A DNA stretch of 64,000 nucleotides from Pelotomaculum thermopropionicum SI (GTDB taxonomy: Bacteria > Bacillota > Desulfotomaculia > Desulfotomaculales > Pelotomaculaceae). The notes beneath the pieces are model-generated. The model had not been told where the DNA came from and did not search any database. It saw nothing but the letters and a program-made list of their open reading frames with translations. Shown here one piece after another: positions 1 through 64,000 of this stretch (its first letter is position 1; each line of letters starts with the position of its first letter). The position numbers were made by a program, and so were the translations under genes. Where the stretch lies: assembly GCA_000010565.1 (NCBI GenBank), contig AP009389.1, positions 1,488,001-1,552,000 of the forward strand, in the 5' to 3' direction.

Positions 1-1116
1 AAGCTGTTCCGGGCCTGCGGTCAGCATTTGCAGGACGGGCACCGTTCTGATGGCATGATTTTCATCAAGGTATTCCCGCAAAGTCGCTTCTAAAGCGGCA
101 ACCGTCATTTTGTCAATTCTAATGGCCCTGGTTAAAGGGTTCTTTTTCATTGCCTCTATGTACCTGCTTTTTCCGACAATAATGCCGGCCTGCGGGCCAC
201 CCAATAACTTATCCCCACTGAAGGTAACCACATCCGCCCCCGCTCCCACTACCTCCTGAACGGTAGGTTCACCAGGCAGCCCATAACGGTTTAAATCAAC
301 CAGAAAACCGCTGCCTAAGTCGGACATTACGGGCAGGGAAAAGGCGCGCCCGAGCTCGACCAGTTCGGCTACCGAAGTCTCCCTGGTAAAACCAATGATG
401 CGGTAATTGCTGGTGTGAACATGTAGCAACAAGGCCGTGTTCTGGTTAATAGCCTGCCGGTAGTCATCAGGATAAGTTTTATTGGTGGTTCCTACTTCAA
501 CCAGGCGTGCGCCGCTTTGGGCCATAACCTCGGGAACCCGGAAAGAACCTCCTATTTCCACCAGTTGACCCCTGGACACTATCACTTCCCGCCCTCTGGC
601 CAGCGTGCTTAAGGCGAGAAGCACTGCCGCGGCATTGTTGTTGACAACCAAGGCTGCTTCTGCACCGGTGAGAGAAACAAGCAAGGGTTCAAGCGGCGCG
701 TACCTGGATCCCCTTTTTCCGGTATCAAGGTCCAGCTCCAGGTTGGAATAACCCGATATCACACTGTTAACTGCCTCCCTGGCCCCTTCACTGAAAGGAG
801 CCCGTCCCAGGTTTGTGTGCAGTACCACACCGGTAGCATTTATTACCGGACGGAGCTTGTGGCGGACAGTCCGGTCAACGTTTTCAAGAGTTTTTCTGGT
901 TATCACATCCAGAAAAAACGTTTTATCCTCTACTTTCCCCTCTGGCAAAACTCCGTCCAGGATTGCCCGGCGCTCTTCTGCAAGGGCTTTGCGCACAGCC
1001 CGAACCACCACCTGGCGCGGATGGCCGGCCAGCAGGTGCAAGACCCTTCCGTCCCTGAGCACCTCGTCAACCGACGGTAGCATTCTCAAGCACCATTCCT
1101 TCAGTTCGCTGCTCAT
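1..1116 (-). CDS. selA: L-seryl-tRNA(Sec) selenium transferase (SelA), C-terminus beyond window edge
   Basis: PLP enzyme that converts Ser-tRNA(Sec) to Sec-tRNA(Sec) with selenophosphate. Reading the minus strand gives 372 residues with no stop before base 1, so the C-terminal part is cut by the window edge. The N-terminus has the family's LPSVDEVL motif (residues ~13-20). The PLP lysine lies in [12 protein letters not shown] (Lys ~303), and [15 protein letters not shown] and GSGF-type segments are also typical. The ATG at 1116 follows a GGAGG about 5 bases upstream. Its presence implies that the organism makes selenoproteins. selB and selC, often adjacent, are not in the window. Identification is secure. 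Confidence 0.96.
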
Positions 1117-1246
1117 ATAACCTCCAAAAAGCTTAAGATTTCACAAACAATGAGTTCCTTAAAATTATATGGCAGTGCCAGATCAAAAGCAAGTACCGTT
1201 AAAATTTAAGGTAAATGCTGCTTTTTTTAAAGGATATAAACGCCTG

Positions 1247-1276
1247 CTGTCAAGATGAACTGGATTGTATTATAAT
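1247..1276 (+). promoter_or_regulatory. Candidate sigma-A promoter for purL-purQ
   Basis: CTGTCA (1247-1252), an 18-base spacer and a perfect TATAAT (1271-1276) lie in the AT-rich gap between the divergent selA and purL. This would give a leader of about 125 bases before purL. I found no purine riboswitch fold in the leader. Confidence 0.45.
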
Positions 1277-1410
1277 TAATATTGTCTATAAGCAAAAAGA
1301 ATTTAATTTTTATTGCCGGGCAGGAAATGGTGCTGTATTGCAATAAATAAATACTTAATATATTAAAAGATACCAGGAATTGCAGTTGCTGTTTAACAGG
1401 AGGTAAAGCA

Positions 1411-4245
1411 ATGATTCAAGAGGTCCGGGTAACTGTCAAGGACGGGATTCCCGACAAAAAGGGCGAGGATGTTCTTTACGAGATAAACCATGCCCTTGGC
1501 ATTAAAAACGTCGAAAAAGTAAGAACGGCCCGGGTTTACCGATTTGAAGGCATTGGCAAGGATGACGCCGCCTATCTGGCCGAAAAGCTGCTGGCTGAAG
1601 ATGTTTTTCAGTTCTACCGGATTAACGGGCCAGTAATAGAAGGCGCGGAAGTTATCCTGGAAGTGGCCTATAAACCCGGGGTAATGAATCCGGAGGCAGC
1701 ATCTCTAATCAAGTCGGCCGCCGACCTGGGCATTTCCGGCCTGGTAGCAGCCGATTCGTGCTGGGAGTACGGCTTTTACGGGAAAGAAATCACCGGCGCC
1801 GAAATCGAGCGAATTGTCAACAGCCTGCTGGTCAACGCTACAGTCGAATATGTGGTGAAGAATCCTCCAACAACACTGATCATCCACGGAACGCCGGGAC
1901 CAACTAAAATAATCCCCATCCGGGAAATGAGCGATGAGGAACTAATTGAACTGAGCCGCGATAAGCTTTTTTTAAGCCTCGAAGAAATGAAAGTTATACA
2001 AAATTATTTTACCGGCATTCAGCGGGACCCAACCGATTGCGAGATAGAAACCATTGCCCAGACCTGGTCTGAACACTGCGTCCACAAAACTTTTAAAGCC
2101 AGGCTGGTGGTGGACGGAATAGAAAAGAAACCTCTGCTGAAGCGCCTGAAAGATGCCACTGAAGAAATTAGCCATCCGCTGGTGCTTTCGGCTTTTGTGG
2201 ACAATTCCGGAGTAATGGAATTTTACGATGGCATGGCGATCTGCGGTAAAGTGGAGACCCACAATTCCCCCTCGGCCATTGAGCCGTACGGCGGTGCCAT
2301 GACCGGCAGCGGAGGGGTTTTCCGCGACATCGTTGGCACGGGTCAGGGCGCAAAAGTGGTGGCCTCAACAGATATGTTCTGCTTTGCCCCGCCGCATACC
2401 CCACGGGAACATATTCCGCCCGGCTGCCTCCACCCTCATTATTTATTGAGACGGGTGGTGGCCGGCGTGAGAGACTACGGCAACCGGATGGGCATTCCCA
2501 CCAACAACGGCTCCGTACACTTTCACCGGGACTTCCGGGCCAAACCCTCGGTTATAGTAGGAGCGTACGGGATCCTCCCTGCTGCAGGATGCCGCAAAGG
2601 AAAACCTGAAGCGGGGGATTTGGTGGTAGCCCTTGGCGGGCGCACCGGTCGCGACGGAATTCACGGTGCTACCTTTTCAAGCGGGGAAATGACCGACAGA
2701 ACTATAGAGGTGAACTCAAGCGCAGTCCAGATTGGCCACCCCATCGAAGAAAAGCGCATGTTTGATGCCATTCTGGCCGCCAGGGACGAGGGCCTGATCC
2801 GGGCCATCACCGACTGCGGCGCCGGCGGGTTTGCTTCTGCTGTAGGCGAAATGGGTTCTGAAACAGGGGCTAGAATAGCCCTGGACCGGGCACCTCTAAA
2901 ATATACTGGTCTTTCACCGTGGGAAATACTCCTTTCGGAAAGCCAGGAAAGAATGATCCTGGCAGTGGCTCCGGAGCATGTTAATCGCCTTTTTGAAATT
3001 TGTCGCGGCTATAATGTAGAGGCTACCGTTCTCGGAGAATTTACCGGCGACCACTACTTCACCGCCACATACGAAGGGCGGGTAGTAATGAATTTGGATA
3101 TGGAATTCCTGCACAACGGCCTGCCCCAGCGCCTGCTGAAAGCTTCCTGGAAGCGCCCTTGCCACGCAGAGCCCGGCGAAGCTACAACTGTCAACTGGAG
3201 CGGATTATATAGCCAGGTGCTGTCTCATCTTAACGTCTGCTCCAAAGAACCAATCGTAAGGCTATACGACCACGGCGTCCAGGGCACAAACGCCCTTCCG
3301 CCGTTCGGCGGCATTAACGGTGACGGCCCGAACGACGCGGTCATATTGACTCCTATACTCGGCAAACCGTACGGGATGATTATTTCCCACGGCCTTAATC
3401 CCGTTTTAAACACAATCGATCCATATTACGGAAGCCTTTGGGCCGCGACCGAGGCGGCTTCCAACGCGGTGGCCTGCGGCGCCAACCCGAATGAAATGGT
3501 CCTGATAGACAACTTCATCTGGCCTTTTCCGGACGAAGAACTGCTGGGGGCCCTGGACATGGCGGTAGACGCCTGTGTTGATTTCGCCCGCGCTACCGGC
3601 ATGCCTTTTATTTCCGGCAAAGACAGCCTATCCAGCACCTACCGTGGCAAAGACGGCACTGTAATTAAGATTCCCCCAGTCCTTTGCATTTCGGCGTTCG
3701 GCAGAATACCTGATGTTTCCCGCAGCGTATCAACGGACTTTAAGGAGACCGGCAGCCATATCGTACTGGTAGGTTACCGTAATCCAAATGAAATGGCCGG
3801 CTCTGTATACTACGAAATCCTTGGAGCAACGGGAAACAACCTGCCGAGAATTAACATGCGCCTGCTAAAGAAGGTCCTGGAAACTGTATACGGAGCCATT
3901 AATTCAGGCAAACTCCTGGCCTGCCACGACATCAGTGAAGGCGGGCTGGCCGCTTCGCTGGCCGAAATGTGTTTCGGCGGTGACATTGGGGCAGCTATAA
4001 GAATACCAGGCGATGAAAAGGCCGAAAACTTCTTTTTTAACGAAACGGCCGGATGTTTCCTGGCCGAGGTGCCGGCCGTCCTTAACCCGGCAGAAATATT
4101 CGGCGAAGTTCCCTATAAAGTTATCGGGAAAACTGTTCCCGGGCGCTTCATCACGGCCGATCAGTCGGGACAGCCCCTTTTTGCCGTCGATCTGGAAGAA
4201 TTGAAAGAAGCCTGGCTTAAACCGATGACGGAGGTGTTTCGCTAA
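1411..4245 (+). CDS. purL: Phosphoribosylformylglycinamidine synthase, PurL with fused PurS-like N-terminus
   Basis: Catalyses ATP-dependent FGAR to FGAM conversion in purine synthesis, using ammonia delivered by PurQ. It has 944 residues, between the small PurL (~740) and the large fused form (~1250-1300). The extra ~170 residues at the N-terminus look like PurS-type alpha/beta units, so a separate purS is probably not needed. The catalytic region contains WSEHC (around residue 220) and ETHNSPSAIEPYGG with a following glycine-rich loop, the AIRS/PurL ATP-binding signature. The ATG at 1411 follows a strong AGGAGG. The stop overlaps the purQ start (TAATG), so the two are translationally coupled and likely form one enzyme complex. 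Confidence 0.95.
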   Translation: MIQEVRVTVKDGIPDKKGEDVLYEINHALGIKNVEKVRTARVYRFEGIGKDDAAYLAEKLLAEDVFQFYRINGPVIEGAEVILEVAYKPGVMNPEAASLIKSAADLGISGLVAADSCWEYGFYGKEITGAEIERIVNSLLVNATVEYVVKNPPTTLIIHGTPGPTKIIPIREMSDEELIELSRDKLFLSLEEMKVIQNYFTGIQRDPTDCEIETIAQTWSEHCVHKTFKARLVVDGIEKKPLLKRLKDATEEISHPLVLSAFVDNSGVMEFYDGMAICGKVETHNSPSAIEPYGGAMTGSGGVFRDIVGTGQGAKVVASTDMFCFAPPHTPREHIPPGCLHPHYLLRRVVAGVRDYGNRMGIPTNNGSVHFHRDFRAKPSVIVGAYGILPAAGCRKGKPEAGDLVVALGGRTGRDGIHGATFSSGEMTDRTIEVNSSAVQIGHPIEEKRMFDAILAARDEGLIRAITDCGAGGFASAVGEMGSETGARIALDRAPLKYTGLSPWEILLSESQERMILAVAPEHVNRLFEICRGYNVEATVLGEFTGDHYFTATYEGRVVMNLDMEFLHNGLPQRLLKASWKRPCHAEPGEATTVNWSGLYSQVLSHLNVCSKEPIVRLYDHGVQGTNALPPFGGINGDGPNDAVILTPILGKPYGMIISHGLNPVLNTIDPYYGSLWAATEAASNAVACGANPNEMVLIDNFIWPFPDEELLGALDMAVDACVDFARATGMPFISGKDSLSSTYRGKDGTVIKIPPVLCISAFGRIPDVSRSVSTDFKETGSHIVLVGYRNPNEMAGSVYYEILGATGNNLPRINMRLLKKVLETVYGAINSGKLLACHDISEGGLAASLAEMCFGGDIGAAIRIPGDEKAENFFFNETAGCFLAEVPAVLNPAEIFGEVPYKVIGKTVPGRFITADQSGQPLFAVDLEELKEAWLKPMTEVFR

Positions 4246-5027
4246 TGAAAAAGCCCCGCGTTTGCATTATGAAAACCGACGGAATTAATTGCGACGAAGA
4301 AACTTATTACGCTTTCGTCAAAGCGGGGGCGGAATGCCGCATCGTTCATGTAAACCAGCTCAGAAAAGGTGAAGAAAAGCTGGCATCTTACCAGATTCTG
4401 GCCCTGCCGGGCGGGTTTTCTTACGGGGACGACGTCCATTCAGGCAAAATCCTGGCAGTGGAACTCACTTCCTTCCTTAAGGATCAATTAAAGGAATTTG
4501 TAAATGCGGGCAAGCTAATAATAGGAATTTGCAACGGCTTTCAGGTACTGGTAAGAACTGGCCTGCTTCCCGAGCAAAACCTGGACTGCATAAAAACCAC
4601 GCTCATGGTGAATGACAGCGGCCATTTTGAGTGCCGGTGGGTAAACCTGCTCGTCGAGCATAACCATTGTGTATTTACCAAAGGGCTGGAGGGAACCGTG
4701 ATCAGCGTTCAGGTTGCTCACGGAGAAGGAAAATTTTATACCGATCCGGCCACCCTGCAGGAAATTGAAAATCGCGGCCAGGTGGTCTTCCGCTACGCCG
4801 GAACCGACGGCAGACCTACAGTTCTTTACCCGTACAACCCCAACGGCTCCTTAAATGCCATTGCCGGCATATGCGATTCTACGGGGCGAATCATGGGAAT
4901 GATGCCCCATCCCGAACGTTACGTAGAAAAAACTCAGCACCCGAACTGGCGCAGGTTGCCCGGCAACACTCTGCCCCACGGAATGGCAATTTTTAAAAAC
5001 GCAGTTGAGTATGCATTACAGTTATAA
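4245..5027 (+). CDS. purQ: Phosphoribosylformylglycinamidine synthase glutaminase subunit
   Basis: Class I glutamine amidotransferase that supplies ammonia to PurL. It has 260 residues. The nucleophile Cys is in GICNGFQ (about residue 95) and the His/Glu pair in MPHPERY near residue 223. GGFSYGDDVHSG is the oxyanion/substrate loop typical of PurQ. It is slightly longer than Bacillus PurQ (~227), mainly through an insert before the PHPER motif and a C-terminal extension, as in clades that pair with the PurS-fused PurL. Its ATG overlaps the purL stop by one base. Confidence 0.95.
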   Translation: MKKPRVCIMKTDGINCDEETYYAFVKAGAECRIVHVNQLRKGEEKLASYQILALPGGFSYGDDVHSGKILAVELTSFLKDQLKEFVNAGKLIIGICNGFQVLVRTGLLPEQNLDCIKTTLMVNDSGHFECRWVNLLVEHNHCVFTKGLEGTVISVQVAHGEGKFYTDPATLQEIENRGQVVFRYAGTDGRPTVLYPYNPNGSLNAIAGICDSTGRIMGMMPHPERYVEKTQHPNWRRLPGNTLPHGMAIFKNAVEYALQL

Positions 5028-5037
5028 GATTTTACCG

Positions 5038-5059
5038 GCCCTGAAAAGGGTTTTTTTTT
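5038..5059 (+). terminator. Putative intrinsic terminator after purQ
   Basis: CCCT-GAAA-AGGG forms a short hairpin (5039-5050) followed by nine T residues. The stem is only 4-5 bp, so termination may be partial. Confidence 0.45.
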
Positions 5060-5179
5060 GTACTTCAAGTTGTTTTTCGTATTAAAAAACGGCCACTTTG
5101 TTACAATAAAAAAAATACCTGCGAGCGGTTAAAGATTAAGTTAAATTTCAAGCAGACAGGAATTCATGGGGGAAATGAA

Positions 5180-5836
5180 ATGCATAAACTGCTTTTAACA
5201 ATCTTTATTGCCGCAACTTTACCGCTGGCGCAAGCAAAAGCTGATCAATCCGTCCGGATCGTACCGGAAAAAATGAGCATTATCATTGATATGGACAAAC
5301 TGACTCTGACTCTTTTCAACGGCGGAGAACCGTACCGGCAGTACCAGGTAGCAATGGGCAGATATGAATCTCCCACTCCGGTAGGCAACTGGGAGGTTAT
5401 TTCGATGGAAACCAATCCGCCGGCAGTTATGGGAACACGCTGGCTGGGTTTAAACATTCCTTACGGCAATTACGGCATCCACGGCACAAACGCCCCTCAT
5501 AGCATTGGCAGTTTCGCCAGCCACGGATGCATCCGGATGTTTAACTCCGATGTGGAAGAGCTTTTTACCCTGGTAACCGTAGGAACGCCCGTTACAATCA
5601 TCGGCACGCCCTTTGGCGCTCCCGGCACTCCTCCATCTGTTTTAAAATACGGGGATAAAGGGCCGGACGTCCTGGAAGTGCAGCGCTCCCTGAAAAGGCT
5701 GGGCTACCTTCAATGGACGCCCGATGGCTTCTGGGGCAATGGCACGGAAAGGGCAGTAAAAAAATTCAGAGAGGATAACGGCCTAAAAGGATCGGTCATT
5801 GTTGACGAACAGGTCTATAAGCTTCTGGGTTTCTAG
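5180..5836 (+). CDS. Secreted L,D-transpeptidase (YkuD) with peptidoglycan-binding domain
   Basis: Cell-wall cross-linking enzyme of the YkuD family. It has 218 residues: a signal peptide of ~21 residues (MHKLLLTIFIAATLPLAQAKA), a YkuD catalytic domain (~30-140) with HGTN and the active-site motif SHGCIRM (Cys ~116), then a PG_binding_1 domain (~152-218) with GDKGPDVLEVQRSL and DGFWGNGTERAVKKF. It likely acts outside the membrane on peptide stems. Start ATG 5180 follows GGGGGAAATGAA. It stands alone between purQ and a terminator-like hairpin. Confidence 0.92.
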   Translation: MHKLLLTIFIAATLPLAQAKADQSVRIVPEKMSIIIDMDKLTLTLFNGGEPYRQYQVAMGRYESPTPVGNWEVISMETNPPAVMGTRWLGLNIPYGNYGIHGTNAPHSIGSFASHGCIRMFNSDVEELFTLVTVGTPVTIIGTPFGAPGTPPSVLKYGDKGPDVLEVQRSLKRLGYLQWTPDGFWGNGTERAVKKFREDNGLKGSVIVDEQVYKLLGF

Positions 5837-5890
5837 TCAAAAAAACCTTCAAGGAACAACGGCCGGGCAAATGTTAAATGCACTAAAGTA

Positions 5891-5940
5891 AGGGATAGAC
5901 CTTATAGTACTTTACGAAAGGGTTTATCCCTATTTTTATT
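5891..5940 (+). terminator. Hairpin with T-rich tail after the L,D-transpeptidase gene
   Basis: GGGATAGACCTT (5892-5903) pairs with AAGGGTTTATCCC (5918-5930) allowing G-U pairs, followed by TATTTTTATT. It likely terminates the transpeptidase transcript. It also lies just upstream of the transposition module, so it could be part of that element's left end. Confidence 0.5.
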
Positions 5941-6025
5941 CGTAAAAAATTATTAAATATATTGTATTAAGATAGTACTAGTAGTATAGTATAGAAAACA
6001 TTGCTTCTGATGGTGGTGCATCCTA

Positions 6026-7156
6026 GTGAGGGTGGAAACAATTACGACTTCCGATGGGAAAACCCGGTACATGCTGGTTGATTCGGACGGCGAACCCGTC
6101 CTTCCCGTCATGCGGTTCATCAAGTTCAAGGATAACAGCGGAGCCGCACGGAACAGCCTCCGCGCCTACTGCCAGCACCTGAAACTCTTTTTCGAGTTCC
6201 TTGAGCAGGAGGAGCTGGATTACCGTAAAATCAACATAGACGAGATGGCTGCCTTTTTGCGCTGGCTTCAGAACCCCTACGGGAACCTGAAAGTAATCCC
6301 GGTGACGCCCGTGACGTCCCCCCGCGGACCGGCCACCGTGAACACCGTTATCTCCACGGTCCTCAATTTCTACGACTACCTTATGCGCCACGAGGACTAC
6401 AGCGTCCAGCTCTCTGAAAGGCTGAAAAAAACCATCCCGGGGAGCAGGAGGGGTTTTAAAGACTTTCTCTACCACATCAACAAGGACAAGGAGTATCCGG
6501 CCAAGATTTTGAAGGTTAAGGTCCGCCGTTCCCGGCCCAAGACCATACCCAAAGAGCAGGTGGGCAAGTTAATTGACGCCTGCTCAAATTTAAGGGACAA
6601 ATTTTTAATCCAGCTTTTGTGGGAAAGCTCCATGCGCATCGGCGAGGCCCTGGCCCTGTGGCTGGAAGACTTTGAGCCCGACGGACAGAAGATCCACATC
6701 CGGGACAGGGGCGAACTTCCCAACCTCGCCGAGATCAAAACCATCTGCAGCCCCCGGACGGTGGACGTTTCCCCGGATTTAATCAACCTGTTTTTCGACT
6801 ATGTGGCTGAATTTCATACGGACGAAGTGGATACGAATCACATTTTTATTAAGCTGTCTGGAAAAAACCAATACCAACCCATGGAGTACCAGGACGTTGC
6901 CTCCCTTTTCCGCAGGCTAAAGGCCAAAACGGGAATTGACGTCAGCCCCCACATCCTCCGGCACAGTTCCTTAACCGAACTGCGCCGGGCCGGCTGGAAG
7001 CCGGAACACTTACGAAAAAGGGCTGGACATGCCCATGTCCAGACCACCATGCAAATTTACCTGCACCCAAGCGACGAAGACCTGCGCAAGGATTGGGAGA
7101 AGGCAGAGGAAAAAATGCGCCTTAAACGGCAGCAAAAGGAGGGCTCTGAACATTGA
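6026..7156 (+). CDS. tnpA: Tyrosine recombinase, Tn554 TnpA type
   Basis: Site-specific recombinase of the phage integrase family, 376 residues. The N-terminal SAM-like DNA-binding domain spans ~20-150. The catalytic domain spans ~175-360 with Arg in MRIGEAL (~205), H-x-x-R in HILRHSS (~311), a further His in RAGHAHVQTTM and the nucleophile Tyr in MQIYLHPSDED (~345). The reading frame opens with GTG 6026. A second GTG lies two codons downstream, and no strong ribosome site separates them. It overlaps tnpB by four bases, so the recombinases are translated together, as in Tn554 where both are needed. Confidence 0.88.
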   Translation: MRVETITTSDGKTRYMLVDSDGEPVLPVMRFIKFKDNSGAARNSLRAYCQHLKLFFEFLEQEELDYRKINIDEMAAFLRWLQNPYGNLKVIPVTPVTSPRGPATVNTVISTVLNFYDYLMRHEDYSVQLSERLKKTIPGSRRGFKDFLYHINKDKEYPAKILKVKVRRSRPKTIPKEQVGKLIDACSNLRDKFLIQLLWESSMRIGEALALWLEDFEPDGQKIHIRDRGELPNLAEIKTICSPRTVDVSPDLINLFFDYVAEFHTDEVDTNHIFIKLSGKNQYQPMEYQDVASLFRRLKAKTGIDVSPHILRHSSLTELRRAGWKPEHLRKRAGHAHVQTTMQIYLHPSDEDLRKDWEKAEEKMRLKRQQKEGSEH

Positions 7157-9123
7157 GTACGGTTTACAGGCCGGCCCCGACGCCGGCAAAATTGCAGGAA
7201 ATCGAGGAAACCCTGACGGGCTGCTGGAAAGAGGATGTGTGGGACATTACTGACCCCATCTTTGATGAGTTTCGGTCTGAACGTTGGACACTACCCAATA
7301 AAATTATTGACTTTTCTCGTCTACAGCCAGGCATTAAGGAAGAGGTCAAGTTTTTCTTTGTTCACCGCCTCCGTGAACACACCTTGCGGTTACAAACGGC
7401 GGTCGTTTACGGATTTTGCTTTGCCCGCTTTGCTGACTTTCTGGAACGGGCCTATCCCAGGATCAGAAGTTTTACGTATTTGGAGATAGAGAGAGTTATG
7501 ACCAGGTGGCGTTCTTACCTGGTTGAACAGGGGGTTTCGGTCAGCAAAAAAGGCCGTTTATCCAGTACCCAATACGAAACTCTGTTACAGCAGGTATATC
7601 AGTTTATGGTCAACTTCTACGACGAGCGGGAGGAGTTTGAAAAGAACGTCTGGGACATGCGGAAAATACCGGGAGCGAAATATACCCAAAACAAAGCTCA
7701 TTACCTGCTTTCTTTTACGGACATTCCCCTTCCCTTCCGGCCCCTGGCTAAAAGATACCTGAAGGTACGGGTAGGCATTCGGTCATATGCCCAATGTGCA
7801 ACAGACTTGATGGCTCTGCGTTTGTTTCTGCGTTTCATCCACAAGCAATATCCTGACTGGAAAGACCTTAAGAGTTTATCTCGTAAGGATATGGAAAATT
7901 ATCTTCTATGGTATCGGTCGTACACAGAAGGCTGGCAAAAACGGCACTATGAATATTTAGTCAGCCTGCGGAACTTTTTAGATTACATACAACAGGCGGG
8001 GTATCCGGAGGCGCCAGAGAAACCTTACGTTTCGCTGTTGTTTAAGGAAGATTTTCCTAAGTTGGCTAAGCGATCGGAAGAAGATATTAAATTTATCCCT
8101 GAAGGGGTTCTAAGGCAACTGGAAGAAAATCTGGACCAGTTGACGCCTCCGGAGTACATCCCTGTAATCGTTATTCTTCGTGCCACGGGCTGGCGCAGCT
8201 CCGACATCCTGAACCTCCGTTACGATAACTGCCTGGACCGTACTGCCCAAGGATGGTGGCTCTGCGGGGATATTCTGAAAACGCAGGTGCTAAACCACCG
8301 CGTTCCCATTACCGACGAGGTGGCTACAGTGGTTCAGGCAGTAGTTGATGAGGTTGAGGAAAAAAGCACGCCTGAAAACAACCCTAAAAAATTGTTGTTT
8401 GTCCGCCTTGATGGAAAACGCAGGGGTCGGCCACCAATGGGGTCGTCCATTCGGCGAGCCCTTAACATATTGGCCCAAAAATGTAGTATTGTAGACGACC
8501 AAGGCCGGTTATTCCACTTTGGCAACCACGCTTTCCGCCACACCAAGGGCGTCGAACTAATTAACAACGGGATGAACCTTGTCCATGTCCAGAAGTGGAT
8601 GGCCCACGCCTCCCCAGAAATGACCCTGCGCTACGCCAGGATTCTCGACACAACCATGCGGAAGTCCTGGGAAGAGGCCACTAAAAACGGCCTTTTCCGG
8701 ATTGACCCTACAGGGAAGCCGGTAAAAATTGACCCTTCCGACGTTGAGAACGAGGGCCTGATCGAGTGGGAGTATATTCGTTACAACCTAGACGCCGTGA
8801 GGACGCCTTTGGGTTATTGCCTCAAGCCCCACAAGGTGGAGTGTAAGCATCAGCTGAACCCTTGCCTAACCTGCCGCAATTTGTGCATCACCCCTGATTT
8901 TATTCCGCAGTTCGAGGCGGAAATCAGGGAGGTAAAGGCTGTCATCGAGCGCGGCAAGGCCCAGGGCCGGACCATCTGGGTGGAGAAAAACGAGGTCATT
9001 CTGGGACGTTACGAAGCGATTCTGACTGTTCTAAAGGAAGGCCATACCCACCACCTGGCAGGAAAAAAAGGGCGGGAGTACGTGGGGGAGGAACGTTTAA
9101 ATGTCCGGCAAACACCAGCGTAA
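7153..9123 (+). CDS. tnpB: Tyrosine recombinase, Tn554 TnpB type
   Basis: Second tyrosine recombinase, 656 residues, close to Tn554 TnpB (~630). The catalytic Arg is in ATGWRSSDILNL (~352), H-x-x-R in HAFRHTKG (~461), and the later His and Tyr in KWMAHASPEMTLRYARI. The C-terminal tail (~555-590) has a Cys cluster (C..C at CKHQLNPCLTCRNLC) that probably binds zinc, a feature of this subfamily. TTG start 7153 sits inside the tnpA stop (TTGA) with GGAGG about 10 bases upstream. It overlaps tnpC by 23 bases. Confidence 0.88.
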   Translation: MSTVYRPAPTPAKLQEIEETLTGCWKEDVWDITDPIFDEFRSERWTLPNKIIDFSRLQPGIKEEVKFFFVHRLREHTLRLQTAVVYGFCFARFADFLERAYPRIRSFTYLEIERVMTRWRSYLVEQGVSVSKKGRLSSTQYETLLQQVYQFMVNFYDEREEFEKNVWDMRKIPGAKYTQNKAHYLLSFTDIPLPFRPLAKRYLKVRVGIRSYAQCATDLMALRLFLRFIHKQYPDWKDLKSLSRKDMENYLLWYRSYTEGWQKRHYEYLVSLRNFLDYIQQAGYPEAPEKPYVSLLFKEDFPKLAKRSEEDIKFIPEGVLRQLEENLDQLTPPEYIPVIVILRATGWRSSDILNLRYDNCLDRTAQGWWLCGDILKTQVLNHRVPITDEVATVVQAVVDEVEEKSTPENNPKKLLFVRLDGKRRGRPPMGSSIRRALNILAQKCSIVDDQGRLFHFGNHAFRHTKGVELINNGMNLVHVQKWMAHASPEMTLRYARILDTTMRKSWEEATKNGLFRIDPTGKPVKIDPSDVENEGLIEWEYIRYNLDAVRTPLGYCLKPHKVECKHQLNPCLTCRNLCITPDFIPQFEAEIREVKAVIERGKAQGRTIWVEKNEVILGRYEAILTVLKEGHTHHLAGKKGREYVGEERLNVRQTPA

Positions 9124-9490
9124 CACGGAAGGAATGAAAAAACACGCCCGGCGCAAGAGCGAGGAAACCGTGAAAAAGGTTGACGAGGCCATCCAAAGGC
9201 TGATTAAAGCCGGGGAGAAAATCAACTTCAACAGTGTGTCCCTGGAGGCCAGGGTGAGCAAGTCCTATCTTTACACCCACCAGGAGATCAAGGAACGCAT
9301 CGAGAACCTCCGCAAGCAGCAGGAGGCCGTGCCTTCTCCGAAGCATATTAAACGGGAAATGACCGATGCCAGCAAGGACATCATCATTGCCGCGAAGAAC
9401 AAGCGCATCAAGGAACTGGAGGCCGAAAACAAGCGGTTGAAAGAGGAGCTGAAAATACTGCAAGGAAAACTTTACGAATCGCTGGAGTAG
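9101..9490 (+). CDS. tnpC: TnpC-like accessory protein (DUF6262)
   Basis: 129-residue basic protein with NFNSVSLEARVSKSYLYTH at ~47-65, a helix-turn-helix-like segment conserved in Tn554 TnpC, and a C-terminal coiled coil (~98-125, KELEAENKRLKEELK). In Tn554, TnpC influences frequency and orientation of insertion but is not strictly required. The ATG follows GGGGGAGG within the end of tnpB. Size, position and motif all fit TnpC. Confidence 0.85.
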   Translation: MSGKHQRNTEGMKKHARRKSEETVKKVDEAIQRLIKAGEKINFNSVSLEARVSKSYLYTHQEIKERIENLRKQQEAVPSPKHIKREMTDASKDIIIAAKNKRIKELEAENKRLKEELKILQGKLYESLE

Positions 9491-9553
9491 GATTGATTTT
9501 GTGAGTTTTATCATCCTCAAAATATGGCCATGCTTGTTATCGTCGCCGCCGGA

Positions 9554-9728
9554 CCTGTGGATATGTGGGCAACTCGAAGTGTTGTCCAAGCGAGTGTGGA
9601 CCCTGTGGACAGGCGGAAAGCAAACCACAAGTTGCCTGGAAATTCATGGTTCGGGCAGATAACCTTTTGTCTGGGAGGATTCTCCCTTTTGCCTGTCCAC
9701 AAGTCCACACGAGCGGCATATCCACAGG
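9554..9728. repeat. Inverted cluster of TGTGGA/TCCACA motifs
   Basis: The left arm has CCTGTGGATATG (9554-9565), GAGTGTGGAC (9592-9601) and CCTGTGGACAGGC (9602-9614). The right arm has the complements GCCTGTCCACA (9691-9701), GTCCACAC (9703-9710) and CATATCCACAGG (9717-9728). GGCAACT (9568-9574) and AGTTGCC (9630-9636) form a further inner pair. There is no ORF. It lies just after tnpC, where the transposon's right end is expected, so recombinase binding sites are a reasonable guess. ATATCCACA is also one base from a DnaA box. Confidence 0.7.
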
Positions 9729-9844
9729 CTTAAAGCATGATTTGGAGGTTCTTCACGAGAATCTTTGCCGTTAGGTTTGTTTTGGGGAAATTCCTTGTCT
9801 CCTAATGCAAAAATATACGTTGTGAATATATACAGAACGTGAAT

Positions 9845-9869
9845 GCCTTGTGTTAGCAAGGTTTTTTCT
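9845..9869 (+). terminator. Intrinsic terminator downstream of tnpABC
   Basis: CCTTG (9846-9850), a six-base loop, CAAGG (9857-9861), then TTTTTTC. It would end plus-strand transcription from the transposition genes before the mqnA region. Confidence 0.6.
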
Positions 9870-9962
9870 TTCTTGGTCTATATAACGCAAACCCGGCCGG
9901 CTTTTTTTAAAACATTTTTTGCCACGAGTTAACTAATTGATCCGCTTTCACTCGCCGGATTC

Positions 9963-11450
9963 GAGAACGTAAAAAGTTTTGTGTAAATGGTTATAACTAA
10001 CAATAAAAGGAGCTGACCATTTATGCAAAACACTATGGACAAAACCATCAAAGAATTAGCCAGAGAATGTGAAACCGTAGAAGATGTACACAACATGCTT
10101 AAGAACCTCTTTAAAGACACTTTGCAGCAAATATTTGAGGCCGAGATGGATGAACACTTAGGGTATAAAAAGCATAGCCCGGAGGGTAATAATACAGGTA
10201 ACAGCCGCAATGGTTACAGCAAGAAAACCATCCAGACCAAGCTGGGCAAAACCGAAATAGAAATACCCCGTGATCGCAATGGAGAATTTGAACCCAGGAT
10301 TATCAAAAAGTACCAGACAACCTCAAATGACCTGGAAGACCAGATTATCGCCATGTACGCCAAGGGTATGACCACCCGGGATATTGAGGATCATATGCGG
10401 GATATCTATGGTATCGACGTATCCCCGGTAATGGTCAGCAAGGTGACGGACAAAATAATGCCTATGATCGCCGAGTGGCAGTCAAGACCCTTAGAACGCG
10501 TATACCCTATCATTTACCTGGATGCCATTTTCTTTAAAGTGCGCAAGGACAACCGTATCATAAACAAGGCTGCCTACAGCGTACTGGGCATCAACATGGC
10601 CGGCCAGAAGGACATACTGGGCATCTGGATTGGGGAAAATGAAAGTGCCAGCTTCTGGCTTGGAGTGTGCAACGACCTGAAAAACAGAGGCGTGCAGGAC
10701 ATCCTGATTGCCTGTAAAGACGGGCTTTCCGGGTTTTCCGAGGCTATCAATACCGTGTTTCCCCGGACAGAAATCCAGCTATGCATAATACATCAAATCC
10801 GTAATTCCCTGAAATACGTGCCTTGGAAGGAACAAAAGGAATTAATGGCCGACCTCAAGAAAGTATACCAGGCCCTTACCATGGAGGAAGCGGAACTCGC
10901 CTTTAAAATGTTCAAGGAGAAGTGGGGTAAAAAACACCCGGTTATTATCCGCTCCTGGGAGAAAAACTGGCTGGAACTGACGGCTTACTTCAAGTACCCA
11001 TACGAGATTCGCAAACTCATTTACACTACCAATATCATCGAAGGATACCACCGGCAGCTACGCAAGGTAACCAAGACAAAAACCGCGTATCCGACGGATG
11101 ACGCCTTAAAAAAGATTATCTACCTGGCTACTGTTGAGGCATCCAAAAAGTGGACTGTACCGATCAGGGAGTGGAAAAGTTGTATCTCACAGTTTGCCAT
11201 CCACTTCAGCGATAGGCTGGAACCGGAACTGATGGTTGGATAATGAGTTTACCGCTTTTGTTCTCCCAAGGATAGCAGGAAAATGATAGCAGGGCAGCCT
11301 CTAGGCCACCCCTGCTGTCCTCGGCAGAACCCTGCCAGGCGCTCGGGTTGCTCTCCAGCAGTGCCCTACCCTCCTGGCAGGTAAGAGCCATTTATAGCTT
11401 AACCAATTTTTTCTGGGAATACCCATTTACACAAAATAATTTACACTCCC
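9963..11450 (+). mobile_element. IS256-family insertion sequence with 8-bp target duplication
   Basis: A 1488-bp element bounded by the direct repeat CCGGATTC at 9955-9962 and 11451-11458. Its ends are imperfect inverted repeats of about 32 bp. The left end reads GAGAACGTAAAAAG then TTTTGTGTAAATGG. The complement of the right end reads GGGAGTGTAAATTA then TTTTGTGTAAATGG. I count 25 of 32 matches. An 8-bp duplication and a TTGTGTAAA core are typical of IS256. It carries one intact transposase gene and ~200 bp of non-coding DNA on its right side (11244-11450). Its insertion point is in the 3' end of mqnA. Confidence 0.9.
10023..11243 (+). CDS. IS256-family (mutator-type) DDE transposase
   Basis: 406-residue transposase. 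The DDE residues are visible as D in IIYLDAIFFK (~166), D in IACKDGLSG (~230) and E in NIIEGYHRQLRK (~340). The N-terminus has a helix-turn-helix region and the HLGYKKH.(x)n.NSRNGYSKK segment characteristic of the family. Its length is full for IS256 (390-410), so the element may still be mobile. The ATG at 10023 follows AAAGGAG. It is unlike the second transposase at 42.5 kb (different N-terminus and loops), so the two elements are separate acquisitions. Confidence 0.95.
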   Translation: MQNTMDKTIKELARECETVEDVHNMLKNLFKDTLQQIFEAEMDEHLGYKKHSPEGNNTGNSRNGYSKKTIQTKLGKTEIEIPRDRNGEFEPRIIKKYQTTSNDLEDQIIAMYAKGMTTRDIEDHMRDIYGIDVSPVMVSKVTDKIMPMIAEWQSRPLERVYPIIYLDAIFFKVRKDNRIINKAAYSVLGINMAGQKDILGIWIGENESASFWLGVCNDLKNRGVQDILIACKDGLSGFSEAINTVFPRTEIQLCIIHQIRNSLKYVPWKEQKELMADLKKVYQALTMEEAELAFKMFKEKWGKKHPVIIRSWEKNWLELTAYFKYPYEIRKLIYTTNIIEGYHRQLRKVTKTKTAYPTDDALKKIIYLATVEASKKWTVPIREWKSCISQFAIHFSDRLEPELMVG

Positions 11451-12292
11451 CCGGATTCCCCCCAGATGCTCAGCTTGACCCTTTCATCGATCAGCCCGCT
11501 TTTATATGCATAATCGTAAAATGTGAGCAAAGCCTTCCGGCAGTCTTCGTCAAACTCAAGCCTTATTGTTTTAAAGTAGTCCTCAATTACCTGCAGCGGC
11601 AGGCTGAGCTTCTTCTGCGCCTTGGAAACCAGGGCATGAATCTGGCCAAGCCCAATTTCTTTTGACTCCAAAAGAATTTTATTAAGGAGATTTATTTCCT
11701 CTCTATTTGTCCTGGCATATGATTTACTCACAACCCATAAGGCATAAACCATTTTCCCGCCAGTAAACAGCTTCCATGCCTCGCCGAGGTCTGTAATGTA
11801 ATAAGACAGGCCCTGCTCTTTTACCCTCTGGTAGGCCAGCATCGCATCGTTACCCACCAGAAGCGCACCGTCGGCCTTTTGCATCATAATGTCGAGATTG
11901 GGCGGGGCGGTGATAAACTGTACTTCAACATGGTAATAGTGATCGAAAAGAACCTTCAACAGCGCTGCGGAAGTATCTGACGACTCGGTAAGGCACACCC
12001 TTTTCCCTTCCAGTTCGGTCACCGGAATCTTGCTGAAAAAAAGGATGCTGGCCACCCTCCCGTCGGCGCTGACAGACAGGCCGGGCAGGATAAAACAGTT
12101 GTCAGCATTGCGGGGATATTCTATTGAGGAGATAAGGGTAGCTGCAAGCGCTCCGCTAAAGAAAAGGTTGCTCAGGCGGCTCGGCGTTCCCTTGACCAGT
12201 TCGATATCCATGGGCAAAAGCCCTTCTTCCAGGGCATGGTAGACTGGTAGGCAGTTTATCTGGTCTACCTGCCCGAGGCGCGGTCTGGACAC
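11441..12292 (-). CDS. mqnA: Chorismate dehydratase MqnA (futalosine menaquinone pathway), C-terminus altered by IS
   Basis: Removes water from chorismate to give 3-enolpyruvyl-benzoate, the first step of futalosine-type menaquinone synthesis. It has 283 residues with the two-lobed periplasmic-binding fold. Family motifs include LGQVDQINCLPVYHAL at the N-terminus, ISSIEYPRN, LPGLSVSADGRVASILFFS (~70-87) and LTESSDTSAALLKVL. GTG start at 12292 follows GGAGG. The last three residues and the stop (GGV*) come from the IS end. Joining the two sides across the target repeat restores WGESGE*, so only the tail changed and function is probably kept. It is the last gene of the minus-strand menaquinone cluster. 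Confidence 0.9.
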   Translation of the reverse strand: MSRPRLGQVDQINCLPVYHALEEGLLPMDIELVKGTPSRLSNLFFSGALAATLISSIEYPRNADNCFILPGLSVSADGRVASILFFSKIPVTELEGKRVCLTESSDTSAALLKVLFDHYYHVEVQFITAPPNLDIMMQKADGALLVGNDAMLAYQRVKEQGLSYYITDLGEAWKLFTGGKMVYALWVVSKSYARTNREEINLLNKILLESKEIGLGQIHALVSKAQKKLSLPLQVIEDYFKTIRLEFDEDCRKALLTFYDYAYKSGLIDERVKLSIWGESGGV

Positions 12293-12373
12293 TAGAAACC
12301 CTCCTCAGCAAAACTGCGGCGAGAACTTTACCGTATTTCGCCCCGGCAGTTCATCATGTCTGTCAGTCCACGT

Positions 12374-13246
12374 TCAGTTAAACAAATGCAGCGGGTAGAT
12401 GATATCCATGAATGTAAATAATAACATAATCACGCTTAAAGTACCGTTCAAGTTAAAAAATGCAACGCCGGCACGAGACAGGTCATCCGGGCGGACCAAA
12501 GTATGCTGGTAAAACAATATGGCTACAGACACAAGCACCCCGGCCAGGTAAAGGATGCCGAGATTTAAAATCACGCCGGTGAAAATAAAAAGGAGAGGCG
12601 CCACAACATGAAATGCCGAAGAAATATAAAGCGCTTTTCTTATTCCAAATCTGGCCGGAATGGAGTAAAGCCCCTCTTTCCGGTCGAATTCAAAGTCTTC
12701 GCAGGCATAAATAATATCAAACCCGGCAACCCAGAAAAGAACCCCCGCCGCAAGCAGTACAGGCGCCAGATCAAAGCGCCCGGATATACCGATCCAGCTT
12801 CCCAGGGGCGCAAGACCCAGGGCTGCCCCCAGAAACATGTGACATGCCCAGGAAAACCGTTTTGTATAAGAATAAACCAAAAGTACCAGTGCCGCTACAG
12901 GAAATAAACGGAATGCAAGCGGGCTGAGCTGGTATGAAGAATAAAGCAAAAGCAAGAATGAAAGGAACACATACAGCCAGACCTCGGTAACACTCAAAAG
13001 CCCCATGGGCAGTGCCCTCCTTGCCGTCCGGGGATTTTTGGCGTCAATGTGACGGTCGATGATCCTGTTAAGTGACATTGCAGCAGTGCGGGCTCCCACC
13101 ATGGCCATGGTAATCCAGAGCAGGTCATGCGCGGAAGGAATTTTCTTTTCAGTAAGCAGGGCACCCACATAGGCAAAAGGCAGGGCAAATATGGTATGCT
13201 CGAATTTGATCATCTCAAGGAATATTCTAACTTTTTTAAATACCAT
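12374..13246 (-). CDS. UbiA-family prenyltransferase of menaquinone synthesis (MqnP-like)
   Basis: Integral membrane enzyme that attaches the polyprenyl chain to the aromatic head group. It has 290 residues from the ATG at 13246, which has GGGAG upstream; a longer frame to 13288 lacks a good site. The two Mg-diphosphate motifs are NRIIDRHID (~58-66) and a later DFEFD in YACEDFEFDRKEG (~180-190). About eight hydrophobic segments are seen. It overlaps the end of the UbiD-type gene by 11 bases. Next to mqnA this fits 4-hydroxybenzoate polyprenyltransferase-like MqnP acting on a futalosine-pathway naphthoate, rather than ubiquinone synthesis. Confidence 0.88.
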   Translation of the reverse strand: MVFKKVRIFLEMIKFEHTIFALPFAYVGALLTEKKIPSAHDLLWITMAMVGARTAAMSLNRIIDRHIDAKNPRTARRALPMGLLSVTEVWLYVFLSFLLLLYSSYQLSPLAFRLFPVAALVLLVYSYTKRFSWACHMFLGAALGLAPLGSWIGISGRFDLAPVLLAAGVLFWVAGFDIIYACEDFEFDRKEGLYSIPARFGIRKALYISSAFHVVAPLLFIFTGVILNLGILYLAGVLVSVAILFYQHTLVRPDDLSRAGVAFFNLNGTLSVIMLLFTFMDIIYPLHLFN

Positions 13247-14678
13247 ACTTCTCCCACTTTCTGTCAACCTCTTTTTTAACGTCCTCACTCATAATTATAT
13301 CCCTGGGCCATTCCCGCAAGTGCCCCTCCGAAGGCCACTTTCTGGTAGCGTCAATACCCATCTTTGTACCTAGGTGGGGAAGGGGAGACGAATGGTCCAG
13401 TGCGTCCACGGGTCCTTCCACCATCATCACGTCACGCCCTGCATCAATATTATTAAAAACGCGCCACATTACCTCCGAAATGTTCTGCACGTTTACGTCT
13501 TCATCGACAACGATAATTAGCTTTGCCAGCATCATTAAGCCCATGCCCCACAAAGCAGACATAACTTTCTTGGCCTGACCCGGATAGCGCTTCTTAATCG
13601 AAACAATCACACAGTTATGGAAAACACCCTCCGGGGGCATGTTCATATCCTTCACTTCAGGCAACTGAAGCCTGATTAAAGGCAGAAATATGCGCTCGAC
13701 AGCCTTTCCGATAAAAGCATCCTCCATAGGCGGCCGGCCGACTATAGTTGCCGGGTAAACAGGGTTCTTCCGGTGTGTAATGCAGGTCAGATGAAAAACG
13801 GGATAATAATCGGCAAGCGAATAATAACCGGTGTGGTCGCCAAATGGCCCTTCCAACCTTGTTTCCCAGGGATCGACATATCCTTCCAGAATTATTTCCG
13901 CCTTTGCCGGCACATCAACATCCACAGTTTCGCATCTTACCAACTCCACCGGCTCTTTGCGCAGAAATCCTGCAAAAATCATTTCGTCTATTCCTGCCGG
14001 AAGCGGCGCAGCAGCCGAAAAAATAACCGCCGGGTCGGCACCCAGGGCAACGGCTACCGGCATCCTGTTCCCCCTGCTTTTGCACTTATTAAAATGCTCC
14101 GCCCCATCCTTATGGATATGCCAGTGCATGCCGGTGGTGCGCTCGTCGTAAACCTGCATCCGGTACATGCCCACATTGCGCCGCCCCGTTTCAGGATCCT
14201 TTGTAAATACCAGGGGCAGGGTGATGAAAGGCCCCCCGTCTTCCGGCCAGCACTTTAATACAGGCAACATGGCAAGCGAAGGGTTGTCCTTAATTATAAC
14301 TTCCTTGCAAGGACCGCTTTTGACGGTCTTCGGTAGAAAAGATGAAAGCTGTGCCAGCCTGGGCAACGCTTTCAGTTTGTCGATAAGCGACGACAGGTCA
14401 GGAGGCTGAAGAATTTCCAGAAGTGCCTCCCCAACCTGGTCCAGGTTGTCAACATTCAAGGCCAGCTTCATTCTCTCAAGGGTTCCAAAAAGGTTTGTAA
14501 CAACCGGTATCTGATAACCCTTCACATTTTCAAAAAGCAAGGCCGGACCGCCCGACTTGACTACCCTGTCGCTTATCTCGGTAATTTCCAGATTAGCATC
14601 CACTTCAACCTTTATTCTTTTAAGCAGGCCCCTTTTCTCCAGCTCTGCCATAAAGGCACGCAAATCAGAATAAGCCAC
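13236..14678 (-). CDS. UbiD-family decarboxylase of menaquinone synthesis (MqnL-like)
   Basis: Prenylated-FMN-dependent decarboxylase, 480 residues, probably acting on a 1,4-dihydroxy-6-naphthoate intermediate. Typical segments are the N-terminal DLRAFMAELEKRGLLKRI, a GMHWHIHKDGAEH region (~178-190) that binds metal and prFMN, and the EGPFGDHTGYY motif (~278-288) containing the catalytic Glu/Asp network. It needs a UbiX-type flavin prenyltransferase, which is not in this window. GTG start 14678 with GGAAG upstream. It sits between menG and the prenyltransferase in a minus-strand operon. Confidence 0.9.
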   Translation of the reverse strand: MAYSDLRAFMAELEKRGLLKRIKVEVDANLEITEISDRVVKSGGPALLFENVKGYQIPVVTNLFGTLERMKLALNVDNLDQVGEALLEILQPPDLSSLIDKLKALPRLAQLSSFLPKTVKSGPCKEVIIKDNPSLAMLPVLKCWPEDGGPFITLPLVFTKDPETGRRNVGMYRMQVYDERTTGMHWHIHKDGAEHFNKCKSRGNRMPVAVALGADPAVIFSAAAPLPAGIDEMIFAGFLRKEPVELVRCETVDVDVPAKAEIILEGYVDPWETRLEGPFGDHTGYYSLADYYPVFHLTCITHRKNPVYPATIVGRPPMEDAFIGKAVERIFLPLIRLQLPEVKDMNMPPEGVFHNCVIVSIKKRYPGQAKKVMSALWGMGLMMLAKLIIVVDEDVNVQNISEVMWRVFNNIDAGRDVMMVEGPVDALDHSSPLPHLGTKMGIDATRKWPSEGHLREWPRDIIMSEDVKKEVDRKWEKYGI

Positions 14679-14718
14679 CTTGCAACTTCCTTAATATGTA
14701 AATTATCGTCAGACGTCA

Positions 14719-14740
14719 AGCCCCGGCAACTAGCGGGGCT
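14719..14740 (-). promoter_or_regulatory. Small hairpin between menG and the UbiD-type gene
   Basis: AGCCCCG (14719-14725) pairs with CGGGGCT (14734-14740) in the 83-base gap. It has no T tract, so it may be an mRNA processing or stability element rather than a terminator. Confidence 0.35.
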
Positions 14741-14761
14741 GTTACAAAATGCCTGTCTTTT

Positions 14762-15481
14762 TTATGCCTTGCACCCAATATGTACGGCTACAATACCGCC
14801 GGTCAATTCATAGTAATGGGCATCGGCCAGGCCTGCCCCGGCGAAAATATCCCTTATTTCCGACTGGTGGGGAAACTCCTTTAAAGAATCCGGCAGCCAC
14901 TGGTAAGGACCGCTTAATCCTACTCCCAGCCTCCCCAGCAGCGGTACCAGGTAATTGAAGTAAATATAATAAAGCTGTTTGAACACCGGAATTCCGGGTT
15001 TGGCTAGTTCAAGGGAAACCACCCTGCCCCCTGGTTTAACCACCCGGCACATCTCGGCAATAACCCTTTTGATGTCCGGCACATTGCGCAGGGCAAAACC
15101 TATTGTGGCACAGTCAAAAGTACTATCCGGAAAAGGAAGCTCCATGGCATTACCCTTGATCAGTTCAATAACCCCGTGGTAGGGGGTCCTCCTTATATTT
15201 TCAACAGCTTTGGCAAGCATGTTTTCGCAAAAATCAAGACCGACTACCCTGCCTGATAATCCTACCGCCCTGGCCTGTTCCAAGGCCAGCATTCCCGTGC
15301 CGCAGCAAACGTCAAGGCCCTTCCCTCCCGGCTTTAAGCCGGCTTGATTGACCGCAAACCTCCTCCAGTGTTTGTCCAGGTTAAAAGTCAGGGCGGTGTT
15401 GAGCAGGTCATACCGGTGGGCAATTGAAGAAAAGACGGCATGAACGTATTCTTCTTTATCCTGGCACTGGCTAAAATGCAT
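14762..15481 (-). CDS. menG: Demethylmenaquinone methyltransferase (UbiE/MenG)
   Basis: SAM-dependent C-methyltransferase for the last step of menaquinone synthesis. It has 239 residues. N-terminal VFSSIAHRYDLLNTALTFNLDKHWRR is the UbiE signature 1. LDVCCGTGMLALEQA (~56-70) is the SAM-binding loop, and NVPDIKRVIAEMCRVVKPGGRV is the second signature. ATG 15481 follows GGAGG. It lies 18 bases downstream of the polyprenyl-synthase-like gene. Confidence 0.94.
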   Translation of the reverse strand: MHFSQCQDKEEYVHAVFSSIAHRYDLLNTALTFNLDKHWRRFAVNQAGLKPGGKGLDVCCGTGMLALEQARAVGLSGRVVGLDFCENMLAKAVENIRRTPYHGVIELIKGNAMELPFPDSTFDCATIGFALRNVPDIKRVIAEMCRVVKPGGRVVSLELAKPGIPVFKQLYYIYFNYLVPLLGRLGVGLSGPYQWLPDSLKEFPHQSEIRDIFAGAGLADAHYYELTGGIVAVHIGCKA

Positions 15482-15499
15482 CTTTTAACCTCCAGCCAA

Positions 15500-16270
15500 T
15501 TAAATTACCATTCGCCTGGGCAGCCTGCCGGACAGCAGGTCAGTCATCTTCTCCATTAACTTTCTTTCCGGCGTATCTGGAAGTAAAGCCAGGGAACTTA
15601 AAGCCTTTTCCAAATACGCAGCAGCATATTTTACCGGGATGCCTTGCTCCAGCAAGCCATATACCATGCCCAGGCTGCGGCCGAATTGTTTCAGTAAATC
15701 CTGATCTTTATCCGGTGCCCCGGCCATACGGGCCCCCAGTGTACAACAACCGGCAAAAAGTTCTGCCGTTTCCTTGCGCACTGCTTCATAAAATTCATGC
15801 GAATTCTGACTTTTACCGTCCAGTTTCTTTTTTAAGATGCTCCCCTCATGAATCTGACAAATAATCTCCGCCAGAGGCTGAAGCAGGCCGGTCATTCCGG
15901 CATCACATAGCAAAGTAAAAAACTTCCCGTAAAGATAATCGCCCACCAGCACGGGAAATTGTGAAGCATTCCTGGGGTCTTTCCTTACACGGGCCAAATT
16001 TGAATCGTTTTCAGAAATCCCCTGATGGACCTTTGAGGCCATATGTATAAACTGAAAAACACTGGCCAGTAGAGCAGTTTTTTGCCTGGCAAGACCGTAA
16101 ATCCTTGAGGAAAGAATAACCAGTGCCGGTCTTACTGTCTTATCGGTATATGAAAATTCAAGATGGGCAAAATCTCCCAGGTAACCTGCCTTTATAGTTA
16201 AGTGGCCTTCAATCAGATCGCTTACGTACCGCAGTTCCGCTTCAATCGGCTCTAAAATATCTGCCAGCAT
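15500..16270 (-). CDS. Polyprenyl-synthase-like protein lacking both Asp-rich motifs
   Basis: 256 residues with the all-helical trans-prenyltransferase layout. The segments VRPALVILSSR, FPVLVGDYLYGK and KETAELFAGCCTLGA match conserved regions of heptaprenyl/octaprenyl synthases. However, the first DDxxD site reads HMASKVHQGISE (~75-86) and the second, normally FQxxDDxLD, reads LGMVYGLLEQG (~190). It therefore probably cannot ionise allylic diphosphates. A non-catalytic subunit that sets chain length or activates a partner, as in heterodimeric heptaprenyl synthases, is the most likely role. ATG 16270 has GGGGGA upstream; a longer frame to 16297 has no ribosome site. It is the first gene of the menaquinone cluster. 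Confidence 0.75.
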   Translation of the reverse strand: MLADILEPIEAELRYVSDLIEGHLTIKAGYLGDFAHLEFSYTDKTVRPALVILSSRIYGLARQKTALLASVFQFIHMASKVHQGISENDSNLARVRKDPRNASQFPVLVGDYLYGKFFTLLCDAGMTGLLQPLAEIICQIHEGSILKKKLDGKSQNSHEFYEAVRKETAELFAGCCTLGARMAGAPDKDQDLLKQFGRSLGMVYGLLEQGIPVKYAAAYLEKALSSLALLPDTPERKLMEKMTDLLSGRLPRRMVI

Positions 16271-16331
16271 CCCTGTAAATCCCCCTTTTGCCTGCATTAG
16301 TATATATTCGGTACTACCTTACATTTTCCTT

Positions 16332-16360
16332 CCGGGCAGTAATTTTTGTCCCCTGCCCGG
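16332..16360 (-). promoter_or_regulatory. Inverted repeat in the leader of the menaquinone cluster
   Basis: CCGGGCAG (16332-16339) and CTGCCCGG (16353-16360) form a perfect 8-bp inverted repeat about 60 bases before the first gene. It could be an operator or a leader hairpin. Confidence 0.4.
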
Positions 16361-16371
16361 CAACAGGCCGA

Positions 16372-16417
16372 AAAATTAATGAGCCCTGCAATCTTCCTAA
16401 AATTGCAAGGCTCATTA
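16372..16417 (-). terminator. Intrinsic terminator of speD
   Basis: A 16-bp stem with one mismatch: TAATGAGCCCTGCAAT (16377-16392) with ATTGCAAGGCTCATTA (16402-16417). On the minus strand it is followed by ATTTTTC, about 36 bases after the speD stop. Confidence 0.8.
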
Positions 16418-16452
16418 ACCTTTCTTTAGCCCGGTACTAATAAAAATCCCTC

Positions 16453-16833
16453 CTAAAGATTTGCAACTTCCTTTAGGTAAGTTTCCGGAATAATGCCCCT
16501 TTTCATCTCTCTGGCAGTCATGTGCTTGGCACTGAACCGCTCTGACAGATAGTTGCATGCATCCCAAGGATTTACTTTATCCCCGCAGGTAAAAACGTCT
16601 ACTGCAGCGTAACCAAGTTCCGGCCAGGTATGGATAGCCAGGTGTGATTCTGAAATAACCACTACCCCGCTGACTCCTTGAGGGCTGAACTTATGGAATA
16701 CGCATTCTCTCACTTCAGCGCCCGCTTCAAGCGCTGCGTTTACCATGATTTCTTCAACCTTCTCGATATCGTTGAGAATGTCAAAATCGCACCCACAAAT
16801 CTCAGCCAATACATGGCGGCCCAAATGTTTCAT
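16453..16833 (-). CDS. speD: S-adenosylmethionine decarboxylase proenzyme
   Basis: Pyruvoyl enzyme that makes the aminopropyl donor for spermidine. At 126 residues it is the short class 1B form. Self-cleavage occurs at Glu-Ser in [14 protein letters not shown] (Ser ~63), which becomes the pyruvoyl group. His and Cys of the active site follow in AIHTWPE and [11 protein letters not shown] 16833 has GAGGGAGG upstream. It has its own promoter and terminator. speE is not nearby. Confidence 0.95.
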
Positions 16834-16916
16834 TTATCTGCCTCCCTCATCTGGACAATAATTTTTGGAATTAACAAACCCCTTAAACCAAGGCAGGCTA
16901 ATTCCAATCAAATTCA

Positions 16917-16944
16917 ATTTTAGCACATTATATGATCTTGTCAA
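16917..16944 (-). promoter_or_regulatory. Sigma-A promoter of speD
   Basis: On the minus strand TTGACA (16939-16944), a 16-base spacer and TAAAAT (16917-16922) lie about 85 bases before the speD ATG. Confidence 0.6.
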
Positions 16945-17019
16945 CAAAATTTTAAGGCAGAAAGCCACAGTCTTTTTTAATTTTCCTTTTTTCATAAAAT
17001 AGGCGAAAAACAGCCAATA

Positions 17020-17318
17020 TCAGCTTCTAACCATGTTTTTCAATATACCAATTCCCTCTATTTCAACCTCAACTTTGTCCCCGGCATGAAGCGGCCCCAC
17101 TCCGCCGGGAGTCCCGGTAAGTATAACGTCGACCGGATTGAGGGTCATGATTTTAGATATAAAACTGACAAGTTCAGAAACGTTAAAATTTAATATTTTA
17201 ACGAAGAATATTGTCTAATTTTCCTGTTTAGCCGCAAACAAATTGTAACATCGCCGGGGTTCAGGTCACTAACAATATACGGCCCACGGGGCAGAAACGT
17301 GTTAAGCCGACGCAAAAA
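17020..17318 (-). pseudogene. Decayed fumarylacetoacetate hydrolase (FAH) family gene, C-terminal remnant
   Basis: The minus strand encodes [20 protein letters not shown] followed by [20 protein letters not shown] and a short tail to a TGA at 17020. These are the last ~60 residues of an FAH-domain hydrolase/isomerase. Upstream, another frame gives GPYIVSDLNPGDVTICLRLN, the preceding family segment. So there is a frameshift near 17210, and the first two-thirds of the gene is gone. No intact ORF covers it. It fills most of the 615-base gap between speD and the ferredoxin gene. Confidence 0.75.
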
Positions 17319-17323
17319 ATATA

Positions 17324-17354
17324 GATACCCCTGATCCAATGCCGGATCAAGGGT
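17324..17354. terminator. Hairpin near the FAH remnant
   Basis: CCCCTGATCC and GGATCAAGGG pair with one mismatch around a six-base loop. There is no clear T tract on either side. It may be a relic of a terminator. Confidence 0.3.
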
Positions 17355-17448
17355 AACGGCCCTACTGTTTTTTCCTGCGGCGGCCTTTCAGACTCTTTAT
17401 ACGGCACCGCTGCGCCAGACGGCCTTTAAATTACTCTCCCGCTATCAT

Positions 17449-17637
17449 TTAATCTTCCTTGATCGCGCTGGTCGGGCAAGCTTCTACAGCTTCATGGACC
17501 TGCTCTTCCATCTCCGGCGGCACCTCTTCAACAACAGCGTGCGCTTTTTCATCCTCGTTCCAGGCAAATACATCCGGACAGGAATCAATACATGCCCCGC
17601 AGCTAATACAAAGCTCTTGATCCACTTCTACTCGCAA
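17449..17637 (-). CDS. Single-cluster [4Fe-4S] ferredoxin
   Basis: Small electron carrier, 62 residues from a TTG at 17637, which has AGGGGGTG just upstream; the longer ATG frame to 17691 has none. Cluster ligands are in CISCGACIDSCP and EACPTSAI, a one-cluster arrangement with an additional Cys that could form a disulfide as in Desulfovibrio and Thermotoga ferredoxins. It is acidic, as usual for ferredoxins. It is transcribed away from the divergent degS-like gene. Confidence 0.9.
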   Translation of the reverse strand: MRVEVDQELCISCGACIDSCPDVFAWNEDEKAHAVVEEVPPEMEEQVHEAVEACPTSAIKED

Positions 17638-17659
17638 AGTTCGGCACCCCCTGTTAAAT

Positions 17660-17687
17660 TTGAAACAGTTATAGTTTATCTTAAAAT
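17660..17687 (+). promoter_or_regulatory. Promoter of the degS/degU-like operon
   Basis: TTGAAA (17660-17665), a 16-base spacer and TAAAAT (17682-17687). The predicted transcript would start near 17694. This makes the ATG at 17697 unlikely and supports the TTG at 17769. Confidence 0.5.
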
Positions 17688-17768
17688 ACACAAATTATGT
17701 GGAAATCTGGAAGGAAAAAGCTGAACCTGAAAAGAACATTACAGAAAAGGGCAAAGAGGGTGACATCG

Positions 17769-18905
17769 TTGTTTGAAGTGCATGCCCTTGACCGTATTAT
17801 TAAAGAAACGCTTGAGGTTATCGAACGGAGCAAGATTCAAATATACGGCATAGCAGAAAACTCGCGCGCTGAAATGCTAAGAATTACCGAAGAACTGGAT
17901 GAAATTAAAAATGAAGTAAACGAATTAATAAATTATGTGGACAGCCTTTCCATTGAAGAAAAAAAGGCCCGGATAAGGCTGGCGGAAGTCAGTAAAGATT
18001 TTCAGCAATATACCGAAAAGGATATTAAAGAGGCATATGACAAGGCCTATGCCCTGCAGGTGGAATTAATCAAGGCAAAAGAAAGAGAAAAGCTTTTGCG
18101 CTACCGGAGGGACCACCTGGAGATCAGCCTGCGCCGGCTCAAAAATACCGTTCAGCGGGCAGAAAAGCTGGTATCACAGGTAAGCATAGTTTTTAATTAC
18201 CTCAGCGGCGAACTGCAAGACCTCAACTCCAAAATAGGCGAACTTCAGCAAGCCCAGCAGATGGCCCTGAGCATCATTAAAGCCCAGGAAGAAGAGCGCA
18301 AGCGGGTTGCCAGGGAGATTCACGACGGCCCCGCCCAATCCATGGCCAACATTGTTATGAGGGCGGAATATTGTTTGAAACTTTTGGACATGAACCCGGC
18401 CAAGGTACGGGAGGAACTGCTGGCCCTCCAGGATCTCGTCCGCATGGGTTTGGCCGACGTAAGAAAAATAATTTTCGACCTAAGGCCGATGCTGCTGGAC
18501 GACCTGGGACTGGCGCCGGCCATCAAGCGCTACCTCGCCGACTACAAAGAACAATACGGCCTGCAGGTAGATTTTCTCTTCTTCGGTCAGCAGCAGCGCC
18601 TCGATAGTTCCATAGAGGTGGCCCTCTTCAGAGTCATTCAGGAAGCGGTAACCAATATCAGAAAGCACGCCCGGGCCAAAAATGCGCTGGTTAAAATGGA
18701 GATCCTGCAGAAAAAGGTTAACATTCACATTAAGGACGACGGCAAGGGGTTTGATCTGGACAGCGTTATGGCAGACAGAGAACGCGACGGCTATGGGTTG
18801 GTCGGCATGCGGGAAAGGGTTCAGCTCCTCCGGGGGGAAATTAATATAATCACCGCCCCTGGCCAGGGAACGTCGATCAGCATTTCGGTTCCACTGGACA
18901 AATAG
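17769..18905 (+). CDS. degS: DegS-like sensor histidine kinase
   Basis: Soluble two-component kinase, 378 residues. The N-terminal ~180 residues form a long coiled coil without membrane segments, as in Bacillus DegS. The HisKA_3 dimerisation/phosphorylation box is EEERKRVAREIHDGPAQSMAN with the phospho-His ~183. The HATPase domain has QEAVTNIRKHA and DDGKGFDL. TTG 17769 is chosen because GAGGGTG lies 6 bases upstream and the protein then starts where DegS does; an ATG at 17697 would lie at the transcript start. The partner regulator follows after 36 bases. In this setting it may control the pilus genes next door, but that is only inferred from position. Confidence 0.88.
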   Translation: MFEVHALDRIIKETLEVIERSKIQIYGIAENSRAEMLRITEELDEIKNEVNELINYVDSLSIEEKKARIRLAEVSKDFQQYTEKDIKEAYDKAYALQVELIKAKEREKLLRYRRDHLEISLRRLKNTVQRAEKLVSQVSIVFNYLSGELQDLNSKIGELQQAQQMALSIIKAQEEERKRVAREIHDGPAQSMANIVMRAEYCLKLLDMNPAKVREELLALQDLVRMGLADVRKIIFDLRPMLLDDLGLAPAIKRYLADYKEQYGLQVDFLFFGQQQRLDSSIEVALFRVIQEAVTNIRKHARAKNALVKMEILQKKVNIHIKDDGKGFDLDSVMADRERDGYGLVGMRERVQLLRGEINIITAPGQGTSISISVPLDK

Positions 18906-18941
18906 CCTGTATTAGTTTAACAAACCGGGGTGATCCTGCAT

Positions 18942-19595
18942 TTGAAAAAAATAAGAGTGCTAATAGCCGACGATCACGCCCTTGTACGCGAAGGGCTTTG
19001 TAAAATTTTATCAATGGAAAAATCGATTGAAGTCGTCGGGGAGGCAGAAAACGGCGAGCAGGCTATAAAGCTGGCCTTAAAAATAATACCGGACATAATC
19101 CTTATGGACATAAACATGCCTAAAACCAAGGGAATCGAAGCAACACGGATAATTAAAAGCCGGTTGCCCGAGGTCGGCATCATTGCCCTGACCATTCACG
19201 ATCAGGAAGAATACCTTTTCGAGCTGATCAAAGCAGGCATATCCGGATACGTTTTAAAAGACATCAGCCCCGACCTTTTAATCCAGACCATTTTAGGGGT
19301 AACGCGCGGGGAGTCCTTCATTCCTCCTTCCATGACGGCCAAAGTCTTTGCCGAATTTACCCGGCTGTCCACCATTTCCAGCCGCTACAGCCATCCTTTA
19401 GGACTGACCAGGCGGGAAGTCGACGTTCTGCGCCTGGTGGCCCAGGGAGACAGCAACCGCTCCATAGCGCAGAAGCTTTTTATCAGCGAAAAGACGGTCA
19501 AGAATCACCTGACCAGCATATTTCAAAAGCTTGGCGTTGACGACAGGACTCAGGCCGCCCTTCATGCGGTAAAGAACAAAATAATAGAGCTGTGA
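18942..19595 (+). CDS. degU: DegU-like response regulator (NarL/LuxR type)
   Basis: 217 residues. The receiver domain (1-~120) has acidic DD at VLIADDHALV, the phospho-acceptor Asp in ILMDINMP (~55) and Lys in YVLKDISP. A LuxR-type helix-turn-helix (~150-212) has GLTRREVDVLRLVAQGDSNR and KLFISEKTVKNHLTSIF. TTG 18942 follows GGGGTGATC at a good distance; the GTG 18930 inside that site is the alternative. It is paired with the DegS-like kinase and ends at a strong terminator. Confidence 0.9.
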   Translation: MKKIRVLIADDHALVREGLCKILSMEKSIEVVGEAENGEQAIKLALKIIPDIILMDINMPKTKGIEATRIIKSRLPEVGIIALTIHDQEEYLFELIKAGISGYVLKDISPDLLIQTILGVTRGESFIPPSMTAKVFAEFTRLSTISSRYSHPLGLTRREVDVLRLVAQGDSNRSIAQKLFISEKTVKNHLTSIFQKLGVDDRTQAALHAVKNKIIEL

Positions 19596-19598
19596 ATT

Positions 19599-19626
19599 CC
19601 CGCACCTGAATGCGGGCTTTTTTAAT
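19599..19626 (+). terminator. Intrinsic terminator of the degS/degU-like operon
   Basis: CCCGCA (19599-19604), loop CCTGAA, TGCGGG (19611-19616), followed by CTTTTTTTAATTTTT. Confidence 0.85.
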
Positions 19627-19973
19627 TTTTGCAGGCAACTAATTTATATAGGACTTTAGTCCCAGAAAATAAAAACGACTGCCGTCGCCCCAAAATGAGA
19701 CTGCGGAATCATGCTTTTTTTTGAGGCAAATGATAGGATTATTTTAACAAAAATTCAAAGAGGCGGCCCGAGAAATGCCAGCTTTCATTAAAGGTCTTCA
19801 TGCCGGCGGAGAGACCAACGGTAATGTCCTGGGAAACGCATTTAACTTCATAATACTGCAGGCACTGTTTATAATTGCAGGTTTGAAAACAGTGGGGGCC
19901 AGCCTTGCGGTTACTGGCCGGAAAGCAATGGTTTTTTAAAAAACTAACGGTATAAAAGAAAGGTGGTGTTAAA
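19627..19973 (+). other. Leader region upstream of the Flp pilin gene
   Basis: 347 bases without a confident gene. A 54-codon ORF (19775-19939, starting MPAFIKGLHAGGETNG and with a hydrophobic middle) is open on the plus strand. Its ribosome site is weak and I do not recognise it. The region must hold the promoter for the pilus operon, but I see no clear -35/-10 pair and no fold matching a c-di-GMP riboswitch. Confidence 0.35.
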
Positions 19974-20153
19974 ATGACCGGTTTAATTAAAAGGCTGCTC
20001 AGGGAAGAAAACGGCCAGGGAATGGCAGAATACGGCCTGATTCTGGCCCTGATAGCAGTGGTAGTGATAGCTGCCCTTACCACATTGGGAACCAACATTA
20101 AAACCAAGCTGGAAACAGTAGGAAATAAAATTGGGGAAAATCCAAATCCCTAG
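19974..20153 (+). CDS. flp: Flp-type pilin
   Basis: 59-residue class III pilin precursor. The short basic leader MTGLIKRLLREENGQG ends at a Gly cleavage site followed by MAEYGLILALIAVVV: the Glu/Tyr pair of Flp pilins and a hydrophobic helix. It is probably cleaved by the peptidase encoded next, then assembled by the Tad machinery. ATG 19974 has AAAGGTGG upstream. It is small enough to be missed by a length-filtered gene caller, but it is the founding gene of the locus. Confidence 0.93.
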   Translation: MTGLIKRLLREENGQGMAEYGLILALIAVVVIAALTTLGTNIKTKLETVGNKIGENPNP

Positions 20154-20183
20154 TAATAACTTGATTAAAACTGCTATAAGACC

Positions 20184-20213
20184 GATGTATAATTATAAGA
20201 TGTATAATTATAA
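20184..20213 (+). repeat. Tandem duplication of 15 bp
   Basis: GATGTATAATTATAA occurs twice head to tail (20184-20198 and 20199-20213) between flp and the peptidase gene. Each copy contains a TATAAT-like hexamer. Confidence 0.9.
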
Positions 20214-20225
20214 ATCGATCATAAT

Positions 20226-20250
20226 GCCCTACTTTCAGTACAAGTAGGGC
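20226..20250 (+). terminator. Hairpin between flp and the prepilin peptidase gene
   Basis: A perfect 9-bp stem GCCCTACTT/AAGTAGGGC (20226-20234, 20242-20250) with a 7-base loop and a weak tail (TAAATTCT). It probably attenuates read-through so that pilin mRNA exceeds assembly-gene mRNA. Confidence 0.55.
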
Positions 20251-20286
20251 TAAATTCTGGTATTCGAGGCCTGGAGAGAACGCTCT

Positions 20287-20799
20287 ATGCTGCTCGACAT
20301 TTTAACATTTATCGTTTTGGTGGTATGCACGCTTACCGACCTGTGCAATAAAAAGATATACAATTTTGTGCTTCTGCCCGCTCTTGTGATTGCACTTTTT
20401 ACCCACCTGGCCACAGGCGGACTGCCGCAGGGCTGGTGGTCGGTTAAGGGACTGCTTTTAGGAATTGCCCTCCTGTTTATCCCTTTTTCAGCGGGCGGAA
20501 TAGGCGCCGGCGATGTTAAGATGCTGGGCGTTATCGGCGCCTTAAAAGGACCGGAATTTGTTTTCAAAGCATTTCTGGCGGGAGCTGTGGCAGGCGGCAT
20601 CATTTCGGCAGCCCTGTTAATCAAAAACAAAAAAATGCTGGCTACCGTTCAGTTGCTTTTGTTAAACCTGTATTTTTTTCTAACCGGCGTACCGCGAATT
20701 AAATACCGTGCTGAAAGCCCGGACATCCCACAGGAAAATGTCATCCCTTACGGAGCCGCCATTGCCATAGGAACCCTGGCAGCTTATTTGGCGAGGTGA
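20287..20799 (+). CDS. tadV: Prepilin peptidase, A24 family (TadV/CpaA)
   Basis: Membrane aspartic protease that cleaves the Flp leader. It has 170 residues and about five hydrophobic segments. The first catalytic Asp is in CTLTDLCNKKIYN (~18) and the second in the GxGD motif GIGAGDVKM (~78). It lacks the N-methylation domain of type IVa peptidases, as expected for TadV. Its stop overlaps the next gene's GTG start. Confidence 0.92.
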   Translation: MLLDILTFIVLVVCTLTDLCNKKIYNFVLLPALVIALFTHLATGGLPQGWWSVKGLLLGIALLFIPFSAGGIGAGDVKMLGVIGALKGPEFVFKAFLAGAVAGGIISAALLIKNKKMLATVQLLLLNLYFFLTGVPRIKYRAESPDIPQENVIPYGAAIAIGTLAAYLAR

Positions 20800-21206
20800 T
20801 TTTTATCATTTCCCCAGGCAAATTAGTCAGAGAAAAACGCGGGCAGGCGCTGGTTGAACTGGCGCTGGTCCTGCCGCTTCTGCTCCTGCTTTTAATGGGC
20901 ATCATGGAGTCCGGCAGGATATTTCACTCTTACCTGCTGATTACAAACGCTTCAAGGGAAGGCGCCCGCGCCGGGGTAACAGGCGCAGGCGACGCGGAAA
21001 TACAGGAAAAAGTCAAAGATGCGGCGGAGCCAATTCATCTAAGCGATTCGCAAATTACAATTACTCCTGCCCAAAGTTACAGAACCAGGGGCGCTCCGTT
21101 AACCGTCCAGGTTAACTGCACGGTCGACCTGATAACCCCGGTACTGGATGCCGTTTTCCCCGATCCCTTTCCTTTAACCTCTTCAACCACAATGCGGGTG
21201 GAATGA
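20796..21206 (+). CDS. tadE: TadE-like pseudopilin
   Basis: 136 residues. A basic N-terminus precedes RGQALVELALVLPLLLLLLM, the TadE signature with a Glu in a long hydrophobic helix, followed by a small extracytoplasmic domain with NASREGARAGV. Members are processed by TadV and act as minor pilins. GTG start 20796 overlaps the previous stop. Confidence 0.9.
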   Translation: MIFIISPGKLVREKRGQALVELALVLPLLLLLLMGIMESGRIFHSYLLITNASREGARAGVTGAGDAEIQEKVKDAAEPIHLSDSQITITPAQSYRTRGAPLTVQVNCTVDLITPVLDAVFPDPFPLTSSTTMRVE

Positions 21207-21209
21207 TCA

Positions 21210-22148
21210 ATGCAGAAAATAAAACTCCTCAAAAATTTACTGGGTAACTTTTTAAATAATCAAAACGGGCTGGCAGCAGTCATGCTTTGTGCAGGAATGG
21301 CGGCATTGTTCGGATTTGCGGCGTTGGTGACCGATATTGGCCTGCTCGCGGCAAAAAGACAGCAGCTTATAAATACCATGGATGCGGCAGCCCTGGCAGG
21401 AGCGCAGGAACTGCCGGACAACCCCGCCCAGGCAGTTCAGGTAGCTCGCGACTATGCCGGGAAAAACGGCTTTGCTCCTGACAGCCTGAACATTTCCATT
21501 TCCGGTGACAATAGGACAATTTCCGTGGCCGGAAGGGAAGTGGTGAATACCATTTTTGCCAGGGTCCTGGGCATTTATTCAAAAACAGTATCGGCCGGCT
21601 CCAGCGCTTCGGTGCAGGGACTGACCTCCTGCCAGGGAGTGGCCCCCCTGACCATCAGCGATAAAGAACTGGAAGGCGATGTATTCTATACCCTTAAAAC
21701 ATTAAAATACGGCGACCCCTCCCTTGGGCCCGGCAATTTCGGGGCACTCTCCCTGGGCGGAAAAGGTGCGGATACTTACAGGAAAAACCTGATCGACGGT
21801 TACAGCGGCATTTTGCGGGTTGGTGAAACGGTTGAAACAAAACCGGGAAACATGTCCGGCCCCACCAGCGGCATCGACGAACGCATTGCCAGGTGTCGCG
21901 AAGGGTGCACCTTTAACCGCTTTACCCCCGGCTGCCCCAGGATCATCATCATTCCGGTTCACCGCTACGACCCAGACCTCCACGGCCGGGACGAAGTTAC
22001 CATTACGGGTTTTGCCGCTTTTTTCGTAGACCGCTCAAACAGCGCCAGGGACGAAATAGAAGGCTACTTCATCAAAACAGCAGGCGAAGGTGAAGCCGGG
22101 CCATCCCAGCCCGACTACGGACTAAGGGCGGTAAGGCTGACTTCTTAA
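21210..22148 (+). CDS. tadG: TadG-like pilus assembly protein
   Basis: 312 residues. The N-terminal Tad domain has NQNGLAAVMLCAGMAALFGF as its membrane helix and AKRQQLINTMDAAALAGAQEL, the conserved segment after it. The large C-terminal part (~130-312) is extracytoplasmic and carries Cys pairs (CREGC, GCP) that may form disulfides. It likely helps to anchor the pilus in the envelope. ATG start three bases after tadE. Confidence 0.85.
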   Translation: MQKIKLLKNLLGNFLNNQNGLAAVMLCAGMAALFGFAALVTDIGLLAAKRQQLINTMDAAALAGAQELPDNPAQAVQVARDYAGKNGFAPDSLNISISGDNRTISVAGREVVNTIFARVLGIYSKTVSAGSSASVQGLTSCQGVAPLTISDKELEGDVFYTLKTLKYGDPSLGPGNFGALSLGGKGADTYRKNLIDGYSGILRVGETVETKPGNMSGPTSGIDERIARCREGCTFNRFTPGCPRIIIIPVHRYDPDLHGRDEVTITGFAAFFVDRSNSARDEIEGYFIKTAGEGEAGPSQPDYGLRAVRLTS

Positions 22149-22155
22149 GGTTTTT

Positions 22156-22180
22156 CCGGCTGGGCCGGATTTATATATTT
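22156..22180 (+). terminator. Weak hairpin between tadG and cpaB
   Basis: CCGGC-TGG-GCCGG (22156-22168) followed by ATTTATATATTTTT. It may partly reduce downstream transcription. Confidence 0.4.
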
Positions 22181-22202
22181 TTCAACTCCGAGGTGGTAAA
22201 AG

Positions 22203-22931
22203 GTGAAAAACAGGTTGATCCTGATCCTTGCCGTAATTGTCGGACTGGCCGCTGCCGGGGGAACTTACGTGTATCTTGACAACCTCAAAAAAAGTTACGT
22301 TATAAGCGGCGATTTTACCAGAGTGGCAGTTGCCCGCCAGCGCATAACGGCCAGAACCAGGATTACCGCCCAGATGATCGAACTAAAGGATATTCCAGCA
22401 AAATATATTAACGAACTGGCCGCTGTGAGTCCCGAAGAAATCGTGGGTAAAATAGCCAAATCGGAAATACTGCCGGGAGAGCAAATCCTCAGGGACAGGC
22501 TGGCCCAGGGCAGCAGCGCGACCGACGGGCTTGCCTTCATGCTCCAGCCGGGAAAGCGGGCCGTTACCGTTGCGGTTAACGAAGTTTCCGGCCTCGCCGG
22601 CCTGATCAAGCCGGGCGACCGGGTTGACGTCGTGGGCACGTTCGACCTGCAGGGTGCGCCCGGCCAGGAAAAATCTAGCATTACGTCCATTTTGATTCAA
22701 GACGTGGATGTGCTGTCAACTGACCAGGCCACCATCCCGCTCCAGGAAAACGGCCAGAATGGGAAAAAGGAGGCTCCGGCCCGTACCGTTACCCTTTCGG
22801 TGACTCCCGAACAGGCTCAGCCACTGGTTTTATGTTCGGAAAAAGGCACCATCAGGCTTATTCTGCGCCCGGCAACCGACCACGAAATCCTGGCCATCCC
22901 ATCAATCAGAATGAATCAACTGGTTCGCTAA
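22203..22931 (+). CDS. cpaB: Flp pilus assembly protein CpaB/RcpC
   Basis: 242 residues with one N-terminal membrane helix (~4-24). A SAF domain (~40-105) has VAVARQRITARTRITAQMIE and GEQILRDRL. An RcpC/CpaB domain follows with RAVTVAVNEVSGLAGLIKPGDRVDV. SAF domains bind peptidoglycan-like sugars, so it may link the pilus to the wall. GTG start 22203 with GAGGTGG upstream. Confidence 0.9.
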   Translation: MKNRLILILAVIVGLAAAGGTYVYLDNLKKSYVISGDFTRVAVARQRITARTRITAQMIELKDIPAKYINELAAVSPEEIVGKIAKSEILPGEQILRDRLAQGSSATDGLAFMLQPGKRAVTVAVNEVSGLAGLIKPGDRVDVVGTFDLQGAPGQEKSSITSILIQDVDVLSTDQATIPLQENGQNGKKEAPARTVTLSVTPEQAQPLVLCSEKGTIRLILRPATDHEILAIPSIRMNQLVR

Positions 22932-22945
22932 AGGAGGTCTTTTTT

Positions 22946-24172
22946 ATGAGCCAGACCAGCGTGCTGGTGGTTGACGATATTGCAAATGTGCGCGAAGACA
23001 TAAAACGACTTCTCTACTTTGAAAAAGACATCACGGTCGTGGGAGAAGCGGATAACGGCGAAGAAGCCATCCGGCTGGCAGAAGAACTCAAGCCTGACGT
23101 TGTATTGATGGACATTAACCTGCCCGGCATGGACGGCATCAGGGCCTCTGAAGCAATTGCAACTAAAGTGCCCGATACTGCGGTAGTAATCATCTCCATT
23201 CAGGGAGAGCCGGAGTACCTTCGAAAGGCTATGGCAGCAGGCGCCCGGGATTACCTGGTAAAGCCCTTCAGCAGCAGCGATCTGGCCGAAACCATCCGCC
23301 GCGTCAACTACACGTGTAAACTGCGGGCAGCCCGCACAGCAGCACCGCCAGTTTCCGGCGCGCCGGCCGAATCAAATGCGCCGCCCAGAAAAATAATCCT
23401 GGTTTTTTCCAGCAAAGGAGGCGTGGGCAAAACTGTCCTCTCCTGCAACCTGGCCATAAGCCTTGCCCAGCAGTGTGGAAAAAAGGTTGCCCTGGTGGAC
23501 CTCAATTTGCAAGGCGGCGATGTAACGGTGATGCTGAATCTTTCCCCCCGGGGAACCATTGCCGAACTGGTGCAGGAAGAGGACTATCTGGAATATTCCC
23601 TGGTAAACAGCTATCTGGTCCCCCATATGTCCGGCCTGAAAGTCCTGCCTGCCCCCTTGCGCCCGGAACATGCCGATGTCGTAGCGGCGGCCCATGTAGA
23701 AGACATATTAACACTTCTAAAAAACAATTATGATTTTGTCGTCGTCGATACTTCACCTTTCTTTAACGACATTAACCTGAGCGCCCTGGAAAAAGCAGAT
23801 GACATTCTTCTAACTTTTACCAAAGACCTTCCTGCCATTAAACACGCAAAAACCGACCTGGACATTCTGGAATCCTTGAACCTAGCGGGAAAAGTGAAGC
23901 TGGTCCTGAATCAGACCGCGCAGGATTATGGGATTAAAATATCTGACATCGAAAAGAACTTTAAAATTTCTCTTGCTGCCGTTCTGCCTTACGATGAAAA
24001 AACGGTCCTGACTTCAGTCAACAAAGGGCACCCCTTTGTGCTGACCCAGCCCAACAGCAAGATTGCCCAGAGTATAAAGAATTTGGCCAGAGAACTGGCA
24101 CCGCTTCCAGCAAATTCGCCTGCTTCCGAAAACACCAGGAAATCTATTATCGGCCGGATTTTCAGTTTCTAA
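22946..24172 (+). CDS. cpaE: CpaE/TadZ: receiver domain fused to a ParA/MinD-type ATPase
   Basis: 408 residues. The N-terminal receiver (~1-120) keeps the acidic pocket VVDD, phospho-Asp in VLMDINLPG (~55) and the Lys in DYLVKPF, so it may truly be phosphorylated, unlike many atypical TadZ receivers. The ATPase (~145-390) has the deviant Walker A SSKGGVGKTVLS. TadZ proteins position the Tad apparatus. ATG 22946 follows AAAGGAGG; a frame extending back to 22832 overlaps cpaB and is not used. Confidence 0.92.
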   Translation: MSQTSVLVVDDIANVREDIKRLLYFEKDITVVGEADNGEEAIRLAEELKPDVVLMDINLPGMDGIRASEAIATKVPDTAVVIISIQGEPEYLRKAMAAGARDYLVKPFSSSDLAETIRRVNYTCKLRAARTAAPPVSGAPAESNAPPRKIILVFSSKGGVGKTVLSCNLAISLAQQCGKKVALVDLNLQGGDVTVMLNLSPRGTIAELVQEEDYLEYSLVNSYLVPHMSGLKVLPAPLRPEHADVVAAAHVEDILTLLKNNYDFVVVDTSPFFNDINLSALEKADDILLTFTKDLPAIKHAKTDLDILESLNLAGKVKLVLNQTAQDYGIKISDIEKNFKISLAAVLPYDEKTVLTSVNKGHPFVLTQPNSKIAQSIKNLARELAPLPANSPASENTRKSIIGRIFSF

Positions 24173-24187
24173 GAGAGGTGATTATAC

Positions 24188-25540
24188 ATGTCGCTGCTGG
24201 CCAGGCTGGAAAAACAAAAAACTTTAAAAACAGACAAAAACGAGCAGTTAAAACCTCAAGCTTTTACCAAAAAAGATCCTTATGAACAGCTTAAAACCGC
24301 CATTCACAAAAAAATCATCGACGAATTAAAAGATATGCCTCCGGATGAAGAAAGCAGCGCGCGGCTTGCTGAAAAAATAGAAAAAATGGTCCTTGATTTT
24401 CTTGATAATGAGGGTGAACAGATTTCCCGCCCGGACAGGCTGCGTATTGCCAAAGAAATAGTCGACGACGCCATAGCTTTCGGGCCAATCACCCCCCTGT
24501 TGAACGACCCGGACATAACCGAGGTAATGGTGAACGGCCCCGACAAGGTCTATATAGAGAAAAACGGGATAATCCAGTTGACCGATATCCGTTTTCGCAA
24601 CAACAGCCACGTCATGCATGTAATCGAAAAAATTGTTGCACCGCTCGGCCGGAGAATAGATGAAAGCATGCCGATGGTCGACGCGCGCCTGCCAGACGGT
24701 TCGAGGGTTAACGCCATCATCCCACCTCTTGCCTTAAACGGACCGACCGTAACCATTCGCAAATTTTTTAAAGATCCCCTTACCATAGACGATCTGATCC
24801 GCCTCGGCACACTGACCCCCCAGATTGCCATCTTTCTGGAATCTTGCGTCAAGGCCAGGCTGAACATTGTGGTGTCCGGAGGAACGGGCAGCGGCAAGAC
24901 AACCACCCTTAACATCCTTTCCTCATTCATTCCAGAAAACGAAAGAATCATTACCATTGAAGATGCCGCAGAACTCCAGCTAAGACAGGAGCACGTGATC
25001 ACCCTGGAAAGCCGCCCGCCAAATATCGAAGGAAAAGGGGCCATTACCATCCGGGACCTGGTACGCAACGCCCTGCGCATGCGCCCTGACCGGATCGTGG
25101 TGGGCGAAGTCCGCAGCGGAGAAGCTCTGGACATGCTCCAGGCAATGAACACCGGTCACGACGGTTCTCTAACCACGGGCCATGCCAACTCTCCCCGGGA
25201 CATGCTTTCCAGGCTGGAGACAATGGTCCTGATGGCAGGGATGGAGCTCCCGGTAAAAGCCATCCGGGAACAAATTTCATCTGCCATCGACCTCATCATC
25301 CACCAAAGCCGCCTGCGGGACGGCTCGAGGAAAATCACCCATATTACCGAGGTGCAGGGCATGGAAGGAGATATCATCGTTCTCCAGGACATCTACCTTT
25401 ACAAACAGGAGGGCATAGATGCCGACGGCAGGATCAGGGGCAGGTTTATCGCCACAGGAATAAGGCCTAAATTTCTCGGGCAGCTTGAGGCCCACGGGAT
25501 AACCCTGCCCTATGAACTGTTCGACCCGTCAATGTTATAA
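24188..25540 (+). CDS. tadA: Tad secretion ATPase (TadA/CpaF)
   Basis: Hexameric type II/IV secretion ATPase that powers Flp assembly. It has 450 residues. The N-terminal domain is ~1-140. Walker A is VSGGTGSGKTTTLN (~240), the Asp box is ITIEDAAELQL, Walker B is RMRPDRIVVGEVRSGEALDML, and the His box is GHDGSLTTGHANSP. All key residues are present. Spacing to neighbours is short (15 and 28 bases). Confidence 0.95.
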   Translation: MSLLARLEKQKTLKTDKNEQLKPQAFTKKDPYEQLKTAIHKKIIDELKDMPPDEESSARLAEKIEKMVLDFLDNEGEQISRPDRLRIAKEIVDDAIAFGPITPLLNDPDITEVMVNGPDKVYIEKNGIIQLTDIRFRNNSHVMHVIEKIVAPLGRRIDESMPMVDARLPDGSRVNAIIPPLALNGPTVTIRKFFKDPLTIDDLIRLGTLTPQIAIFLESCVKARLNIVVSGGTGSGKTTTLNILSSFIPENERIITIEDAAELQLRQEHVITLESRPPNIEGKGAITIRDLVRNALRMRPDRIVVGEVRSGEALDMLQAMNTGHDGSLTTGHANSPRDMLSRLETMVLMAGMELPVKAIREQISSAIDLIIHQSRLRDGSRKITHITEVQGMEGDIIVLQDIYLYKQEGIDADGRIRGRFIATGIRPKFLGQLEAHGITLPYELFDPSML

Positions 25541-25568
25541 CTAAACCCTAAACCGGGAGGTTATCCGT

Positions 25569-26540
25569 TTGAGCCCTTTAACCATAGCAGTATTAGTCTT
25601 TCTCAGCGTTCTTCTCTTCTCTCAGGGCCTTCAGCAGTTAATAGCCGGAGAAAAAGAAACGGTGGCCGTGCGAATGGAAAGGATCCTCGGCAACCGCATG
25701 TACAATGCGCTGGCCAGGGCCAGGAGCAAAGGTGGTAACGCCGGAACAGGGCGCAGGGTGTTGGAACTGGCCGGCAGGTTCTTTACCGCCCGGAAAATAA
25801 CAGACAGGGTTGACGCTCAACTGGCCAGGGCGGACATTCCCTTGAAGGGCGAAGAATTCCTCGGGCTGGTCATGATCCTTTCCATTGGTGGCGGACTCTT
25901 CATTTTTGCCGTCACCGGCAGTCCTGTAGCCGGGAGCATTGCTGCCGTCCTCGGAGTTTACCTGCCATGCTTCATCCTTCGCCTGGCCAAGACAAAAAGG
26001 CTCGTGAAATTCAACGGCCAGATTGGCGATGCCCTGATAATCATGGCAAATTCCCTGCGCTCCGGGTTCAGCTTCCTTCAGGCCATGGACATGGTGAGGA
26101 AAGAAATGCCCGGCCCGATTGCCAAAGAATTCGGCGCAGCGCTTCAGGAGATGAACTGGGGAACCCCCACCGAAGAAGCCTTGCTCAACATGGTCAGCCG
26201 GGTTAACAGTGAAGACCTCGAACTGGTGGTTACAGCCGTGCTGATTCAGCGCCAGGTTGGCGGCAACCTGGCCGAGGTGCTTGATAAAATAGCCTTTACC
26301 ATTAGAGAAAGGGTAAGAATCAAAAGGGAAATTAAAACTCTTACTGCCCAGGGCCGGATTTCGGGGCTGATTATCGGACTCCTTCCCATTTTTCTGTCAA
26401 TAGCAATATTTTTGCTGAACCACGCCTACATGAAGGTGCTTTTCACCAGCAAAGCCGGCCTGACAATGGTTTCCTGCGCGGTTTTATTCCAGGTTCTCGG
26501 ACTGGCCTTAATCAAAAAAATCATTAAGATACCGGTGTAG
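25569..26540 (+). CDS. tadB: Tad inner-membrane platform protein TadB
   Basis: 323 residues, type II secretion F (GspF) domain ~160-290 with FNGQIGDALIIMANSLRSGFSFLQA. Two N-proximal and two C-terminal hydrophobic segments are seen. It forms the membrane platform with TadC. TTG start 25569 has GGGAGG upstream; the product begins MSPLTIAVLVFLSVLLF. Confidence 0.9.
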   Translation: MSPLTIAVLVFLSVLLFSQGLQQLIAGEKETVAVRMERILGNRMYNALARARSKGGNAGTGRRVLELAGRFFTARKITDRVDAQLARADIPLKGEEFLGLVMILSIGGGLFIFAVTGSPVAGSIAAVLGVYLPCFILRLAKTKRLVKFNGQIGDALIIMANSLRSGFSFLQAMDMVRKEMPGPIAKEFGAALQEMNWGTPTEEALLNMVSRVNSEDLELVVTAVLIQRQVGGNLAEVLDKIAFTIRERVRIKREIKTLTAQGRISGLIIGLLPIFLSIAIFLLNHAYMKVLFTSKAGLTMVSCAVLFQVLGLALIKKIIKIPV

Positions 26541-26553
26541 GAGGCGTGCGTCT

Positions 26554-27477
26554 GTGCTGGAACTCATTGCAGTTTTTATCTTTACTGAAGTTTTTCTTGT
26601 AATCCTGCTCCTTTACAATATTATCTCCAAAGAGCGGCAAGAGGTGGAAAGCAGGGTTGCAAAGGTAGTCGGCAGCCGGACTCCCACACTGCGGGAACAA
26701 GAACTGAAGGCTCCCCTGTTCCAGAGAATTATCAAACCGCTTCTGGCCAGGCTGTCTTTGTTTATGGTGAAAATGCTGCCTGCAGAAAAGGAAGCGGAAC
26801 TTGCGGGCAAAATCAGCCGGGCAGGCTTGAGCCAAAAGATTACGCCCAGGGAACTGCTGGCCTTAAAATACCTGGCCGCCGCAGGAACCGCCACCACCCT
26901 TTTGATAACTGGTAAAATCATGGCAGGCAGAAGCCTTTTCCAGATCATTTTACTGGGAACGGCCGGACTCGCGCTGGGCTGGTTTGTACCGGAACTCTTA
27001 TTGAACAAAAAGATTCTTGACCGGAAGAAGGAAATTGAAAAAAGTTTGCCGGACGTCATGGACCTGCTTACCGTAAGCGTGGAAGCCGGTTTGAGCTTTG
27101 ACGGGGCATTGATGAAGGTAACAGAGAAAAAAAGAGGTGTCCTTTCCGAAGAATTCACGAAGATGCTACAGGAGATCAAAATAGGCAGGCCAAGACTCGA
27201 AGCCCTCAGGGACCTGTCCAGGCGGTTAGATGTTGACGACCTCTCTGCCTTTGCCGGAGCAGTTATTCTGGCCGACCAGCTTGGAATAAGCATAGGCAAC
27301 ATTTTGCGCGTTCAGTCGGACCAGATCAGGATGAAACGCCGTCAGGCAGCCGAGGAAATGGCTATGAAGGCCCCGGTTAAAATGTTGATTCCCATGGTGC
27401 TGTTCATTTTCCCGGCTATATTTGTCGTCCTTCTGGGGCCGGCGGTAATTCAAATCAGCAAAGCATTTTCAAATTAA
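26554..27477 (+). CDS. tadC: Tad inner-membrane platform protein TadC
   Basis: 307 residues with a GspF domain (~155-285) that includes KSLPDVMDLLTVSVEAGLSF and EEMAMKAPVKMLIPMVLFIFPAIF, the usual C-terminal membrane helix motif. GTG start 26554 with GTAGGAGG upstream, 13 bases after tadB. Confidence 0.9.
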   Translation: MLELIAVFIFTEVFLVILLLYNIISKERQEVESRVAKVVGSRTPTLREQELKAPLFQRIIKPLLARLSLFMVKMLPAEKEAELAGKISRAGLSQKITPRELLALKYLAAAGTATTLLITGKIMAGRSLFQIILLGTAGLALGWFVPELLLNKKILDRKKEIEKSLPDVMDLLTVSVEAGLSFDGALMKVTEKKRGVLSEEFTKMLQEIKIGRPRLEALRDLSRRLDVDDLSAFAGAVILADQLGISIGNILRVQSDQIRMKRRQAAEEMAMKAPVKMLIPMVLFIFPAIFVVLLGPAVIQISKAFSN

Positions 27478-27507
27478 GCTTTAAGCCAAATCAACGCGAG
27501 GTGGGTT

Positions 27508-27852
27508 ATGCAGCTTGTAAACTTAACCAGCGGAACTGTACTGGCCGAAAAACTCATGGTGGCCAGGGACTTTAAAAACCGCCTGACCGGCTTGATTGGC
27601 AGGACCGGCTTAAACCAGGGAGAAGCTTTAATCCTTTTACCCTGCAAATCCATTCATACATTCTTTATGACATTTCCTATTGACGTCATTTTCTTAAGCC
27701 GTGAAAGCGTGGTTTTGCGCGTTATGGAAAATCTCAAGCCCTTCAGGTTCAGTCCCGTTGTCCCCCGTTCCTTTGCAGTGGTGGAGCTGCCGGAGGGGAG
27801 CCTTTCGGCCACCGGTACCAGGGCCGGCCACATTCTCCAAGTAAATCTTTGA
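27508..27852 (+). CDS. DUF192 family protein
   Basis: 114 residues covering one DUF192 (COG1430) domain, with LMVARDFKNRLTGLIGR and HTFFMTFPIDVIFLSR, the family signature. No signal peptide is seen. Its function is unknown. It is commonly found at the end of tad clusters, and here lies 30 bases after tadC with GAGGTGGG before its ATG. Confidence 0.85.
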   Translation: MQLVNLTSGTVLAEKLMVARDFKNRLTGLIGRTGLNQGEALILLPCKSIHTFFMTFPIDVIFLSRESVVLRVMENLKPFRFSPVVPRSFAVVELPEGSLSATGTRAGHILQVNL

Positions 27853-27867
27853 AAGGAGCAGCTTTTA

Positions 27868-29538
27868 ATGATAAAAAAAATACCGGGCTCTGGAAGATGG
27901 TTTTCAGTTACAACAAAGATTGCCCTGGCCTTAAGCCTCTTAATCGTATTTTTAATCTCGGCGGTGGGAATTTCACTGCTCATTAAAGATCAGGCCATTT
28001 TTAAAAGCCAGCTTCAGGAAAAAGGCTGGAATATCGCTCATTCCGCAAGAATTTCTGCCGGCTTCTGCCTTCAGGCGGGCAGCTTGCAGCTTCTAAACAG
28101 CCTGCTGGAAGAAATAGCCTCGTTCAATGACGTAAGTTACGCAGCAGTGCTGGATGCCAAGGGAAAGGTGCTCGCCCATACTGAAAAAAATCAGGCCGGC
28201 AATAAAATCAATGAGGAGGAAGTCCAGAGCATCCTGGCAATAAACTCCGACTTTCTGAAAATACGCACCGACGAAAAAGGAAAGCCGGCCGTGATGGAGT
28301 TTTATTCGCCTGCCGGCATTGCCAGCGGAAGCCCTGCGGGTTACCTCCTTCTGGGAATTGATTTAACCGCCCTGAACAGGCACGCGCGACAAACGGCCTT
28401 CAACATTGCCTTAATCTGTCTGGCAGCGGCCTGGGCCGGCATTTCCCTGTCCGCCCTCATAAGCAAAAGAATTATTCAGAAACCATTAAAGGACCTGGCC
28501 GCCGCCACCGAAAGGGTGGCAACAGGCGACTTTTCCTGCAAAGTGCCCGTCCGCAACCAGGACGAACTTGGCGATCTGGCCGTTGCCTTCAACATGATGA
28601 CATTCCATCTGGCTAATCTGATCCAGTCGGTAAAATCCGGCGCCGAAGATATCAGTAAATCGGCCGAACAAATAGTCGGGCGGCTAAAAGCATCGGACCT
28701 GGCCAACAGCAGGCTGTCACAGACATTTAATTCGCTTAACCAGGAAACCAGGGAACGGCTTTCCGCCCTGAAGGACACCATTGCTCTGACAGAAGAGCTT
28801 TCCCGGCAGTCAGCCCGGTCAATGGATCTGATCCTTCAAGCTCTTGGCGAAGTCAGTAAAATAGCCCAAACAGAAGAAACAAATATCTCGCTCATTTCCA
28901 GAATTGCAGCATGTATGGAAGAATCGGGCCAGACTCTCAATTGCGCCAGAGATTCATTTGCCCAACTGAAAAACACAAACAGCAATTTCAGCCAGACAAT
29001 AGAGCGCCTGGACAATTTACTGAGCAGCAATACCGCCTGCACGGCCCGTCTGGCCCTTCATGCAGCCCGTTCCGGCAGTGAAGAACTCGTTCAAATTGCC
29101 GAAGACCTCCACAGTATTTCAGGCGAACTCAGCAAATCTTTAAAGTTCCTTACGGAAGACCTGGCAAATACGCAAAAAGCCTGGCCAGAAGTACAGGCGG
29201 CCTTTGACCGGAACCTGAACATGCTGGCCGAAATCCTGAACACGGTTAAAAACGCCGGGGAAGCCCTTCAAAGAAACCTCAACTGCCTTTTACAAAATAA
29301 AGAAATAATCAGTGAGATTGCCTCGGCGGCCCACCGTCAGTCAGAAATTATATCGGACATTTTGAACAGCCAGGCGGGCATTAACACCGAACTTATCAAC
29401 TCCATAAGCAAAAGCACCGGTGCGGAAAACGACACTAAACTTCAGATGGAAAACTTGCATGCAATTGAGTCCTTGGTAAAAAAGCTTGCCCGCATGGTGG
29501 AGCGCCTTGATGTTTTATCCTTGCAGTTTAAAGTTTAG
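27868..29538 (+). CDS. Chemoreceptor-like membrane protein with degenerate signalling tip
   Basis: 556 residues: a membrane helix (~16-38), an extracytoplasmic sensor (~40-170), a second helix (~178-200), a HAMP domain (~200-255; RIIQKPLKDLAAATERVATGDF) and a long cytoplasmic coiled coil. In chemoreceptors the hairpin tip is a near-invariant segment around LALNAAIEAARAGE. Here the matching place reads RLALHAARSGSEELVQIAED (~390-410), shortened and altered, so binding of CheA/CheW is doubtful. It follows DUF192 by 15 bases and is probably the last gene of the tad operon; it might sense a surface or pilus cue by another route. Confidence 0.75.
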   Translation: MIKKIPGSGRWFSVTTKIALALSLLIVFLISAVGISLLIKDQAIFKSQLQEKGWNIAHSARISAGFCLQAGSLQLLNSLLEEIASFNDVSYAAVLDAKGKVLAHTEKNQAGNKINEEEVQSILAINSDFLKIRTDEKGKPAVMEFYSPAGIASGSPAGYLLLGIDLTALNRHARQTAFNIALICLAAAWAGISLSALISKRIIQKPLKDLAAATERVATGDFSCKVPVRNQDELGDLAVAFNMMTFHLANLIQSVKSGAEDISKSAEQIVGRLKASDLANSRLSQTFNSLNQETRERLSALKDTIALTEELSRQSARSMDLILQALGEVSKIAQTEETNISLISRIAACMEESGQTLNCARDSFAQLKNTNSNFSQTIERLDNLLSSNTACTARLALHAARSGSEELVQIAEDLHSISGELSKSLKFLTEDLANTQKAWPEVQAAFDRNLNMLAEILNTVKNAGEALQRNLNCLLQNKEIISEIASAAHRQSEIISDILNSQAGINTELINSISKSTGAENDTKLQMENLHAIESLVKKLARMVERLDVLSLQFKV

Positions 29539-29638
29539 GCCTCATGCAAGGATTGTGCTGGTTACCACGCCGGCCTTCGCCCCATGTAGGATACCTTGCT
29601 TATTTCCAAAAAGAAACAGACTATTTTAAAATTTTTCA

Positions 29639-30856
29639 TTAATTCTCAAAGCGGAGCGACTCAATGGGATCCAGTCCCGCCGCTTTTTTCGCAGGATAAT
29701 AGCCGAAGAAAAGCCCGATGGCGGCCGAGAATCCGACCGACAGAAGCACCGAATAGGCTGTAATATACGTAGGCCACCCCGCAACTTTTGAGATTATTTT
29801 AGAGCCGGTAACGCCGGCGAGTATACCCGTAACACCGCCGGCAAGGCAAAGCACAAGCGCCTCCACCAGAAACTGGTTGCGAATGTCCTGCTCGGTTGCT
29901 CCTACTGCCATACGCAGGCCTATCTCCCTGGTTCTCTCGGCAACAGAGACAAGCATAATATTCATAATCCCGATCCCTCCCACCAGGAGGGACACGGCCG
30001 CCACACTGGCCAGCAGCAGCGTCATAATGCCGGTGGTGTTTTCTGCAGCTGCAAGAACGGATGTCAAATTGCGGACGTTAAAGTCGTCCTGGCTGGTAGA
30101 GGCCAGGCGGTGCCTCTCCCTTAAAAGGCTTTCCACGCTGGACTGGACAAAATTCATGCTTTCCGGCGTCTCAGCCTGAACATTAATCAGACGGACATAG
30201 TTCACCCCCATAATTCTCTTTTGAACCGTAGTTACAGGAACATAAACAAGATTGTCCTGATCCTGGCCTGCCAGGGAGGCGCCCTTGGGAGAAAGAACCC
30301 CTACGACCGTAAAAGCCAGCCTGTTTATCCTGATCGTTGAACCGACGGGATTGGTGCCGGGCAAAAACAGGTTCTCCGCCACGGTACTGCCCAGCACGGC
30401 CACCAGATTTGCACTTTTTACATCTTCCTCGGCAAAAAAAGACCCTGCGCTGACCGGCCAGTCTTTTATAAACTGCATTTCGGGGGTGGTACCGTTAACC
30501 TGGGCGGTCCAGGTCTGGCTGGCATACCCGATGGTAGCACTGGTGCCCAGCTCAGGAGCCACATGGAGCACCAGCGGCAAACCGGCTATGGCTTCGGCAT
30601 CCTCCAGGGTGAGGGTGTTGACATTGCCCGAAGCCCCGCGCACGGCACCCTGCCCGGCACCGGGGAAAACCATGAGCAGGTTTGACCCCAGGCTGGAGAT
30701 CTGGCTGGAAATTTTTTTGCTGGCACCCTGCCCTACGGAGATCATGATAATAACTGCTGCAACGCCGATAATTATGCCCAGCATGGTCAGAAAAGACCTC
30801 AACTTGTTTGCTCTCAAGCCGTTCAAAGCCACTTCGAAATTATTCAGGCAGTTCAA
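29639..30856 (-). CDS. macB: MacB-type ABC transporter permease
   Basis: 405 residues: N-terminal helix (LRANKLRSFLTMLGIIIGVAAVI, ~14-36), a large extracytoplasmic MacB-PCD domain (~45-250), and a C-terminal FtsX domain with three helices containing VGGIGIMNIMLVSVAERTREIG. It works with the ATPase and adaptor encoded upstream, likely exporting a peptide or small molecule. TTG start overlaps the ATPase stop by four bases. It is the last gene of the operon. Confidence 0.9.
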   Translation of the reverse strand: MNCLNNFEVALNGLRANKLRSFLTMLGIIIGVAAVIIMISVGQGASKKISSQISSLGSNLLMVFPGAGQGAVRGASGNVNTLTLEDAEAIAGLPLVLHVAPELGTSATIGYASQTWTAQVNGTTPEMQFIKDWPVSAGSFFAEEDVKSANLVAVLGSTVAENLFLPGTNPVGSTIRINRLAFTVVGVLSPKGASLAGQDQDNLVYVPVTTVQKRIMGVNYVRLINVQAETPESMNFVQSSVESLLRERHRLASTSQDDFNVRNLTSVLAAAENTTGIMTLLLASVAAVSLLVGGIGIMNIMLVSVAERTREIGLRMAVGATEQDIRNQFLVEALVLCLAGGVTGILAGVTGSKIISKVAGWPTYITAYSVLLSVGFSAAIGLFFGYYPAKKAAGLDPIESLRFEN

Positions 30857-31587
30857 AATACCACTTCTTTCCCGGCCGAAAAGGCTTCCAGGTCTTTGGC
30901 AGCATCTCCCCGGTTCATTACTGGCATGTCACCAATTATAGAGCCGTCCCTCAAATTGATCAGGCGCCGGCAATACATGGCAATATCCTTCTCATGGGTA
31001 ACCAGGACCACGGTAATACCCTTCTCAATGTTTAACCTTTGAATTACCGAAACAATTTCAATACTTGTCTTCGAATCAAGGGCACCGGTAGGTTCATCTG
31101 CCAGGACTATGGAGGGGTTGTTCACCAGAGCCCGGGCAATGGCGACTCTCTGCTGCTGGCCGCCCGACATTTGATTTGGGTAGTGATGCAGATAATCCGA
31201 CAGGCCGACCCAGGCCAAAGCCTCCCTGGCCCGTTCGGCCATCTCTTTTTTCCTCATGCCGGCATAAACCAGCGGAAGCTGGACATTAGCCAGTACGGTC
31301 ATTCTTCCCAGCAGGTTAAAACTCTGAAAAACAAAACCCACCCTTTTGTTACGGATGGCAGCCAGCCGATTTTTGCTCAGTTGAGAAACATTCTCACCGT
31401 CAAGATAGTAGGTTCCCGCGGTGGGCCTGTCCAGGCACCCTAAAATGTTGAGCAAAGTACTTTTGCCTGAGCCGGACGAACCCATAACGGCAACCATTTC
31501 ACCCTCCCGGATAGTCAGGCTGATATCTTTTAAGGCGACAACCTGAGAACCGCCCATATAATATACTTTTTTAATATTTTCCAGCAC
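30853..31587 (-). CDS. MacB-type ABC transporter ATPase
   Basis: 244 residues from GTG 31587, which starts the protein as [13 protein letters not shown] like other LolD/MacB ATPases; an upstream TTG at 31626 is the alternative. Walker [13 protein letters not shown] (~40), Q loop VFQSFNL, signature [15 protein letters not shown], Walker [13 protein letters not shown] and H loop VTHE are intact. It lies between the adaptor and the permease. Confidence 0.93.
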
Positions 31588-31664
31588 AATTGCTGCTTTC
31601 CCGGACAGCTTGCACCACCGTCCCAAAGCTTTTATTAAATATCTCTTTTATCTAAATATCTCTT

Positions 31665-33230
31665 TCATCGATTGCCGCTGCTGCGCTGTACGCTTCCGCT
31701 TCTGGGGCCAAGCATAAACAAATTGCCGCTTTGGCCCGGCGTTCTGGTAACGCTGTTTGCCGCGTTCTGGCCAATCTCTCCTATCACCACCTTCTCGCCC
31801 TCGGCAAGCCCCTCAATTACCTCATAGCTCCTTAGATCCGACAGTCCCAGGACCACCTGCCTGAGCACAGGGTTTCCAGAACCGTTCAGGACAAGCACAG
31901 CAGCCTGTTGCTTTGGTTCATTCATATCCGCAGGAACTGCACTTCCAGTCCCCCGCCCGCTTCCGGAACCGGGTACACCACCCGTTTTCGGCGCGTCGGC
32001 ACGCCTGCCGTCACCCTCTCCTCCGGCCTGTCTTTGGGAGGCAGGGCTCTGCCCCGTTCTGGCAAGGTAGGTGGCAGCATAAGTAACCGCGCTTTTTGGC
32101 ACGATCAGAACATTCTCATGCCTGTCTACAATAATATTTACGTTTGCAGGCATTCCTGCCAGCAGGCCCTTTTGATTTTCATCAAGCTGGATAACTGCAT
32201 CGTAAATCTGGACATTTGAGACCGTATAAGCCTGCGGCGATATGCTTCTAACCCTGCCGGTAAATATCCTATCCGGAAACGAGTTAACCGTAAACTCAGC
32301 TTTTTGACCGACCTGCAGTTTTCCAATATCGGCTTCGTTAACCTGCGCCTTGAGCTGCAGGGCCTCTGAAATTATTACAATTAACCCTCCGCCGCTGATA
32401 TTATTGTTGTTGGCGGCAGCCCTCTGCCCCTCCGCGCCGTTTACCGCACTAACAATTCCATTTATGGGACTGAACATTTTGGTCCCCTCCAGGTCGCTCT
32501 TGGCCACCTGAAACTGGGCAGTGCTGCTTTCCACCTGGGCCTCCGCCGCCGCAATATCTTCAGGGCGGTTGCCGGCCAGAAGAAGCTTGAGAGACTCGTC
32601 AGCCTGTTTTAATTTAGCCTCAGCGTTGATCCATTCGTTGTTTGCCGTATCGTAATCAGCGCGGGACACCGCCCCCTCTTCATAAAGTTTTTGATAACGC
32701 TCCAGCTTTGCTTTGGCCAGATCGTATGCTGCCTGGGCTATCTTCAAGTTCTCCCTGGCCTGGGCTACTTCCTCCGGTCTGGCACCGTTTTTTAACAGCT
32801 CCAGTTTGGCTGTTGCCGCCTTTAAGCTGGCCGAGGCTTGAGTTAGCTGTGCTTCCAGGTTAATGCTCTCCTGTTCGGCCAGAAGTTGACCGGCAGTAAC
32901 GCGATCACCCACTTTAACATAAATCTTTTTAATAATCTCCGAATTTTTAAAACCAAGGGAAACGGTTTCTACCGGCTCTATTGTACCGCTGGCGGAGATG
33001 GAGTTGGTAATGTCTCCCTTCCTTGCAGTGTCCGTCAGGTATTGAGCGGATGTTTTGCCAAATCCTTTTATGGAATAAAATACAGCCAGCCCCAAAGCTA
33101 AAATTACTGTTATGCCAATAAAAAGCTTCCTTTTATTAAAAAACTCTAAAACCAACGGGTAATACTTTTTTAAAAAAAGAGTCATTTTATAAACGGCGCC
33201 CCCCATTCTCGTCGCAACCTGAGAAAACAT
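31665..33230 (-). CDS. macA: MacA-like membrane fusion protein (efflux adaptor)
   Basis: 521 residues. One N-terminal membrane helix (~37-52), biotinyl-lipoyl half-motifs (SASGTIEPVETVSLGFKN), a long alpha-hairpin coiled coil (~120-215; AQARENLKIAQAAYDLAKAK), the second lipoyl half and a beta-barrel. A Gly/Ser-rich insert (~400-440) precedes the last domain. In a monoderm it probably spans the wall without TolC. Start is uncertain: ATG 33230 lacks a ribosome site, and ATG 33185 has a G-rich run 12 bases upstream. Confidence 0.88.
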   Translation of the reverse strand: MFSQVATRMGGAVYKMTLFLKKYYPLVLEFFNKRKLFIGITVILALGLAVFYSIKGFGKTSAQYLTDTARKGDITNSISASGTIEPVETVSLGFKNSEIIKKIYVKVGDRVTAGQLLAEQESINLEAQLTQASASLKAATAKLELLKNGARPEEVAQARENLKIAQAAYDLAKAKLERYQKLYEEGAVSRADYDTANNEWINAEAKLKQADESLKLLLAGNRPEDIAAAEAQVESSTAQFQVAKSDLEGTKMFSPINGIVSAVNGAEGQRAAANNNNISGGGLIVIISEALQLKAQVNEADIGKLQVGQKAEFTVNSFPDRIFTGRVRSISPQAYTVSNVQIYDAVIQLDENQKGLLAGMPANVNIIVDRHENVLIVPKSAVTYAATYLARTGQSPASQRQAGGEGDGRRADAPKTGGVPGSGSGRGTGSAVPADMNEPKQQAAVLVLNGSGNPVLRQVVLGLSDLRSYEVIEGLAEGEKVVIGEIGQNAANSVTRTPGQSGNLFMLGPRSGSVQRSSGNR

Positions 33231-33380
33231 CTTTATAGCAATTCATTCCTGCACTGCCATCTAATAAAAGTCTAGCTGATTTTTGTGACTAAATTATGAA
33301 CAAAAAATTAATTTTTTTTGAACGTTAGCTTTTTTTATGCAATACTAATTGATATAATCGGACTTGCGGAGAGGAATAAA

Positions 33381-36095
33381 ATGGAACACTTGCAACCGGA
33401 ATACAACTGGTATTCTTTAGACACCGATGAAATTTGCCAAAAGCTTGGGACAAATACTGTCCGCGGGCTTGATCTGAATGAGGCTGCCATCCGTTTAAAG
33501 AACTACGGCCCCAATGTCTTACAGGAAAAACCCCCGCGCAGCCTTTTATCCATGTTCATCGCCCAGATGAAGGAAATCCTGGTGGTAATACTCATTGCCG
33601 CCGCCGTCATATCGGGTTTCCTCGGCGAATGGGAAGACTCCATCGTAATCATCGCCATCGTTATTTTAAACGGGGCAATCGGCACGTTTCAGGAAAACAA
33701 GGCGGAAAATGCCCTTAAGGCTTTAAAAGAACTGACCAGGCCCTTTGCTAAAGTGATTAGGGGCGAAAAAGTCTTGCAGATTAACGCCGGTGAGGTGGTC
33801 CCCGGCGATTTGATCCTGGTGGAGGCAGGGGATCTTGTTCCGGCCGATGCCAGGTTAATCGAATCATCCTCTTTGCAAACAAGCGAGGCTGCCCTGACGG
33901 GAGAATCCTTGCCGGTAGAAAAGGAATCGGCCGTTATAAAGGCCCACCAGGTACCTTTAGGAGACCGTAAAAACATGCTCTTCATGGGTACTACCGTAAC
34001 CGGCGGACGCGGCAAAGCCGTTGTAGTTGCTACAGGAATGAAGACTGAGCTGGGCCGGATTGCCCAATTGCTGGACGAAGCGGTTCCAGAAACCACCCCT
34101 TTGCAGCAACAGCTGGAAAAGGTAGGAAAAACCCTGGGTGTTTTTGCTCTGGTTATTGTGGCGCTGGTATTTTGCATGGGGCTGTGGCGCGGTGAATATT
34201 TGCCGGAAATGTTTATGATTGCCATCAGCCTTGCGGTAGCAGCAGTCCCCGAAGGCTTGCCGGCGGTGGTAACCATTGTACTGGCCCTGGGTGTAACCAG
34301 AATGAGCCGCCGCAACGCCATTATCAGAAAGCTTCCGGCGGTAGAAACGCTTGGCACGGCCACCGTGATCTGTTCCGATAAAACAGGTACCCTGACCAGA
34401 AATGAAATGACCGTTACCAGAATTTACGTGGCTGACAAAATATATGAGGTAACCGGCAACGGTTACGTTCCTGCAGGGAAAATTCTGGAGCAGAATGGTA
34501 GCGAAGTTACGCAATTGAGTGATGATGAAAGCCTTGAACTGCTTATTGCCGGCGGTTTATTAAACAATAACGCAGAGCTGGAAGACACCGGAAACGGCCA
34601 CCGGGTAATAGGAGACCCTACCGAAGGTGCGCTGGTCGTTGTTGCTGCTAAAGCAGGCCTTTCAAGAAAGACAGCCGGCAAAAAATATCCCCGGCTGGCC
34701 GAAATCCCTTTTGATTCAATTCGCAAAATGATGACCACCTTTCACCGCGCCGAGGGAGGTATCCGTTCATTTACCAAGGGGGCGCCAGACGTGCTTCTCA
34801 GGCGCTGCTCCGGTGTGCTAACCCGGACCGGAATTATCGACCTCCATGAAGAGACGAGAATGAAGCTGATAAAAATAAATTCGCAACTGGCTTCCCAAGG
34901 TCAGCGCATACTGGCCCTGGCCACCCGTTTTTGGCCCGCAATGCCGGCAAACCTTTCGCCGGAAACGATAGAGCAAGATCTGGTATTCGTCGGCTTCTTT
35001 GCCATTACGGACCCTCCCCGCCCCGAGGCCAGGGAAGCGGTAGAACTGTGCCGCCGGGCAGGAATCCGCACTGTAATGATAACCGGCGACCACCGGGAAA
35101 CAGCCGAAGCCATTGCAAGGGAACTGAGCATATTACAGCCGGGCGACCACATTCTGACGGGCGAACAGTTAGACCGGATGAGCGAAGAAGAATTAAAGCA
35201 CGCGGCAAACCGCGTTGCCGTTTACGCCAGAGTTTCCCCTGAACATAAACTGCGCATCGTCGAAGCGCTAAAGCACCATGGCCATATAGTAGCCATGACG
35301 GGTGACGGCGTCAACGACGCTCCGGCCCTCAAGCGGGCCGATATCGGAGCATCCATGGGTATCAGTGGAACCGAGGTGGCCAAAGAGGCCTCCGACATGG
35401 TCCTTCTTGATGACAATTTTGTTACAATTGTAAAGGCGGTAGAAGAAGGGCGAACTATTTACAATAACATTCGCAGTTCCATACACTACCTTTTATCCTG
35501 CAATGCCGGGGAAATTGTTGCAATCTTTTCGTCACTGCTGCTTGGGCTGGGCAGTCCCTTAAGCCCAATCCAGATTTTGTGGCTAAACCTGGTTACCGAT
35601 GGTCCGCCCGCCCTGGCTCTTGGGTTGGAGCCGCCCAGGAAAGGAATTATGAACAAACCGCCCCGTAAGCCAAAAGAAAGTTTGTTTTCCGGAGGGGTGG
35701 GCATAAAAATATTGTGGCAAGGAGCCATAATCGGGCTTGCGTCCCTGGTTGCCTACTGGCTGGCCTTCCGCTGGGGCCGGCCACTGGAAGAAGCCCGCAC
35801 CATAACCTTCCTAACAATGTCGATGTCCCAACTGATCCATTCCTTCAATGCAAGGAGCTTGGAACAATCCCTTTTTACAATAGGCCCCTTCAGCAACCGG
35901 AGCCTGGTTTTAGCCCTTGCAGCATCGCTAACGGCCCTGCTGGCAGTAATAATTGTACCGTTTCTAAGGAATGTATTTGAAACTGCTATGCCCCGCCCCT
36001 CAGACTGGGTGGTCGTTCTCAGTTTAAGTATTATGCCGCTTGTACTGGTTGAAGCAGGCAAACTGGCGGGCAGGCTGAGCAGGCATCGTGCCTGA
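33381..36095 (+). CDS. Ca2+-transporting P-type ATPase (PMR1/SERCA type)
   Basis: 904 residues from ATG 33381 (GGAGAGGAA upstream; a 63-base longer frame has no ribosome site). Domains: cation ATPase N-terminus, TGES actuator loop (LTGESLPV), PEGLP in helix M4 (Ca2+ site), phosphorylation site SDKTGTLTRNEMT (Asp ~341), hinge TGDGVNDAPALK, and NLVTDGPPALALG in M6 with the site II Asp. It exports Ca2+ (possibly Mn2+) from the cytosol. It is divergent from macA and convergent with spo0M. Confidence 0.94.
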   Translation: MEHLQPEYNWYSLDTDEICQKLGTNTVRGLDLNEAAIRLKNYGPNVLQEKPPRSLLSMFIAQMKEILVVILIAAAVISGFLGEWEDSIVIIAIVILNGAIGTFQENKAENALKALKELTRPFAKVIRGEKVLQINAGEVVPGDLILVEAGDLVPADARLIESSSLQTSEAALTGESLPVEKESAVIKAHQVPLGDRKNMLFMGTTVTGGRGKAVVVATGMKTELGRIAQLLDEAVPETTPLQQQLEKVGKTLGVFALVIVALVFCMGLWRGEYLPEMFMIAISLAVAAVPEGLPAVVTIVLALGVTRMSRRNAIIRKLPAVETLGTATVICSDKTGTLTRNEMTVTRIYVADKIYEVTGNGYVPAGKILEQNGSEVTQLSDDESLELLIAGGLLNNNAELEDTGNGHRVIGDPTEGALVVVAAKAGLSRKTAGKKYPRLAEIPFDSIRKMMTTFHRAEGGIRSFTKGAPDVLLRRCSGVLTRTGIIDLHEETRMKLIKINSQLASQGQRILALATRFWPAMPANLSPETIEQDLVFVGFFAITDPPRPEAREAVELCRRAGIRTVMITGDHRETAEAIARELSILQPGDHILTGEQLDRMSEEELKHAANRVAVYARVSPEHKLRIVEALKHHGHIVAMTGDGVNDAPALKRADIGASMGISGTEVAKEASDMVLLDDNFVTIVKAVEEGRTIYNNIRSSIHYLLSCNAGEIVAIFSSLLLGLGSPLSPIQILWLNLVTDGPPALALGLEPPRKGIMNKPPRKPKESLFSGGVGIKILWQGAIIGLASLVAYWLAFRWGRPLEEARTITFLTMSMSQLIHSFNARSLEQSLFTIGPFSNRSLVLALAASLTALLAVIIVPFLRNVFETAMPRPSDWVVVLSLSIMPLVLVEAGKLAGRLSRHRA

Positions 36096-36120
36096 AACAG
36101 CCTGGTTCCCGCCTCTTATT

Positions 36121-36882
36121 CTAAAAACTAATTTTCCTGTATTCATCCTCAATTATTTCCTTTATCCTTGCAGCAACCTTGTTTGGATTTTGCATTTCCC
36201 GGTAATTAAAGGCAAAACCGACGTGGCGCTCATCCAGGTCGAGGTCGTCCGCAATTTTACCCCAAAAGCCCCTCACCTTTTTATCGATTTGCATTACAAC
36301 GTTAAGAGCAAATTCAGTTGCATTCAGGTATACTTCAATCTCGTCCAGTTTACCGGCCATAAAGCTTGTCGGCCTGTATTCAAAAGCCTGGAACCTGCCA
36401 TTATAATCGCCGGAAAAAGGCTTTTCGCGAAAACCGAGCAGGCGCACGGCATCAAAAAACATCTGCATGTAAGTGTTTGGAAGGACAACGATCTCATCCT
36501 GGTCTTTCGGATCTACAGCACTTTTAATATCAAGGCCGGTTATAAAATAATACTTACTGCGCCCTTTAGAAATCGGAATACTATAAGGAAGACGGAGTTG
36601 AACGGGAATGCTTACCTCAGGAGAGTTGGCCTTTACCAGCATGCCGTCAGAAACTTTAACCGTGCCTATTTCCTGCCTTAAATGCCTTGTTTCATCATCG
36701 TGCTTGTAGCTGGAATCTAAAACCAGGGTTATATATATCTGCTCTATTTTCTGATCAACCGAACCGCCCCTGACTTTAACCGTGCCGCTTACAGTCCCGC
36801 CGATTGGAACACGGGGCTGCGGAATTTCCAGATTGACACTTGCCGCACCAATGCCAATCCCGGCCAACAATTTCTTTAACAA
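36121..36882 (-). CDS. spo0M: Spo0M-like sporulation-control protein
   Basis: 253 residues with the arrestin-like Spo0M domain: N-terminal MLKKLLAGIGIGAASVNLEI, then PRVPIGGTVSGTVKV, and GLDIKSAVDPKDQDEIVVLP (~140). In Bacillus, loss of Spo0M affects sporulation through an indirect route. Soluble, no membrane segments. It supports a spore-forming host. It ends 26 bases from the convergent Ca2+-ATPase gene. Confidence 0.92.
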   Translation of the reverse strand: MLKKLLAGIGIGAASVNLEIPQPRVPIGGTVSGTVKVRGGSVDQKIEQIYITLVLDSSYKHDDETRHLRQEIGTVKVSDGMLVKANSPEVSIPVQLRLPYSIPISKGRSKYYFITGLDIKSAVDPKDQDEIVVLPNTYMQMFFDAVRLLGFREKPFSGDYNGRFQAFEYRPTSFMAGKLDEIEVYLNATEFALNVVMQIDKKVRGFWGKIADDLDLDERHVGFAFNYREMQNPNKVAARIKEIIEDEYRKISF

Positions 36883-37032
36883 TTCAAACCCTCCCCGCTT
36901 AATTTAGATAAGGGTAATTAGCCCATAAAAGCCTTTTTATGTATTATAATGTATAAAATACTTATAATAAAGATTTTTTCCACGCAAATATAACAATGGT
37001 AAATAACCACTAAATCAAGCTTGGAACCTTTT

Positions 37033-37308
37033 TTAACCCAGTAAGCTACAAAGTAACACGAGTGCTTCCTTTTTAGCCGCTTTCACAAGTTCAGGGGCGT
37101 GCTTTTCCAAAATACCTTTATAATGCCATAAATCTACCTTCGCTTGCGGCTTAGGAGGTAGTTGTAGTTTAAATACGCTATCATCGCCTCCGGCTTCAGT
37201 TTTCTGAGATGCGGCGGGATCAGGAAGGGCCTCGAACAGAGCCTGGTAAGCGCTAGAGCGGCCTGAATCTGTCCTCCCCGGGCTAGGAATTAAATTAATT
37301 TGCCAATT
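37033..37308 (-). pseudogene. ORF fragment without a start codon
   Basis: An open frame of ~91 codons between two stops, no ATG/GTG/TTG at its beginning, ending KKEALVLLCSLLG. Composition looks coding (Ala, Lys, Glu rich; DLWHYKGILEKHAPELVKAA). I do not recognise the family. It lies downstream of the ArdC-like remnant on the same strand and may be debris of the same mobile element. The rest of 36883-37360 shows nothing else. Confidence 0.45.
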
Positions 37309-37359
37309 TTATCCGCCAGTAGAAAGTCCAACTGGGGAACATCAGTCCACGCTGTGAGT

Positions 37360-37620
37360 TTAACCAAAAGCCGGACCGTACGGGGCGTAGTCCGGCAGAG
37401 GCTTGCCCTCGGTGTCCTCCACCAGGAAAACGGGGACGTCCCGGAAATCTACGGTGACCGTCCGCACCTGCTCGACTTCCCGCTTTTCCCGGTGTCGGGG
37501 TCAACTTCCACATGGCGGACAGTTTTCTTCTTCGCGACCGGGACCAGGATGTAGAAGGCGCGGAAACCCGCATGAAATAAGGGTTCCTTGCGGAACCCTA
37601 TGCCCGGCCTTTCTCTTGTT
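37360..37620 (-). pseudogene. ArdC-like antirestriction/ssDNA-binding domain remnant, frameshifted
   Basis: One frame gives HAGFRAFYILVPVAKKKTVR then HVEVDPDTGK; a second frame continues REVEQVRTVTVDFRDVPVFL and VEDTEGKPLPDYAPYG to a TAA at 37360. Joined, this resembles the N-terminal ArdC (DUF1738) domain, whose hallmark is an ILVP strand, a variable loop, then V.VFDV..TEGKPLP. Neither the start nor the C-terminal metallopeptidase domain is present. ArdC proteins are carried by plasmids and integrative elements, and tRNA genes, which lie next to it, are common integration sites. Confidence 0.5.
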
Positions 37621-37627
37621 CTAAAAT

Positions 37628-37657
37628 TAAGAAAGCCTTGATTTCCAAGGCTTTCAG
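37628..37657 (-). terminator. Terminator of the tRNA operon
   Basis: AAAGCCTTG and CAAGGCTTT form a 9-bp stem around a five-base loop; on the minus strand it is followed by CTTAATTTT. It lies 10 bases after tRNA-Pro. Confidence 0.75.
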
Positions 37658-37666
37658 GGATTTTAC

Positions 37667-37745
37667 TGGTCGGAGCGACACGACTCGAACGTGCGACCTC
37701 TACCACCCCAAGGTAGCGCTCTAGCCAAACTGAGCTACGCCCCGA
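37667..37745 (-). tRNA. tRNA-Pro(GGG)
   Basis: 79 bases including an encoded CCA. Acceptor stem TCGGGGC/GCTCCGA, anticodon stem CTACC/GGTAG with loop TTGGGGT, giving anticodon GGG. T-loop GTTCGAGTC. It is the last of three minus-strand tRNAs. Confidence 0.95.
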
Positions 37746-37785
37746 GACATTTTAATCAAACCCTGCAGGCAGGATTTGATTTTTC

Positions 37786-37861
<76 letters not shown>

Positions 37862-37873
37862 GTGTAACCGTTA

Positions 37874-37948
37874 TGGAGCGGAAGACGGGATTCGAACCCG
37901 CGACCCTCGCCTTGGCAAGGCGATGCTCTACCACTGAGCCACTTCCGC
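37874..37948 (-). tRNA. tRNA-Gly(GCC)
   Basis: 75 bases including CCA. Acceptor GCGGAAG, anticodon stem TCGCC/GGCGA with loop TTGCCAA (anticodon GCC), T-arm CGGGTTCGAATCCCG. First tRNA after the promoter. Confidence 0.96.
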
Positions 37949-37974
37949 ATTATTCATTATATGATGCAATTGTT

Positions 37975-38003
37975 ATAATATCATTTTTGTTGCGTACGGT
38001 CAA
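37975..38003 (-). promoter_or_regulatory. Promoter of the Gly-Ala-Pro tRNA operon
   Basis: On the minus strand TTGACC (37998-38003), 17-base spacer, TATTAT (37975-37980). This lies about 27 bases before tRNA-Gly. Confidence 0.6.
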
Positions 38004-38039
38004 GGGGTAGATCATGGCCGCAGAATGCTTTTTTAGGTA

Positions 38040-38774
38040 TCAGGCGGGCTGTTTTTTCACAATAAAGGTACCAAATCCCAGGCTTCTGCGGTTTCTTAAA
38101 ATCAACCCCATGTATTTGCCCAAAATCTTAAGGTTATTGACGGTCATCAATTCCTTTGAAACAACCCGGCAAGAATCTAAATACAATGCTTCTTTGAACT
38201 TTTCCAGCACCCCTGGAAATCTCTTCTGCTTCATAAAAACTTGAGAAAAACCGGCCTCGTTGAAAAAGTTAACCCACTCCCCAAGAGTAGGAATTTGCGG
38301 AAGTCCGCAAAAAGCTTTTAACTTTTCTCTGGCACCTGGATGCAGCGATTCAGACGCCAGCATTTCAACATCAACCAGAACACCGTTTCTCTTTAACACC
38401 CTGTAACACTCTTTCAGTACATCCCGAACCGGCAGAAATATAAGAACGGATTCCATAACAATCAGGTCGGCAACTTCATCACGAAAAGGCATATTCAGAG
38501 CGTCGCCGTGGACAAAATGAACTTCAGCCCCTTCCTGAAGGGCTCTAAACCTGGCCTTGGCCAACATCTCCTCAGATTTGTCCAGGGCAAAAACATGCGC
38601 ACCGAATCTCCTGGCCAGGTAACAGGCCGTCCGCCCGGTGCCGCAGCCGACATCCAGAACAACATCATCAGGCGAAATGGTAAGCCTCTTCATGGTTTCC
38701 AAAGTATGCGAAAAACCGCCGGGATGCAGGCTGCCGCCACCCAGCGCGGCTATGGCCTCAAGGTATGAACTCAT
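38040..38774 (-). CDS. Class I SAM-dependent methyltransferase
   Basis: 244 residues. The SAM-binding motif is VVLDVGCGTGRTACYLA (~38-54) followed by an acidic end of strand 2 (ALDKSEEM) and GDALNMPF. The substrate is unknown; the Methyltransf_11 group contains enzymes for small molecules and quinones. No operon partner is evident: the tRNA promoter lies just after its end, and the K+ channel remnant precedes it by ~94 bases. Confidence 0.85.
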   Translation of the reverse strand: MSSYLEAIAALGGGSLHPGGFSHTLETMKRLTISPDDVVLDVGCGTGRTACYLARRFGAHVFALDKSEEMLAKARFRALQEGAEVHFVHGDALNMPFRDEVADLIVMESVLIFLPVRDVLKECYRVLKRNGVLVDVEMLASESLHPGAREKLKAFCGLPQIPTLGEWVNFFNEAGFSQVFMKQKRFPGVLEKFKEALYLDSCRVVSKELMTVNNLKILGKYMGLILRNRRSLGFGTFIVKKQPA

Positions 38775-38867
38775 GTGCCTACCCCTTCCCCCCTTAACTG
38801 TTTACATCCTATGCACAAACGTTAAAGGTGGTTCCATGGCCAACCTGCCTGTCCTAGCACTGTTCTC

Positions 38868-39649
38868 CTATTCGCCTGCCGCCACTTTCTCCAGGGAGGT
38901 CAGATTTTCCGCCGTCCCGCATACTATCAGGAGATCGCCGGCCATCAGCTTTTCAACCGGCTCGGGATTGATTATGCTTTCCTCCCCGCGTTTGATGGCC
39001 AGAACCAGAACTCCAAATTTCTCCCTGATTCTTGACTCTCTAAGTTCTTTTCCCACTATTGGAGACTTCTCACTTAACGAAAGTTCCTCCAGGTTAAGGT
39101 TTATGTCGCGTTCTTCAATAAGAGTCTGGACAAAAGCCACACTGGCAGGTTTCAACGATACCAGCGCCATCCGGTTACCTGCGTCATATAAAGCACATTT
39201 GTCATGGAACGAAGTTCTTCCAGAGACGCTGGATCTTTTTCAATTACCACGAATGACTGCTTTTCGTGAACCAGTTCGGCGATTACCGCCTTGCCCACCC
39301 TGCCCGCGCCGCAGACAACTATGTGGTTATTTAGCTTTGCTATTTCTTTCATCATCTTTCTCTTCCCCCAGATGTCTGAAAGGTGCCCCTCCAGAACAAT
39401 CACGCACACCGTGCTTATTGAGTAAGTAAGCATGCCCACGCCGCCCAGGACAAGGAGCATGGTTATTACCCGCCCGGCGGACGTGGAAGGAACAACATCG
39501 CCAAAGCCCACGGTGGTTATGCTTATTACCGTAAGCCAGAGGGCATCCATGAAAGTTTTATTCTCCAGGCCAATGAAGCATGCCACCCCGGCCGCTATCA
39601 GCAGGGTCAGGGCCAGCGTGGCGTAAATTATAGGACGCAGCGACACCAA
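38868..39649 (-). pseudogene. Two-TM potassium channel with RCK domain, disrupted by internal deletion
   Basis: The first ORF (39152-39649) encodes two membrane helices with the K+ filter TTVGFGD and the start of an RCK-N Rossmann fold (HIVVCGAGRVGKAVIAELV). The second (38868-39170) begins MALVSLKPASVAFVQTLIEE and supplies the RCK-C half (SLSEKSPIVGKELRESRIRE). Between VLYMT and RMALVSL the usual ~75-80 residues of RCK-N are missing and the frames do not match. An out-of-frame deletion near 39175-39190 explains this. The first ORF alone might still make a truncated pore protein. Confidence 0.8.
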
Positions 39650-39699
39650 GACAATACACCTCTAAAGTTGTATACTCTTCCACGTCCCCTTTACCCTGA

Positions 39700-40815
39700 T
39701 CAGCTTATCCACCGGCCTGCCACAAACATAACGCAAATAACCGAAAACACAAATACAGAAATAACCGAATAAGCTAAAACCAGGCCGTTTTTATGAAGCA
39801 GGCGGGCCAGGGTTATATACCCTGGGAATAAAACTATAATATATCTGGGCATGCCCAGGGGCAGATTGTCAACCACCGAGGAAAACGGGATTAAAAATCC
39901 GAGAACCAGGAAAATCAAAAAAGAGCGGTCTTTGATGTAATAAAAGCTCCTTATTATTAAATAAAGGAAAAGAAAGGCCATGCCTGATTCGAAAAGGCTG
40001 TAAAATTCGTTATTTTTAAAGAAAAGCGACAGGTTTAAGAGCTGTCCGGCACCCGGGTAGGCTATGCGGCGGTACCCCCAGTACTCCCTGTTCAGAGAGT
40101 GAACAAATGCCAGGGGATCACCAGTATATTTCCACAGAACAAGCATGAATATCAATAACGACGCCGGTATTAAGAACAGGGGCAAAGACTTTTTTAAACT
40201 TATCCTGTAACCGTTCTCTTTGTATAACTGGTAGAGGAGAGCAAAAAAAATAACCAAGCCTACATTCCTGGTCAGGGCCGCGCCAGCGCCCAGCAAGGCC
40301 GCCTGGTACCAGCGCCCCTGCCCGGCAAGGTAAAAGGCCCCTATAGATAATGCGAGAAATAGCGACTCGGAATAAATCGTCGAGAAAAAAATTGCCGTTG
40401 GGAAGAAAAGCATTGCGAAAACGGCGGTAGTAGCAATTTGCTCGCCGTAATCTTCTCTGGTCATACGGTAAAAAAGATAACATGCAATGAAAAGAGCGGT
40501 ATTTGATATTAAAAAACCGGCCGTCACATTGTCCCCGGTAATAAAGGCAACGGCCCGGATCATAAAAGGAAACAACGGAAAAAACGGCGCGCTGTCAAAA
40601 TCATAACCCTGTCCGGCAATCCGCAGAAACCAGCCCGCATCCCAATGAATCAGGGAATCAAGAACCACATTTGGATGCAGGCCTTCTACATAAACAGGCA
40701 AAACCGGGTTCAAAACCTCCCTGGCCAGCCAAATCAAAAAGACAATCAAAAGCTTGTTCAGAACATACAGGTAAGCCACACGTTTAAAATCATCCTTAAC
40801 CACTTCAATCACCAA
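39700..40815 (-). CDS. Membrane mannosyltransferase-like protein (PIG-V/GT-C type)
   Basis: 371 residues, about ten hydrophobic segments. IHWDAGWFLRIAGQGYDF (~58-75) has the DxxW-like acidic loop of PIG-V/GT-C enzymes, then PFFPLFPFMIR. It likely transfers a sugar from a polyprenyl-phosphate donor outside the membrane. TTG start directly follows the GtrA stop. The neighbours (GtrA flippase-like and a polyprenyl-phosphate glycosyltransferase) supply such a donor, so the three probably form one glycosylation unit. Confidence 0.8.
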   Translation of the reverse strand: MVIEVVKDDFKRVAYLYVLNKLLIVFLIWLAREVLNPVLPVYVEGLHPNVVLDSLIHWDAGWFLRIAGQGYDFDSAPFFPLFPFMIRAVAFITGDNVTAGFLISNTALFIACYLFYRMTREDYGEQIATTAVFAMLFFPTAIFFSTIYSESLFLALSIGAFYLAGQGRWYQAALLGAGAALTRNVGLVIFFALLYQLYKENGYRISLKKSLPLFLIPASLLIFMLVLWKYTGDPLAFVHSLNREYWGYRRIAYPGAGQLLNLSLFFKNNEFYSLFESGMAFLFLYLIIRSFYYIKDRSFLIFLVLGFLIPFSSVVDNLPLGMPRYIIVLFPGYITLARLLHKNGLVLAYSVISVFVFSVICVMFVAGRWIS

Positions 40816-41244
40816 TTACCCCTCGGTTGTTTTGGCCAGCAATTTGCCCTTGCGAAAAACCCAGAGCTTGTTCAGAGTAAAGTTAAAGATAAATGCTATA
40901 AAAGTAGCAAAAAACAGGGCTAATGCATGGTCCATATTGAAAATTAGAAACATGTAAATCGAAGCGCTGTTTATACCTACCCCGGCGGTGTTAACCAGAA
41001 CAAATTTTACAAACCTAAAGCCGCTGTCTTCATCGGAAACACCTTTAAAAGTCCAGCAGCGGTTTAAAAAGAAGCTGTTAACAACGCCGCAAAAGTAACT
41101 GAAAGCTTTGGCTGCCGAATAGAACAATGCGCTCTCGGCAGGAAATATCTTCAAAATTACAAAGTAAACCGCCCAGTCGATGAACGTATTGACGCATCCT
41201 ACTGCGGCGAACTTGCACAATTGAAACATATTTTCTGCAATCAT
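40816..41244 (-). CDS. GtrA-family membrane protein
   Basis: 142 residues with four hydrophobic helices. It has FAAVGCVNTFIDWAVYFVIL near the N-terminus and NFTLNKLWVFRKGK at the end, the GtrA signature. GtrA proteins are thought to flip polyprenyl-phosphate sugars. ATG 41244 is chosen over 41277 because GAAGGAG lies 6 bases upstream. Confidence 0.87.
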   Translation of the reverse strand: MIAENMFQLCKFAAVGCVNTFIDWAVYFVILKIFPAESALFYSAAKAFSYFCGVVNSFFLNRCWTFKGVSDEDSGFRFVKFVLVNTAGVGINSASIYMFLIFNMDHALALFFATFIAFIFNFTLNKLWVFRKGKLLAKTTEG

Positions 41245-41318
41245 CTTATCTCCTTCTGAAACAGGTGTCCGGATCAAAAAAAGAATTGCCTTATATTTCC
41301 TGTTTGTTAATCCAAATC

Positions 41319-42011
41319 CTACGAGAAACTGCTTCTTAGCTTAAACAGCTCCACAAAGGCCTTAAATATTACCGACAGCTTTGCGCCTGTCTGCTCCCCG
41401 GCCACCCGGGGGTAGTGGTTTACCCCTACCTCGGCAATGGTGAACCCTTTTGCCCTGGCTTTGGCGAGAATTTCGGTGTCGATCAATGCGCCCTGTGACG
41501 TGAGGGTTATGTGGTCGAATATCTTTCGCCTGTAAAGTTTGAAAGCGGAATCGACATCGGTCACTTTAATTTTAAAAAGCGCATTTACCAGGATGCCCCA
41601 CAGGAAAGCATTTACTTTCCTAATAAAAGGGTCCTGCCTTTTAATTCGGTAGCCCGAAACTATGTCGTACTCATCAATTAAGGGCAAAAGCTTGGTAATT
41701 TCCTCAATTTTAAACTGCCCGTCCCCGTCGGTGTAAAAAACCAGTTCCTTGGTGGCATTTTTAAAACCTGATTGCAAGGCTGCCCCGTAACCCCTGTTAA
41801 CCTCATGATGAATTACCCTGACTTCAGGAAACTCTTTGGCCAGGCCGTCTGCTATCTCGCCGGTGCGATCCCTGCTGCCGTCATTCACGATAATAATTTC
41901 AAAGTCATCGGAAATCTGCCTGGCAACGGCCAGAGCTTCCCTGGCAACCCTCTCAACGTTCTGCTCTTCGTTATAACATGGAAAAAAGATCGTAATAGAA
42001 TATTTCTTCAT
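41319..42011 (-). CDS. Family 2 glycosyltransferase (polyprenyl-phosphate sugar synthase type)
   Basis: 230 residues with a GT-A fold: FFPCYNEEQNVERV at the start, VNDGSRDRTGEIAD (~45-58), DGDGQFKIEEI (~95) as the DxD-like metal site, and FKLYRRKIFDHI. It lacks membrane helices, similar to DPM1-type dolichyl/undecaprenyl-phosphate mannosyl or glucosyl synthases. ATG 42011 has GGGGAG upstream. First gene of the GT2-GtrA-GT-C set. Confidence 0.9.
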   Translation of the reverse strand: MKKYSITIFFPCYNEEQNVERVAREALAVARQISDDFEIIIVNDGSRDRTGEIADGLAKEFPEVRVIHHEVNRGYGAALQSGFKNATKELVFYTDGDGQFKIEEITKLLPLIDEYDIVSGYRIKRQDPFIRKVNAFLWGILVNALFKIKVTDVDSAFKLYRRKIFDHITLTSQGALIDTEILAKARAKGFTIAEVGVNHYPRVAGEQTGAKLSVIFKAFVELFKLRSSFS

Positions 42012-42222
42012 AATTCTCCCCAATCCCAGCATTTTAATAACCGAACCATATATTTACCTTCGACGAATCCGCCCGTCATCCTTCTTGCCGGTCCAATTTA
42101 GCAGCAGGGCAGTTGCTTTTCCTTTAAGTTTAAATTTTTTAAGTAATTTTATACAGGTTCAATTAAACTTATGGTAAAATACTGTTAAACAATATTTTAT
42201 TCCTGATTTTATTCCTGCTGTT

Positions 42223-43806
42223 GATCAAGTCCTAATTCTTGTGTAAAATTCCTCAGTCAGAAAAAGACTGACATAGTTAAGAATAACATTACTCATTTGA
42301 ACACCGCAGCTAAAATTATCCATTTCGCCGCCAGGCATAAGCCGAAGTTAAAGGATTAGTCTTCGCTACGCAGACATATGACAGCGACAGCCGACTGACA
42401 TTGCTGGGATTGATTAACAAGCGACGTTCAAAAGTAAAACCATATTGCCATTTTAGATTTTACCGGATATAAGCAACATTGTTTTGATGACGGTCATGTT
42501 TTTGTTCCTTTTGCCACTGAAGATACTCGGCCATATCTAGATACTTTTTACCGGCTGCCCACTTGTCGTCGATTTCCATGAGTAAAGCTCCGATTAAACG
42601 AACTACCGATTCTCTGTTCGGGAAAATGCGAATGACACGTTCCCGGCGCCGGACTTCTTCGATCAGGCGCTCAACACCGTTTGTAGTGCGCAGCCGGAGG
42701 CGATATTTTTCCGGTAGTACAAGCACTGCCGTAGCATCATCAAAGCCCATTTCAAGTACCCGCATGGCCCTAGGCGCCTTTTTCTCAAATGCCTCCAGGG
42801 TTTGGTTCAATAATAGCCGGGCGCTGCCGATATCCGGAGCATCCAAAATGGCCCTCAAGCGCGGGTAAAGTTCTTCCTTTACAGATTTGGGCGCAGAGTC
42901 CATGATATTACGCATAAAGTGGGTCTGGCAGCGTTGCCAGGTAACTCCCTGGAAGTGATTGCGAACAGCCTTTACCAAACCGCTATGGTCATCTGACACT
43001 ACCAGGTCGACACCGCGCAGGTTACGGTTTTTAAGCCAAGAGAAAAATTCGCTCCAACTGGCTTCGGATTCACTGTCGCCAAGCATAATGCCTAAAACTT
43101 CCCGGTATCCTTCGGTGTTTAGGCCGATGGCGATCATGACACCCCGGGAGCGGACGCGCCCATCTTCACGAACTTTGAGCACCAAAGCGTCTACCAATAT
43201 AAAAGGGTAGCGCATTTCCCGCAAGTCCCGGTTATTCCAAGAGATAACCAGCGGGTCCAGTTTCTTGCATAAGTCTGAGACAGTGGACTTGGAAAATTCG
43301 GCGCCACACAGTTCTTCTGTGATCTGGCTGATTTTTCGGGTAGAGACCCCGTTGATTACCATTTCCATCAGGGTCAGCACCAGGGCCTGTTCGCTGCGCT
43401 GGTACCGGGCGAACATTTCGGTGGAAAACTGACCGTTGCGGAAACGCGGTACTCTTAAGGTTATGGTTCCTACCCGGGTTGTCAGTTGGTGCGGGTATGT
43501 GCCGTTGCGATATCCCTTTCTTTCATCGGTGCGTTCGTATGGCCCGGCTTGAAGCTGCTCGGTGGCTTGAGCCTGTAAAATCTGGTTCAATACGGATTCC
43601 AGCAGGGCTGCTATACCGGAATCTTTGTTATTACTTAAAAATAGTTGGTGCAAAAGTTCCTGATTTACGGTAATCTGATATTGAGCCATGCAAATTCCTC
43701 CTCTTAGAATGTTTGTTTGTCCAACTTCTATTCTAACTGAGGAATTTGTAAATGGCTCCCACCATTTTTCAGGAAACCGATTTTACACAATTATACGGAC
43801 TTAACT
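42223..43806 (-). mobile_element. Second IS256-family insertion sequence with perfect 8-bp target duplication
   Basis: 1584-bp element flanked by CTGCTGTT at 42215-42222 and 43807-43814. The left end reads GATCAAGTCCTAATTC then TTGTGTAAAATT; the complement of the right end reads AGTTAAGTCCGTATAA then TTGTGTAAAATC (20 of 28 match). The right end is very close to the known IS256 terminus GATAAAGTCCGTATAATTG. Internal repeats AAATTCCTCAGT(C/T)AGAA occur near both ends (42246-42262; 43731-43747 inverted). It sits just upstream of the MoaD-like gene. Confidence 0.93.
42460..43689 (-). CDS. IS256-family (mutator-type) DDE transposase
   Basis: 409 residues, full length. D in FILVDALVLKVRED (~166), D in LVVSDDHSGLV (~230) and E in NGVERLIEEVRRRERVIRIFP (~336) are the DDE triad. 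KGYRNGTYPHQLTTRVGTITLRVPR (~58-82; split here as KGYRNGTY and TRVGTITLRVPR) is the family's N-terminal signature. ATG 43689 with AGGAGG upstream. It has low similarity to the transposase at 10 kb. About 237 bases of non-coding DNA lie between its stop and the IS left end. Confidence 0.94.
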   Translation of the reverse strand: MAQYQITVNQELLHQLFLSNNKDSGIAALLESVLNQILQAQATEQLQAGPYERTDERKGYRNGTYPHQLTTRVGTITLRVPRFRNGQFSTEMFARYQRSEQALVLTLMEMVINGVSTRKISQITEELCGAEFSKSTVSDLCKKLDPLVISWNNRDLREMRYPFILVDALVLKVREDGRVRSRGVMIAIGLNTEGYREVLGIMLGDSESEASWSEFFSWLKNRNLRGVDLVVSDDHSGLVKAVRNHFQGVTWQRCQTHFMRNIMDSAPKSVKEELYPRLRAILDAPDIGSARLLLNQTLEAFEKKAPRAMRVLEMGFDDATAVLVLPEKYRLRLRTTNGVERLIEEVRRRERVIRIFPNRESVVRLIGALLMEIDDKWAAGKKYLDMAEYLQWQKEQKHDRHQNNVAYIR

Positions 43807-43831
43807 CTGCTGTTATGGAGGTAACAGAAAA

Positions 43832-44119
43832 ATGGGCTGTGTGGAAGTAAGAGGCTTCGGGGATTTAAGAAAGCTGTTTGAAGAAAAAAGCTGGCCTTTT
43901 CCCCTTTCGGTCGATCTGGAAGGCGCTACCACTGCCGGAGAACTTGCCAAAAGGCTCGGAATACCGTTCGACAAAATTGAAGTAGCTTTTGTAAACGGAC
44001 TTGCTCAGAGCCTTGACTATGTTGTAAAACCGGGCGACAGGGTAGCATATGTACCGCCCGGCACACCGGGTCCCTACCGTGTGTTTCTGGGATTTGTCCA
44101 AAAAAAAGCGCAGGCTTGA
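43832..44119 (+). CDS. MoaD/ThiS-like ubiquitin-fold protein
   Basis: 95 residues with a beta-grasp layout: EVRGFGDLRKLF, ATTAGELAKRLGIPFDKIEV, VNGLAQSLDYVVKPGDRVAYVPPG. The protein does not end in Gly-Gly; it continues past PPGTPGP for ~15 residues, so it is not an obvious thiocarboxylate carrier. It resembles the Mut7-C-type ubiquitin-like family. Its ATG follows ATGGAGG. The IS insertion separates it from its original upstream DNA. Confidence 0.75.
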   Translation: MGCVEVRGFGDLRKLFEEKSWPFPLSVDLEGATTAGELAKRLGIPFDKIEVAFVNGLAQSLDYVVKPGDRVAYVPPGTPGPYRVFLGFVQKKAQA

Positions 44120-44131
44120 AATTTTTTTAGT

Positions 44132-44157
44132 AGAGCAGCTTGAAAAAGCTGCTTTTC
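44132..44157 (+). terminator. Intrinsic terminator after the MoaD-like gene
   Basis: AGCAGCTT-GAAA-AAGCTGCT (44134-44153) followed by TTTCTC. Confidence 0.75.
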
Positions 44158-44285
44158 TCATTTATTAAAGCTTTTTAAACGGTTTTTTCAAAAATATTTT
44201 ACATAATTTTGTAAGGTAGAATAATTTTTTTGCCTTTTAACCATAATAAGAAATAATACAACAATATCCAGGAGGCGATACAAAT

Positions 44286-44513
44286 ATGGAATGGCTTTCA
44301 CGCATAGCTCTGGTCCTTGTAATCATCGGCGCATTAAACTGGCTGCTGGTAGGTCTTTTTGAATGGGACCTGGTTACTGCTTTATTCGGCGGCGACGTGG
44401 TCAGGGCTTCGTCCAGTTTAAGCAGGGCAATTTATACCTTGGTTGGTCTTGCTGGACTATATGCGATCTCATTTTTCTTCAGCAAAAATGCTGTTTTGAA
44501 AAACGAAAAATAG
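44286..44513 (+). CDS. DUF378 small membrane protein
   Basis: 75 residues, two hydrophobic helices: IALVLVIIGALNWLLVGLFEWDLV and AIYTLVGLAGLYAISFFF, the DUF378 (YuzA) pattern. Function unknown. ATG with CCAGGAGG upstream. A monocistronic gene with its own terminator. Confidence 0.88.
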   Translation: MEWLSRIALVLVIIGALNWLLVGLFEWDLVTALFGGDVVRASSSLSRAIYTLVGLAGLYAISFFFSKNAVLKNEK

Positions 44514-44522
44514 TTTTATTAA

Positions 44523-44566
44523 TAAGGAGAGTGCGGCATTTACCGGCACTCTCCCTTATTTTTTAT
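44523..44566 (+). terminator. Intrinsic terminator after the DUF378 gene
   Basis: GGAGAGTGC and GCACTCTCC form a 9-bp stem (about 44525-44553) followed by CTTATTTTTTATTA. Confidence 0.8.
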
Positions 44567-44667
44567 TATAATTTAATATTTATTCGGCCTCATTCAGGGG
44601 TTGTCAGCGCTAAAATCTAATGCTATATTTGGAGTACCCAATTATTATTTTATGGAGTGATCCTGCC

Positions 44668-44940
44668 ATGCACTACCAAAATAAAAACTGTAAAAATGAC
44701 TACAGGGTAAACGTTCTCAGCAACGGCACCATCATCAGCATCGAAATAACCTGCTGCAGCAGACATATCGGGGAAATGAGGTTTAAGGACGGCGAAAACA
44801 AAAAATGCCCCTTGTGCGGCACGGTACATTTAATTAAGGTTCAGCACAACCACTTCCACATACGCCCCATCAGGCCTACATCCAACGAGGAAAAACCGGA
44901 ATGCATTATACCAGCTGACGAGGGTAAAAAAGCATTATAA
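44668..44940 (+). CDS. Small protein with a CxxC zinc-knuckle-like pair
   Basis: 90 residues from ATG 44668 (GGAGTGATC upstream; a longer frame to 44620 has none). Cys residues occur as CCS (~30) and KKCPLCGT (~52), with a His-rich stretch QHNHFHIR after it, so metal binding is likely. I do not recognise the family. Its 3' end overlaps the convergent repressor gene by six bases. Confidence 0.65.
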   Translation: MHYQNKNCKNDYRVNVLSNGTIISIEITCCSRHIGEMRFKDGENKKCPLCGTVHLIKVQHNHFHIRPIRPTSNEEKPECIIPADEGKKAL

Positions 44941-45609
44941 GCCTTTCGGAAATTTAAAAACGCCAGCAAAAACCCCCTGAATTACAAGGGCATCCTTCCC
45001 ATGCTGCAGGACTATGTCGGGATATGCGGGGTTTGCGGCTTTTAACAAAATATTTCCGTTTTCATCCTGTAAAAAGATCTTTAAAGTGTTTTCCTCGCCG
45101 TTTACCAGGGCGCAAACTATCTGCCCGTTAAAATCAACATGGGACTGCCGGCGTATTAAAACCAAATCGCCATCGTAAATCCCCTCGCCTGTCATCGAAT
45201 CTCCTTTTACCCTGAGAGCGAAGTACTTCCCATCGGCCATTTTTCTGGGAAAGGGCAGGTAACCGCTAATGTTTTGCTCCGAGTAAAGCAACTCGCCGGC
45301 GCTTACGGTTCCAAGCACAGGAATTCCGGTCATGTCGTTGAAAGTATTATTAATATTTTCGCGATTGCTGCCTGACGGTTGTTTATCCCCACGCCCTACT
45401 GAACCCACATCCCTGCCAAGAAAATACTCAAGCGGCTTGCCAAGAGCATTTGCCATCCGGTAAAGGTCATCAATGCCGATCTTTCGTTTTCCTTTTTCAT
45501 AATAATTGATGGCAGTGGCAGAAACTCCCAGTTTAACCCCCAGTTCCGCCTGGGTAAGGTATTTTTCCTCCCTGGCTTTTTTAATTCTGGCGCCTATCTT
45601 GAAGTACAC
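44935..45609 (-). CDS. XRE-family repressor with LexA-like S24 peptidase domain
   Basis: 224 residues. The N-terminal helix-turn-helix (~6-60) has LTQAELGVKLGVSATAINYYEKG. The C-terminal S24 domain has the cleavage site in VLGTVSAGEL (Ala-Gly ~105), the nucleophile Ser in VKGDSMTGEGIYDGDLVLI (~137) and the general-base Lys in ENTLKIF (~175). It resembles CI/ImmR-type regulators cleaved during the SOS response. No prophage genes surround it, so it may control chromosomal targets or be a prophage relic. GTG start with GGGGGG upstream. Confidence 0.88.
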   Translation of the reverse strand: MYFKIGARIKKAREEKYLTQAELGVKLGVSATAINYYEKGKRKIGIDDLYRMANALGKPLEYFLGRDVGSVGRGDKQPSGSNRENINNTFNDMTGIPVLGTVSAGELLYSEQNISGYLPFPRKMADGKYFALRVKGDSMTGEGIYDGDLVLIRRQSHVDFNGQIVCALVNGEENTLKIFLQDENGNILLKAANPAYPDIVLQHGKDALVIQGVFAGVFKFPKGL

Positions 45610-45680
45610 GAAATTCCCCCCTTAAAATAACGGCTCAGAAAAGTGCTCCAGAATTATCATATCACATTTTCCATAACCCG

Positions 45681-45709
45681 TTGACACGGCTTACCGTTGC
45701 TGGTAGACT
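45681..45709 (+). promoter_or_regulatory. Sigma-A promoter of the homocysteine operon
   Basis: TTGACA (45681-45686), 17-base spacer, TAGACT (45704-45709). Transcription would begin about 15-20 bases before the SAM riboswitch. Confidence 0.75.
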
Positions 45710-45733
45710 AGTTTTTAACAAGTGAAAAAAGTG

Positions 45734-45850
45734 CTCTTATCCGGAGTGGCGGAGGGACTGGCCCTATGAAGCCCGGCAACCTTTGGGTATATAGGCGTAC
45801 CCAAAAAGGTGCTAATTCCTGCAGGAGATTTATCTTCTGACAGATAAGGG
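45734..45850 (+). promoter_or_regulatory. SAM-I (S-box) riboswitch
   Basis: The S-box consensus is present in order: CTTATC opening P1, GGAGTGGCGGAGGGA, CTGGCCCTATGAAGCCC, GGCAACC, a P3 hairpin (TTTGGGTA...TACCCAAA), GGTGCTAATTCC, and CAGATAAG closing P1. High SAM should stabilise the aptamer and favour the terminator that follows. Confidence 0.96.
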
Positions 45851-45866
45851 AAAAGCAATGTTTGCT

Positions 45867-45900
45867 GGCCTCTTCTGTTTGGAAGAGGCCTTACGTTTAT
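45867..45900 (+). terminator. Terminator of the SAM-I riboswitch
   Basis: GGCCTCTTC (45867-45875) and GAAGAGGCC (45882-45890) form a 9-bp stem followed by TTACGTTTAT. It is the expression platform, 39 bases before the first gene. Confidence 0.75.
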
Positions 45901-45938
45901 CGGAGCGGAAGAGCACAATCAGGGGAGGTATTGCTAGT

Positions 45939-47144
45939 ATGGCCATTGAAAAAACTTATGCAGAGATCAACGAAAAGATTAGATCTGGTAAAGCGGTGGT
46001 AATGACGGCAGAGGAAGTCATCTCTCTGGTGAATGAAAAGGGGTTGACGGAAGCTACCAGACAGGTTGACGTGGTAACCACGGGAACATTCGCCCCGATG
46101 TGTTCTTCCGGAGTTTTCCTGAACTTTGGCCATTCCAAACCCAGGATCAGGATGCAGAAAGTATGGTTAAACGGCGTCCCTGCCTATACCGGCATCGCTG
46201 CGGTAGATGCTTACTTGGGTGCTACAGAACTTCCGGAAGATGACCCTTGCAACAGCAATTACCCGGGCGAATTCCGCTACGGGGGCGGCCACGTAATCCA
46301 GGATCTGGTGGCCCGTAAGCCAATCAAGCTGAAAGCCGTTTCTTACGGCACCGACTGTTACCCGAGGCGTGAAATTGAAACCTATATTACCCTTGACGAC
46401 CTCAATGAAGCAACCCTTTTTAACCCGCGCAATGCTTACCAGAACTACAACTGCGCGGTTAACCTGGGCAACAGGACCGTTTATACCTACATGGGAATGC
46501 TCAAACCAAACCTTGGCAATGCTCACTATTGCAGCGCCGGACAGCTTAGCCCGCTATTAAACGATCCCTATTTTCTAACCATCGGCATCGGCACCAGGAT
46601 CTTCCTGGGGGGAGGAATAGGTTATGTGGCCTGGCACGGCACCCAGCATTTCCCGGGCATTCTTAAGGACGGCGAGGGAAATAGTTACGGCCCGTCCGGG
46701 GGTACTCTGGCAGTAATCGGGGATCTTAAACAAATGAAACCCAACTGGCTGGTCGGAACAAGTTTCCTGGGCTATGGTGCCACCCTTACTGTAGGCATCG
46801 GCATTCCCATCCCGATCCTTAACGAGGAAGTAATGCGCTGCGTTTCTGTTAGCGACCGGGAACTGTATGCTCCTATTGTCGATTACAGTGAAGCTTATGG
46901 CCAGCGCATTCCCGGCAACCTGGGATACGTCAGCTACGCTGAACTGAAATCCGGCAAGATTATTGTTAACGGAAAGGAAGTGCCAACGGCTCCCCTGTCC
47001 AGTTATCCCAAGGCCAGGGAGATTGCAGGCATATTAAAAAGCTGGATTCAAAAGGGCGAATTTCTTCTTACCGAACCGGTGAAGCTGCTTCCTTCTTATA
47101 AGGACGGGATTGCGGCAAAGTCGCTGGAGATCAAGGGGATTTAA
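45939..47144 (+). CDS. DUF39/COG1900 homocysteine biosynthesis protein
   Basis: 401 residues. COG1900 proteins are required in methanogens and other anaerobes for making homocysteine from aspartate semialdehyde and a sulfur donor, without O-acylhomoserine. The two Cys expected for sulfur chemistry are seen in TGTFAPMCSSGVFLNFGH (~57) and SYGTDCYPRREIE (~136). ATG 45939 follows GGGGAGG; the frame extends back into the terminator and is not used there. Control by a SAM riboswitch agrees with a role in methionine synthesis. Confidence 0.9.
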   Translation: MAIEKTYAEINEKIRSGKAVVMTAEEVISLVNEKGLTEATRQVDVVTTGTFAPMCSSGVFLNFGHSKPRIRMQKVWLNGVPAYTGIAAVDAYLGATELPEDDPCNSNYPGEFRYGGGHVIQDLVARKPIKLKAVSYGTDCYPRREIETYITLDDLNEATLFNPRNAYQNYNCAVNLGNRTVYTYMGMLKPNLGNAHYCSAGQLSPLLNDPYFLTIGIGTRIFLGGGIGYVAWHGTQHFPGILKDGEGNSYGPSGGTLAVIGDLKQMKPNWLVGTSFLGYGATLTVGIGIPIPILNEEVMRCVSVSDRELYAPIVDYSEAYGQRIPGNLGYVSYAELKSGKIIVNGKEVPTAPLSSYPKAREIAGILKSWIQKGEFLLTEPVKLLPSYKDGIAAKSLEIKGI

Positions 47145-47203
47145 AAGGCAAATGGAGTTTATCCCAAAAAGGAACCGTCCCCCCAGGAAAAGGAGTGAAA
47201 TCC

Positions 47204-47605
47204 ATGTCACCCAAAAAAATAATCCTGCGCTTTGACAAAGATATATCTGATAAGCCCATCATCTACCGCCTGGCCAAGGACTACGATCTGGTCATCAACA
47301 TCATTAAGGCCAATGTCAACCCGAATAAAGAAGGCACGATGGTTTTAGAACTGACCGGAGAAAAATACGACCAGGGATTGGAGTTTTTAAAAAACCAGGG
47401 GGTCAGAGTGCAGCCCCTGGCGGAAGAAGTGTTCAGAAACGAGGAAAAGTGCACCAGTTGTGGCGCCTGCACGGGCATTTGCCCCTCCGGCGCGCTGTAC
47501 ATTGAAAGGCCTTCAATGGAGGTCAAATTTGATAGCGATAACTGCATTGTCTGCCAGATCTGCGTCAAAGTATGCCCGGTAAAAGCCATGGAGGTCAGGT
47601 TTTAG
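47204..47605 (+). CDS. NIL domain protein with two [4Fe-4S] clusters (homocysteine biosynthesis)
   Basis: 133 residues. An N-terminal NIL domain (~1-75), known from methionine-transport ATPases, then two ferredoxin motifs: CTSCGACTGICPSG and CIVCQICVKVCPVKA. It is the usual partner of COG1900 proteins and probably supplies electrons for sulfur transfer. ATG 47204 has AAGGAG upstream; the in-frame GTG 47195 is within that site. Confidence 0.9.
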   Translation: MSPKKIILRFDKDISDKPIIYRLAKDYDLVINIIKANVNPNKEGTMVLELTGEKYDQGLEFLKNQGVRVQPLAEEVFRNEEKCTSCGACTGICPSGALYIERPSMEVKFDSDNCIVCQICVKVCPVKAMEVRF

Positions 47606-48349
47606 TTGGAATACAAGGAGAGGACGTACCGCCGGTTATTCCGCCAGGACGATTTGATTCACTTTCAGGTGGTGGTGCAGCAGACCGACCTTGACATTGG
47701 GGTGCGCCGGGAAAGGTTTTCTCCTGAACTCGTCCGCTGGGTGGAGGAAATGGTACGGAAGCAGCGGGCCCTCCTGGAAAAATACATCGAAGAGGACCCG
47801 CAATTCCTGCATTCTCTTGTCCCCTGCCCGTTAAAACCCACTGCTCCGCCTATAGCGGTGGACATGGCTAAAGCGGCCAGCCTGGCCGGCGTGGGACCGA
47901 TGGCCGCCGTGGCCGGCGCCTTCGCCCAGCACATCGGCCGGGCGCTGGCCAGGCGGTCGAGAGATGTTATTGTGGAAAACGGCGGCGACATTTATATGCG
48001 CAGCGCCGTAAAGCGCAGGATTGGTATCTTTGCCGGCAGGTCCCCCCTGTCGAACCGGATTGCCCTGGAAGTCAGGCCTGAAGATACTCCGCTGGGGATA
48101 TGCACCTCTTCCGGAACCGTCGGACCATCCCTCAGCTTTGGCAACGCCGACGCCGCGGTAATCCTTTCCCCCTCCGCTACTCTGGCCGATGCGGTAGCTA
48201 CTGCCGCCGCCAACCTGGTTAAAAGTAAGGAGGACATTCAAAGAGCGGCCGAATTTGCAACCGGCATCGAGGGAATAACCGGCGCGGTGGTCATCAAGGA
48301 CGACCACCTGGCCGCCTGCGGAAAGCTGAAGCTCGTACCCGTGGCTTAA
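47606..48349 (+). CDS. UPF0280/COG2122 family protein (homocysteine biosynthesis)
   Basis: 247 residues with VDMAKAASLAGVGPMAAVAGAFAQ and DVIVENGGDIYMR, the ApbE-like/UPF0280 signature. COG2122 genes occur with COG1900 and NIL-ferredoxin genes and take part in anaerobic homocysteine synthesis; the exact step is not known to me. TTG start immediately follows the previous stop, with GGAGG upstream. Last gene of the S-box operon. Confidence 0.88.
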   Translation: MEYKERTYRRLFRQDDLIHFQVVVQQTDLDIGVRRERFSPELVRWVEEMVRKQRALLEKYIEEDPQFLHSLVPCPLKPTAPPIAVDMAKAASLAGVGPMAAVAGAFAQHIGRALARRSRDVIVENGGDIYMRSAVKRRIGIFAGRSPLSNRIALEVRPEDTPLGICTSSGTVGPSLSFGNADAAVILSPSATLADAVATAAANLVKSKEDIQRAAEFATGIEGITGAVVIKDDHLAACGKLKLVPVA

Positions 48350-48400
48350 TATTATTTTAATTATATTCCTTCTCATATTTCTTCGTCTTTAGCCCAACAT

Positions 48401-49102
48401 TTACCTGACTTTTCGCACCGCTGCCACGCCGACCGCAAAAAAAACTGCGGCGTAAACGACCAGTACTGCCAGAGAGAGTGGCTGTATTCCGTGGCCGGAG
48501 GCAATGGCCCGCAATAAATAACTGGCGTGGGTCAAGGGAAGGACTTCAATAATATATACAAAAACTTTCGGCAAGCGGTCCGGCGAAAAGAAGGTACCGC
48601 ACAAAAAAGACATGGGCAAAAGTACAAACGTAAAGAAACTGGCCATGTCTTCGTGGGAATTGACGACCATTGCGGCCAGTGCTCCCAAAGCGCCAAAAAG
48701 AAAACAAGTGAGCAGGACCACCAGATAAAACCAGCAGTTCACCACCAGCTGCGCTCCGAACAAAAAGGCCAGCCCCAGGATGATCAGGGAAGCGATCAAT
48801 CCGCGCACGCAGCCGGCCAGCACTTTGCCCAGCACAAAGGCACCGGTGCTGAGCGGGGCAATCAGGTATTCGTCCAGGGTCTTGTGATAGAGCCGGCTTA
48901 TGTGGAGGTTATTGCCCACCGCGCTGAAACTGGTATTCATGGCACTTAAGGCGATAATCCCGGGTACGATGAATTCAAGGTAACTGATGCCATTTATTTG
49001 GATATTCCGCCCCACCCCCCAGCCGAAAGCCACCAGGTAGAGCAGGGGGCCGACCAGGCAGGAGGCGAAAAATTTCCCGAAGGCCCGTCTTAAAACTATC
49101 AT
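48401..49102 (-). CDS. ABC-2 type transporter permease
   Basis: 233 residues, six hydrophobic segments, with FIVPGIIALSAMNTSFSAVGNNL and FLCGTFFSPDRLPKVF as in NodJ/DrrB permeases. The frame is open for about 11 more codons upstream (DFYTVFWRE before MIVLRRAFGKF), residues typical of the family's N-terminus, but no ATG/GTG/TTG starts them. The true start may therefore be a rare codon. It follows the ATPase gene directly. Confidence 0.85.
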   Translation of the reverse strand: MIVLRRAFGKFFASCLVGPLLYLVAFGWGVGRNIQINGISYLEFIVPGIIALSAMNTSFSAVGNNLHISRLYHKTLDEYLIAPLSTGAFVLGKVLAGCVRGLIASLIILGLAFLFGAQLVVNCWFYLVVLLTCFLFGALGALAAMVVNSHEDMASFFTFVLLPMSFLCGTFFSPDRLPKVFVYIIEVLPLTHASYLLRAIASGHGIQPLSLAVLVVYAAVFFAVGVAAVRKVR

Positions 49103-49134
49103 TTCCCGCCAGAAAACAGTGTAGAAGTCAATCT

Positions 49135-49974
49135 TTAATCACCTACCTTGCGCCCGGTCAGTTCCACGTATACATCTTCTAAATTGGCTTCCCGGATCAC
49201 CACATTTTCTGTATGACTCCCGGCATATTCCAGGGCCTGTTCACGGTTGGCAAAAAACCGGTATTCTGTACCGCTGCGGCTGAATGCCTCAACAACTACC
49301 TCTCCTGCTCTTTTCTTCAACTCTGCCGGCGTGCCCAGGGCAATCAACCGGCCACGGTCCATAATGCCGACCCGGTGACAGAGCACCTCGGCCTCCTCAA
49401 TATAATGGGTGGTCAGCAGGACGGTCATGCCTTCGCTGTTCATTCTCCTAATTAAATCCCAGATTTTGCGCCGTGTCTGGGGATCAAGCCCGGCCGTCGG
49501 CTCGTCCAGGAACAATACGCTGGGGTAGTGCATTAAAGCACGGGCAATCATCAGCCGGCGCTTCATGCCGCCTGAAAATTTGCCCGCCAGGTCATGGGCC
49601 CGGTCGGCCAATTCCACATAGGCGAGGAGTTCCTGGATTCTTTGCTGCCGCTGGAACCGGGGCATTTTATGCAACCGCCCGTGCAGTTCAAGGTTTTCCC
49701 GTGCCGTGAGCTCCTCATCCAGGTTCATGTGCTGGGGAACCACGCCGATCTCCTTCTTGATTTTGCTAAAATCACGGTTTATCTCATACCCGTTGATTAA
49801 CGCGGTCCCACTGGAGGGCCTGGTGAGCATGGTCAGCATCCTGATAGTCGTGGTCTTACCGGCTCCGTTCGGTCCCAGCAGGCCGAAAATCTCTCCCCGG
49901 TTAATCTTTAAATCAAGGCCAGTCACAGCTTGAATATTGCCGTACTGTTTGGATAACTGCCTTAGTTCGATCAT
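49135..49974 (-). CDS. ABC-2 type transporter ATPase (NodI/DrrA-like)
   Basis: 279 residues from ATG 49974 (GAGGTG upstream; a longer frame to 50025 has no site). Walker A GLLGPNGAGKTTTIRML, signature FSGGMKRRLMIARAL, Walker B VLFLDEPTAGLD, H loop TTHYIEEAE. A C-terminal domain of ~60 residues follows. Pairs with the permease. It begins 59 bases after cbiZ on the same strand and may belong to the corrinoid operon. Confidence 0.92.
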   Translation of the reverse strand: MIELRQLSKQYGNIQAVTGLDLKINRGEIFGLLGPNGAGKTTTIRMLTMLTRPSSGTALINGYEINRDFSKIKKEIGVVPQHMNLDEELTARENLELHGRLHKMPRFQRQQRIQELLAYVELADRAHDLAGKFSGGMKRRLMIARALMHYPSVLFLDEPTAGLDPQTRRKIWDLIRRMNSEGMTVLLTTHYIEEAEVLCHRVGIMDRGRLIALGTPAELKKRAGEVVVEAFSRSGTEYRFFANREQALEYAGSHTENVVIREANLEDVYVELTGRKVGD

Positions 49975-50033
49975 TTGTCCGGCACCTCTTAAACTTGACT
50001 GATTAACCATCCAGCGGCTCACCACTCAATATC

Positions 50034-50777
50034 TCAATTTAACAATACACCGCCTGCAGGCCTTTCAAGCTTGTCAGGGCCGGTCGCGGCAAGATAGTCA
50101 CTGATGCCCTGCGCCACCGCCCTGTATACAGTGCGGCCTACCAGATAGCCCAGGTCGGTGGCAGATCCAGCGTATGGCAGGGGTTTTCCCCTTCCGGTAC
50201 AGGCGATGACAATGGCATCGGTAGTGGTTCCTGTAGCCATGGCGCCGTCCGGCAGGCGGATGCCGGCCTGAAACACCGCCCTGGTCTTGGCCTCTGTAGC
50301 TGTGATTACAGCATTGACCATTGCGGCTTCGGTCAGATTGCCGTCGATAAGAACCACTGTATTAATCGTCCCCGGCGCAGCCACGCTTTCACTCACAGCA
50401 GTAAGGCTCCCGGCCGAACAGGCGTTGCTCACTCCGGCAGTGCAGACTGTAGCAACCGCCAGGTCTTGTCTTGTGCCGAAGCTCATCACTGTACGCCTGA
50501 CATCCACGGCCGTCATTAAGCCCAAAACATCTTTACCAAGGTTCATCCTTTCCGCCAGGCGGGCAAGGTCCTCCGCCGGGGACTCGCTGCTGTATGTTTC
50601 TTCAACGGTGTGGTTCATAATAAACCTGGCCCGCCGCCGCTCACCACCCAGCACGGCGGAACTCAGGACCTTTAATAATTGCCGGGAAGCTATTAGAAAG
50701 GTTTTATTCTCGACCAGATAAAAGCTGATTCCCTTGATTGGGACATTCATGTTAAAAGCAGTAAGCTCTTCAAACAA
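50034..50777 (-). CDS. cbiZ: Adenosylcobinamide amidohydrolase CbiZ
   Basis: 247 residues. CbiZ cleaves the amide between the corrin ring and the nucleotide loop, letting salvaged corrinoids be rebuilt with the cell's own lower ligand. Family motifs: MTAVDVRRTVMSFG (~88-100), CTAGVSNACSAG, GTINTVVLIDGNLTEAAMVNA and the C-terminal ATGTTTDAIVIACTG. TTG start with GGAGTGAG upstream. Downstream of a B12-regulated ECF transporter, it fits a salvage and remodelling role. Confidence 0.93.
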   Translation of the reverse strand: MFEELTAFNMNVPIKGISFYLVENKTFLIASRQLLKVLSSAVLGGERRRARFIMNHTVEETYSSESPAEDLARLAERMNLGKDVLGLMTAVDVRRTVMSFGTRQDLAVATVCTAGVSNACSAGSLTAVSESVAAPGTINTVVLIDGNLTEAAMVNAVITATEAKTRAVFQAGIRLPDGAMATGTTTDAIVIACTGRGKPLPYAGSATDLGYLVGRTVYRAVAQGISDYLAATGPDKLERPAGGVLLN

Positions 50778-50855
50778 ATTGACTCACTCCAATAATAAAG
50801 GCTACAAAAATTATAGCCTCCAGAGAAAGAAATTTTTTTACGATAAAACAATTAA

Positions 50856-51611
50856 TTATTTAGTACCCAGATCCTGGGCTGGCAGGTAACTGACTTCCAG
50901 CTTTTTTTTAGTCCTTTTCAAAATTTTCACCACCCCTGTGCCGCAAAAGAAGTAAAAAAATACGTTGCCCAGGGCGTGACAGGTGTCAAACCAAAAGCTG
51001 GCGGCATAGGTAGTCAAAAAAGACTGCCAGTTAAGAGGATAAATAAAAGCCGTCCAAAACCACAAATTCATTATCCAGCCATAGATGTAGCCCCAGGTGA
51101 ACAGGAAGGCCGCCATGCCCCACCGCCCTACCTGGGGGAAAACGGCACCGAAAAGGGCCGCTGAAGATCCGGCCAGCCCCCAGGTGAACATCTGCCAGGG
51201 CGTCCACGGCCCCTGGCCGAGAAAAAAGTTGGATACAATCGCAGCGGTCGATCCGACCATAAATCCTCCCCGCGCCCCAAAAACGTAACCGGTAATAATT
51301 GTCAAAAAGGTTACGGGCTGGATGTTAAACAGTGCGGCAAAGGGCACTCTGCCTACAGCTGCCACTGTCCCCAGCACCGCAATGACAGCGATCTCCCTGG
51401 AGGAAATAGCGCTTCTCTCAAATCCCCAGTATAAAAATACAATGGCAATGAAGACTATTTCTGCTGAAAGAAGGCCCCAGTTCTGCCTGGCCAACGGGCT
51501 CCCGGGACTGATCGACATGGCCAGCAACCCGGCCACGGCCAAAAGAAAAAGAGGGAATTTCAATTTAAAAAGATAGTCCGGCAAACCAGCCACTTCCTTT
51601 ACCCACAACAT
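50856..51611 (-). CDS. ECF transporter substrate-binding (S) component, probably for corrinoids
   Basis: 251 residues, six to seven hydrophobic segments with short loops, including EIAVIAVLGTVAAVGRVPFAALFNIQP (residues ~72-98; key part AAVGRVPF) typical of S components. Position beside EcfT, the double ATPase and cbiZ, under a cobalamin riboswitch, points to a B12 or corrinoid substrate, similar to CbrT systems. The assignment of substrate is from context. ATG follows the ATPase stop directly; an internal TTG with AAGGAAG upstream is the alternative. Confidence 0.82.
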   Translation of the reverse strand: MLWVKEVAGLPDYLFKLKFPLFLLAVAGLLAMSISPGSPLARQNWGLLSAEIVFIAIVFLYWGFERSAISSREIAVIAVLGTVAAVGRVPFAALFNIQPVTFLTIITGYVFGARGGFMVGSTAAIVSNFFLGQGPWTPWQMFTWGLAGSSAALFGAVFPQVGRWGMAAFLFTWGYIYGWIMNLWFWTAFIYPLNWQSFLTTYAASFWFDTCHALGNVFFYFFCGTGVVKILKRTKKKLEVSYLPAQDLGTK

Positions 51612-53307
51612 TTATCTCTGCCGGCTGCTTGCCACCTGGGCAGGAAAAAACCACAGTTTTTCCACCGCTTCCTGCAAGGTAAGCACATGAGTGTCAATGT
51701 CCCGGAACAACCTGCAAATTTGCGGGGCGTAAAACATGGAGCTGGCCAGAACAGCGTGCTTCGGGCCTTCGCAGGCAACCTGCCCGTCGAAAAGCATTAC
51801 CACGCGCCCGGCATATTCAGCCGCAAATTCCACATCGTGGGTTACCAGAACTACGGCAACCCCCTCCAGGGTAATTTCCTGCAGCAGCTTTCCTAGCCCG
51901 GCCTTCAGCCGGTAGTCAATGCCACGCGTCGGCTCGTCCAGCACCAGAAGCTTCGGGCACGCCACCAGTACCGAAGCCAGTGCCACCCGCTGCCTTTCCC
52001 CGCTGCTCAAGTCCCGCGGGTTGACATGCCGGCAGCGTGCCAGGCCCAGCTTCTCCAGCAGCCGTTCTACCCTGCCGCCATCAGGCAGGCCCAGGTTGGC
52101 CAGGGTAAATTTTAACTCCTCCTCCACCGTATCTTGAAAAAGGTAATCGTTTGGGTTTTGGGAAAGGTAGCCCACCAGGCCGGCTAATTGCCGAGGCGCA
52201 GTCCTTCCAGTATCATTCCCCATTATCAGCACCTTGCCGCGCCCGGGCTTTAAAAGCCCGGCCAGGTGCTTCAGCAGGGTAGTCTTGCCGGCAGCGTTTT
52301 CTCCCAGCACAGCTACGAATTCACCGGCGTTAACCGTTAAATTTATGCCCCGCAATGCCTCGCGGCCATTGGGGTAGGTAAACCACAGGTTCTTAACTTC
52401 AACTACCGGCTTTCCTCCTGTCGCCCCTTCAGGTTCTTTCTGTCTGCCTGAATGTGGGGCTAATCCCCTGTCTTCAGGGGAAAAGAAATATTTTTTCAAC
52501 AGCTTGCGCCCTTCTTTCACGGTGAGCGGTATTGCCGGAAAGTCGAGGTGGGCAAATAGCGCGGCCACCGGCGGAACAAAGGGCAGCCCTTTTTTTACCT
52601 GCCATGCGGCTACCTCGCCTGGCGGCCCTTCCCGCACGATTTGGCCGCCCTCCATCACCGCTACCCGGTCGGCCAGGTGAAAACACCGCTCCAGGCGCTG
52701 TTCTATTAAGACAATGGTCAGGTTCATCTCCTCGTTCAGCCGCTTGACCAGGTTGAGAATTTCCTCTGCAGCTGCCGGGTCCAACTGGGACGTTGGTTCG
52801 TCCAGGATCAATACACGCGGCTGCATGGCCAGGACCGAGGCCAGGGCCAGCTTTTGCTTCTGCCCGCCGGACAGGCTGGCAGTAAACTCCTTTTTAAGCG
52901 AGGAAAGGCCCAAAAAACTCATAACCTCGGCCACCCGGCGAAACATTTCCAGCCGAGACAAACCCAGGTTTTCCAGACCGAAGGCTACCTCCGCCTCAAC
53001 CCCGGTCATGACCAGCTGCTTCTCCGGGTCCTGAAAAACAATCCCCACCTCTCTGGCCAGGTTTCGCCTGTCCAGAGCGCGGATGTCTCTTCCTTTAAAG
53101 AAGACCTTGCCTCCAATCCTGCCTCCATAAAAATCTGGAATCAAACCAACCAACCAGGGCGCGGGCAAGGGAGGACTTGCCTGAGCCAGAGCCGCCGCTC
53201 ACCAGCAAAAACTCGCCTTCAAAAACAGTGAGGTCGATGTCCAGCAGAGCCGGCCGTTCTGATTCAGGATAATAATAAGTTAGATTTTGGACCTTAAATA
53301 CTGACAA
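51612..53307 (-). pseudogene. Double ECF ATPase, frameshifted by a 4-base repeat expansion
   Basis: Fused EcfA-EcfA' ATPase. The first ~50 residues, from a TTG at 53307, end with Walker A GGSGSGKSSLARALVG in one frame. The other 518 residues, from PAPWLVGLIPDFYGG, are in another frame. The break lies exactly at AACC x3 (53144-53155). With two copies the frame reads ARALVGLIPDFYGG, the normal family sequence, giving 563 residues. The remaining motifs are intact: SLSGGQKQKLALASVL, LDEPTSQLD, and in the second half GENAAGKTTLLKHL, LSSGERQRVALASVL, LDEPTRGID. Full activity needs Walker A joined to the rest, so this allele is probably off. Confidence 0.85.
53144..53155. repeat. (AACC)3 tetranucleotide repeat causing a frameshift
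   Basis: Three tandem AACC units (GGTT on the coding strand). Removing one restores the ATPase reading frame, which indicates slipped-strand duplication or a sequence error. Confidence 0.9.
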
Positions 53308-54209
53308 CGCTGCCACCCCCAACTCAGTCCAGCAGGCAGGGACAGCCCGCCCAGAACGGCAGCCAGGACAGTTACGGTGGCGCTGCCGTCGAAAAGGTAT
53401 CCCAACTGCGGATAATAGGTATAGGTTCCAAAACCATGTATTATGCCGTAAATCGCAACGATCAGGGAAAAAATGCTGCCGGCCAGGCACAGTCCGTCCC
53501 GTGGCCGGAAAAACTCCCGCCGGTAGCACGAACGGGGCCCGCTGCCGAAAGCGCGCGCCTGCATTGCCTCGGCCATCTGCAAAGAGCCTTCCAGCGACGA
53601 GACCAGCAGAATGTTAAACAAGGAAGCATATTTGCCGGCCCGCTCTTTTAATGTCCCTGCCTGAAAATCTACCCCTCTGAGCTGCTGCATTTCCCTGATG
53701 CTGCTCATAGAGGCGGTCATTACCGGAAACAATCTAGTGGCCAGTGAAACAACCAGGGCAGACTTGTAGGCAAAGCGGGAAAACAGGTTCAACAGCCGGT
53801 CCGGGTGGACAGTGAGGTTATAGAGGCAGAAAATGCTGATCATGTCCAAAAGCCGTACCCCCATGGCGGCCCCGTAACAGATTGCTTCCAGGGTAATGGT
53901 CAGCCGGCCCAGGACCGGCAGGTACGGCCCGTGCCAGAGCACGGTCTGCCCCGCCCGGACCACCAGGGGGTTGATTACCATGACCAGGAATACCATCCAC
54001 AAAGCAATTTTAAGATAACCTTCCCAGACCGCAATCCCGTCTGCCGCCCAGATAGCCAATGCAGTCACGATGAAGATTCCTGCAAGGTAAACGGGATGGG
54101 AGAAGGCAAGGGCCAGCACAAGCAGCACCGCTATATAACAAAGCGCCACGGCAGAGTGCAGGCTTTGGAGAAACAGCCCCTTTTCCTGATAAAAGAATTG
54201 TTGCAACAT
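53280..54209 (-). CDS. ecfT: ECF transporter transmembrane component EcfT
   Basis: 309 residues, hydrophobic N-terminal half (about four to five helices), then the cytoplasmic coupling helices with EMQQLRGVDF (~173) and MAEAMQARAFG (~217), the two ARG-type motifs that contact the ATPases, and C-terminal helices. It is the scaffold that tilts the S component. The 3' end overlaps the ATPase start by ~28 bases. Confidence 0.88.
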   Translation of the reverse strand: MLQQFFYQEKGLFLQSLHSAVALCYIAVLLVLALAFSHPVYLAGIFIVTALAIWAADGIAVWEGYLKIALWMVFLVMVINPLVVRAGQTVLWHGPYLPVLGRLTITLEAICYGAAMGVRLLDMISIFCLYNLTVHPDRLLNLFSRFAYKSALVVSLATRLFPVMTASMSSIREMQQLRGVDFQAGTLKERAGKYASLFNILLVSSLEGSLQMAEAMQARAFGSGPRSCYRREFFRPRDGLCLAGSIFSLIVAIYGIIHGFGTYTYYPQLGYLFDGSATVTVLAAVLGGLSLPAGLSWGWQRCQYLRSKI

Positions 54210-54284
54210 ATATTGACGCGCCCCTTTTTAGAGAGACCTTTACATTCGCTAACCAGACATTCGCGCGCTCAAACAGCCATTTTT

Positions 54285-55685
54285 CTACTTGCAGATGATC
54301 ACTGTCCGCTCTTTTTCATCCCAACTTACTGCATAACCAAAAGCCTGGGCCACATAGCGGGCAGGCAGGTAGGTACGGCCGGGAGGCAGCAGCAGCGGAG
54401 TCACGTCCATCGTTACCGGTTGGCCATTGACATACAAGATGTTTCCCCCCACGGTCAGGGTGACCGTAATGCCGTTATTTGCCAGGGTTACAGTTTGGGT
54501 AGAAGGCGACCATTCGATCCCGCTTTCCGGCACGCCGAGGGCCAGGGCCAGGTAGCGCACCGGTACAAAAGTGCGGCCGTTCTCCAGGAAAGGCGCTGCG
54601 TCCGCCTCCCTAACCTGCTTCTCCCCTTCGATGCTTACCTCATAATTTTTCTCGCCCAATTTAAACCGGATTGCCCGCTGAGGCTGTACCTTCCCTGTAG
54701 CAGCGGAACCAGCCGGATTTTTCTCCCTCAGCCGTTCAAAGACCGTTTTTCCGTAATATACGTCCGCCAGGGCCTGCAGCGCCTGTTCCGTGGCCATTTC
54801 ATTGCTCCCTGTGCCTTTTATGTGCTCAAAAGACCCGTCCGGCAGCTGGTAGCTCTGAAGCGCTGTGACCGGATTGCCGCCGGGCTTAGTCCAGTCTGCT
54901 CCGGCCGGGTCGATCCCTACCGCAATCAGCCCTGAAATGACCATGTGGCACGATTCCGGATTCGGAGCGCCCCAGGAGGAAAAGCCGCCGTCTTCTTCCT
55001 GGACCCTCTTCAGGTAGGCAGCTGCCTTTTGCACAACGGGGCTGTCATTCTTTTCACCCAGGGCGCCGAGGGCCATCAGCGCCATACCGGTGGAGTCGAC
55101 ATCGGGCTTCTGGTCCGCCAAGATCCAGTTAAAGCTGCCGTCTTCGTGCTGCTGGTCAATGAGCCACTGCCTGGCCTTTTGGGCATCCGGTATCTCAGCC
55201 CCGGCTGCATAAAGGGCCAGCACGGCCCAAATATGTGCATTGACCAGAACCTGCCCACCCTTTTCGCCCATCCCGCTGCCGTCAACATTATCGGCAAACT
55301 TGCCGTCGGAAAGCTGGGCTGCACGGATCCTCTCCACCAGGTTTTGCCCCTGGTAATCGTACGGACTCTGCCCGGCAGCCAGTAAAGTAAGCACCAGCAG
55401 GCTGTAACCGTTCAGCTCGCTGGACTGCAATTCGGCAAACTGCTTCCGGCATGACTCCTGCACCCTGGTGCCGGTAAGGTCCTGCCCGCAGCCGGCCAGG
55501 GCCACATAGCTCCACGGTGTCAGCGGACGCCCCTGTGTTCTTTCCTGCATCAGCAAATAACCGGCAGCCCGTTCCATGGCCGGCCCGGCACCGGCCGCCG
55601 GCAACGCCCGGACCGTTACGGGAGAACTGAGAAAAACAATCATTGCCATAAAAAATAAAACAAAAACCTTTTCCGCTATCCGCAT
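54285..55685 (-). CDS. Secreted transcobalamin-barrel-like protein with Cu-amine-oxidase-N domain
   Basis: 466 residues from ATG 55685, with AAGGAG upstream inside a longer frame. Signal peptide ~1-28 (MRIAEKVFVLFFMAMIVFLS). Residues ~35-320 hold prenyltransferase/squalene-oxidase-type repeats such as DGSFNWILADQKPDVDSTGM and EEDGGFSSWGAPNPES. They form an alpha/alpha barrel like the alpha domain of transcobalamin. Residues ~345-466 hold copper-amine-oxidase-N repeats (ENGRTFVPVRYLALALG; LPPGRTYLPARYVAQAFG), commonly used for wall association in clostridia. Corrinoid binding is inferred from domains and operon. Confidence 0.8.
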   Translation of the reverse strand: MRIAEKVFVLFFMAMIVFLSSPVTVRALPAAGAGPAMERAAGYLLMQERTQGRPLTPWSYVALAGCGQDLTGTRVQESCRKQFAELQSSELNGYSLLVLTLLAAGQSPYDYQGQNLVERIRAAQLSDGKFADNVDGSGMGEKGGQVLVNAHIWAVLALYAAGAEIPDAQKARQWLIDQQHEDGSFNWILADQKPDVDSTGMALMALGALGEKNDSPVVQKAAAYLKRVQEEDGGFSSWGAPNPESCHMVISGLIAVGIDPAGADWTKPGGNPVTALQSYQLPDGSFEHIKGTGSNEMATEQALQALADVYYGKTVFERLREKNPAGSAATGKVQPQRAIRFKLGEKNYEVSIEGEKQVREADAAPFLENGRTFVPVRYLALALGVPESGIEWSPSTQTVTLANNGITVTLTVGGNILYVNGQPVTMDVTPLLLPPGRTYLPARYVAQAFGYAVSWDEKERTVIICK

Positions 55686-55724
55686 TGCCTCTGACTCCTT
55701 CCTCATAATTTTTGCTGCCGTAAA

Positions 55725-56405
55725 TTAATTATTTCTTACCAGTCCCTCCCAGGTGGGCGGCGGTGTGTCCATGCTCTTGCTGTACCACCAGATCACCTTG
55801 TCACCTGATGCCACCGGTTTCTTGTCGGCGGCAACCATGGGGATTTCCTCGTTTACTTTATACATCCAGCCCGCCTGTCCTTTATTGCGCTGCCCGGCTA
55901 CAGCCTCGACAAAGCCGGCAAAGCCGGCAGATATATTGTAAGGCAAGCCCGTAGCGTCCAGGGCGCCCAGGGCCGTTGCACCCCACCTGCCCTTTTCTTT
56001 TAACTGCACGGCCGCCGGCCCGAAGAGGAGTTCTCCGTCCTTTCCCACCACCGCAACATTGACCGTAACCGCATCACTGCCCGGAGCGGACGGCAGATCA
56101 GGAGAATAGCTTTTACCGGAAACACGAGAAAAACCAGGACCGTTTAAACCATCTCCCTCTTTCCGGGCTGCACTGACAGGAGGCATTTCAGAGGAAGGCT
56201 GCGCTGAAGCTCCTGTTTCCGTAGCAACGCTGCCGCTGGTATTGCCAGAAGAAGAATTCCCGCCAGCGTTTGATTGAGCTGCAATTTCGCTGGACGCAGC
56301 CGGAGGAGCATTGCTTTTGTTAATCTTTTTTGTATAAATTGCCGGGCCCAGCAAACCGAGTAAAAGAAAGAGAGCGGGGATAATAAAAAGAATTTTTCTT
56401 TTCAT
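55725..56405 (-). CDS. Secreted DUF4430 protein
   Basis: 226 residues. Signal or membrane-anchor segment ~4-24 (ILFIIPALFLLLGLLGPAI), a low-complexity Ser/Gly/Ala linker (~30-110), then a DUF4430 domain (~112-226) with GRWGATALGALDATGLPYN and GWMYKVNEEIPMVAADKKPV, ending in GDKVIWWYS. DUF4430 corresponds to the small beta domain of transcobalamin/intrinsic factor, which closes over bound cobalamin. It may complement the barrel-only protein next door. ATG follows AAAAGGAG. Confidence 0.85.
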   Translation of the reverse strand: MKRKILFIIPALFLLLGLLGPAIYTKKINKSNAPPAASSEIAAQSNAGGNSSSGNTSGSVATETGASAQPSSEMPPVSAARKEGDGLNGPGFSRVSGKSYSPDLPSAPGSDAVTVNVAVVGKDGELLFGPAAVQLKEKGRWGATALGALDATGLPYNISAGFAGFVEAVAGQRNKGQAGWMYKVNEEIPMVAADKKPVASGDKVIWWYSKSMDTPPPTWEGLVRNN

Positions 56406-56488
56406 AACAAAACTCCTTTTTTAGAAAAGAATTGCCAGCAGGGCAGGCCTGAAGCCTGCCCCGCTCTAAAAGACAGGAAGAAAAGAGC

Positions 56489-59400
56489 TCAGAAATCAAC
56501 CAGCGCCCGGTATATCATAACCGCACATTCCGCCCTGGTCACAGTTCCATGAGGCTCAAAGGCACCACCGGGATAGCCCTTGACCAGCCCGGCCGATGCC
56601 GCCACTGCCACACTGTCTTTCGCCCAGTCTGAAACTTCACCAGCGTCGGTAAAAGGCAGTTCCGTACCGGAAGGAGATTTAAGGCCCAGTGTCCGCACCA
56701 GGACGGCAGCCAGTTCTTCCCTGGTAATGGCCCTGTCCGGACAGAAAGTACCGTCTTCATATCCTTTGAGCAACCCTTCCTTAGCTGCTGCGGTAACGCA
56801 GCCGTAATACCACTGGTTCCCCGGCACATCTTTGAAAGTCAGGCTGCCTTCTGGCGCTGGTAAGTTCAGGGCCTTAACCATGATGCTTGCCACTTCGGCC
56901 CTGGTGATCGCCCGCTCCGGCTCATAATGCTTCCCGTCCACACCTGCGATTACCCCTGCGCCGGCCAGTATCTCAACGGCATCCTGCGCCCAGCCACAGG
57001 CAGAAGAAGTCACATCGTCGAAGGACTTCTTTTCTTCCTTAACCAGCACGGTAAAATAGGAGAAATGACTTACTTTTGCCAGGATTAGCCCTTTACTGAC
57101 ATCCACCACCGCCGGGATGGCAATCCATTTGCCGTGAGTCTTGTCGTACCACGCCAGGGCCAGGTTCTCCGGCCGGGCCAGAGGAGGTAAAGCCACTTTC
57201 AGGATCAGCGTCGCCGGTACTGTAAATGTAGTCCCGTCCGGCCCGAATTTGTAAACCGGCGAGGCCATGCGGTAGTTCGCCGGCACAGGCGGCGTCCCGC
57301 TTCCTGCCGTGCTGCCCGCGCCGGAAACTGCATCCTCCTTAATAGTTATCGTTACATCACTGTTCAGGGCGCCGGCCTGAATGGAAAGGGCTACCTCGCC
57401 AAGCTTATCGGTAATGGTTGCTCCCTTTGTAGCCTCTATCTTCTGAGTCAGATCGATGATGTTCTCGGTCAGTTCTTTTTTCAGGGCGGCGATCTCGGCC
57501 CGAACCGGGAGTTTGTCGCCGCCCACAACGGCCACCGTTTTAACTGCTTCACCCAGCGGGCCCAGTTCAGTGGTATCTTGTTTCAACCCCAGTAACTGGG
57601 CTAACTTGTTCAGAGCCTCACCGGCCTCCTTCGAAGGTTGCAGGGCCGGCGGGAGGTTTTCCGTCGTTTTAGTTTCGGCTGCCACAGTAGCGGATCCCTT
57701 CAACAGGCTGTCCCAGTCAGGACTGGGGGAATTCATGTCCGTGCTGTACCACCAGATGACCACGTCTCCCTCTTTTACCCGTTTATCCTTGGCCGATACC
57801 ATGGGTACCTCCCTGTTGACCTTGTACATCCAGCCTTTCATTCCACTGTTAGCCTGCCCGGCGATGCTCTTCACAAACCCGTTTTCTTCGACGACATAGT
57901 CTAAGCCCGTGGCATCCAGGGCGCCCAGGGCCGTAAGGCCCCACCTGCCAGCCTTGCTCACGGTCAAGCTTTCCGACATGTACAACCGCTCTCCATTCAT
58001 GCCCACGACGGCGATTTTAACGGTGCACTGGTCCGGTTCAGGCACAGGCTGGCCACCGCCGCCGGGACCGCCCTGGCCGCCGACCAGGAGAAGAGCTGAC
58101 AGGGTCTCAGCCGCTCCAAAAACGTTTCTGGAGGTGCCGAAGCTGCCGTCGTCGTTCATGGTGTTGTTCAGCAGGTAGTCCACCGGGGTCAGGCCGGCGC
58201 TGTTTTTCCAGTCTGCCCCGGCCGGGTCTTTGCCCAACTTTTTCAGCGTAACTATCAGCTCGGAGTTGTCCACCGCCGGGTCGTCCCAGCCTGAGTAAAC
58301 GCCGCCGTCAGGCTGCTGCAGGCCCTTCAGGTAATCCAGGCCCTTGCTTATGGCCGCCTGCACCTGCTGGTCGTCAGCACCCGGCAGGTAGGTAAGCGCC
58401 CGGATGGCCTGGGTGGTGGACAAAAAGTCGGGATAATAATCTGTTCCAAATGTTTCTCCCCAGGAGCCGTCTTCGCCCTGCTTCGACAGAATGTACTCCT
58501 TCGCAGCAGTAGTGTCGATACTGCTGATCTTGCCGGCCTCGCCCAGGGCGATGTAGGCCCACATGTCGCTGTAGACGCTGTTCTCAAAGGACCCCTTGCC
58601 CGGGTCACCGGTTCTTTGCCGCCCGGCCAGCAGGCTTGCCAGCCGGTTCTGGCGTTCCGTACTGCCGTCCCATCTGCTTAGCGCCAGCAGGCACTGGGCA
58701 ATGGTCTTAGTCTTCGATTTTTTCACCCAGGGCGAAGCGGCGCCGGCGTAATCTTCATAACCCTTGCCGAGGGATTTTAAAGCAATCAGGGTCTCTGCCG
58801 TGGCAAAGGTGCTGTCCCACTGGGCCGGAACGGCCGCAGTGTCGGCGTCCTGGATGTCCGCCAGGTAGGTGAGGCCGTCCTTGATGGCCTGATAAACGTC
58901 GCTGCTTTGGTCGCCAGCCCCGGTAAAATAACTGAGCGCTGTAAGCACCTGGGCCGTCAGGTCCGGCTCCTCCTGGTAGTAACCGCCCCAGGCCGCCCCG
59001 GCCGGGCTTCCCCAAATATCTTTATGGGAATGCTTGAAGGTGTTGAGATAGGCCAGGGCCTTTACCTGGTCGATGTCTTTAAGCCTGCCCGCCTTTCCCA
59101 GGGCAGTCAGGACAAGCACGTCATCGTAAACATTGTCGCCGAAAAACACCTGGCCGGGAACGGAAGTGTTCGCCTGGGCAATAATAGCGTCAGCCAGGTC
59201 GTTTATTTCATCCGAACCGGGGCAAACAGCGCAAAGGACGGTCAGCTCCTTGGCGAGGTATACGGCGTCTTTAACTGTTGGGTTGGCTGCTGTAGCGGCA
59301 GCAGAAGCCATTACCGCCTCCCTGAGGGAAACACCGTTATACGTCCAGTCGCTGACAGAAAGGTCCTCGCCGGCCAGAGCCAGGGCCTCCACGCAGCGGT

Positions 59401-60013
59401 AATCGAAACCCCAGCCGTTTACATCATAGGTCATGCTCCCGCTCCGGTAGCCGTTCTTAAAGTAAGAGACGGCTAGATCAATCGAACTCTTTACCTGGTC
59501 GTAAACAGCAGTGCCTACCGTATCGGCTTTGACTGCCGCCAGCGCCTGAAGAGGCGCCTTGGTGCCGTACTCGTTGGCATACGGGCCAAAGCTTCCGTCC
59601 CCATTCTGGGTGCCGGTTATAAAAGTAATCATGCTGTTGCCGTCGCCGAGCAGGTCGGCCAGCTTTTCTATTTTGCTCTTTAAAGTCTTATTATTACTCG
59701 TATACTCCGGACTCCCCGTCCACTTCTCAGATGCCAGATCTTCCCCAGCCAGCTTTAAGACATATGCCGCAAAACCGTCAATTTTTTCCCCGTCCTGGTA
59801 TTTTTCATTTATAAATTCTACAGCCCTTTGGGCCATTTCGGCGGAAGTCAACGGCTCGGCAGAGCAAATTCCCGTAAAAGTTCCAAAATTAATAACCGAA
59901 CTTAATAAAAAGAAAATTAGTGCAGATAAGGTAAAAACCTTTTTTTTGGTTCTGGTTTTTTTAAAGGCAATATTCAAAGCATGTCTTACAGCCATAAAAA
60001 TATTTTTCGCCAA
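56489..60013 (-). CDS. SLH-anchored surface protein with prenyltransferase-type barrel and DUF4430 (transcobalamin-like)
   Basis: 1174 residues from TTG 60013 (GGAGGGGG upstream; the ATG at 60028 lies before that site). A long N-terminus with a signal helix (~30-50); prenyltransferase-type repeats in two blocks (~60-640; e.g. NGDGSFGPYANEYG, GEDGSWGETFGTDYYPD, PDGGVYSGWDDPAVDNS); DUF4430 (~662-771; GRWGLTALGALDATGLDY, GWMYKVNREVPMVSAKDKRV); a ZU5-like beta domain (~845-990); three SLH repeats (~994-1174; ITRAEVA, ITREELA, VTRAECA). It should sit on the cell surface, bound to wall polysaccharide. Barrel plus DUF4430 is the transcobalamin pair, so corrinoid capture is likely. First gene under the B12 riboswitch. 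Confidence 0.85.
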   Translation of the reverse strand: MAKNIFMAVRHALNIAFKKTRTKKKVFTLSALIFFLLSSVINFGTFTGICSAEPLTSAEMAQRAVEFINEKYQDGEKIDGFAAYVLKLAGEDLASEKWTGSPEYTSNNKTLKSKIEKLADLLGDGNSMITFITGTQNGDGSFGPYANEYGTKAPLQALAAVKADTVGTAVYDQVKSSIDLAVSYFKNGYRSGSMTYDVNGWGFDYRCVEALALAGEDLSVSDWTYNGVSLREAVMASAAATAANPTVKDAVYLAKELTVLCAVCPGSDEINDLADAIIAQANTSVPGQVFFGDNVYDDVLVLTALGKAGRLKDIDQVKALAYLNTFKHSHKDIWGSPAGAAWGGYYQEEPDLTAQVLTALSYFTGAGDQSSDVYQAIKDGLTYLADIQDADTAAVPAQWDSTFATAETLIALKSLGKGYEDYAGAASPWVKKSKTKTIAQCLLALSRWDGSTERQNRLASLLAGRQRTGDPGKGSFENSVYSDMWAYIALGEAGKISSIDTTAAKEYILSKQGEDGSWGETFGTDYYPDFLSTTQAIRALTYLPGADDQQVQAAISKGLDYLKGLQQPDGGVYSGWDDPAVDNSELIVTLKKLGKDPAGADWKNSAGLTPVDYLLNNTMNDDGSFGTSRNVFGAAETLSALLLVGGQGGPGGGGQPVPEPDQCTVKIAVVGMNGERLYMSESLTVSKAGRWGLTALGALDATGLDYVVEENGFVKSIAGQANSGMKGWMYKVNREVPMVSAKDKRVKEGDVVIWWYSTDMNSPSPDWDSLLKGSATVAAETKTTENLPPALQPSKEAGEALNKLAQLLGLKQDTTELGPLGEAVKTVAVVGGDKLPVRAEIAALKKELTENIIDLTQKIEATKGATITDKLGEVALSIQAGALNSDVTITIKEDAVSGAGSTAGSGTPPVPANYRMASPVYKFGPDGTTFTVPATLILKVALPPLARPENLALAWYDKTHGKWIAIPAVVDVSKGLILAKVSHFSYFTVLVKEEKKSFDDVTSSACGWAQDAVEILAGAGVIAGVDGKHYEPERAITRAEVASIMVKALNLPAPEGSLTFKDVPGNQWYYGCVTAAAKEGLLKGYEDGTFCPDRAITREELAAVLVRTLGLKSPSGTELPFTDAGEVSDWAKDSVAVAASAGLVKGYPGGAFEPHGTVTRAECAVMIYRALVDF

Positions 60014-60241
60014 CTTAACCCCCTCCATCTTTTTAATGCTCGTTTCGCTTTTTTACCGCTGTAATTCAAAATACTAGCTTTTTCACCTCAGCAATAGCCG
60101 AAGTTTTAAATATTTCTATCTAAAGCGCAGCATTGTTTTAAAAGAGTGCCTGGCCGGGAAAGGTCCTGGATTTTCCCGGTCAGGTGGACGGTTACGCAGC
60201 AAAATACGTAACCTCAGATTTTAGGAAGAAGGAGATCAATT

Positions 60242-60280
60242 GAAAAACCCGGCTTCCTCCGCTTGGAAGCCGGGTTTTTC
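60242..60280 (-). terminator. Terminator of the cobalamin riboswitch
   Basis: A perfect 16-bp stem, GAAAAACCCGGCTTCC (60242-60257) with its complement at 60265-60280, ending in TTTTTC on the minus strand. It lies between the aptamer and the SLH-protein gene and is the likely expression platform. Confidence 0.88.
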
Positions 60281-60348
60281 AAAGGTTTTGAACCTTTTTG
60301 TAAACGCGACTTTTAGCCCTGGCCTTTCCACGGAAGGCGGTACTAAAG

Positions 60349-60600
60349 CTACCAGGCAGGTCTCCTGACTTGTGGATCACAGCGTATCCCCCGCCTTCCC
60401 ATCCTGCACTCAACGGCACTTCACAACAACCTTTCAAACCAGCTGCCTCAGGCAAAATTTCAGGCGCCTTCGACAGCCGGGATGCCGTTGAGAATCGGAC
60501 AGTGGCATCCTGGGAGCCGCTCCCCACTTACAGTGGCCGGACCGTCCGGGATTTTCACCCGGTTCCCTTTTCACCCCCGGTAAAACCGGGAGAACCTGGT
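60349..60600 (-). promoter_or_regulatory. Cobalamin (AdoCbl) riboswitch
   Basis: On the minus strand, in order: GGTTTTACCGGGGGTGAAAA then GGGAA, GGTGAAAATCCCGGACGG, GCCACTGTAAGT, a variable arm, GGGAAGGCGGGG, and the B12 box AAGTCAGGAGACCTGCCTGG (60352-60371). Length and order match the class-I cobalamin aptamer. It should shut off the downstream corrinoid genes when B12 is plentiful. Confidence 0.96.
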
Positions 60601-60618
60601 AAATATTATTTTGCATTA

Positions 60619-60647
60619 ATTTTACATTATTTGATTTGTTTTGTCCA
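60619..60647 (-). promoter_or_regulatory. Promoter ahead of the cobalamin riboswitch
   Basis: On the minus strand TGGACA (60642-60647), 17-base spacer, TAAAAT (60619-60624). It is located ~20 bases before the aptamer and after the fmdE stop. Confidence 0.6.
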
Positions 60648-60675
60648 GCATCAAAAATTTAAAAATTCTGCAACC

Positions 60676-61284
60676 TTACCACCCGCGGGTGTAACTGCCG
60701 GCACACGGCATGCAAACAATTTTGCCGCCTTTTACTCTCGCCCTGGGCTCCATCACAGGCTCGCCGCATTCAGCGCAGAGGTGGGAGTCGAAAATGCGCG
60801 CTTTGGATGGCAGCTCTATGGTGACATGCTGTATTGTACAGAAATCATCCTCCGGCATGTCAAGAATAAAACGGGTGCGAGCGCTCTGGTGCCTTTGAAA
60901 AACCTCTTTTTCCTCCTCAGAAGCGGTACCGCCAAAAACCCTTTTCCTGACCTCCTTCATTTCCTGGTCATTGCTCCAGGCTGAACCTTTTACGGCAATC
61001 CGCACCGCCCGTCCGCTCTCGCGGCAGGCAAAGGTGTAGACCTGCTTGCCGTAGTCGCGGTAGATCAGGTTCCCTTTGCCTAAGGTGCAGCCGGTGAGAA
61101 CCTGGACTGCATCTACCCCGCAGGCGTCGTTTTCCACTATTGCTACCAGTTCCTCGTCTTGCGAGCGGATTGACTCCAGCTCTCTCAAGGCTATCCTGGC
61201 CACCCGGAAGCCGGTTGCCAGTCCTGGGCAGGAATGGCCGTGGAATTCCACCGCCCTTTCCCAGTCAGAATTTTTCATGCTCAT
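60676..61284 (-). CDS. fmdE: FmdE-family protein with C-terminal zinc ribbon
   Basis: 202 residues. EFHGHSCPGLATGFRVARIAL (residues ~13-33; core HGHSCPG) is the FmdE signature, with ENDACGVDAVQVLTGCTLGK following. The C-terminus has CAECGEPVMEP and VCMPCAGSY, a four-Cys zinc ribbon. FmdE was named from the molybdenum formylmethanofuran dehydrogenase operon; its biochemical role is not settled. It is next to a dipeptide/nickel-type ABC transporter and directly upstream of the B12-regulated operon, so metal or cofactor handling is plausible. Confidence 0.88.
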   Translation of the reverse strand: MSMKNSDWERAVEFHGHSCPGLATGFRVARIALRELESIRSQDEELVAIVENDACGVDAVQVLTGCTLGKGNLIYRDYGKQVYTFACRESGRAVRIAVKGSAWSNDQEMKEVRKRVFGGTASEEEKEVFQRHQSARTRFILDMPEDDFCTIQHVTIELPSKARIFDSHLCAECGEPVMEPRARVKGGKIVCMPCAGSYTRGW

Positions 61285-61316
61285 AAATTATCACTGCCTT
61301 TCTTTATCTTTTTCTT

Positions 61317-63107
61317 CTAGCGGTTGGCGAAGGAGCAACCGTATGATTCTTCCTGCAGCCGGGTATTAACCAACGATTTTCCCGCCTCGCAAGGCTCATC
61401 CAAAAATATTTTATCCAGGCAGCTGTGCCTGTTTTTCCCCAGATTTTCAGGCAAACTTAAAAGGGAAGGCGCTGAACTCAACAAGCTCTTCGTATAGGGG
61501 TGCAGCGGTTTATTTAAAACTTCACTGACTGGCCCTTCTTCAACAATACGCCCTTTAAGCATGACGGCCAACCGGTCGCTGACCTTTCTGGCCAGGGCTA
61601 TGTCATGGGTAATCAAAAGCATGGCCAGGCCTCTTTTTTCCTGTAAATTCAACAGAAGTTTTAAAATCTTGGCCTGAACGCTGGCATCCAGGGCTGAAGT
61701 GGGCTCGTCAGCAATCAGCACTTTTGGGTCCATCACCAGAGCCCTGGCTATGGCCACCCTCTGCACCTCGCCCCCGCTTAAATGGTGAGGGTATTTATGC
61801 AGGAAACCGTCGTCGTTTGGAAGCTCAACTTCCTCCAAAACGCGCCGCACTTTTGCCAGCCTTTCTTCTTTGCTGCCCAAGCTGTTCACATCCAGGGGCT
61901 CCCTTACCGCCTCCAGGACATTCATCCGGTGGCTCAGAGACTCCCCGGGGTTTTGAAAGATCATCTGCACCTGCCTGTAAAAGCCATTTTCCCCCAGGCG
62001 GTATTTCCCGCTATCAAAGAATACCTCCCCTTTATCAGGCTTGTAAAGTCCCATTATTGTCCTGGCCAGGGTTGTTTTGCCGGAACCGCTTTCGCCGACC
62101 AGAGCTAAAGTTTCCCCCTCATAGAGGCTTAAGTCAACTTCCCTGACAGCTTTTACCGAACCAAAAGATTTGCAGAGTTTCCTCACTACCAGCAGAGGCA
62201 CTATGCCTCCGCGATGGCAGGCAACCAGGCGGTCACCATTCTTTATAGGCACCGGTACTTCGCTGGCACAAATTTCTATGCTCTGGGTGCAGCGCGGGTG
62301 AAAGGAGCAGCCAAAAACCCCGTGAGACATCTGGCCGGGTATGCCCTGCAGGTCCTTAACTGTAGTCATATTAGGATAAGAGCGCAACAGGCCCCGTGTA
62401 TACGGGTGGCGCGGGCTGGCCAGTAAATCCTCCGTACAGCCGTATTCCACGATCCGGCCGCCGTACAGTACTGCCATTTTATCCGCCAGCATGGCGGCAG
62501 CAGAAATATCGTGGGTGATTACCAGTACAACCCTATCACCGGCTATTTCTTTAATCAGGGCAATAATCTCCAATTTTGTTATTGAATCCAGCGAAGCTGT
62601 AGGCTCATCGAGGATCAAAACCTCTGGGTTATTGGCAAGCGCCATAGCAATAAGCGCTCTCTGTTTTTCTCCACCGCTCAACTGGTGAGGATAGGCTTCT
62701 GCCCTGCGCTCATCAAGACCTACTGAAATCAACAGGTCTTTTGCCCTCCGGCCAGCCTTATCCCTATCCAAATAACCGTGAACTAAAATAGACTCTACAA
62801 CCTGGTCATAAACGTTATACAGTGGATGCAGGGCGCCTTCAACATTTTGAAAAACCATGGCGACTTCCCTGCCCCGCATCCGGCGACGTTCCTCTTCAGA
62901 AGATGCCAGAATGTTCCTGCCCTTAAAAATAATCTCACCCGTACACCTGCCTTCTGAAAGCCCCAGAACAGAAAGCCCCAGGGTAGTTTTGCCGGCACCC
63001 GACTCTCCGGTAATAGCCAAAATTTCTCCTTTGGGCAGGCACAAATTAACATCCACAAGAACCGGCACTCCGTTATAAGACACTGCCAAATTTTTAATCT
63101 CTAGCAT
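61317..63107 (-). CDS. Dipeptide/nickel-type ABC transporter, fused double ATPase (DppD-DppF)
   Basis: 596 residues with two complete ATPase domains. First: Walker A ITGESGAGKTTLGLS (~34), signature LSGGEKQRALIAMAL, Walker B LILDEPTASLD, and the oligopeptide-ABC C-terminal CSFHPRCTQS. Second: LVGESGSGKTTLARTI (~335), [26 protein letters not shown]. Usually these are separate genes. Substrate could be peptides, nickel or another metal chelate. The start overlaps the permease stop by 14 bases. Confidence 0.92.
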   Translation of the reverse strand: MLEIKNLAVSYNGVPVLVDVNLCLPKGEILAITGESGAGKTTLGLSVLGLSEGRCTGEIIFKGRNILASSEEERRRMRGREVAMVFQNVEGALHPLYNVYDQVVESILVHGYLDRDKAGRRAKDLLISVGLDERRAEAYPHQLSGGEKQRALIAMALANNPEVLILDEPTASLDSITKLEIIALIKEIAGDRVVLVITHDISAAAMLADKMAVLYGGRIVEYGCTEDLLASPRHPYTRGLLRSYPNMTTVKDLQGIPGQMSHGVFGCSFHPRCTQSIEICASEVPVPIKNGDRLVACHRGGIVPLLVVRKLCKSFGSVKAVREVDLSLYEGETLALVGESGSGKTTLARTIMGLYKPDKGEVFFDSGKYRLGENGFYRQVQMIFQNPGESLSHRMNVLEAVREPLDVNSLGSKEERLAKVRRVLEEVELPNDDGFLHKYPHHLSGGEVQRVAIARALVMDPKVLIADEPTSALDASVQAKILKLLLNLQEKRGLAMLLITHDIALARKVSDRLAVMLKGRIVEEGPVSEVLNKPLHPYTKSLLSSAPSLLSLPENLGKNRHSCLDKIFLDEPCEAGKSLVNTRLQEESYGCSFANR

Positions 63108-63948
63108 AACCAGCCTCTTTTCGTAAACGAGGATTTAAAGCAGTCTCCAGGGCAAAACCAGTAAAAGCAAAACCCATTATGGTCAGTGACAGGGCAATTC
63201 CTGCAGGCAAAAGCCACCACTTCCATACCTCAAGATAGGTGAATTTCAAAGCCTGCTGAATCATCTTGCCCCAACTGATTAAAGAAGGGTCACAGACCCC
63301 CAAAAAGGAAAGGCCCGCTTCCATAAAGATAGCCCGGCGCGCATCCTGGATCAACAAGGCAACCAGGACGGGCCCGAGATCGGGTATAATATGGCAGCGA
63401 AGCAAATGCTTCAAACCAGCGCCAAAGGTGCGGGACGCGGCTACAGACATTTTTTCCTTTAAAGAAAGCACCTGCGCCCTGACCACTCTTGCTCCTCCAG
63501 GCCACAAAAAGGCAGAAATCAAAAAGATCAGAAGAAAAAGGTTCGGCCGCAGGTAAGACGCTACCAGGACCGCAACAATAACCGGGGGGACAACAATTAG
63601 CACATCTACCAGCCGCATCCAGAACCGCTCATAAAACCCTCCTAAAAGGGCTGCTGTACCGCCCACCAAAACGCTGAATAAAACAGACAAAAGCGCCACC
63701 CCGCACCCTACGGCGAGGGAGGTACGGGCACCAAAAAGAAGTCTTGTCCAGACATCCTGCCCCACATCGTCAGTACCCAGCCAGTGCTGAAGTGACGGTG
63801 GGCTGAAGGCAGCACCGGTGTAGGCACAAGGTTCGGAATAGCCCAAAAGGGGAGCCATGACTGCCACGGCCGTTATTAAAAACAGAAGCGCCAGGCCGGC
63901 CCGGCCGGTATTGTTCTTTTTAACCTCCTGCCAGTAATTAACGTGCAT
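63094..63948 (-). CDS. Dipeptide/nickel-type ABC transporter permease (DppC-like)
   Basis: 284 residues, six hydrophobic segments. The N-terminal OppC-type helix is followed by HWLGTDDVGQDVWTRLLFGARTSL (residues ~52-75; core GTDDVGQD), the family hallmark. The EAA loop reads EAGLSFLGVCDPSLISWGKM. ATG 63948 overlaps the preceding permease stop by three-frame offset of 11 bases. Confidence 0.92.
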   Translation of the reverse strand: MHVNYWQEVKKNNTGRAGLALLFLITAVAVMAPLLGYSEPCAYTGAAFSPPSLQHWLGTDDVGQDVWTRLLFGARTSLAVGCGVALLSVLFSVLVGGTAALLGGFYERFWMRLVDVLIVVPPVIVAVLVASYLRPNLFLLIFLISAFLWPGGARVVRAQVLSLKEKMSVAASRTFGAGLKHLLRCHIIPDLGPVLVALLIQDARRAIFMEAGLSFLGVCDPSLISWGKMIQQALKFTYLEVWKWWLLPAGIALSLTIMGFAFTGFALETALNPRLRKEAGYARD

Positions 63949-64000
63949 TGGCTACCACCCTTGGGTCAATTTTTGCGTACAGAAAGTCTACCAGGAAATT
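63938..64000 (-). CDS. Dipeptide/nickel-type ABC transporter permease (DppB-like), C-terminal end only
   Basis: The minus strand reads FLVDFLYAKIDPRVVANAR then TAA at 63938. This is the normal end of OppB/DppB permeases (VDLLYAxxDPRI). The rest is beyond the window. Confidence 0.8.
   Translation of the reverse strand, partial: NFLVDFLYAKIDPRVVANAR

Follow-up and report, generated by a model that had tools for sequence, protein, structure and literature searches.

Transcobalamin-type domains in fused and separate genes of a candidate corrinoid uptake operon in Pelotomaculum thermopropionicum

Genes and features of the operon

The window analysed here is a stretch of 64,000 nucleotides from Pelotomaculum thermopropionicum SI (contig AP009389.1, positions 1,488,001 to 1,552,000); the host genome comprises 3,025,375 bases in one contig. 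A cobalamin riboswitch in the window precedes a series of genes on the same strand (Table 1). The first gene encodes a large protein in which an alpha/alpha toroid, a DUF4430 domain and three SLH domains follow one another in a single chain. Each of the next two genes encodes a protein with one of the two transcobalamin-type domains: DUF4430 without a barrel, and a barrel without DUF4430. These three genes are co-directional, with 83 bases between the fused and DUF4430-only genes and 18 bases between the DUF4430-only and barrel-only genes.

The preliminary description of this locus had reported the two domains as separate adjacent genes within an operon that starts with the fused version. Both statements hold: Pfam confirms the two genes at exactly the positions described, and the order is riboswitch, fused gene, DUF4430-only gene, barrel-only gene. 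The arrangement is not due to chance, since throughout the host's order the DUF4430-only gene is repeatedly found with EcfT and the fused gene as neighbours. Searches of 16 related loci detected a cobalamin riboswitch in 13: eight of nine in one set and five of seven in another, the latter searched together with two stretches of the host genome.

Table 1. Features of the operon and their positions in the window
Feature	Position	Strand	Basis
Cobalamin riboswitch, upstream of the operon	60338..60614	-	RF00174, 121.6 bits, full length 1-189
Fused surface corrinoid-binder candidate, 1179 aa	56489..60028	-	Pfam toroid, DUF4430 699-762, three SLH
DUF4430-only protein, 226 aa, CbrS-like	55725..56405	-	PF14478 residues 142-210, 62.8 bits (cut-off 23.8)
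Barrel-only protein, 473 aa	54285..55706	-	PF07833 Cu_amine_oxidN1 365-471, 119.3 bits; alpha/alpha toroid
EcfT-type transmembrane coupling protein	53280..54209	-	PF02361 CbiQ
Fused EcfA-EcfA ATPase (EcfAA), main part	51612..53168	-	Pfam, NCBIfam, reading frames
ECF S component, CbrT (vitamin B12) family	50856..51611	-	Profile of 32 S components matching 6fnp_A
CbiZ, adenosylcobinamide amidohydrolase (corrinoid remodelling)	50034..50777	-	PF01955, 198.7 bits

Transporter and corrinoid context

The S component of the window scores 30.3 bits against a Pfam cut-off of 30.7. A profile built on 32 S components of related operons matches a single PDB sequence at E<=10; this is 6fnp_A (E 2.7e-23), which is labelled 'Membrane protein' in the PDB match table and which we take to be the ECF-CbrT structure. 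On the strength of this profile match, the S component is homologous to CbrT. A crystal structure of ECF-CbrT and its ATP-driven import of cobalamin and cobinamide have been described; the transporter functions in proteoliposomes and, given its ECF module, in E. coli, where the expressing strain is devoid of btuF, btuC and metE (PMC5997447, available text). The CbrT-family S component, the riboswitch and CbiZ together make a corrinoid the likely substrate of the operon, with import of cobalamin or cobinamide as the likely function.

In the host genome, the reading frame of EcfAA is broken. The first Walker A motif lies in frame 53529-53095 and the remainder of the protein in frame 53168-51612; the switch occurs near the 5' end at a short tandem repeat. 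EcfAA of most related loci is a single long ORF of about 530-660 aa. The break may be explained by a sequencing error, a mutation or slippage. If it is real, the operon might be non-functional in this strain; otherwise a wrong base call may be to blame.

PF01497 (BtuF-type) has no match in the host genome. CbiM, CbiD, CbiL and other corrin-synthesis genes are present, as are a CobT-type gene (DBI_PRT) and methylmalonyl-CoA mutase; cobalt uptake is also encoded. Riboswitches precede the CbiM/CbiD/CbiL group and the CobT-type gene. Due to the presence of genes for cobalt uptake and corrin-ring synthesis, corrinoid uptake is not strictly needed by this host, and the operon looks like a salvage route added to synthesis.

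The fused protein

A profile of the fused protein did not list transcobalamin among PDB sequences at E<=1; a comparison of folds was therefore needed. Residues 40-790 were modelled from a 29-row alignment (pLDDT 90.9, pTM 0.81). In a Foldseek search of the PDB with this model, ranks 1-11 (E 1.0e-8 to 3.6e-7) are all taken by chains of transcobalamin or haptocorrin, while intrinsic factor comes at ranks 23 and 28. Rank 50 is the beta domain of human transcobalamin in its apo form (5no0), aligned over 110 columns at 3.8 A.

VIA-align matches the model to these carriers with Z of about 19.6-20.8 over 327-357 residues at about 7 A, and to single-barrel cyclases with Z of 22.1 at best, at about 3 A over 260 residues. 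The large rmsd to the carriers suggests that the domains of the model are placed otherwise than in ligand-bound carriers. Alignment of single- and double-barrel relatives, together with the ranges matched in the model, also suggests that the fused protein has an extra toroid, inserted in the barrel after the first helices.

The DUF4430-only protein in the order

The DUF4430-only protein of the window begins with a hydrophobic segment without a lipobox, followed by a low-complexity linker of about 80 residues. Its profile has no match among PDB sequences at E<=10. PF14478 occurs in 49 of 85 genomes of the order, and the DUF4430-only gene is the conserved second gene of the operon among related loci; its domain columns are strongly conserved among relatives. 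No anticorrelation between DUF4430 and BtuF-type proteins was found in the order: PF01497 is present in 38 of the 49 DUF4430 genomes and in 21 of the 36 others.

Gene neighbourhoods were fetched in the order, plus 77 loci from named records. The non-redundant set contains 92 DUF4430-only genes from the window and loci L035-L160 (loci above L160 were left out); copies with identical last 90 residues were counted once, and L108 contributes two rows. EcfT is found in the same run for 82 of the 92 genes, and the fused gene lies directly upstream in 68 of those 82. No DUF4430-only gene was called in two loci, L042 and L149, although the fused and barrel-only genes are present in both. Co-occurrence of the fused and separate versions in related genomes had been proposed as a check in the preliminary description; both forms are found together in the order.

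A simple test of the N terminus detects a lipobox in 24 of the 92 copies and a hydrophobic segment in 67, while the last copy is clipped by a contig end; the N terminus of the DUF4430-only protein looks lipidated or membrane-anchored. In the 63 rows with the fused and S genes visible, the gene directly downstream of the DUF4430-only gene is EcfT in 46 and the barrel-only gene in 15. EcfT comes after the DUF4430-only gene whether or not a barrel gene intervenes. A poorly resolved tree of DUF4430 domains (178 rows, 109 columns) keeps solo and fused domains mostly apart, with 7 changes versus 59 when the labels are shuffled.

The barrel-only protein

The barrel-only protein has a signal-peptide-like N terminus, and Pfam finds one Cu_amine_oxidN1 domain in it, where the preliminary description spoke of repeats. 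Its toroid matches PF13243, PF00432 and PF13249, which are squalene-hopene-cyclase/prenyltransferase families, over about residues 89-293. The model of the first 340 residues is a toroid; the best VIA match is a squalene-hopene cyclase, with Z of 24.5. PF01122 (Cobalamin_bind) is not among the Pfam matches at E<=0.01 for the three proteins of the window; the barrel-only relative in L042 matches PF01122 with E 0.0034, under the cut-off. The barrel-only protein resembles the alpha domain of transcobalamin in fold; by sequence, it matches cyclase and prenyltransferase toroids.

The barrel-only gene is optional in the operon. In the 63 rows described above it is present in 43 and absent from 20, in which the DUF4430-only gene is kept. 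A quick tree of 136 barrels has two large branches, of 82 and 54 rows. The fused barrel of the window falls in the 82-row branch and the barrel-only barrel in the 54-row branch (support 99), which also has 13 fused barrels of other families. Seventeen of 19 barrel-only genes located upstream belong to the 82-row branch, and five position labels require 10 changes on the tree (minimum possible 4; shuffled mean 54). These label changes and branch memberships indicate that barrel-only genes arose more than once. These results do not support a common origin of the two neighbours as halves of a single protein: the barrel-only gene is absent from about a third of the operons, it has multiple origins, and its barrel lies in another branch than the fused one.

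Strongly conserved positions peculiar to the barrel-only proteins include NAHIWA, DVDxT and ESC. With the separate grouping of the barrel, they would fit a protein that binds other corrinoids (cobinamide, other cobamides) or another ligand alone, the DUF4430-only protein working with CbrT and the fused protein only. However, the barrel-only gene shares the operon and its riboswitch, and the branch to which it belongs includes fused barrels; we regard such independent binding as rather improbable.

Anchors of the barrel-only proteins vary among relatives: Cu_amine_oxidN1, SLH or none. In four fused proteins (L068, L069, L072 and L091), Cu_amine_oxidN1 takes the SLH position, which suggests that both are surface-anchoring modules. 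Nine barrel-only proteins without SLH or Cu_amine_oxidN1 were scanned with Pfam; toroid-type families were found, and no anchor domain.

CbrT loci in Bacilli

Of 398 Bacilli genomes, 120 have a match to a CbrT-family profile at E<=1e-10. Forty of these 120 loci were fetched; they were picked for a spread of scores and are a non-random sample. The S gene was called in 39 of the 40 loci, and a DUF4430-only gene lies no more than three genes from S in 38, directly adjoining S or EcfT in 28. Neither gene was called in L207, and L221 is without a DUF4430-only gene. Pfam verified DUF4430 in all five proteins scanned from these loci. A lipobox is present in 26 of the 38 copies.

The barrel gene is absent from 21 of the 40 loci. 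Fourteen of those 21 genomes have no barrel match genome-wide at E<=0.001, and G222 has a fused gene elsewhere. In the other six, the barrel matches are all weak and partial (E 6e-9 to 6e-4), and the ORFs that contain them, of 615-649 aa, appear sized like squalene-hopene cyclases. A DUF4430-only gene without a strong barrel match was found in 20 of 24 Bacilli genomes searched. Given the 14 barrel-free genomes, and the six with weak matches only, the DUF4430-only gene accompanies CbrT even where there is no barrel to pair with.

The gene order in L229 is DUF4430, CbrT, Cob_adeno_trans (cobalamin adenosyltransferase). This fits the order cbrS-cbrT-pduO within the Lactobacillus delbrueckii cluster nrdJ-cbrS-cbrT-pduO; the available text of PMC5997447 has a single mention of cbrS, in this gene order. 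Judged by gene order, the DUF4430-only protein is very likely CbrS, the published cbrS being presumed to encode a DUF4430 protein.

The separate genes might also be leftovers of duplication and domain loss with no function of their own, as lone domains can be relics and barrel-only genes have originated repeatedly. This is very hard to reconcile with the strongly conserved domain columns in both lone proteins, the retention of DUF4430-only genes next to CbrT in Bacilli as well as in the window's order, and the few changes between solo and fused DUF4430 on the tree; we consider it highly improbable.

Separate chains and the pair model

In the preliminary description, the two neighbours were suggested to be a split pair, assembling into a second corrinoid binder or acting as a relay to the S component. 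Three Bacilli genomes (G351, G242 and G310) have a single DUF4430 match each genome-wide, which lies in a frame of 311-327 aa with no barrel called in it; the same CbrT operon includes a barrel-only gene (E 1.3e-38 to 3.6e-67), and there is no fused form. Four other genomes (G190, G212, G266 and G201; loci L206, L208, L209 and L210) lack a fused gene at the locus, where DUF4430-SLH, DUF4430-only and barrel-SLH genes are found instead; they have two DUF4430 matches genome-wide, the Pfam run covering the L206 proteins only. In the organisms of both groups, the two domains, if they cooperate, must do so in trans. These separate chains are the best evidence for the split-pair idea.

In the window, the DUF4430-only and barrel-only genes are in frame, with TAA and six codons between them; the pair was therefore folded as a single read-through chain. 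Both parts of the 466 aa model are well folded (mean pLDDT 90.8, pTM 0.70), with residues 143-161 under 50. The model was built from unpaired alignment rows, with no ligand and with reversed domain order, and a pTM of 0.70 cannot tell docking from none; by a rough estimate, it is about the value of a well-placed barrel with an unplaced small domain, and the pTM of the fused control is also indecisive. In the alignment, the DUF4430 rows run into barrel columns with their last 5-8 residues, which are misplaced there; two realignments looked worse and were dropped. Fold matches of the pair model cover residues 161-463, which is the barrel alone, and transcobalamin is found at Foldseek rank 45 (2v3n, E 2.0e-5).

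Read-through fusion in vivo was considered and rejected, as the corresponding gaps of relatives (e.g. 162, 39, 40, 32, 63, 61, 74 and 134 bases) are not consistently in frame.

The two neighbours could form a stable two-chain transcobalamin that clamps one corrinoid, as a second binder beside the fused protein. This would account for the lone unfused DUF4430 match and strong barrel gene of G351, G242 and G310, and for the four loci with DUF4430-SLH, DUF4430-only and barrel-SLH; a partner could also hold the nine barrel-only proteins in which no anchor domain was found. On the other hand, the DUF4430-only gene is found without a barrel-only gene in about a third of the operons of the order (20 of 63) and without a strong barrel in most of the Bacilli genomes searched, and EcfT follows it with or without an intervening barrel gene. 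In addition, barrel-only genes occupy several positions and branches, and docking is not shown by the pair model. A stable two-chain binder is unlikely on balance. The split-pair idea is partly supported, as three Bacilli genomes have separate chains without a fused form; it is not a general rule.

The relay fares better. A separate DUF4430 step between the surface binder and the S component is supported by the anchor-like N terminus in 91 of 92 copies, by the position of the gene adjoining EcfT or S, and by its persistence without a barrel. The relay reading is favoured. A dedicated split pair may exist, probably in a few Bacilli, without being general.

Proposed uptake pathway

We lean, with modest confidence, towards a riboswitch-controlled uptake and remodelling operon in which barrel proteins capture the corrinoid and the DUF4430-only protein loads CbrT; binding, hand-over, the direction of the relay and contact between chains are all inferred. 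The cobalamin riboswitch would control both corrinoid uptake and remodelling. Barrel-bearing surface proteins, fused or barrel-only, would catch corrinoids at the cell surface. The N terminus of the DUF4430-only protein would tether it, with a long flexible linker, to the outward side of the membrane; the protein would correspond to the beta domain of transcobalamin and serve as loading partner of the CbrT-type S component. It would receive the corrinoid from a barrel, or from solution where barrels are absent, and present it to CbrT. EcfT and EcfAA would power import, and foreign cobamides could have their nucleotide loop cleaved by CbiZ. As an optional capture module, the barrel-only protein would be able to meet a DUF4430 domain in trans. 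Points against this pathway are the function of ECF-CbrT in proteoliposomes and E. coli, for which a loading partner may well be dispensable, the broken frame of EcfAA, the host's own genes for corrin synthesis and cobalt uptake, the missing anticorrelation of DUF4430 with BtuF-type proteins, and the large rmsd of the fused model to transcobalamin.

A more speculative and rather doubtful extension is an origin of the transcobalamin fold from two proteins. The beta domain (DUF4430) would be the ancestral CbrT loader, which barrels joined later, initially in trans and afterwards as fusions; animal carriers would descend from such a fusion. If so, the operon of the window retains three states together: a fused binder, a lone beta domain and a lone barrel.

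Comparison with known systems

ECF transporters are usually portrayed as importers that lack a binding protein outside the cell. A DUF4430 protein beside one S-component family, both in lactobacilli-like Bacilli and in the window's order, would be an extracellular partner of that family. BtuG and BtuH of Bacteroides are surface B12-binding proteins. They belong to different organisms and a different transporter from that of the window; accessory surface capture of cobamides before the importer is a feature that they share with the pathway proposed here.

ECF-CbrT of L. delbrueckii (PMC5997447, available text) has a CbrT-family S component in common with the operon of the window, in which genes for EcfT and, with a broken frame, EcfAA are also present. 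This operon differs in its dedicated EcfT, its fused EcfAA and the added surface-binder genes. CbrS is likewise a lone protein adjoining CbrT; in contrast to CbrS, the DUF4430-only protein of the window has a long linker, an N-terminal segment without a lipobox, and barrel-protein neighbours.

A DUF4430 protein adjoins rtpR in L. rhamnosus according to the available part of PMC9963975, a table of which includes the string 'Additional lipoprotein component of putative cobalamin ECF transporter'; we infer that this string denotes the DUF4430-only family. From these annotations and the gene order in PMC5997447, as far as the two texts are available, the association of DUF4430 with CbrT has probably been noticed before at the annotation level. 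No description of this system was found in the accessible literature naming DUF4430, subscription papers being mostly outside its scope, and 'cobalamin ECF transporter' was not found in the main text of PMC10117117. A 2018 paper on Desulfotomaculum kuznetsovii did not find vitamin B12 transport genes (PMC5770442, available text). Four records named as Desulfofundulus or Desulfotomaculum (L103, L104, L107 and L117) contain the operon; D. kuznetsovii was not identified among the loci. The operon names a candidate corrinoid importer of Gram-positive anaerobes.

In transcobalamin, intrinsic factor and haptocorrin, a single chain carries an alpha/alpha barrel and, after it, a beta domain of the DUF4430 type; the fused protein has the same order. 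Unlike these carriers, the fused protein is bacterial, SLH-anchored and has an extra toroid, apparently inserted; the domains also occur as separate chains here. The human B12 carriers would thereby have a bacterial counterpart that exists naturally both as one chain and as two, by which the order of events in the fold's origin becomes testable. The transporter family is known and so is the carrier fold; their combination, and the splitting of the carrier, are unexpected.

The two-ATPase gene ecfAA of the importer operon is split over two frames. The frame breaks at a short tandem repeat, directly past the first Walker A motif; most related loci carry ecfAA as a single intact open reading frame. 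The importer of this strain may be inactive, or else a base call in ecfAA may be wrong.

The fused barrel-DUF4430-SLH protein seems to contain a complete additional alpha/alpha toroid inserted within its barrel, judging from an alignment of single- and double-barrel relatives (A4) and the ranges matched when its model was compared by fold. In many relatives, one barrel and an Ig-like stretch precede DUF4430 in place of the extra toroid.

Features in and around the operon
Feature	Position	Strand	Basis
SAM riboswitch, 428-aa gene and small ferredoxin-like gene	45734-48349	+	riboswitch 93 bits
ABC exporter-like gene pair	48401-50025	-	after CbiZ
ecfAA, two frames	53095-53529 and 51612-53168	-	frame break
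Fused protein with apparent extra toroid	56489-60028	-	alignment A4 and matched ranges of fold comparison
Opp-type ABC transporter with FmdE/zinc-finger protein	60676-63948	-	Pfam

DUF4430-only proteins also come in a second, longer form of 350-480 aa, which often has a lipobox and extends about 190 residues C-terminal to the domain; in the example from neighbourhood L045 (8488-9660), these residues have no Pfam match. Three genomes of the order (G012, G018 and G027) each contain 7 or 8 matches to DUF4430; some of these fall in frames 1500-3954 aa long, at a distance from the usual pair. In two archaeal loci (L161 and L162, Archaeoglobales), long DUF4430 proteins are neighbours.

The SAM riboswitch precedes a 428-aa gene, presumably of the homocysteine biosynthesis family, and a small gene whose product looks like a ferredoxin. 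The Opp-type transporter genes lie directly upstream of the cobalamin riboswitch, on the same strand. CbiZ is followed by the exporter-like pair; comparable pairs adjoin the operon in several relatives (e.g. neighbourhoods L083 and L085).

Follow-up and report, generated by a model that had tools for sequence, protein, structure and literature searches.

A predicted S-layer-anchored corrinoid receptor with a barrel nested in a transcobalamin-like barrel in Pelotomaculum thermopropionicum

How are corrinoids captured by Gram-positive anaerobes, whose cell wall is thick? The stretch of DNA analysed here (64,000 nucleotides, hereafter the window) offers a concrete system for this question because one of its genes encodes a 1174-residue protein that joins transcobalamin-like domains to a cell-wall anchor. 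It is highly probable that this protein serves an ECF importer as its corrinoid receptor. The operon also provides regulation, the importer and a remodelling enzyme, and the protein would be a testable bacterial counterpart of intrinsic factor and transcobalamin. The computed features behind this reading are the domain folds, the nesting of the barrels, the riboswitch, the conserved operon and a short motif together with its position.

The features are collected in Table 1. The TTG start codon at position 60013 is preceded by the ribosome site GGAGGGGG at a distance of 5 nt, which gives 1174 residues, and an alternative ATG at 60028 (1179 residues) coincides with the same site. A cobalamin riboswitch, one of only three RF00174 aptamers in the whole genome, lies 325 nt upstream of the start. 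Counted from the riboswitch, the receptor gene comes first and is followed by the genes for a DUF4430 protein, a barrel protein, the ECF components T, A and S, and CbiZ. A single operon holds EcfT, two EcfA domains and the S component. This arrangement recurs among named relatives. Of their 42 loci, 38 have genes for ECF T, A and S on the downstream side, and 30 have a short DUF4430 gene there. Moreover, all 21 relatives with testable sequence have a cobalamin riboswitch upstream (within 0.9 kb in 18 cases). The EcfA gene of the window is frameshifted, either by a genuine 4-base duplication or through a sequence error, so that the window's own importer may not work. An earlier note on this DNA had recognised the open reading frame, its coordinates and the domain order; it had missed that one barrel is nested inside the other and had not listed the riboswitch.

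Table 1. Features of the locus (positions in the window; all on the minus strand)
Feature	Position	Strand	Basis
SLH-anchored corrinoid receptor (predicted), 1174 aa, TTG start	56489..60013	-	ORF, Pfam, structure model
Promoter-like hexamers TGGACA-17-TAAAAT, 10/12, immediately upstream of riboswitch	60619..60647	-	consensus match only
Cobalamin riboswitch aptamer RF00174	60338-60614	-	121.6 bits (cut-off 31.5), E 5.5e-30
Candidate riboswitch-controlled intrinsic terminator, strong hairpin then T run	60240..60282	-	-31.4 kcal/mol, z -6.3; sits after aptamer
Barrel B (transcobalamin-like host barrel), first three helices, residues 54-114; signal peptide before	59672..59854	-	model, homologue alignment
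Barrel A, complete 12-helix alpha/alpha barrel inserted in barrel B, residues ~115-425 (approximate boundaries)	58739..59671	-	model (range 76..367), homologue alignment
Barrel B, other nine helices, residues ~426-650	58064..58738	-	model, homologue alignment
DUF4430/transcobalamin beta (SLBB) domain, residues 661-771	57701..58033	-	Pfam E 9e-13; Foldseek human TC beta domain 5no0
ZU5/GAIN-type beta domain, residues 851-993	57035..57463	-	predicted structure
H-F-S, residues 983-985, candidate autoproteolysis site (F984|S985), turn between last two strands	57059..57067	-	model and conservation
Three SLH repeats, cell-wall anchor, residues 997-1174	56492..57025	-	Pfam; SLH structures
226-aa protein, N-terminal membrane anchor and DUF4430 (stand-alone beta domain)	55725..56405	-	Pfam, ORF
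473-aa secreted protein, one alpha/alpha barrel and Cu_amine_oxidN1 domain	54285..55706	-	Pfam
ECF transporter T component, CbiQ family	53280..54209	-	Pfam E 4.8e-15
Dual ECF ATPase gene, frameshifted (Walker-A half ORF 53095-53529, remainder ORF 51612-53168)	51612..53529	-	
ECF transporter S component	50856..51611	-	PF12822 E 5e-7, slightly below cut-off; position conserved in relatives
CbiZ, adenosylcobinamide amidohydrolase	50034..50777	-	Pfam E 1.2e-58

The protein starts with a signal peptide (a basic N-terminus followed by a hydrophobic stretch, as read by eye), and continues with two alpha/alpha barrels, the DUF4430 domain, a ZU5 domain and three SLH repeats. Pfam and the predicted structure thus bear out the order given in the earlier note, namely barrel repeats in two blocks, DUF4430, a ZU5-like domain and three SLH repeats. 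Besides DUF4430, Pfam detected the three SLH repeats (E 1.9e-40) and toroid repeats of the SQHop_cyclase_C family (E 1.5e-9). Modelling, which had been proposed for counting the barrels, revealed 24 helices, that is two 12-helix barrels. The genome also encodes one protein of the PF04230 wall polymer pyruvylation family (E 4e-39), an assignment to the family and not an identification of CsaB.

The model of the barrels and the DUF4430 domain is confident (pLDDT 94). When it was compared with 350,542 PDB chains using Foldseek, human transcobalamin was the top match (E 2.8e-8), which supports the previously proposed transcobalamin-type combination of barrel and DUF4430; further matches were haptocorrin (E 4.9e-7) and intrinsic factor (E 1.4e-5). 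The latter aligned to barrel B and DUF4430 (331/385 residues), which form a 12-helix alpha/alpha barrel followed by a beta-grasp domain in one chain. The same succession of alpha and beta domains characterises the three animal proteins (Foldseek, VIA). However, these are soluble, disulfide-bonded and have one barrel, whereas the bacterial protein is wall-anchored and carries a nested second barrel. The two domains of animal transcobalamins, alpha and beta, come together only in the presence of cobalamin, on which closure thus depends (PMC11107200). The model contains no ligand; its domains match closed transcobalamin one at a time but do not superpose on it together as a single rigid body (rmsd ~22). 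For this reason, the contact surface between barrel and DUF4430, which the earlier note had named as decisive, is unusable as a criterion in the form stated. A search of the PDB with the DUF4430 profile by sequence alone did not find transcobalamin. The link between DUF4430 and transcobalamin rests on the Pfam DUF4430 assignment, the fold match and the work of Burroughs et al. 2007 (PMC1796856).

In the accessible part of that paper, B12 scavenging is predicted for bacterial fusions of toroid and SLBB domains, with an example from Desulfotomaculum (PMC1796856). The proteins described there are likewise secreted, have the toroid N-terminal to DUF4430/SLBB and share their operons with genes of the CbiO/CbiQ type and with another paralogue of SLBB. 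They differ from the protein described here in that no nested second barrel, ZU5 domain, SLH anchor or riboswitch is reported in this part of the paper. B12 receptors of the toroid-SLBB type were already predicted in 2007, and the two surprising parts of the present protein are the nested barrel and a ZU5 domain with an apparently intact candidate site for self-cleavage. A literature search for SLH-anchored transcobalamin-like proteins or bacterial GAIN domains found nothing directly on point.

The ZU5-like domain of the earlier note was confirmed as a ZU5 fold by the predicted structure. The model (pLDDT 91) matches the ankyrin ZU5 domain 3f59_C with a Z score of 12.5 and an rmsd of 2.0 over 127 residues; Pfam gave no ZU5 hit for the 1174-residue protein at E<1. 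The GPS cleavage site is HXS/T (PMC3776922), Zhang et al. 2012 predicted ZU5 autopeptidases in bacteria (PMC3482391), and such enzymes in surface proteins are mentioned in general terms in the literature. The conserved autoproteolytic site for which a search had been suggested may be H983-F984-S985. In the model, it is located in the region of residue 200, between the strands 192-199 and 202-208, and it aligns with the residue at which the N-terminal fragment ends in the structures of self-cleaved GAIN and NLRP1. H-x-[ST] is retained in 49 of 57 homologous ZU5 domains (P1' is Ser/Thr in 53, P2 is His in 50), and H983, F984 and S985 rank 5, 9 and 11 in conservation among 133 ZU5 columns. Moreover, ZU5 domains are present in 90 of 113 genomes of the order, and those in other surface proteins carry H-x-[ST] in 40 of 41 cases (35 counted by script and 5 by reading rows). 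The domain thus resembles the autoproteolytic ZU5/GAIN/FIIND domains of adhesion GPCRs, PIDD, NLRP1 and CARD8 in its fold and in having H-x-[ST] at the turn that leads into the last strand; it differs in that the site is a candidate only, is flanked by a vitamin receptor on one side and an SLH anchor on the other, and is lost in some relatives. Judged from the motif and the model, self-cleavage between F984 and S985 is plausible, with chances slightly below even.

There is an even chance that the ZU5 domain is a structural spacer only and that H-F-S is kept for the folding of the last hairpin, although the frequencies of His and Ser/Thr, the motif in the other surface proteins and its location at the cut position of GAIN and NLRP1 speak against this. 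The motif is missing from eight of the 57 domains (R-F-A, H-L-G, Q-S-G, R-I-D and others), which keep the fold and the operon, and two relatives (L007 and L008) lack the ZU5 domain altogether; hence, cleavage is dispensable for the family. Moreover, self-cleavage is not known for the ankyrin ZU5 domain, the top structural match. In the favoured reading, the ZU5 domain is a module of the GAIN/ZU5 type that links the receptor to its anchor, where it may act as the rigid stalk suggested in the earlier note. A cut at the candidate residues would leave the receptor tied to the anchor by the last beta strand alone, as in adhesion GPCRs. More tentatively, the receptor may be cut during folding, and similar stalks may be widespread on the surfaces of the order, with release of the head under force or on demand. 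If so, bacterial surface proteins would share a cleavage mechanism that has so far been familiar chiefly from receptors of animals and from proteins of the inflammasome.

Barrel A is a paralogous insertion within barrel B. Single-barrel homologues align on either side of residues ~100-434, and the two barrels share 34% identity over 187 residues (E 6e-16). The homologues L037 and L051 are 81% identical apart from one clean insert of ~310 residues, and this natural close pair, with and without the second barrel, could be used to probe an unusual evolutionary step. A single barrel was found in 45 homologues and the nested form in 23 and in the protein of the window. The tree requires about five changes between both forms, or at least two by starred branches, and thus does not demonstrate that the nested form arose cleanly once. 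Among the relatives' loci, no consistent pairing was seen between a nested barrel and the presence of a stand-alone barrel gene. Barrel A could be a spacer or dimerisation unit rather than a second ligand or handover site, as two thirds of the homologues have one barrel only, L051 gives the impression of a clean form with one barrel inside a nested clade, and no DUF4430 partner accompanies barrel A in cis. We regard this as possible but rather doubtful. Barrel A is conserved as strongly as barrel B and DUF4430 (mean majority of 0.675 for barrel A and 0.663 for barrel B, compared with 0.42 for the linker) and contains numerous polar and aromatic positions that do not vary (Q136, N137, D139, D204, R206, H330, W342, E349, D351, T353 and Q355). 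Barrel A may rather be a further binding site or a handover partner.

From the computed features, we infer a ligand, a handover route, a second site and a cleavage. The predicted binding of cobalamin has indirect support from the riboswitch, the ECF genes and CbiZ. When cobalamin is scarce, the riboswitch would permit transcription, and the receptor would be exported and held on the wall through its three SLH repeats, where it would capture corrinoids in the manner of human transcobalamin. The captured corrinoid would then reach the ECF S component for import, with the membrane-tethered DUF4430 protein and the stand-alone barrel protein as the probable intermediates, and CbiZ would open salvaged cobamides for remodelling.

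B12 riboswitches also govern the uptake of cobalt and of precursors. Moreover, the T component belongs to the CbiQ family, the substrate of CbiZ is adenosylcobinamide, and the S component matched PF12822 only and nothing in NCBIfam, which leaves it without a named B12 S family such as CbrT. Nevertheless, it is unlikely that the operon serves a precursor or part of B12 (cobinamide, alpha-ribazole, dimethylbenzimidazole) or cobalt instead of complete cobamides, since transcobalamin-type alpha and beta domains surround the whole corrinoid (PMC11107200) and no CbiM or CbiN gene was seen in the operon. ECF-CbrT of Lactobacillus delbrueckii imports cobalamin and cobinamide alike (PMC5997447), so that a corrinoid of either form is likelier than cobalt. 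That system has ECF-type corrinoid import in common with the one predicted for the operon of the window, in which a single riboswitch controls dedicated surface receptors, CbiZ and an EcfA/T set of its own.

It is hardly credible that the barrels are terpene cyclase- or glycosidase-type enzymes, as their Pfam label (squalene-hopene cyclase) and barrel-only structural matches to cyclases and glycoside hydrolases (Z 18-22) might suggest, because the whole model has transcobalamin as its top match, the barrels are fused to DUF4430, and the terpene cyclase reading was rejected on account of the absence of the DXDD motif of class II enzymes from the 1174-residue protein, the secreted and wall-anchored location and the B12-riboswitch ECF operon.

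The BtuG lipoproteins that capture B12 on the surface of Bacteroides belong to an outer-membrane system, and their fold is unrelated to that of the receptor. According to the accessible part of the source, they likewise capture corrinoids at the surface ahead of an importer (PMC6143338). Finally, bacteria with toroid-SLBB fusions usually lack key enzymes of B12 synthesis, as stated in the accessible part of Burroughs et al. 2007 (PMC1796856). In contrast, CbiD and CbiC are encoded in the genome studied here, and uptake may therefore be salvage and not the only source of corrinoids.

Ahead of the receptor gene is a cobalamin riboswitch scoring 121.6 bits (E 5.5e-30); the whole genome has only three. 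This riboswitch is followed by a strong terminator-like hairpin (-31.4 kcal/mol, z -6.3) and has a promoter-like hexamer pair ahead of it. On the same strand, 3' of the receptor gene, lie first the genes for a membrane-anchored DUF4430 protein and for a secreted barrel protein that also has a Cu_amine_oxidN1 domain, and further on those for a CbiQ-type EcfT, a dual EcfA, an ECF S component and the adenosylcobinamide amidohydrolase CbiZ. Receptor homologues are present in 58 of 120 relatives, and a scan of genome contigs gave 68 named loci, mostly from Bacillota (Pelotomaculum, Moorella, Thermovorax, relatives of Tepidanaerobacter, and Desulfofundulus). Among the 42 loci in which a large receptor ORF is followed by 5.5 kb or more of sequence, EcfT and EcfA were each found in 39, T, A and S together in 38, and additionally a short DUF4430 gene in 30. 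Moreover, the riboswitch is present, in the orientation of the receptor gene, at all 21 tested loci that include upstream sequence; it lies no more than 0.9 kb from the receptor ORF in 18 of them and heads a longer gene run in three. This conserved riboswitch and ECF context is the strongest functional evidence.

Coordinates of the features (window positions, i.e. within 1488001-1552000 of one 3,025,375-base contig, unless stated otherwise)
Feature	Position	Strand	Remarks
Receptor ORF, 1174 aa	56489-60013	minus	TTG start behind GGAGGGGG, 5-nt spacing
Possible longer receptor form	from 60028		ATG start
EcfA, Walker-A half	53095-53529	minus	out of frame with remainder
EcfA, remainder	51612-53168	minus	
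SAM riboswitch-preceded gene set	45734-48349	plus	428-aa protein, ferredoxin-type protein, 247-aa protein
ZU5 domain of L102	188520-188903 (genome)	plus	in a 790-aa SLH protein

The EcfA gene is split by an extra TTGG, an apparent duplication, within the TTGGTTGG run near 53150; in relatives such as L036, L039, L052 and L054 it is in one frame. Either this strain has a damaged importer or the sequence contains an error. In two loci (L050, L081), CbiZ is encoded near the receptor operon but upstream of the receptor gene, and L050, L038 and L061 have a tandem pair of cobalamin riboswitches. L079, L086 and L097 are large receptor-like proteins in which a single chain contains two or three DUF4430 domains; L086 and L097 have no ECF genes nearby. 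Furthermore, a contig of a Methanocorpusculaceae archaeon (L100) contains a 1197-residue frame with DUF4430 domains.

The domain order proposed in the earlier note proved correct: Pfam detects the toroid repeats, DUF4430 and three SLH repeats, and the ZU5 domain, which has no Pfam match at E<1 in the receptor, is clear in the structure model. The suggestion that the barrel region could hold two barrels was also borne out, since the model of residues 50-778 (pLDDT 93.9) shows 24 helices plus the DUF4430 fold. The best PDB matches by Foldseek are human and rat transcobalamin, next squalene-hopene cyclases, haptocorrin and intrinsic factor; the list also includes the human TC beta domain on its own (5no0). 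With VIA, intrinsic factor aligned over 331 residues across model 3-710 at an rmsd of 22. In the model, barrel and DUF4430 each match intrinsic factor separately, not in its closed arrangement. However, the association of the two domains in the animal proteins depends on cobalamin (PMC11107200), and the unclosed pose is therefore no refutation.

The structural matches fall into two classes, contiguous over model 76-367 and discontinuous over 4-599, which places barrel A inside barrel B. By sequence comparison, single-barrel homologues align up to residue ~100 and resume at ~435, skipping the intervening part; for instance, residues 5-91 and 117-858 of L051 align to receptor 14-99 and 435-1171. 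Sequence alone and structure matches thus agree on the nesting. L037 and L051 form a natural presence/absence pair for the inserted barrel: apart from a single clean insert of ~310 aa, the two are 81% identical. The similarity of barrel A to barrel B (34% identity over 187 aa, E 6e-16) identifies the former as a paralogous insertion. The 69 homologues comprise 23 nested forms, 45 single forms and one ambiguous case, and a tree of barrel B and DUF4430 implies about five changes of this trait, with a minimum of two. Barrel A probably has some specific job, as judged from its conservation: it is conserved like barrel B (mean majority 0.675 and 0.663) and far above the linker (0.42), and has invariant polar and aromatic residues.

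The ZU5 model (residues 785-1000, pLDDT 91.1) has the ankyrin ZU5 domain as its top VIA match (Z 12.5, rmsd 2.0, 127 residues), followed among others by the CD97 (9.4) and BAI3 (8.3) GAIN domains, CARD8 (8.0), UNC5b (7.8) and NLRP1 (7.2); a Z below 8 would be weak taken alone, but the ZU5/GAIN superfamily dominates the list to about rank 28. In the model, H983-F984-S985 sits in the turn joining the last two strands. The alignments to 4dlq_A, 5kvm_A, 8hc0_A and 6x6a_B stop at model residue 200, i.e. F984, opposite their residues 837, 382, 566 and 1212, respectively. These chains are known or expected to be self-cleaved, with the end residues taken as P1. The GPS cleavage site is given as HXS/T (PMC3776922), S1213 is a cleavage-site residue of human NLRP1, and CARD8 S297A is a cleavage-resistant mutant (PMC11760013). 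The search for a conserved autoproteolytic site suggested by the earlier note yielded a candidate H-x-[ST] motif, kept in 49 of the 57 unique ZU5 domains of the receptor family; H983, F984 and S985 rank 5th, 9th and 11th in conservation among 133 columns. ZU5 domains occur in 90 of 113 genomes of the order, and those of other surface proteins have H-x-[ST] in 40 of 41 cases (35 by script and five by eye, one or two of these from rows ending at the motif), usually as HFTKFAV, the exception being HCG in L157. Such domains with H-F-[ST]-K-[FY]-A-V (L133-L172) are plentiful on the order's surface proteins, with as many as 13 in a single genome. Besides that of the receptor, just one ZU5 domain was found in the present genome, that of L102; it ends in DHLTKFAVF, which is very like the cleavage motif of adhesion GPCRs. 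Since eight receptor homologues have lost the motif and L007 and L008 run from DUF4430 straight into the SLH repeats without a ZU5 domain, cleavage is dispensable for receptor function.

The basic idea, that toroid-SLBB fusions encoded with CbiO/CbiQ operons scavenge B12, has already been published (PMC1796856), and ZU5 autoproteolysis in bacterial surface proteins has been proposed as well (Zhang et al. 2012, PMC3482391). In the literature searched, the coverage of which is incomplete, neither a nested barrel nor a B12 receptor joined to its SLH anchor through a ZU5 domain that has kept the cleavage site was found to be described. According to the proposed mechanism, the receptor would be expressed under riboswitch control and docked by its SLH repeats, and corrinoid would be captured between barrel B and DUF4430, handed over to the membrane-tethered DUF4430 protein and the stand-alone barrel protein, and then imported by the ECF system and remodelled by CbiZ. 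There is good support for B12 control and, judging from the fold, for capture; how the handover proceeds and what barrel A does are inferred. Because CbiD and CbiC are present in the genome, corrinoid synthesis by the organism is probable as well, with the uptake system serving for salvage. Elsewhere in the window, a SAM riboswitch lies ahead of a gene set that we take to resemble the DUF39-type homocysteine biosynthesis set.
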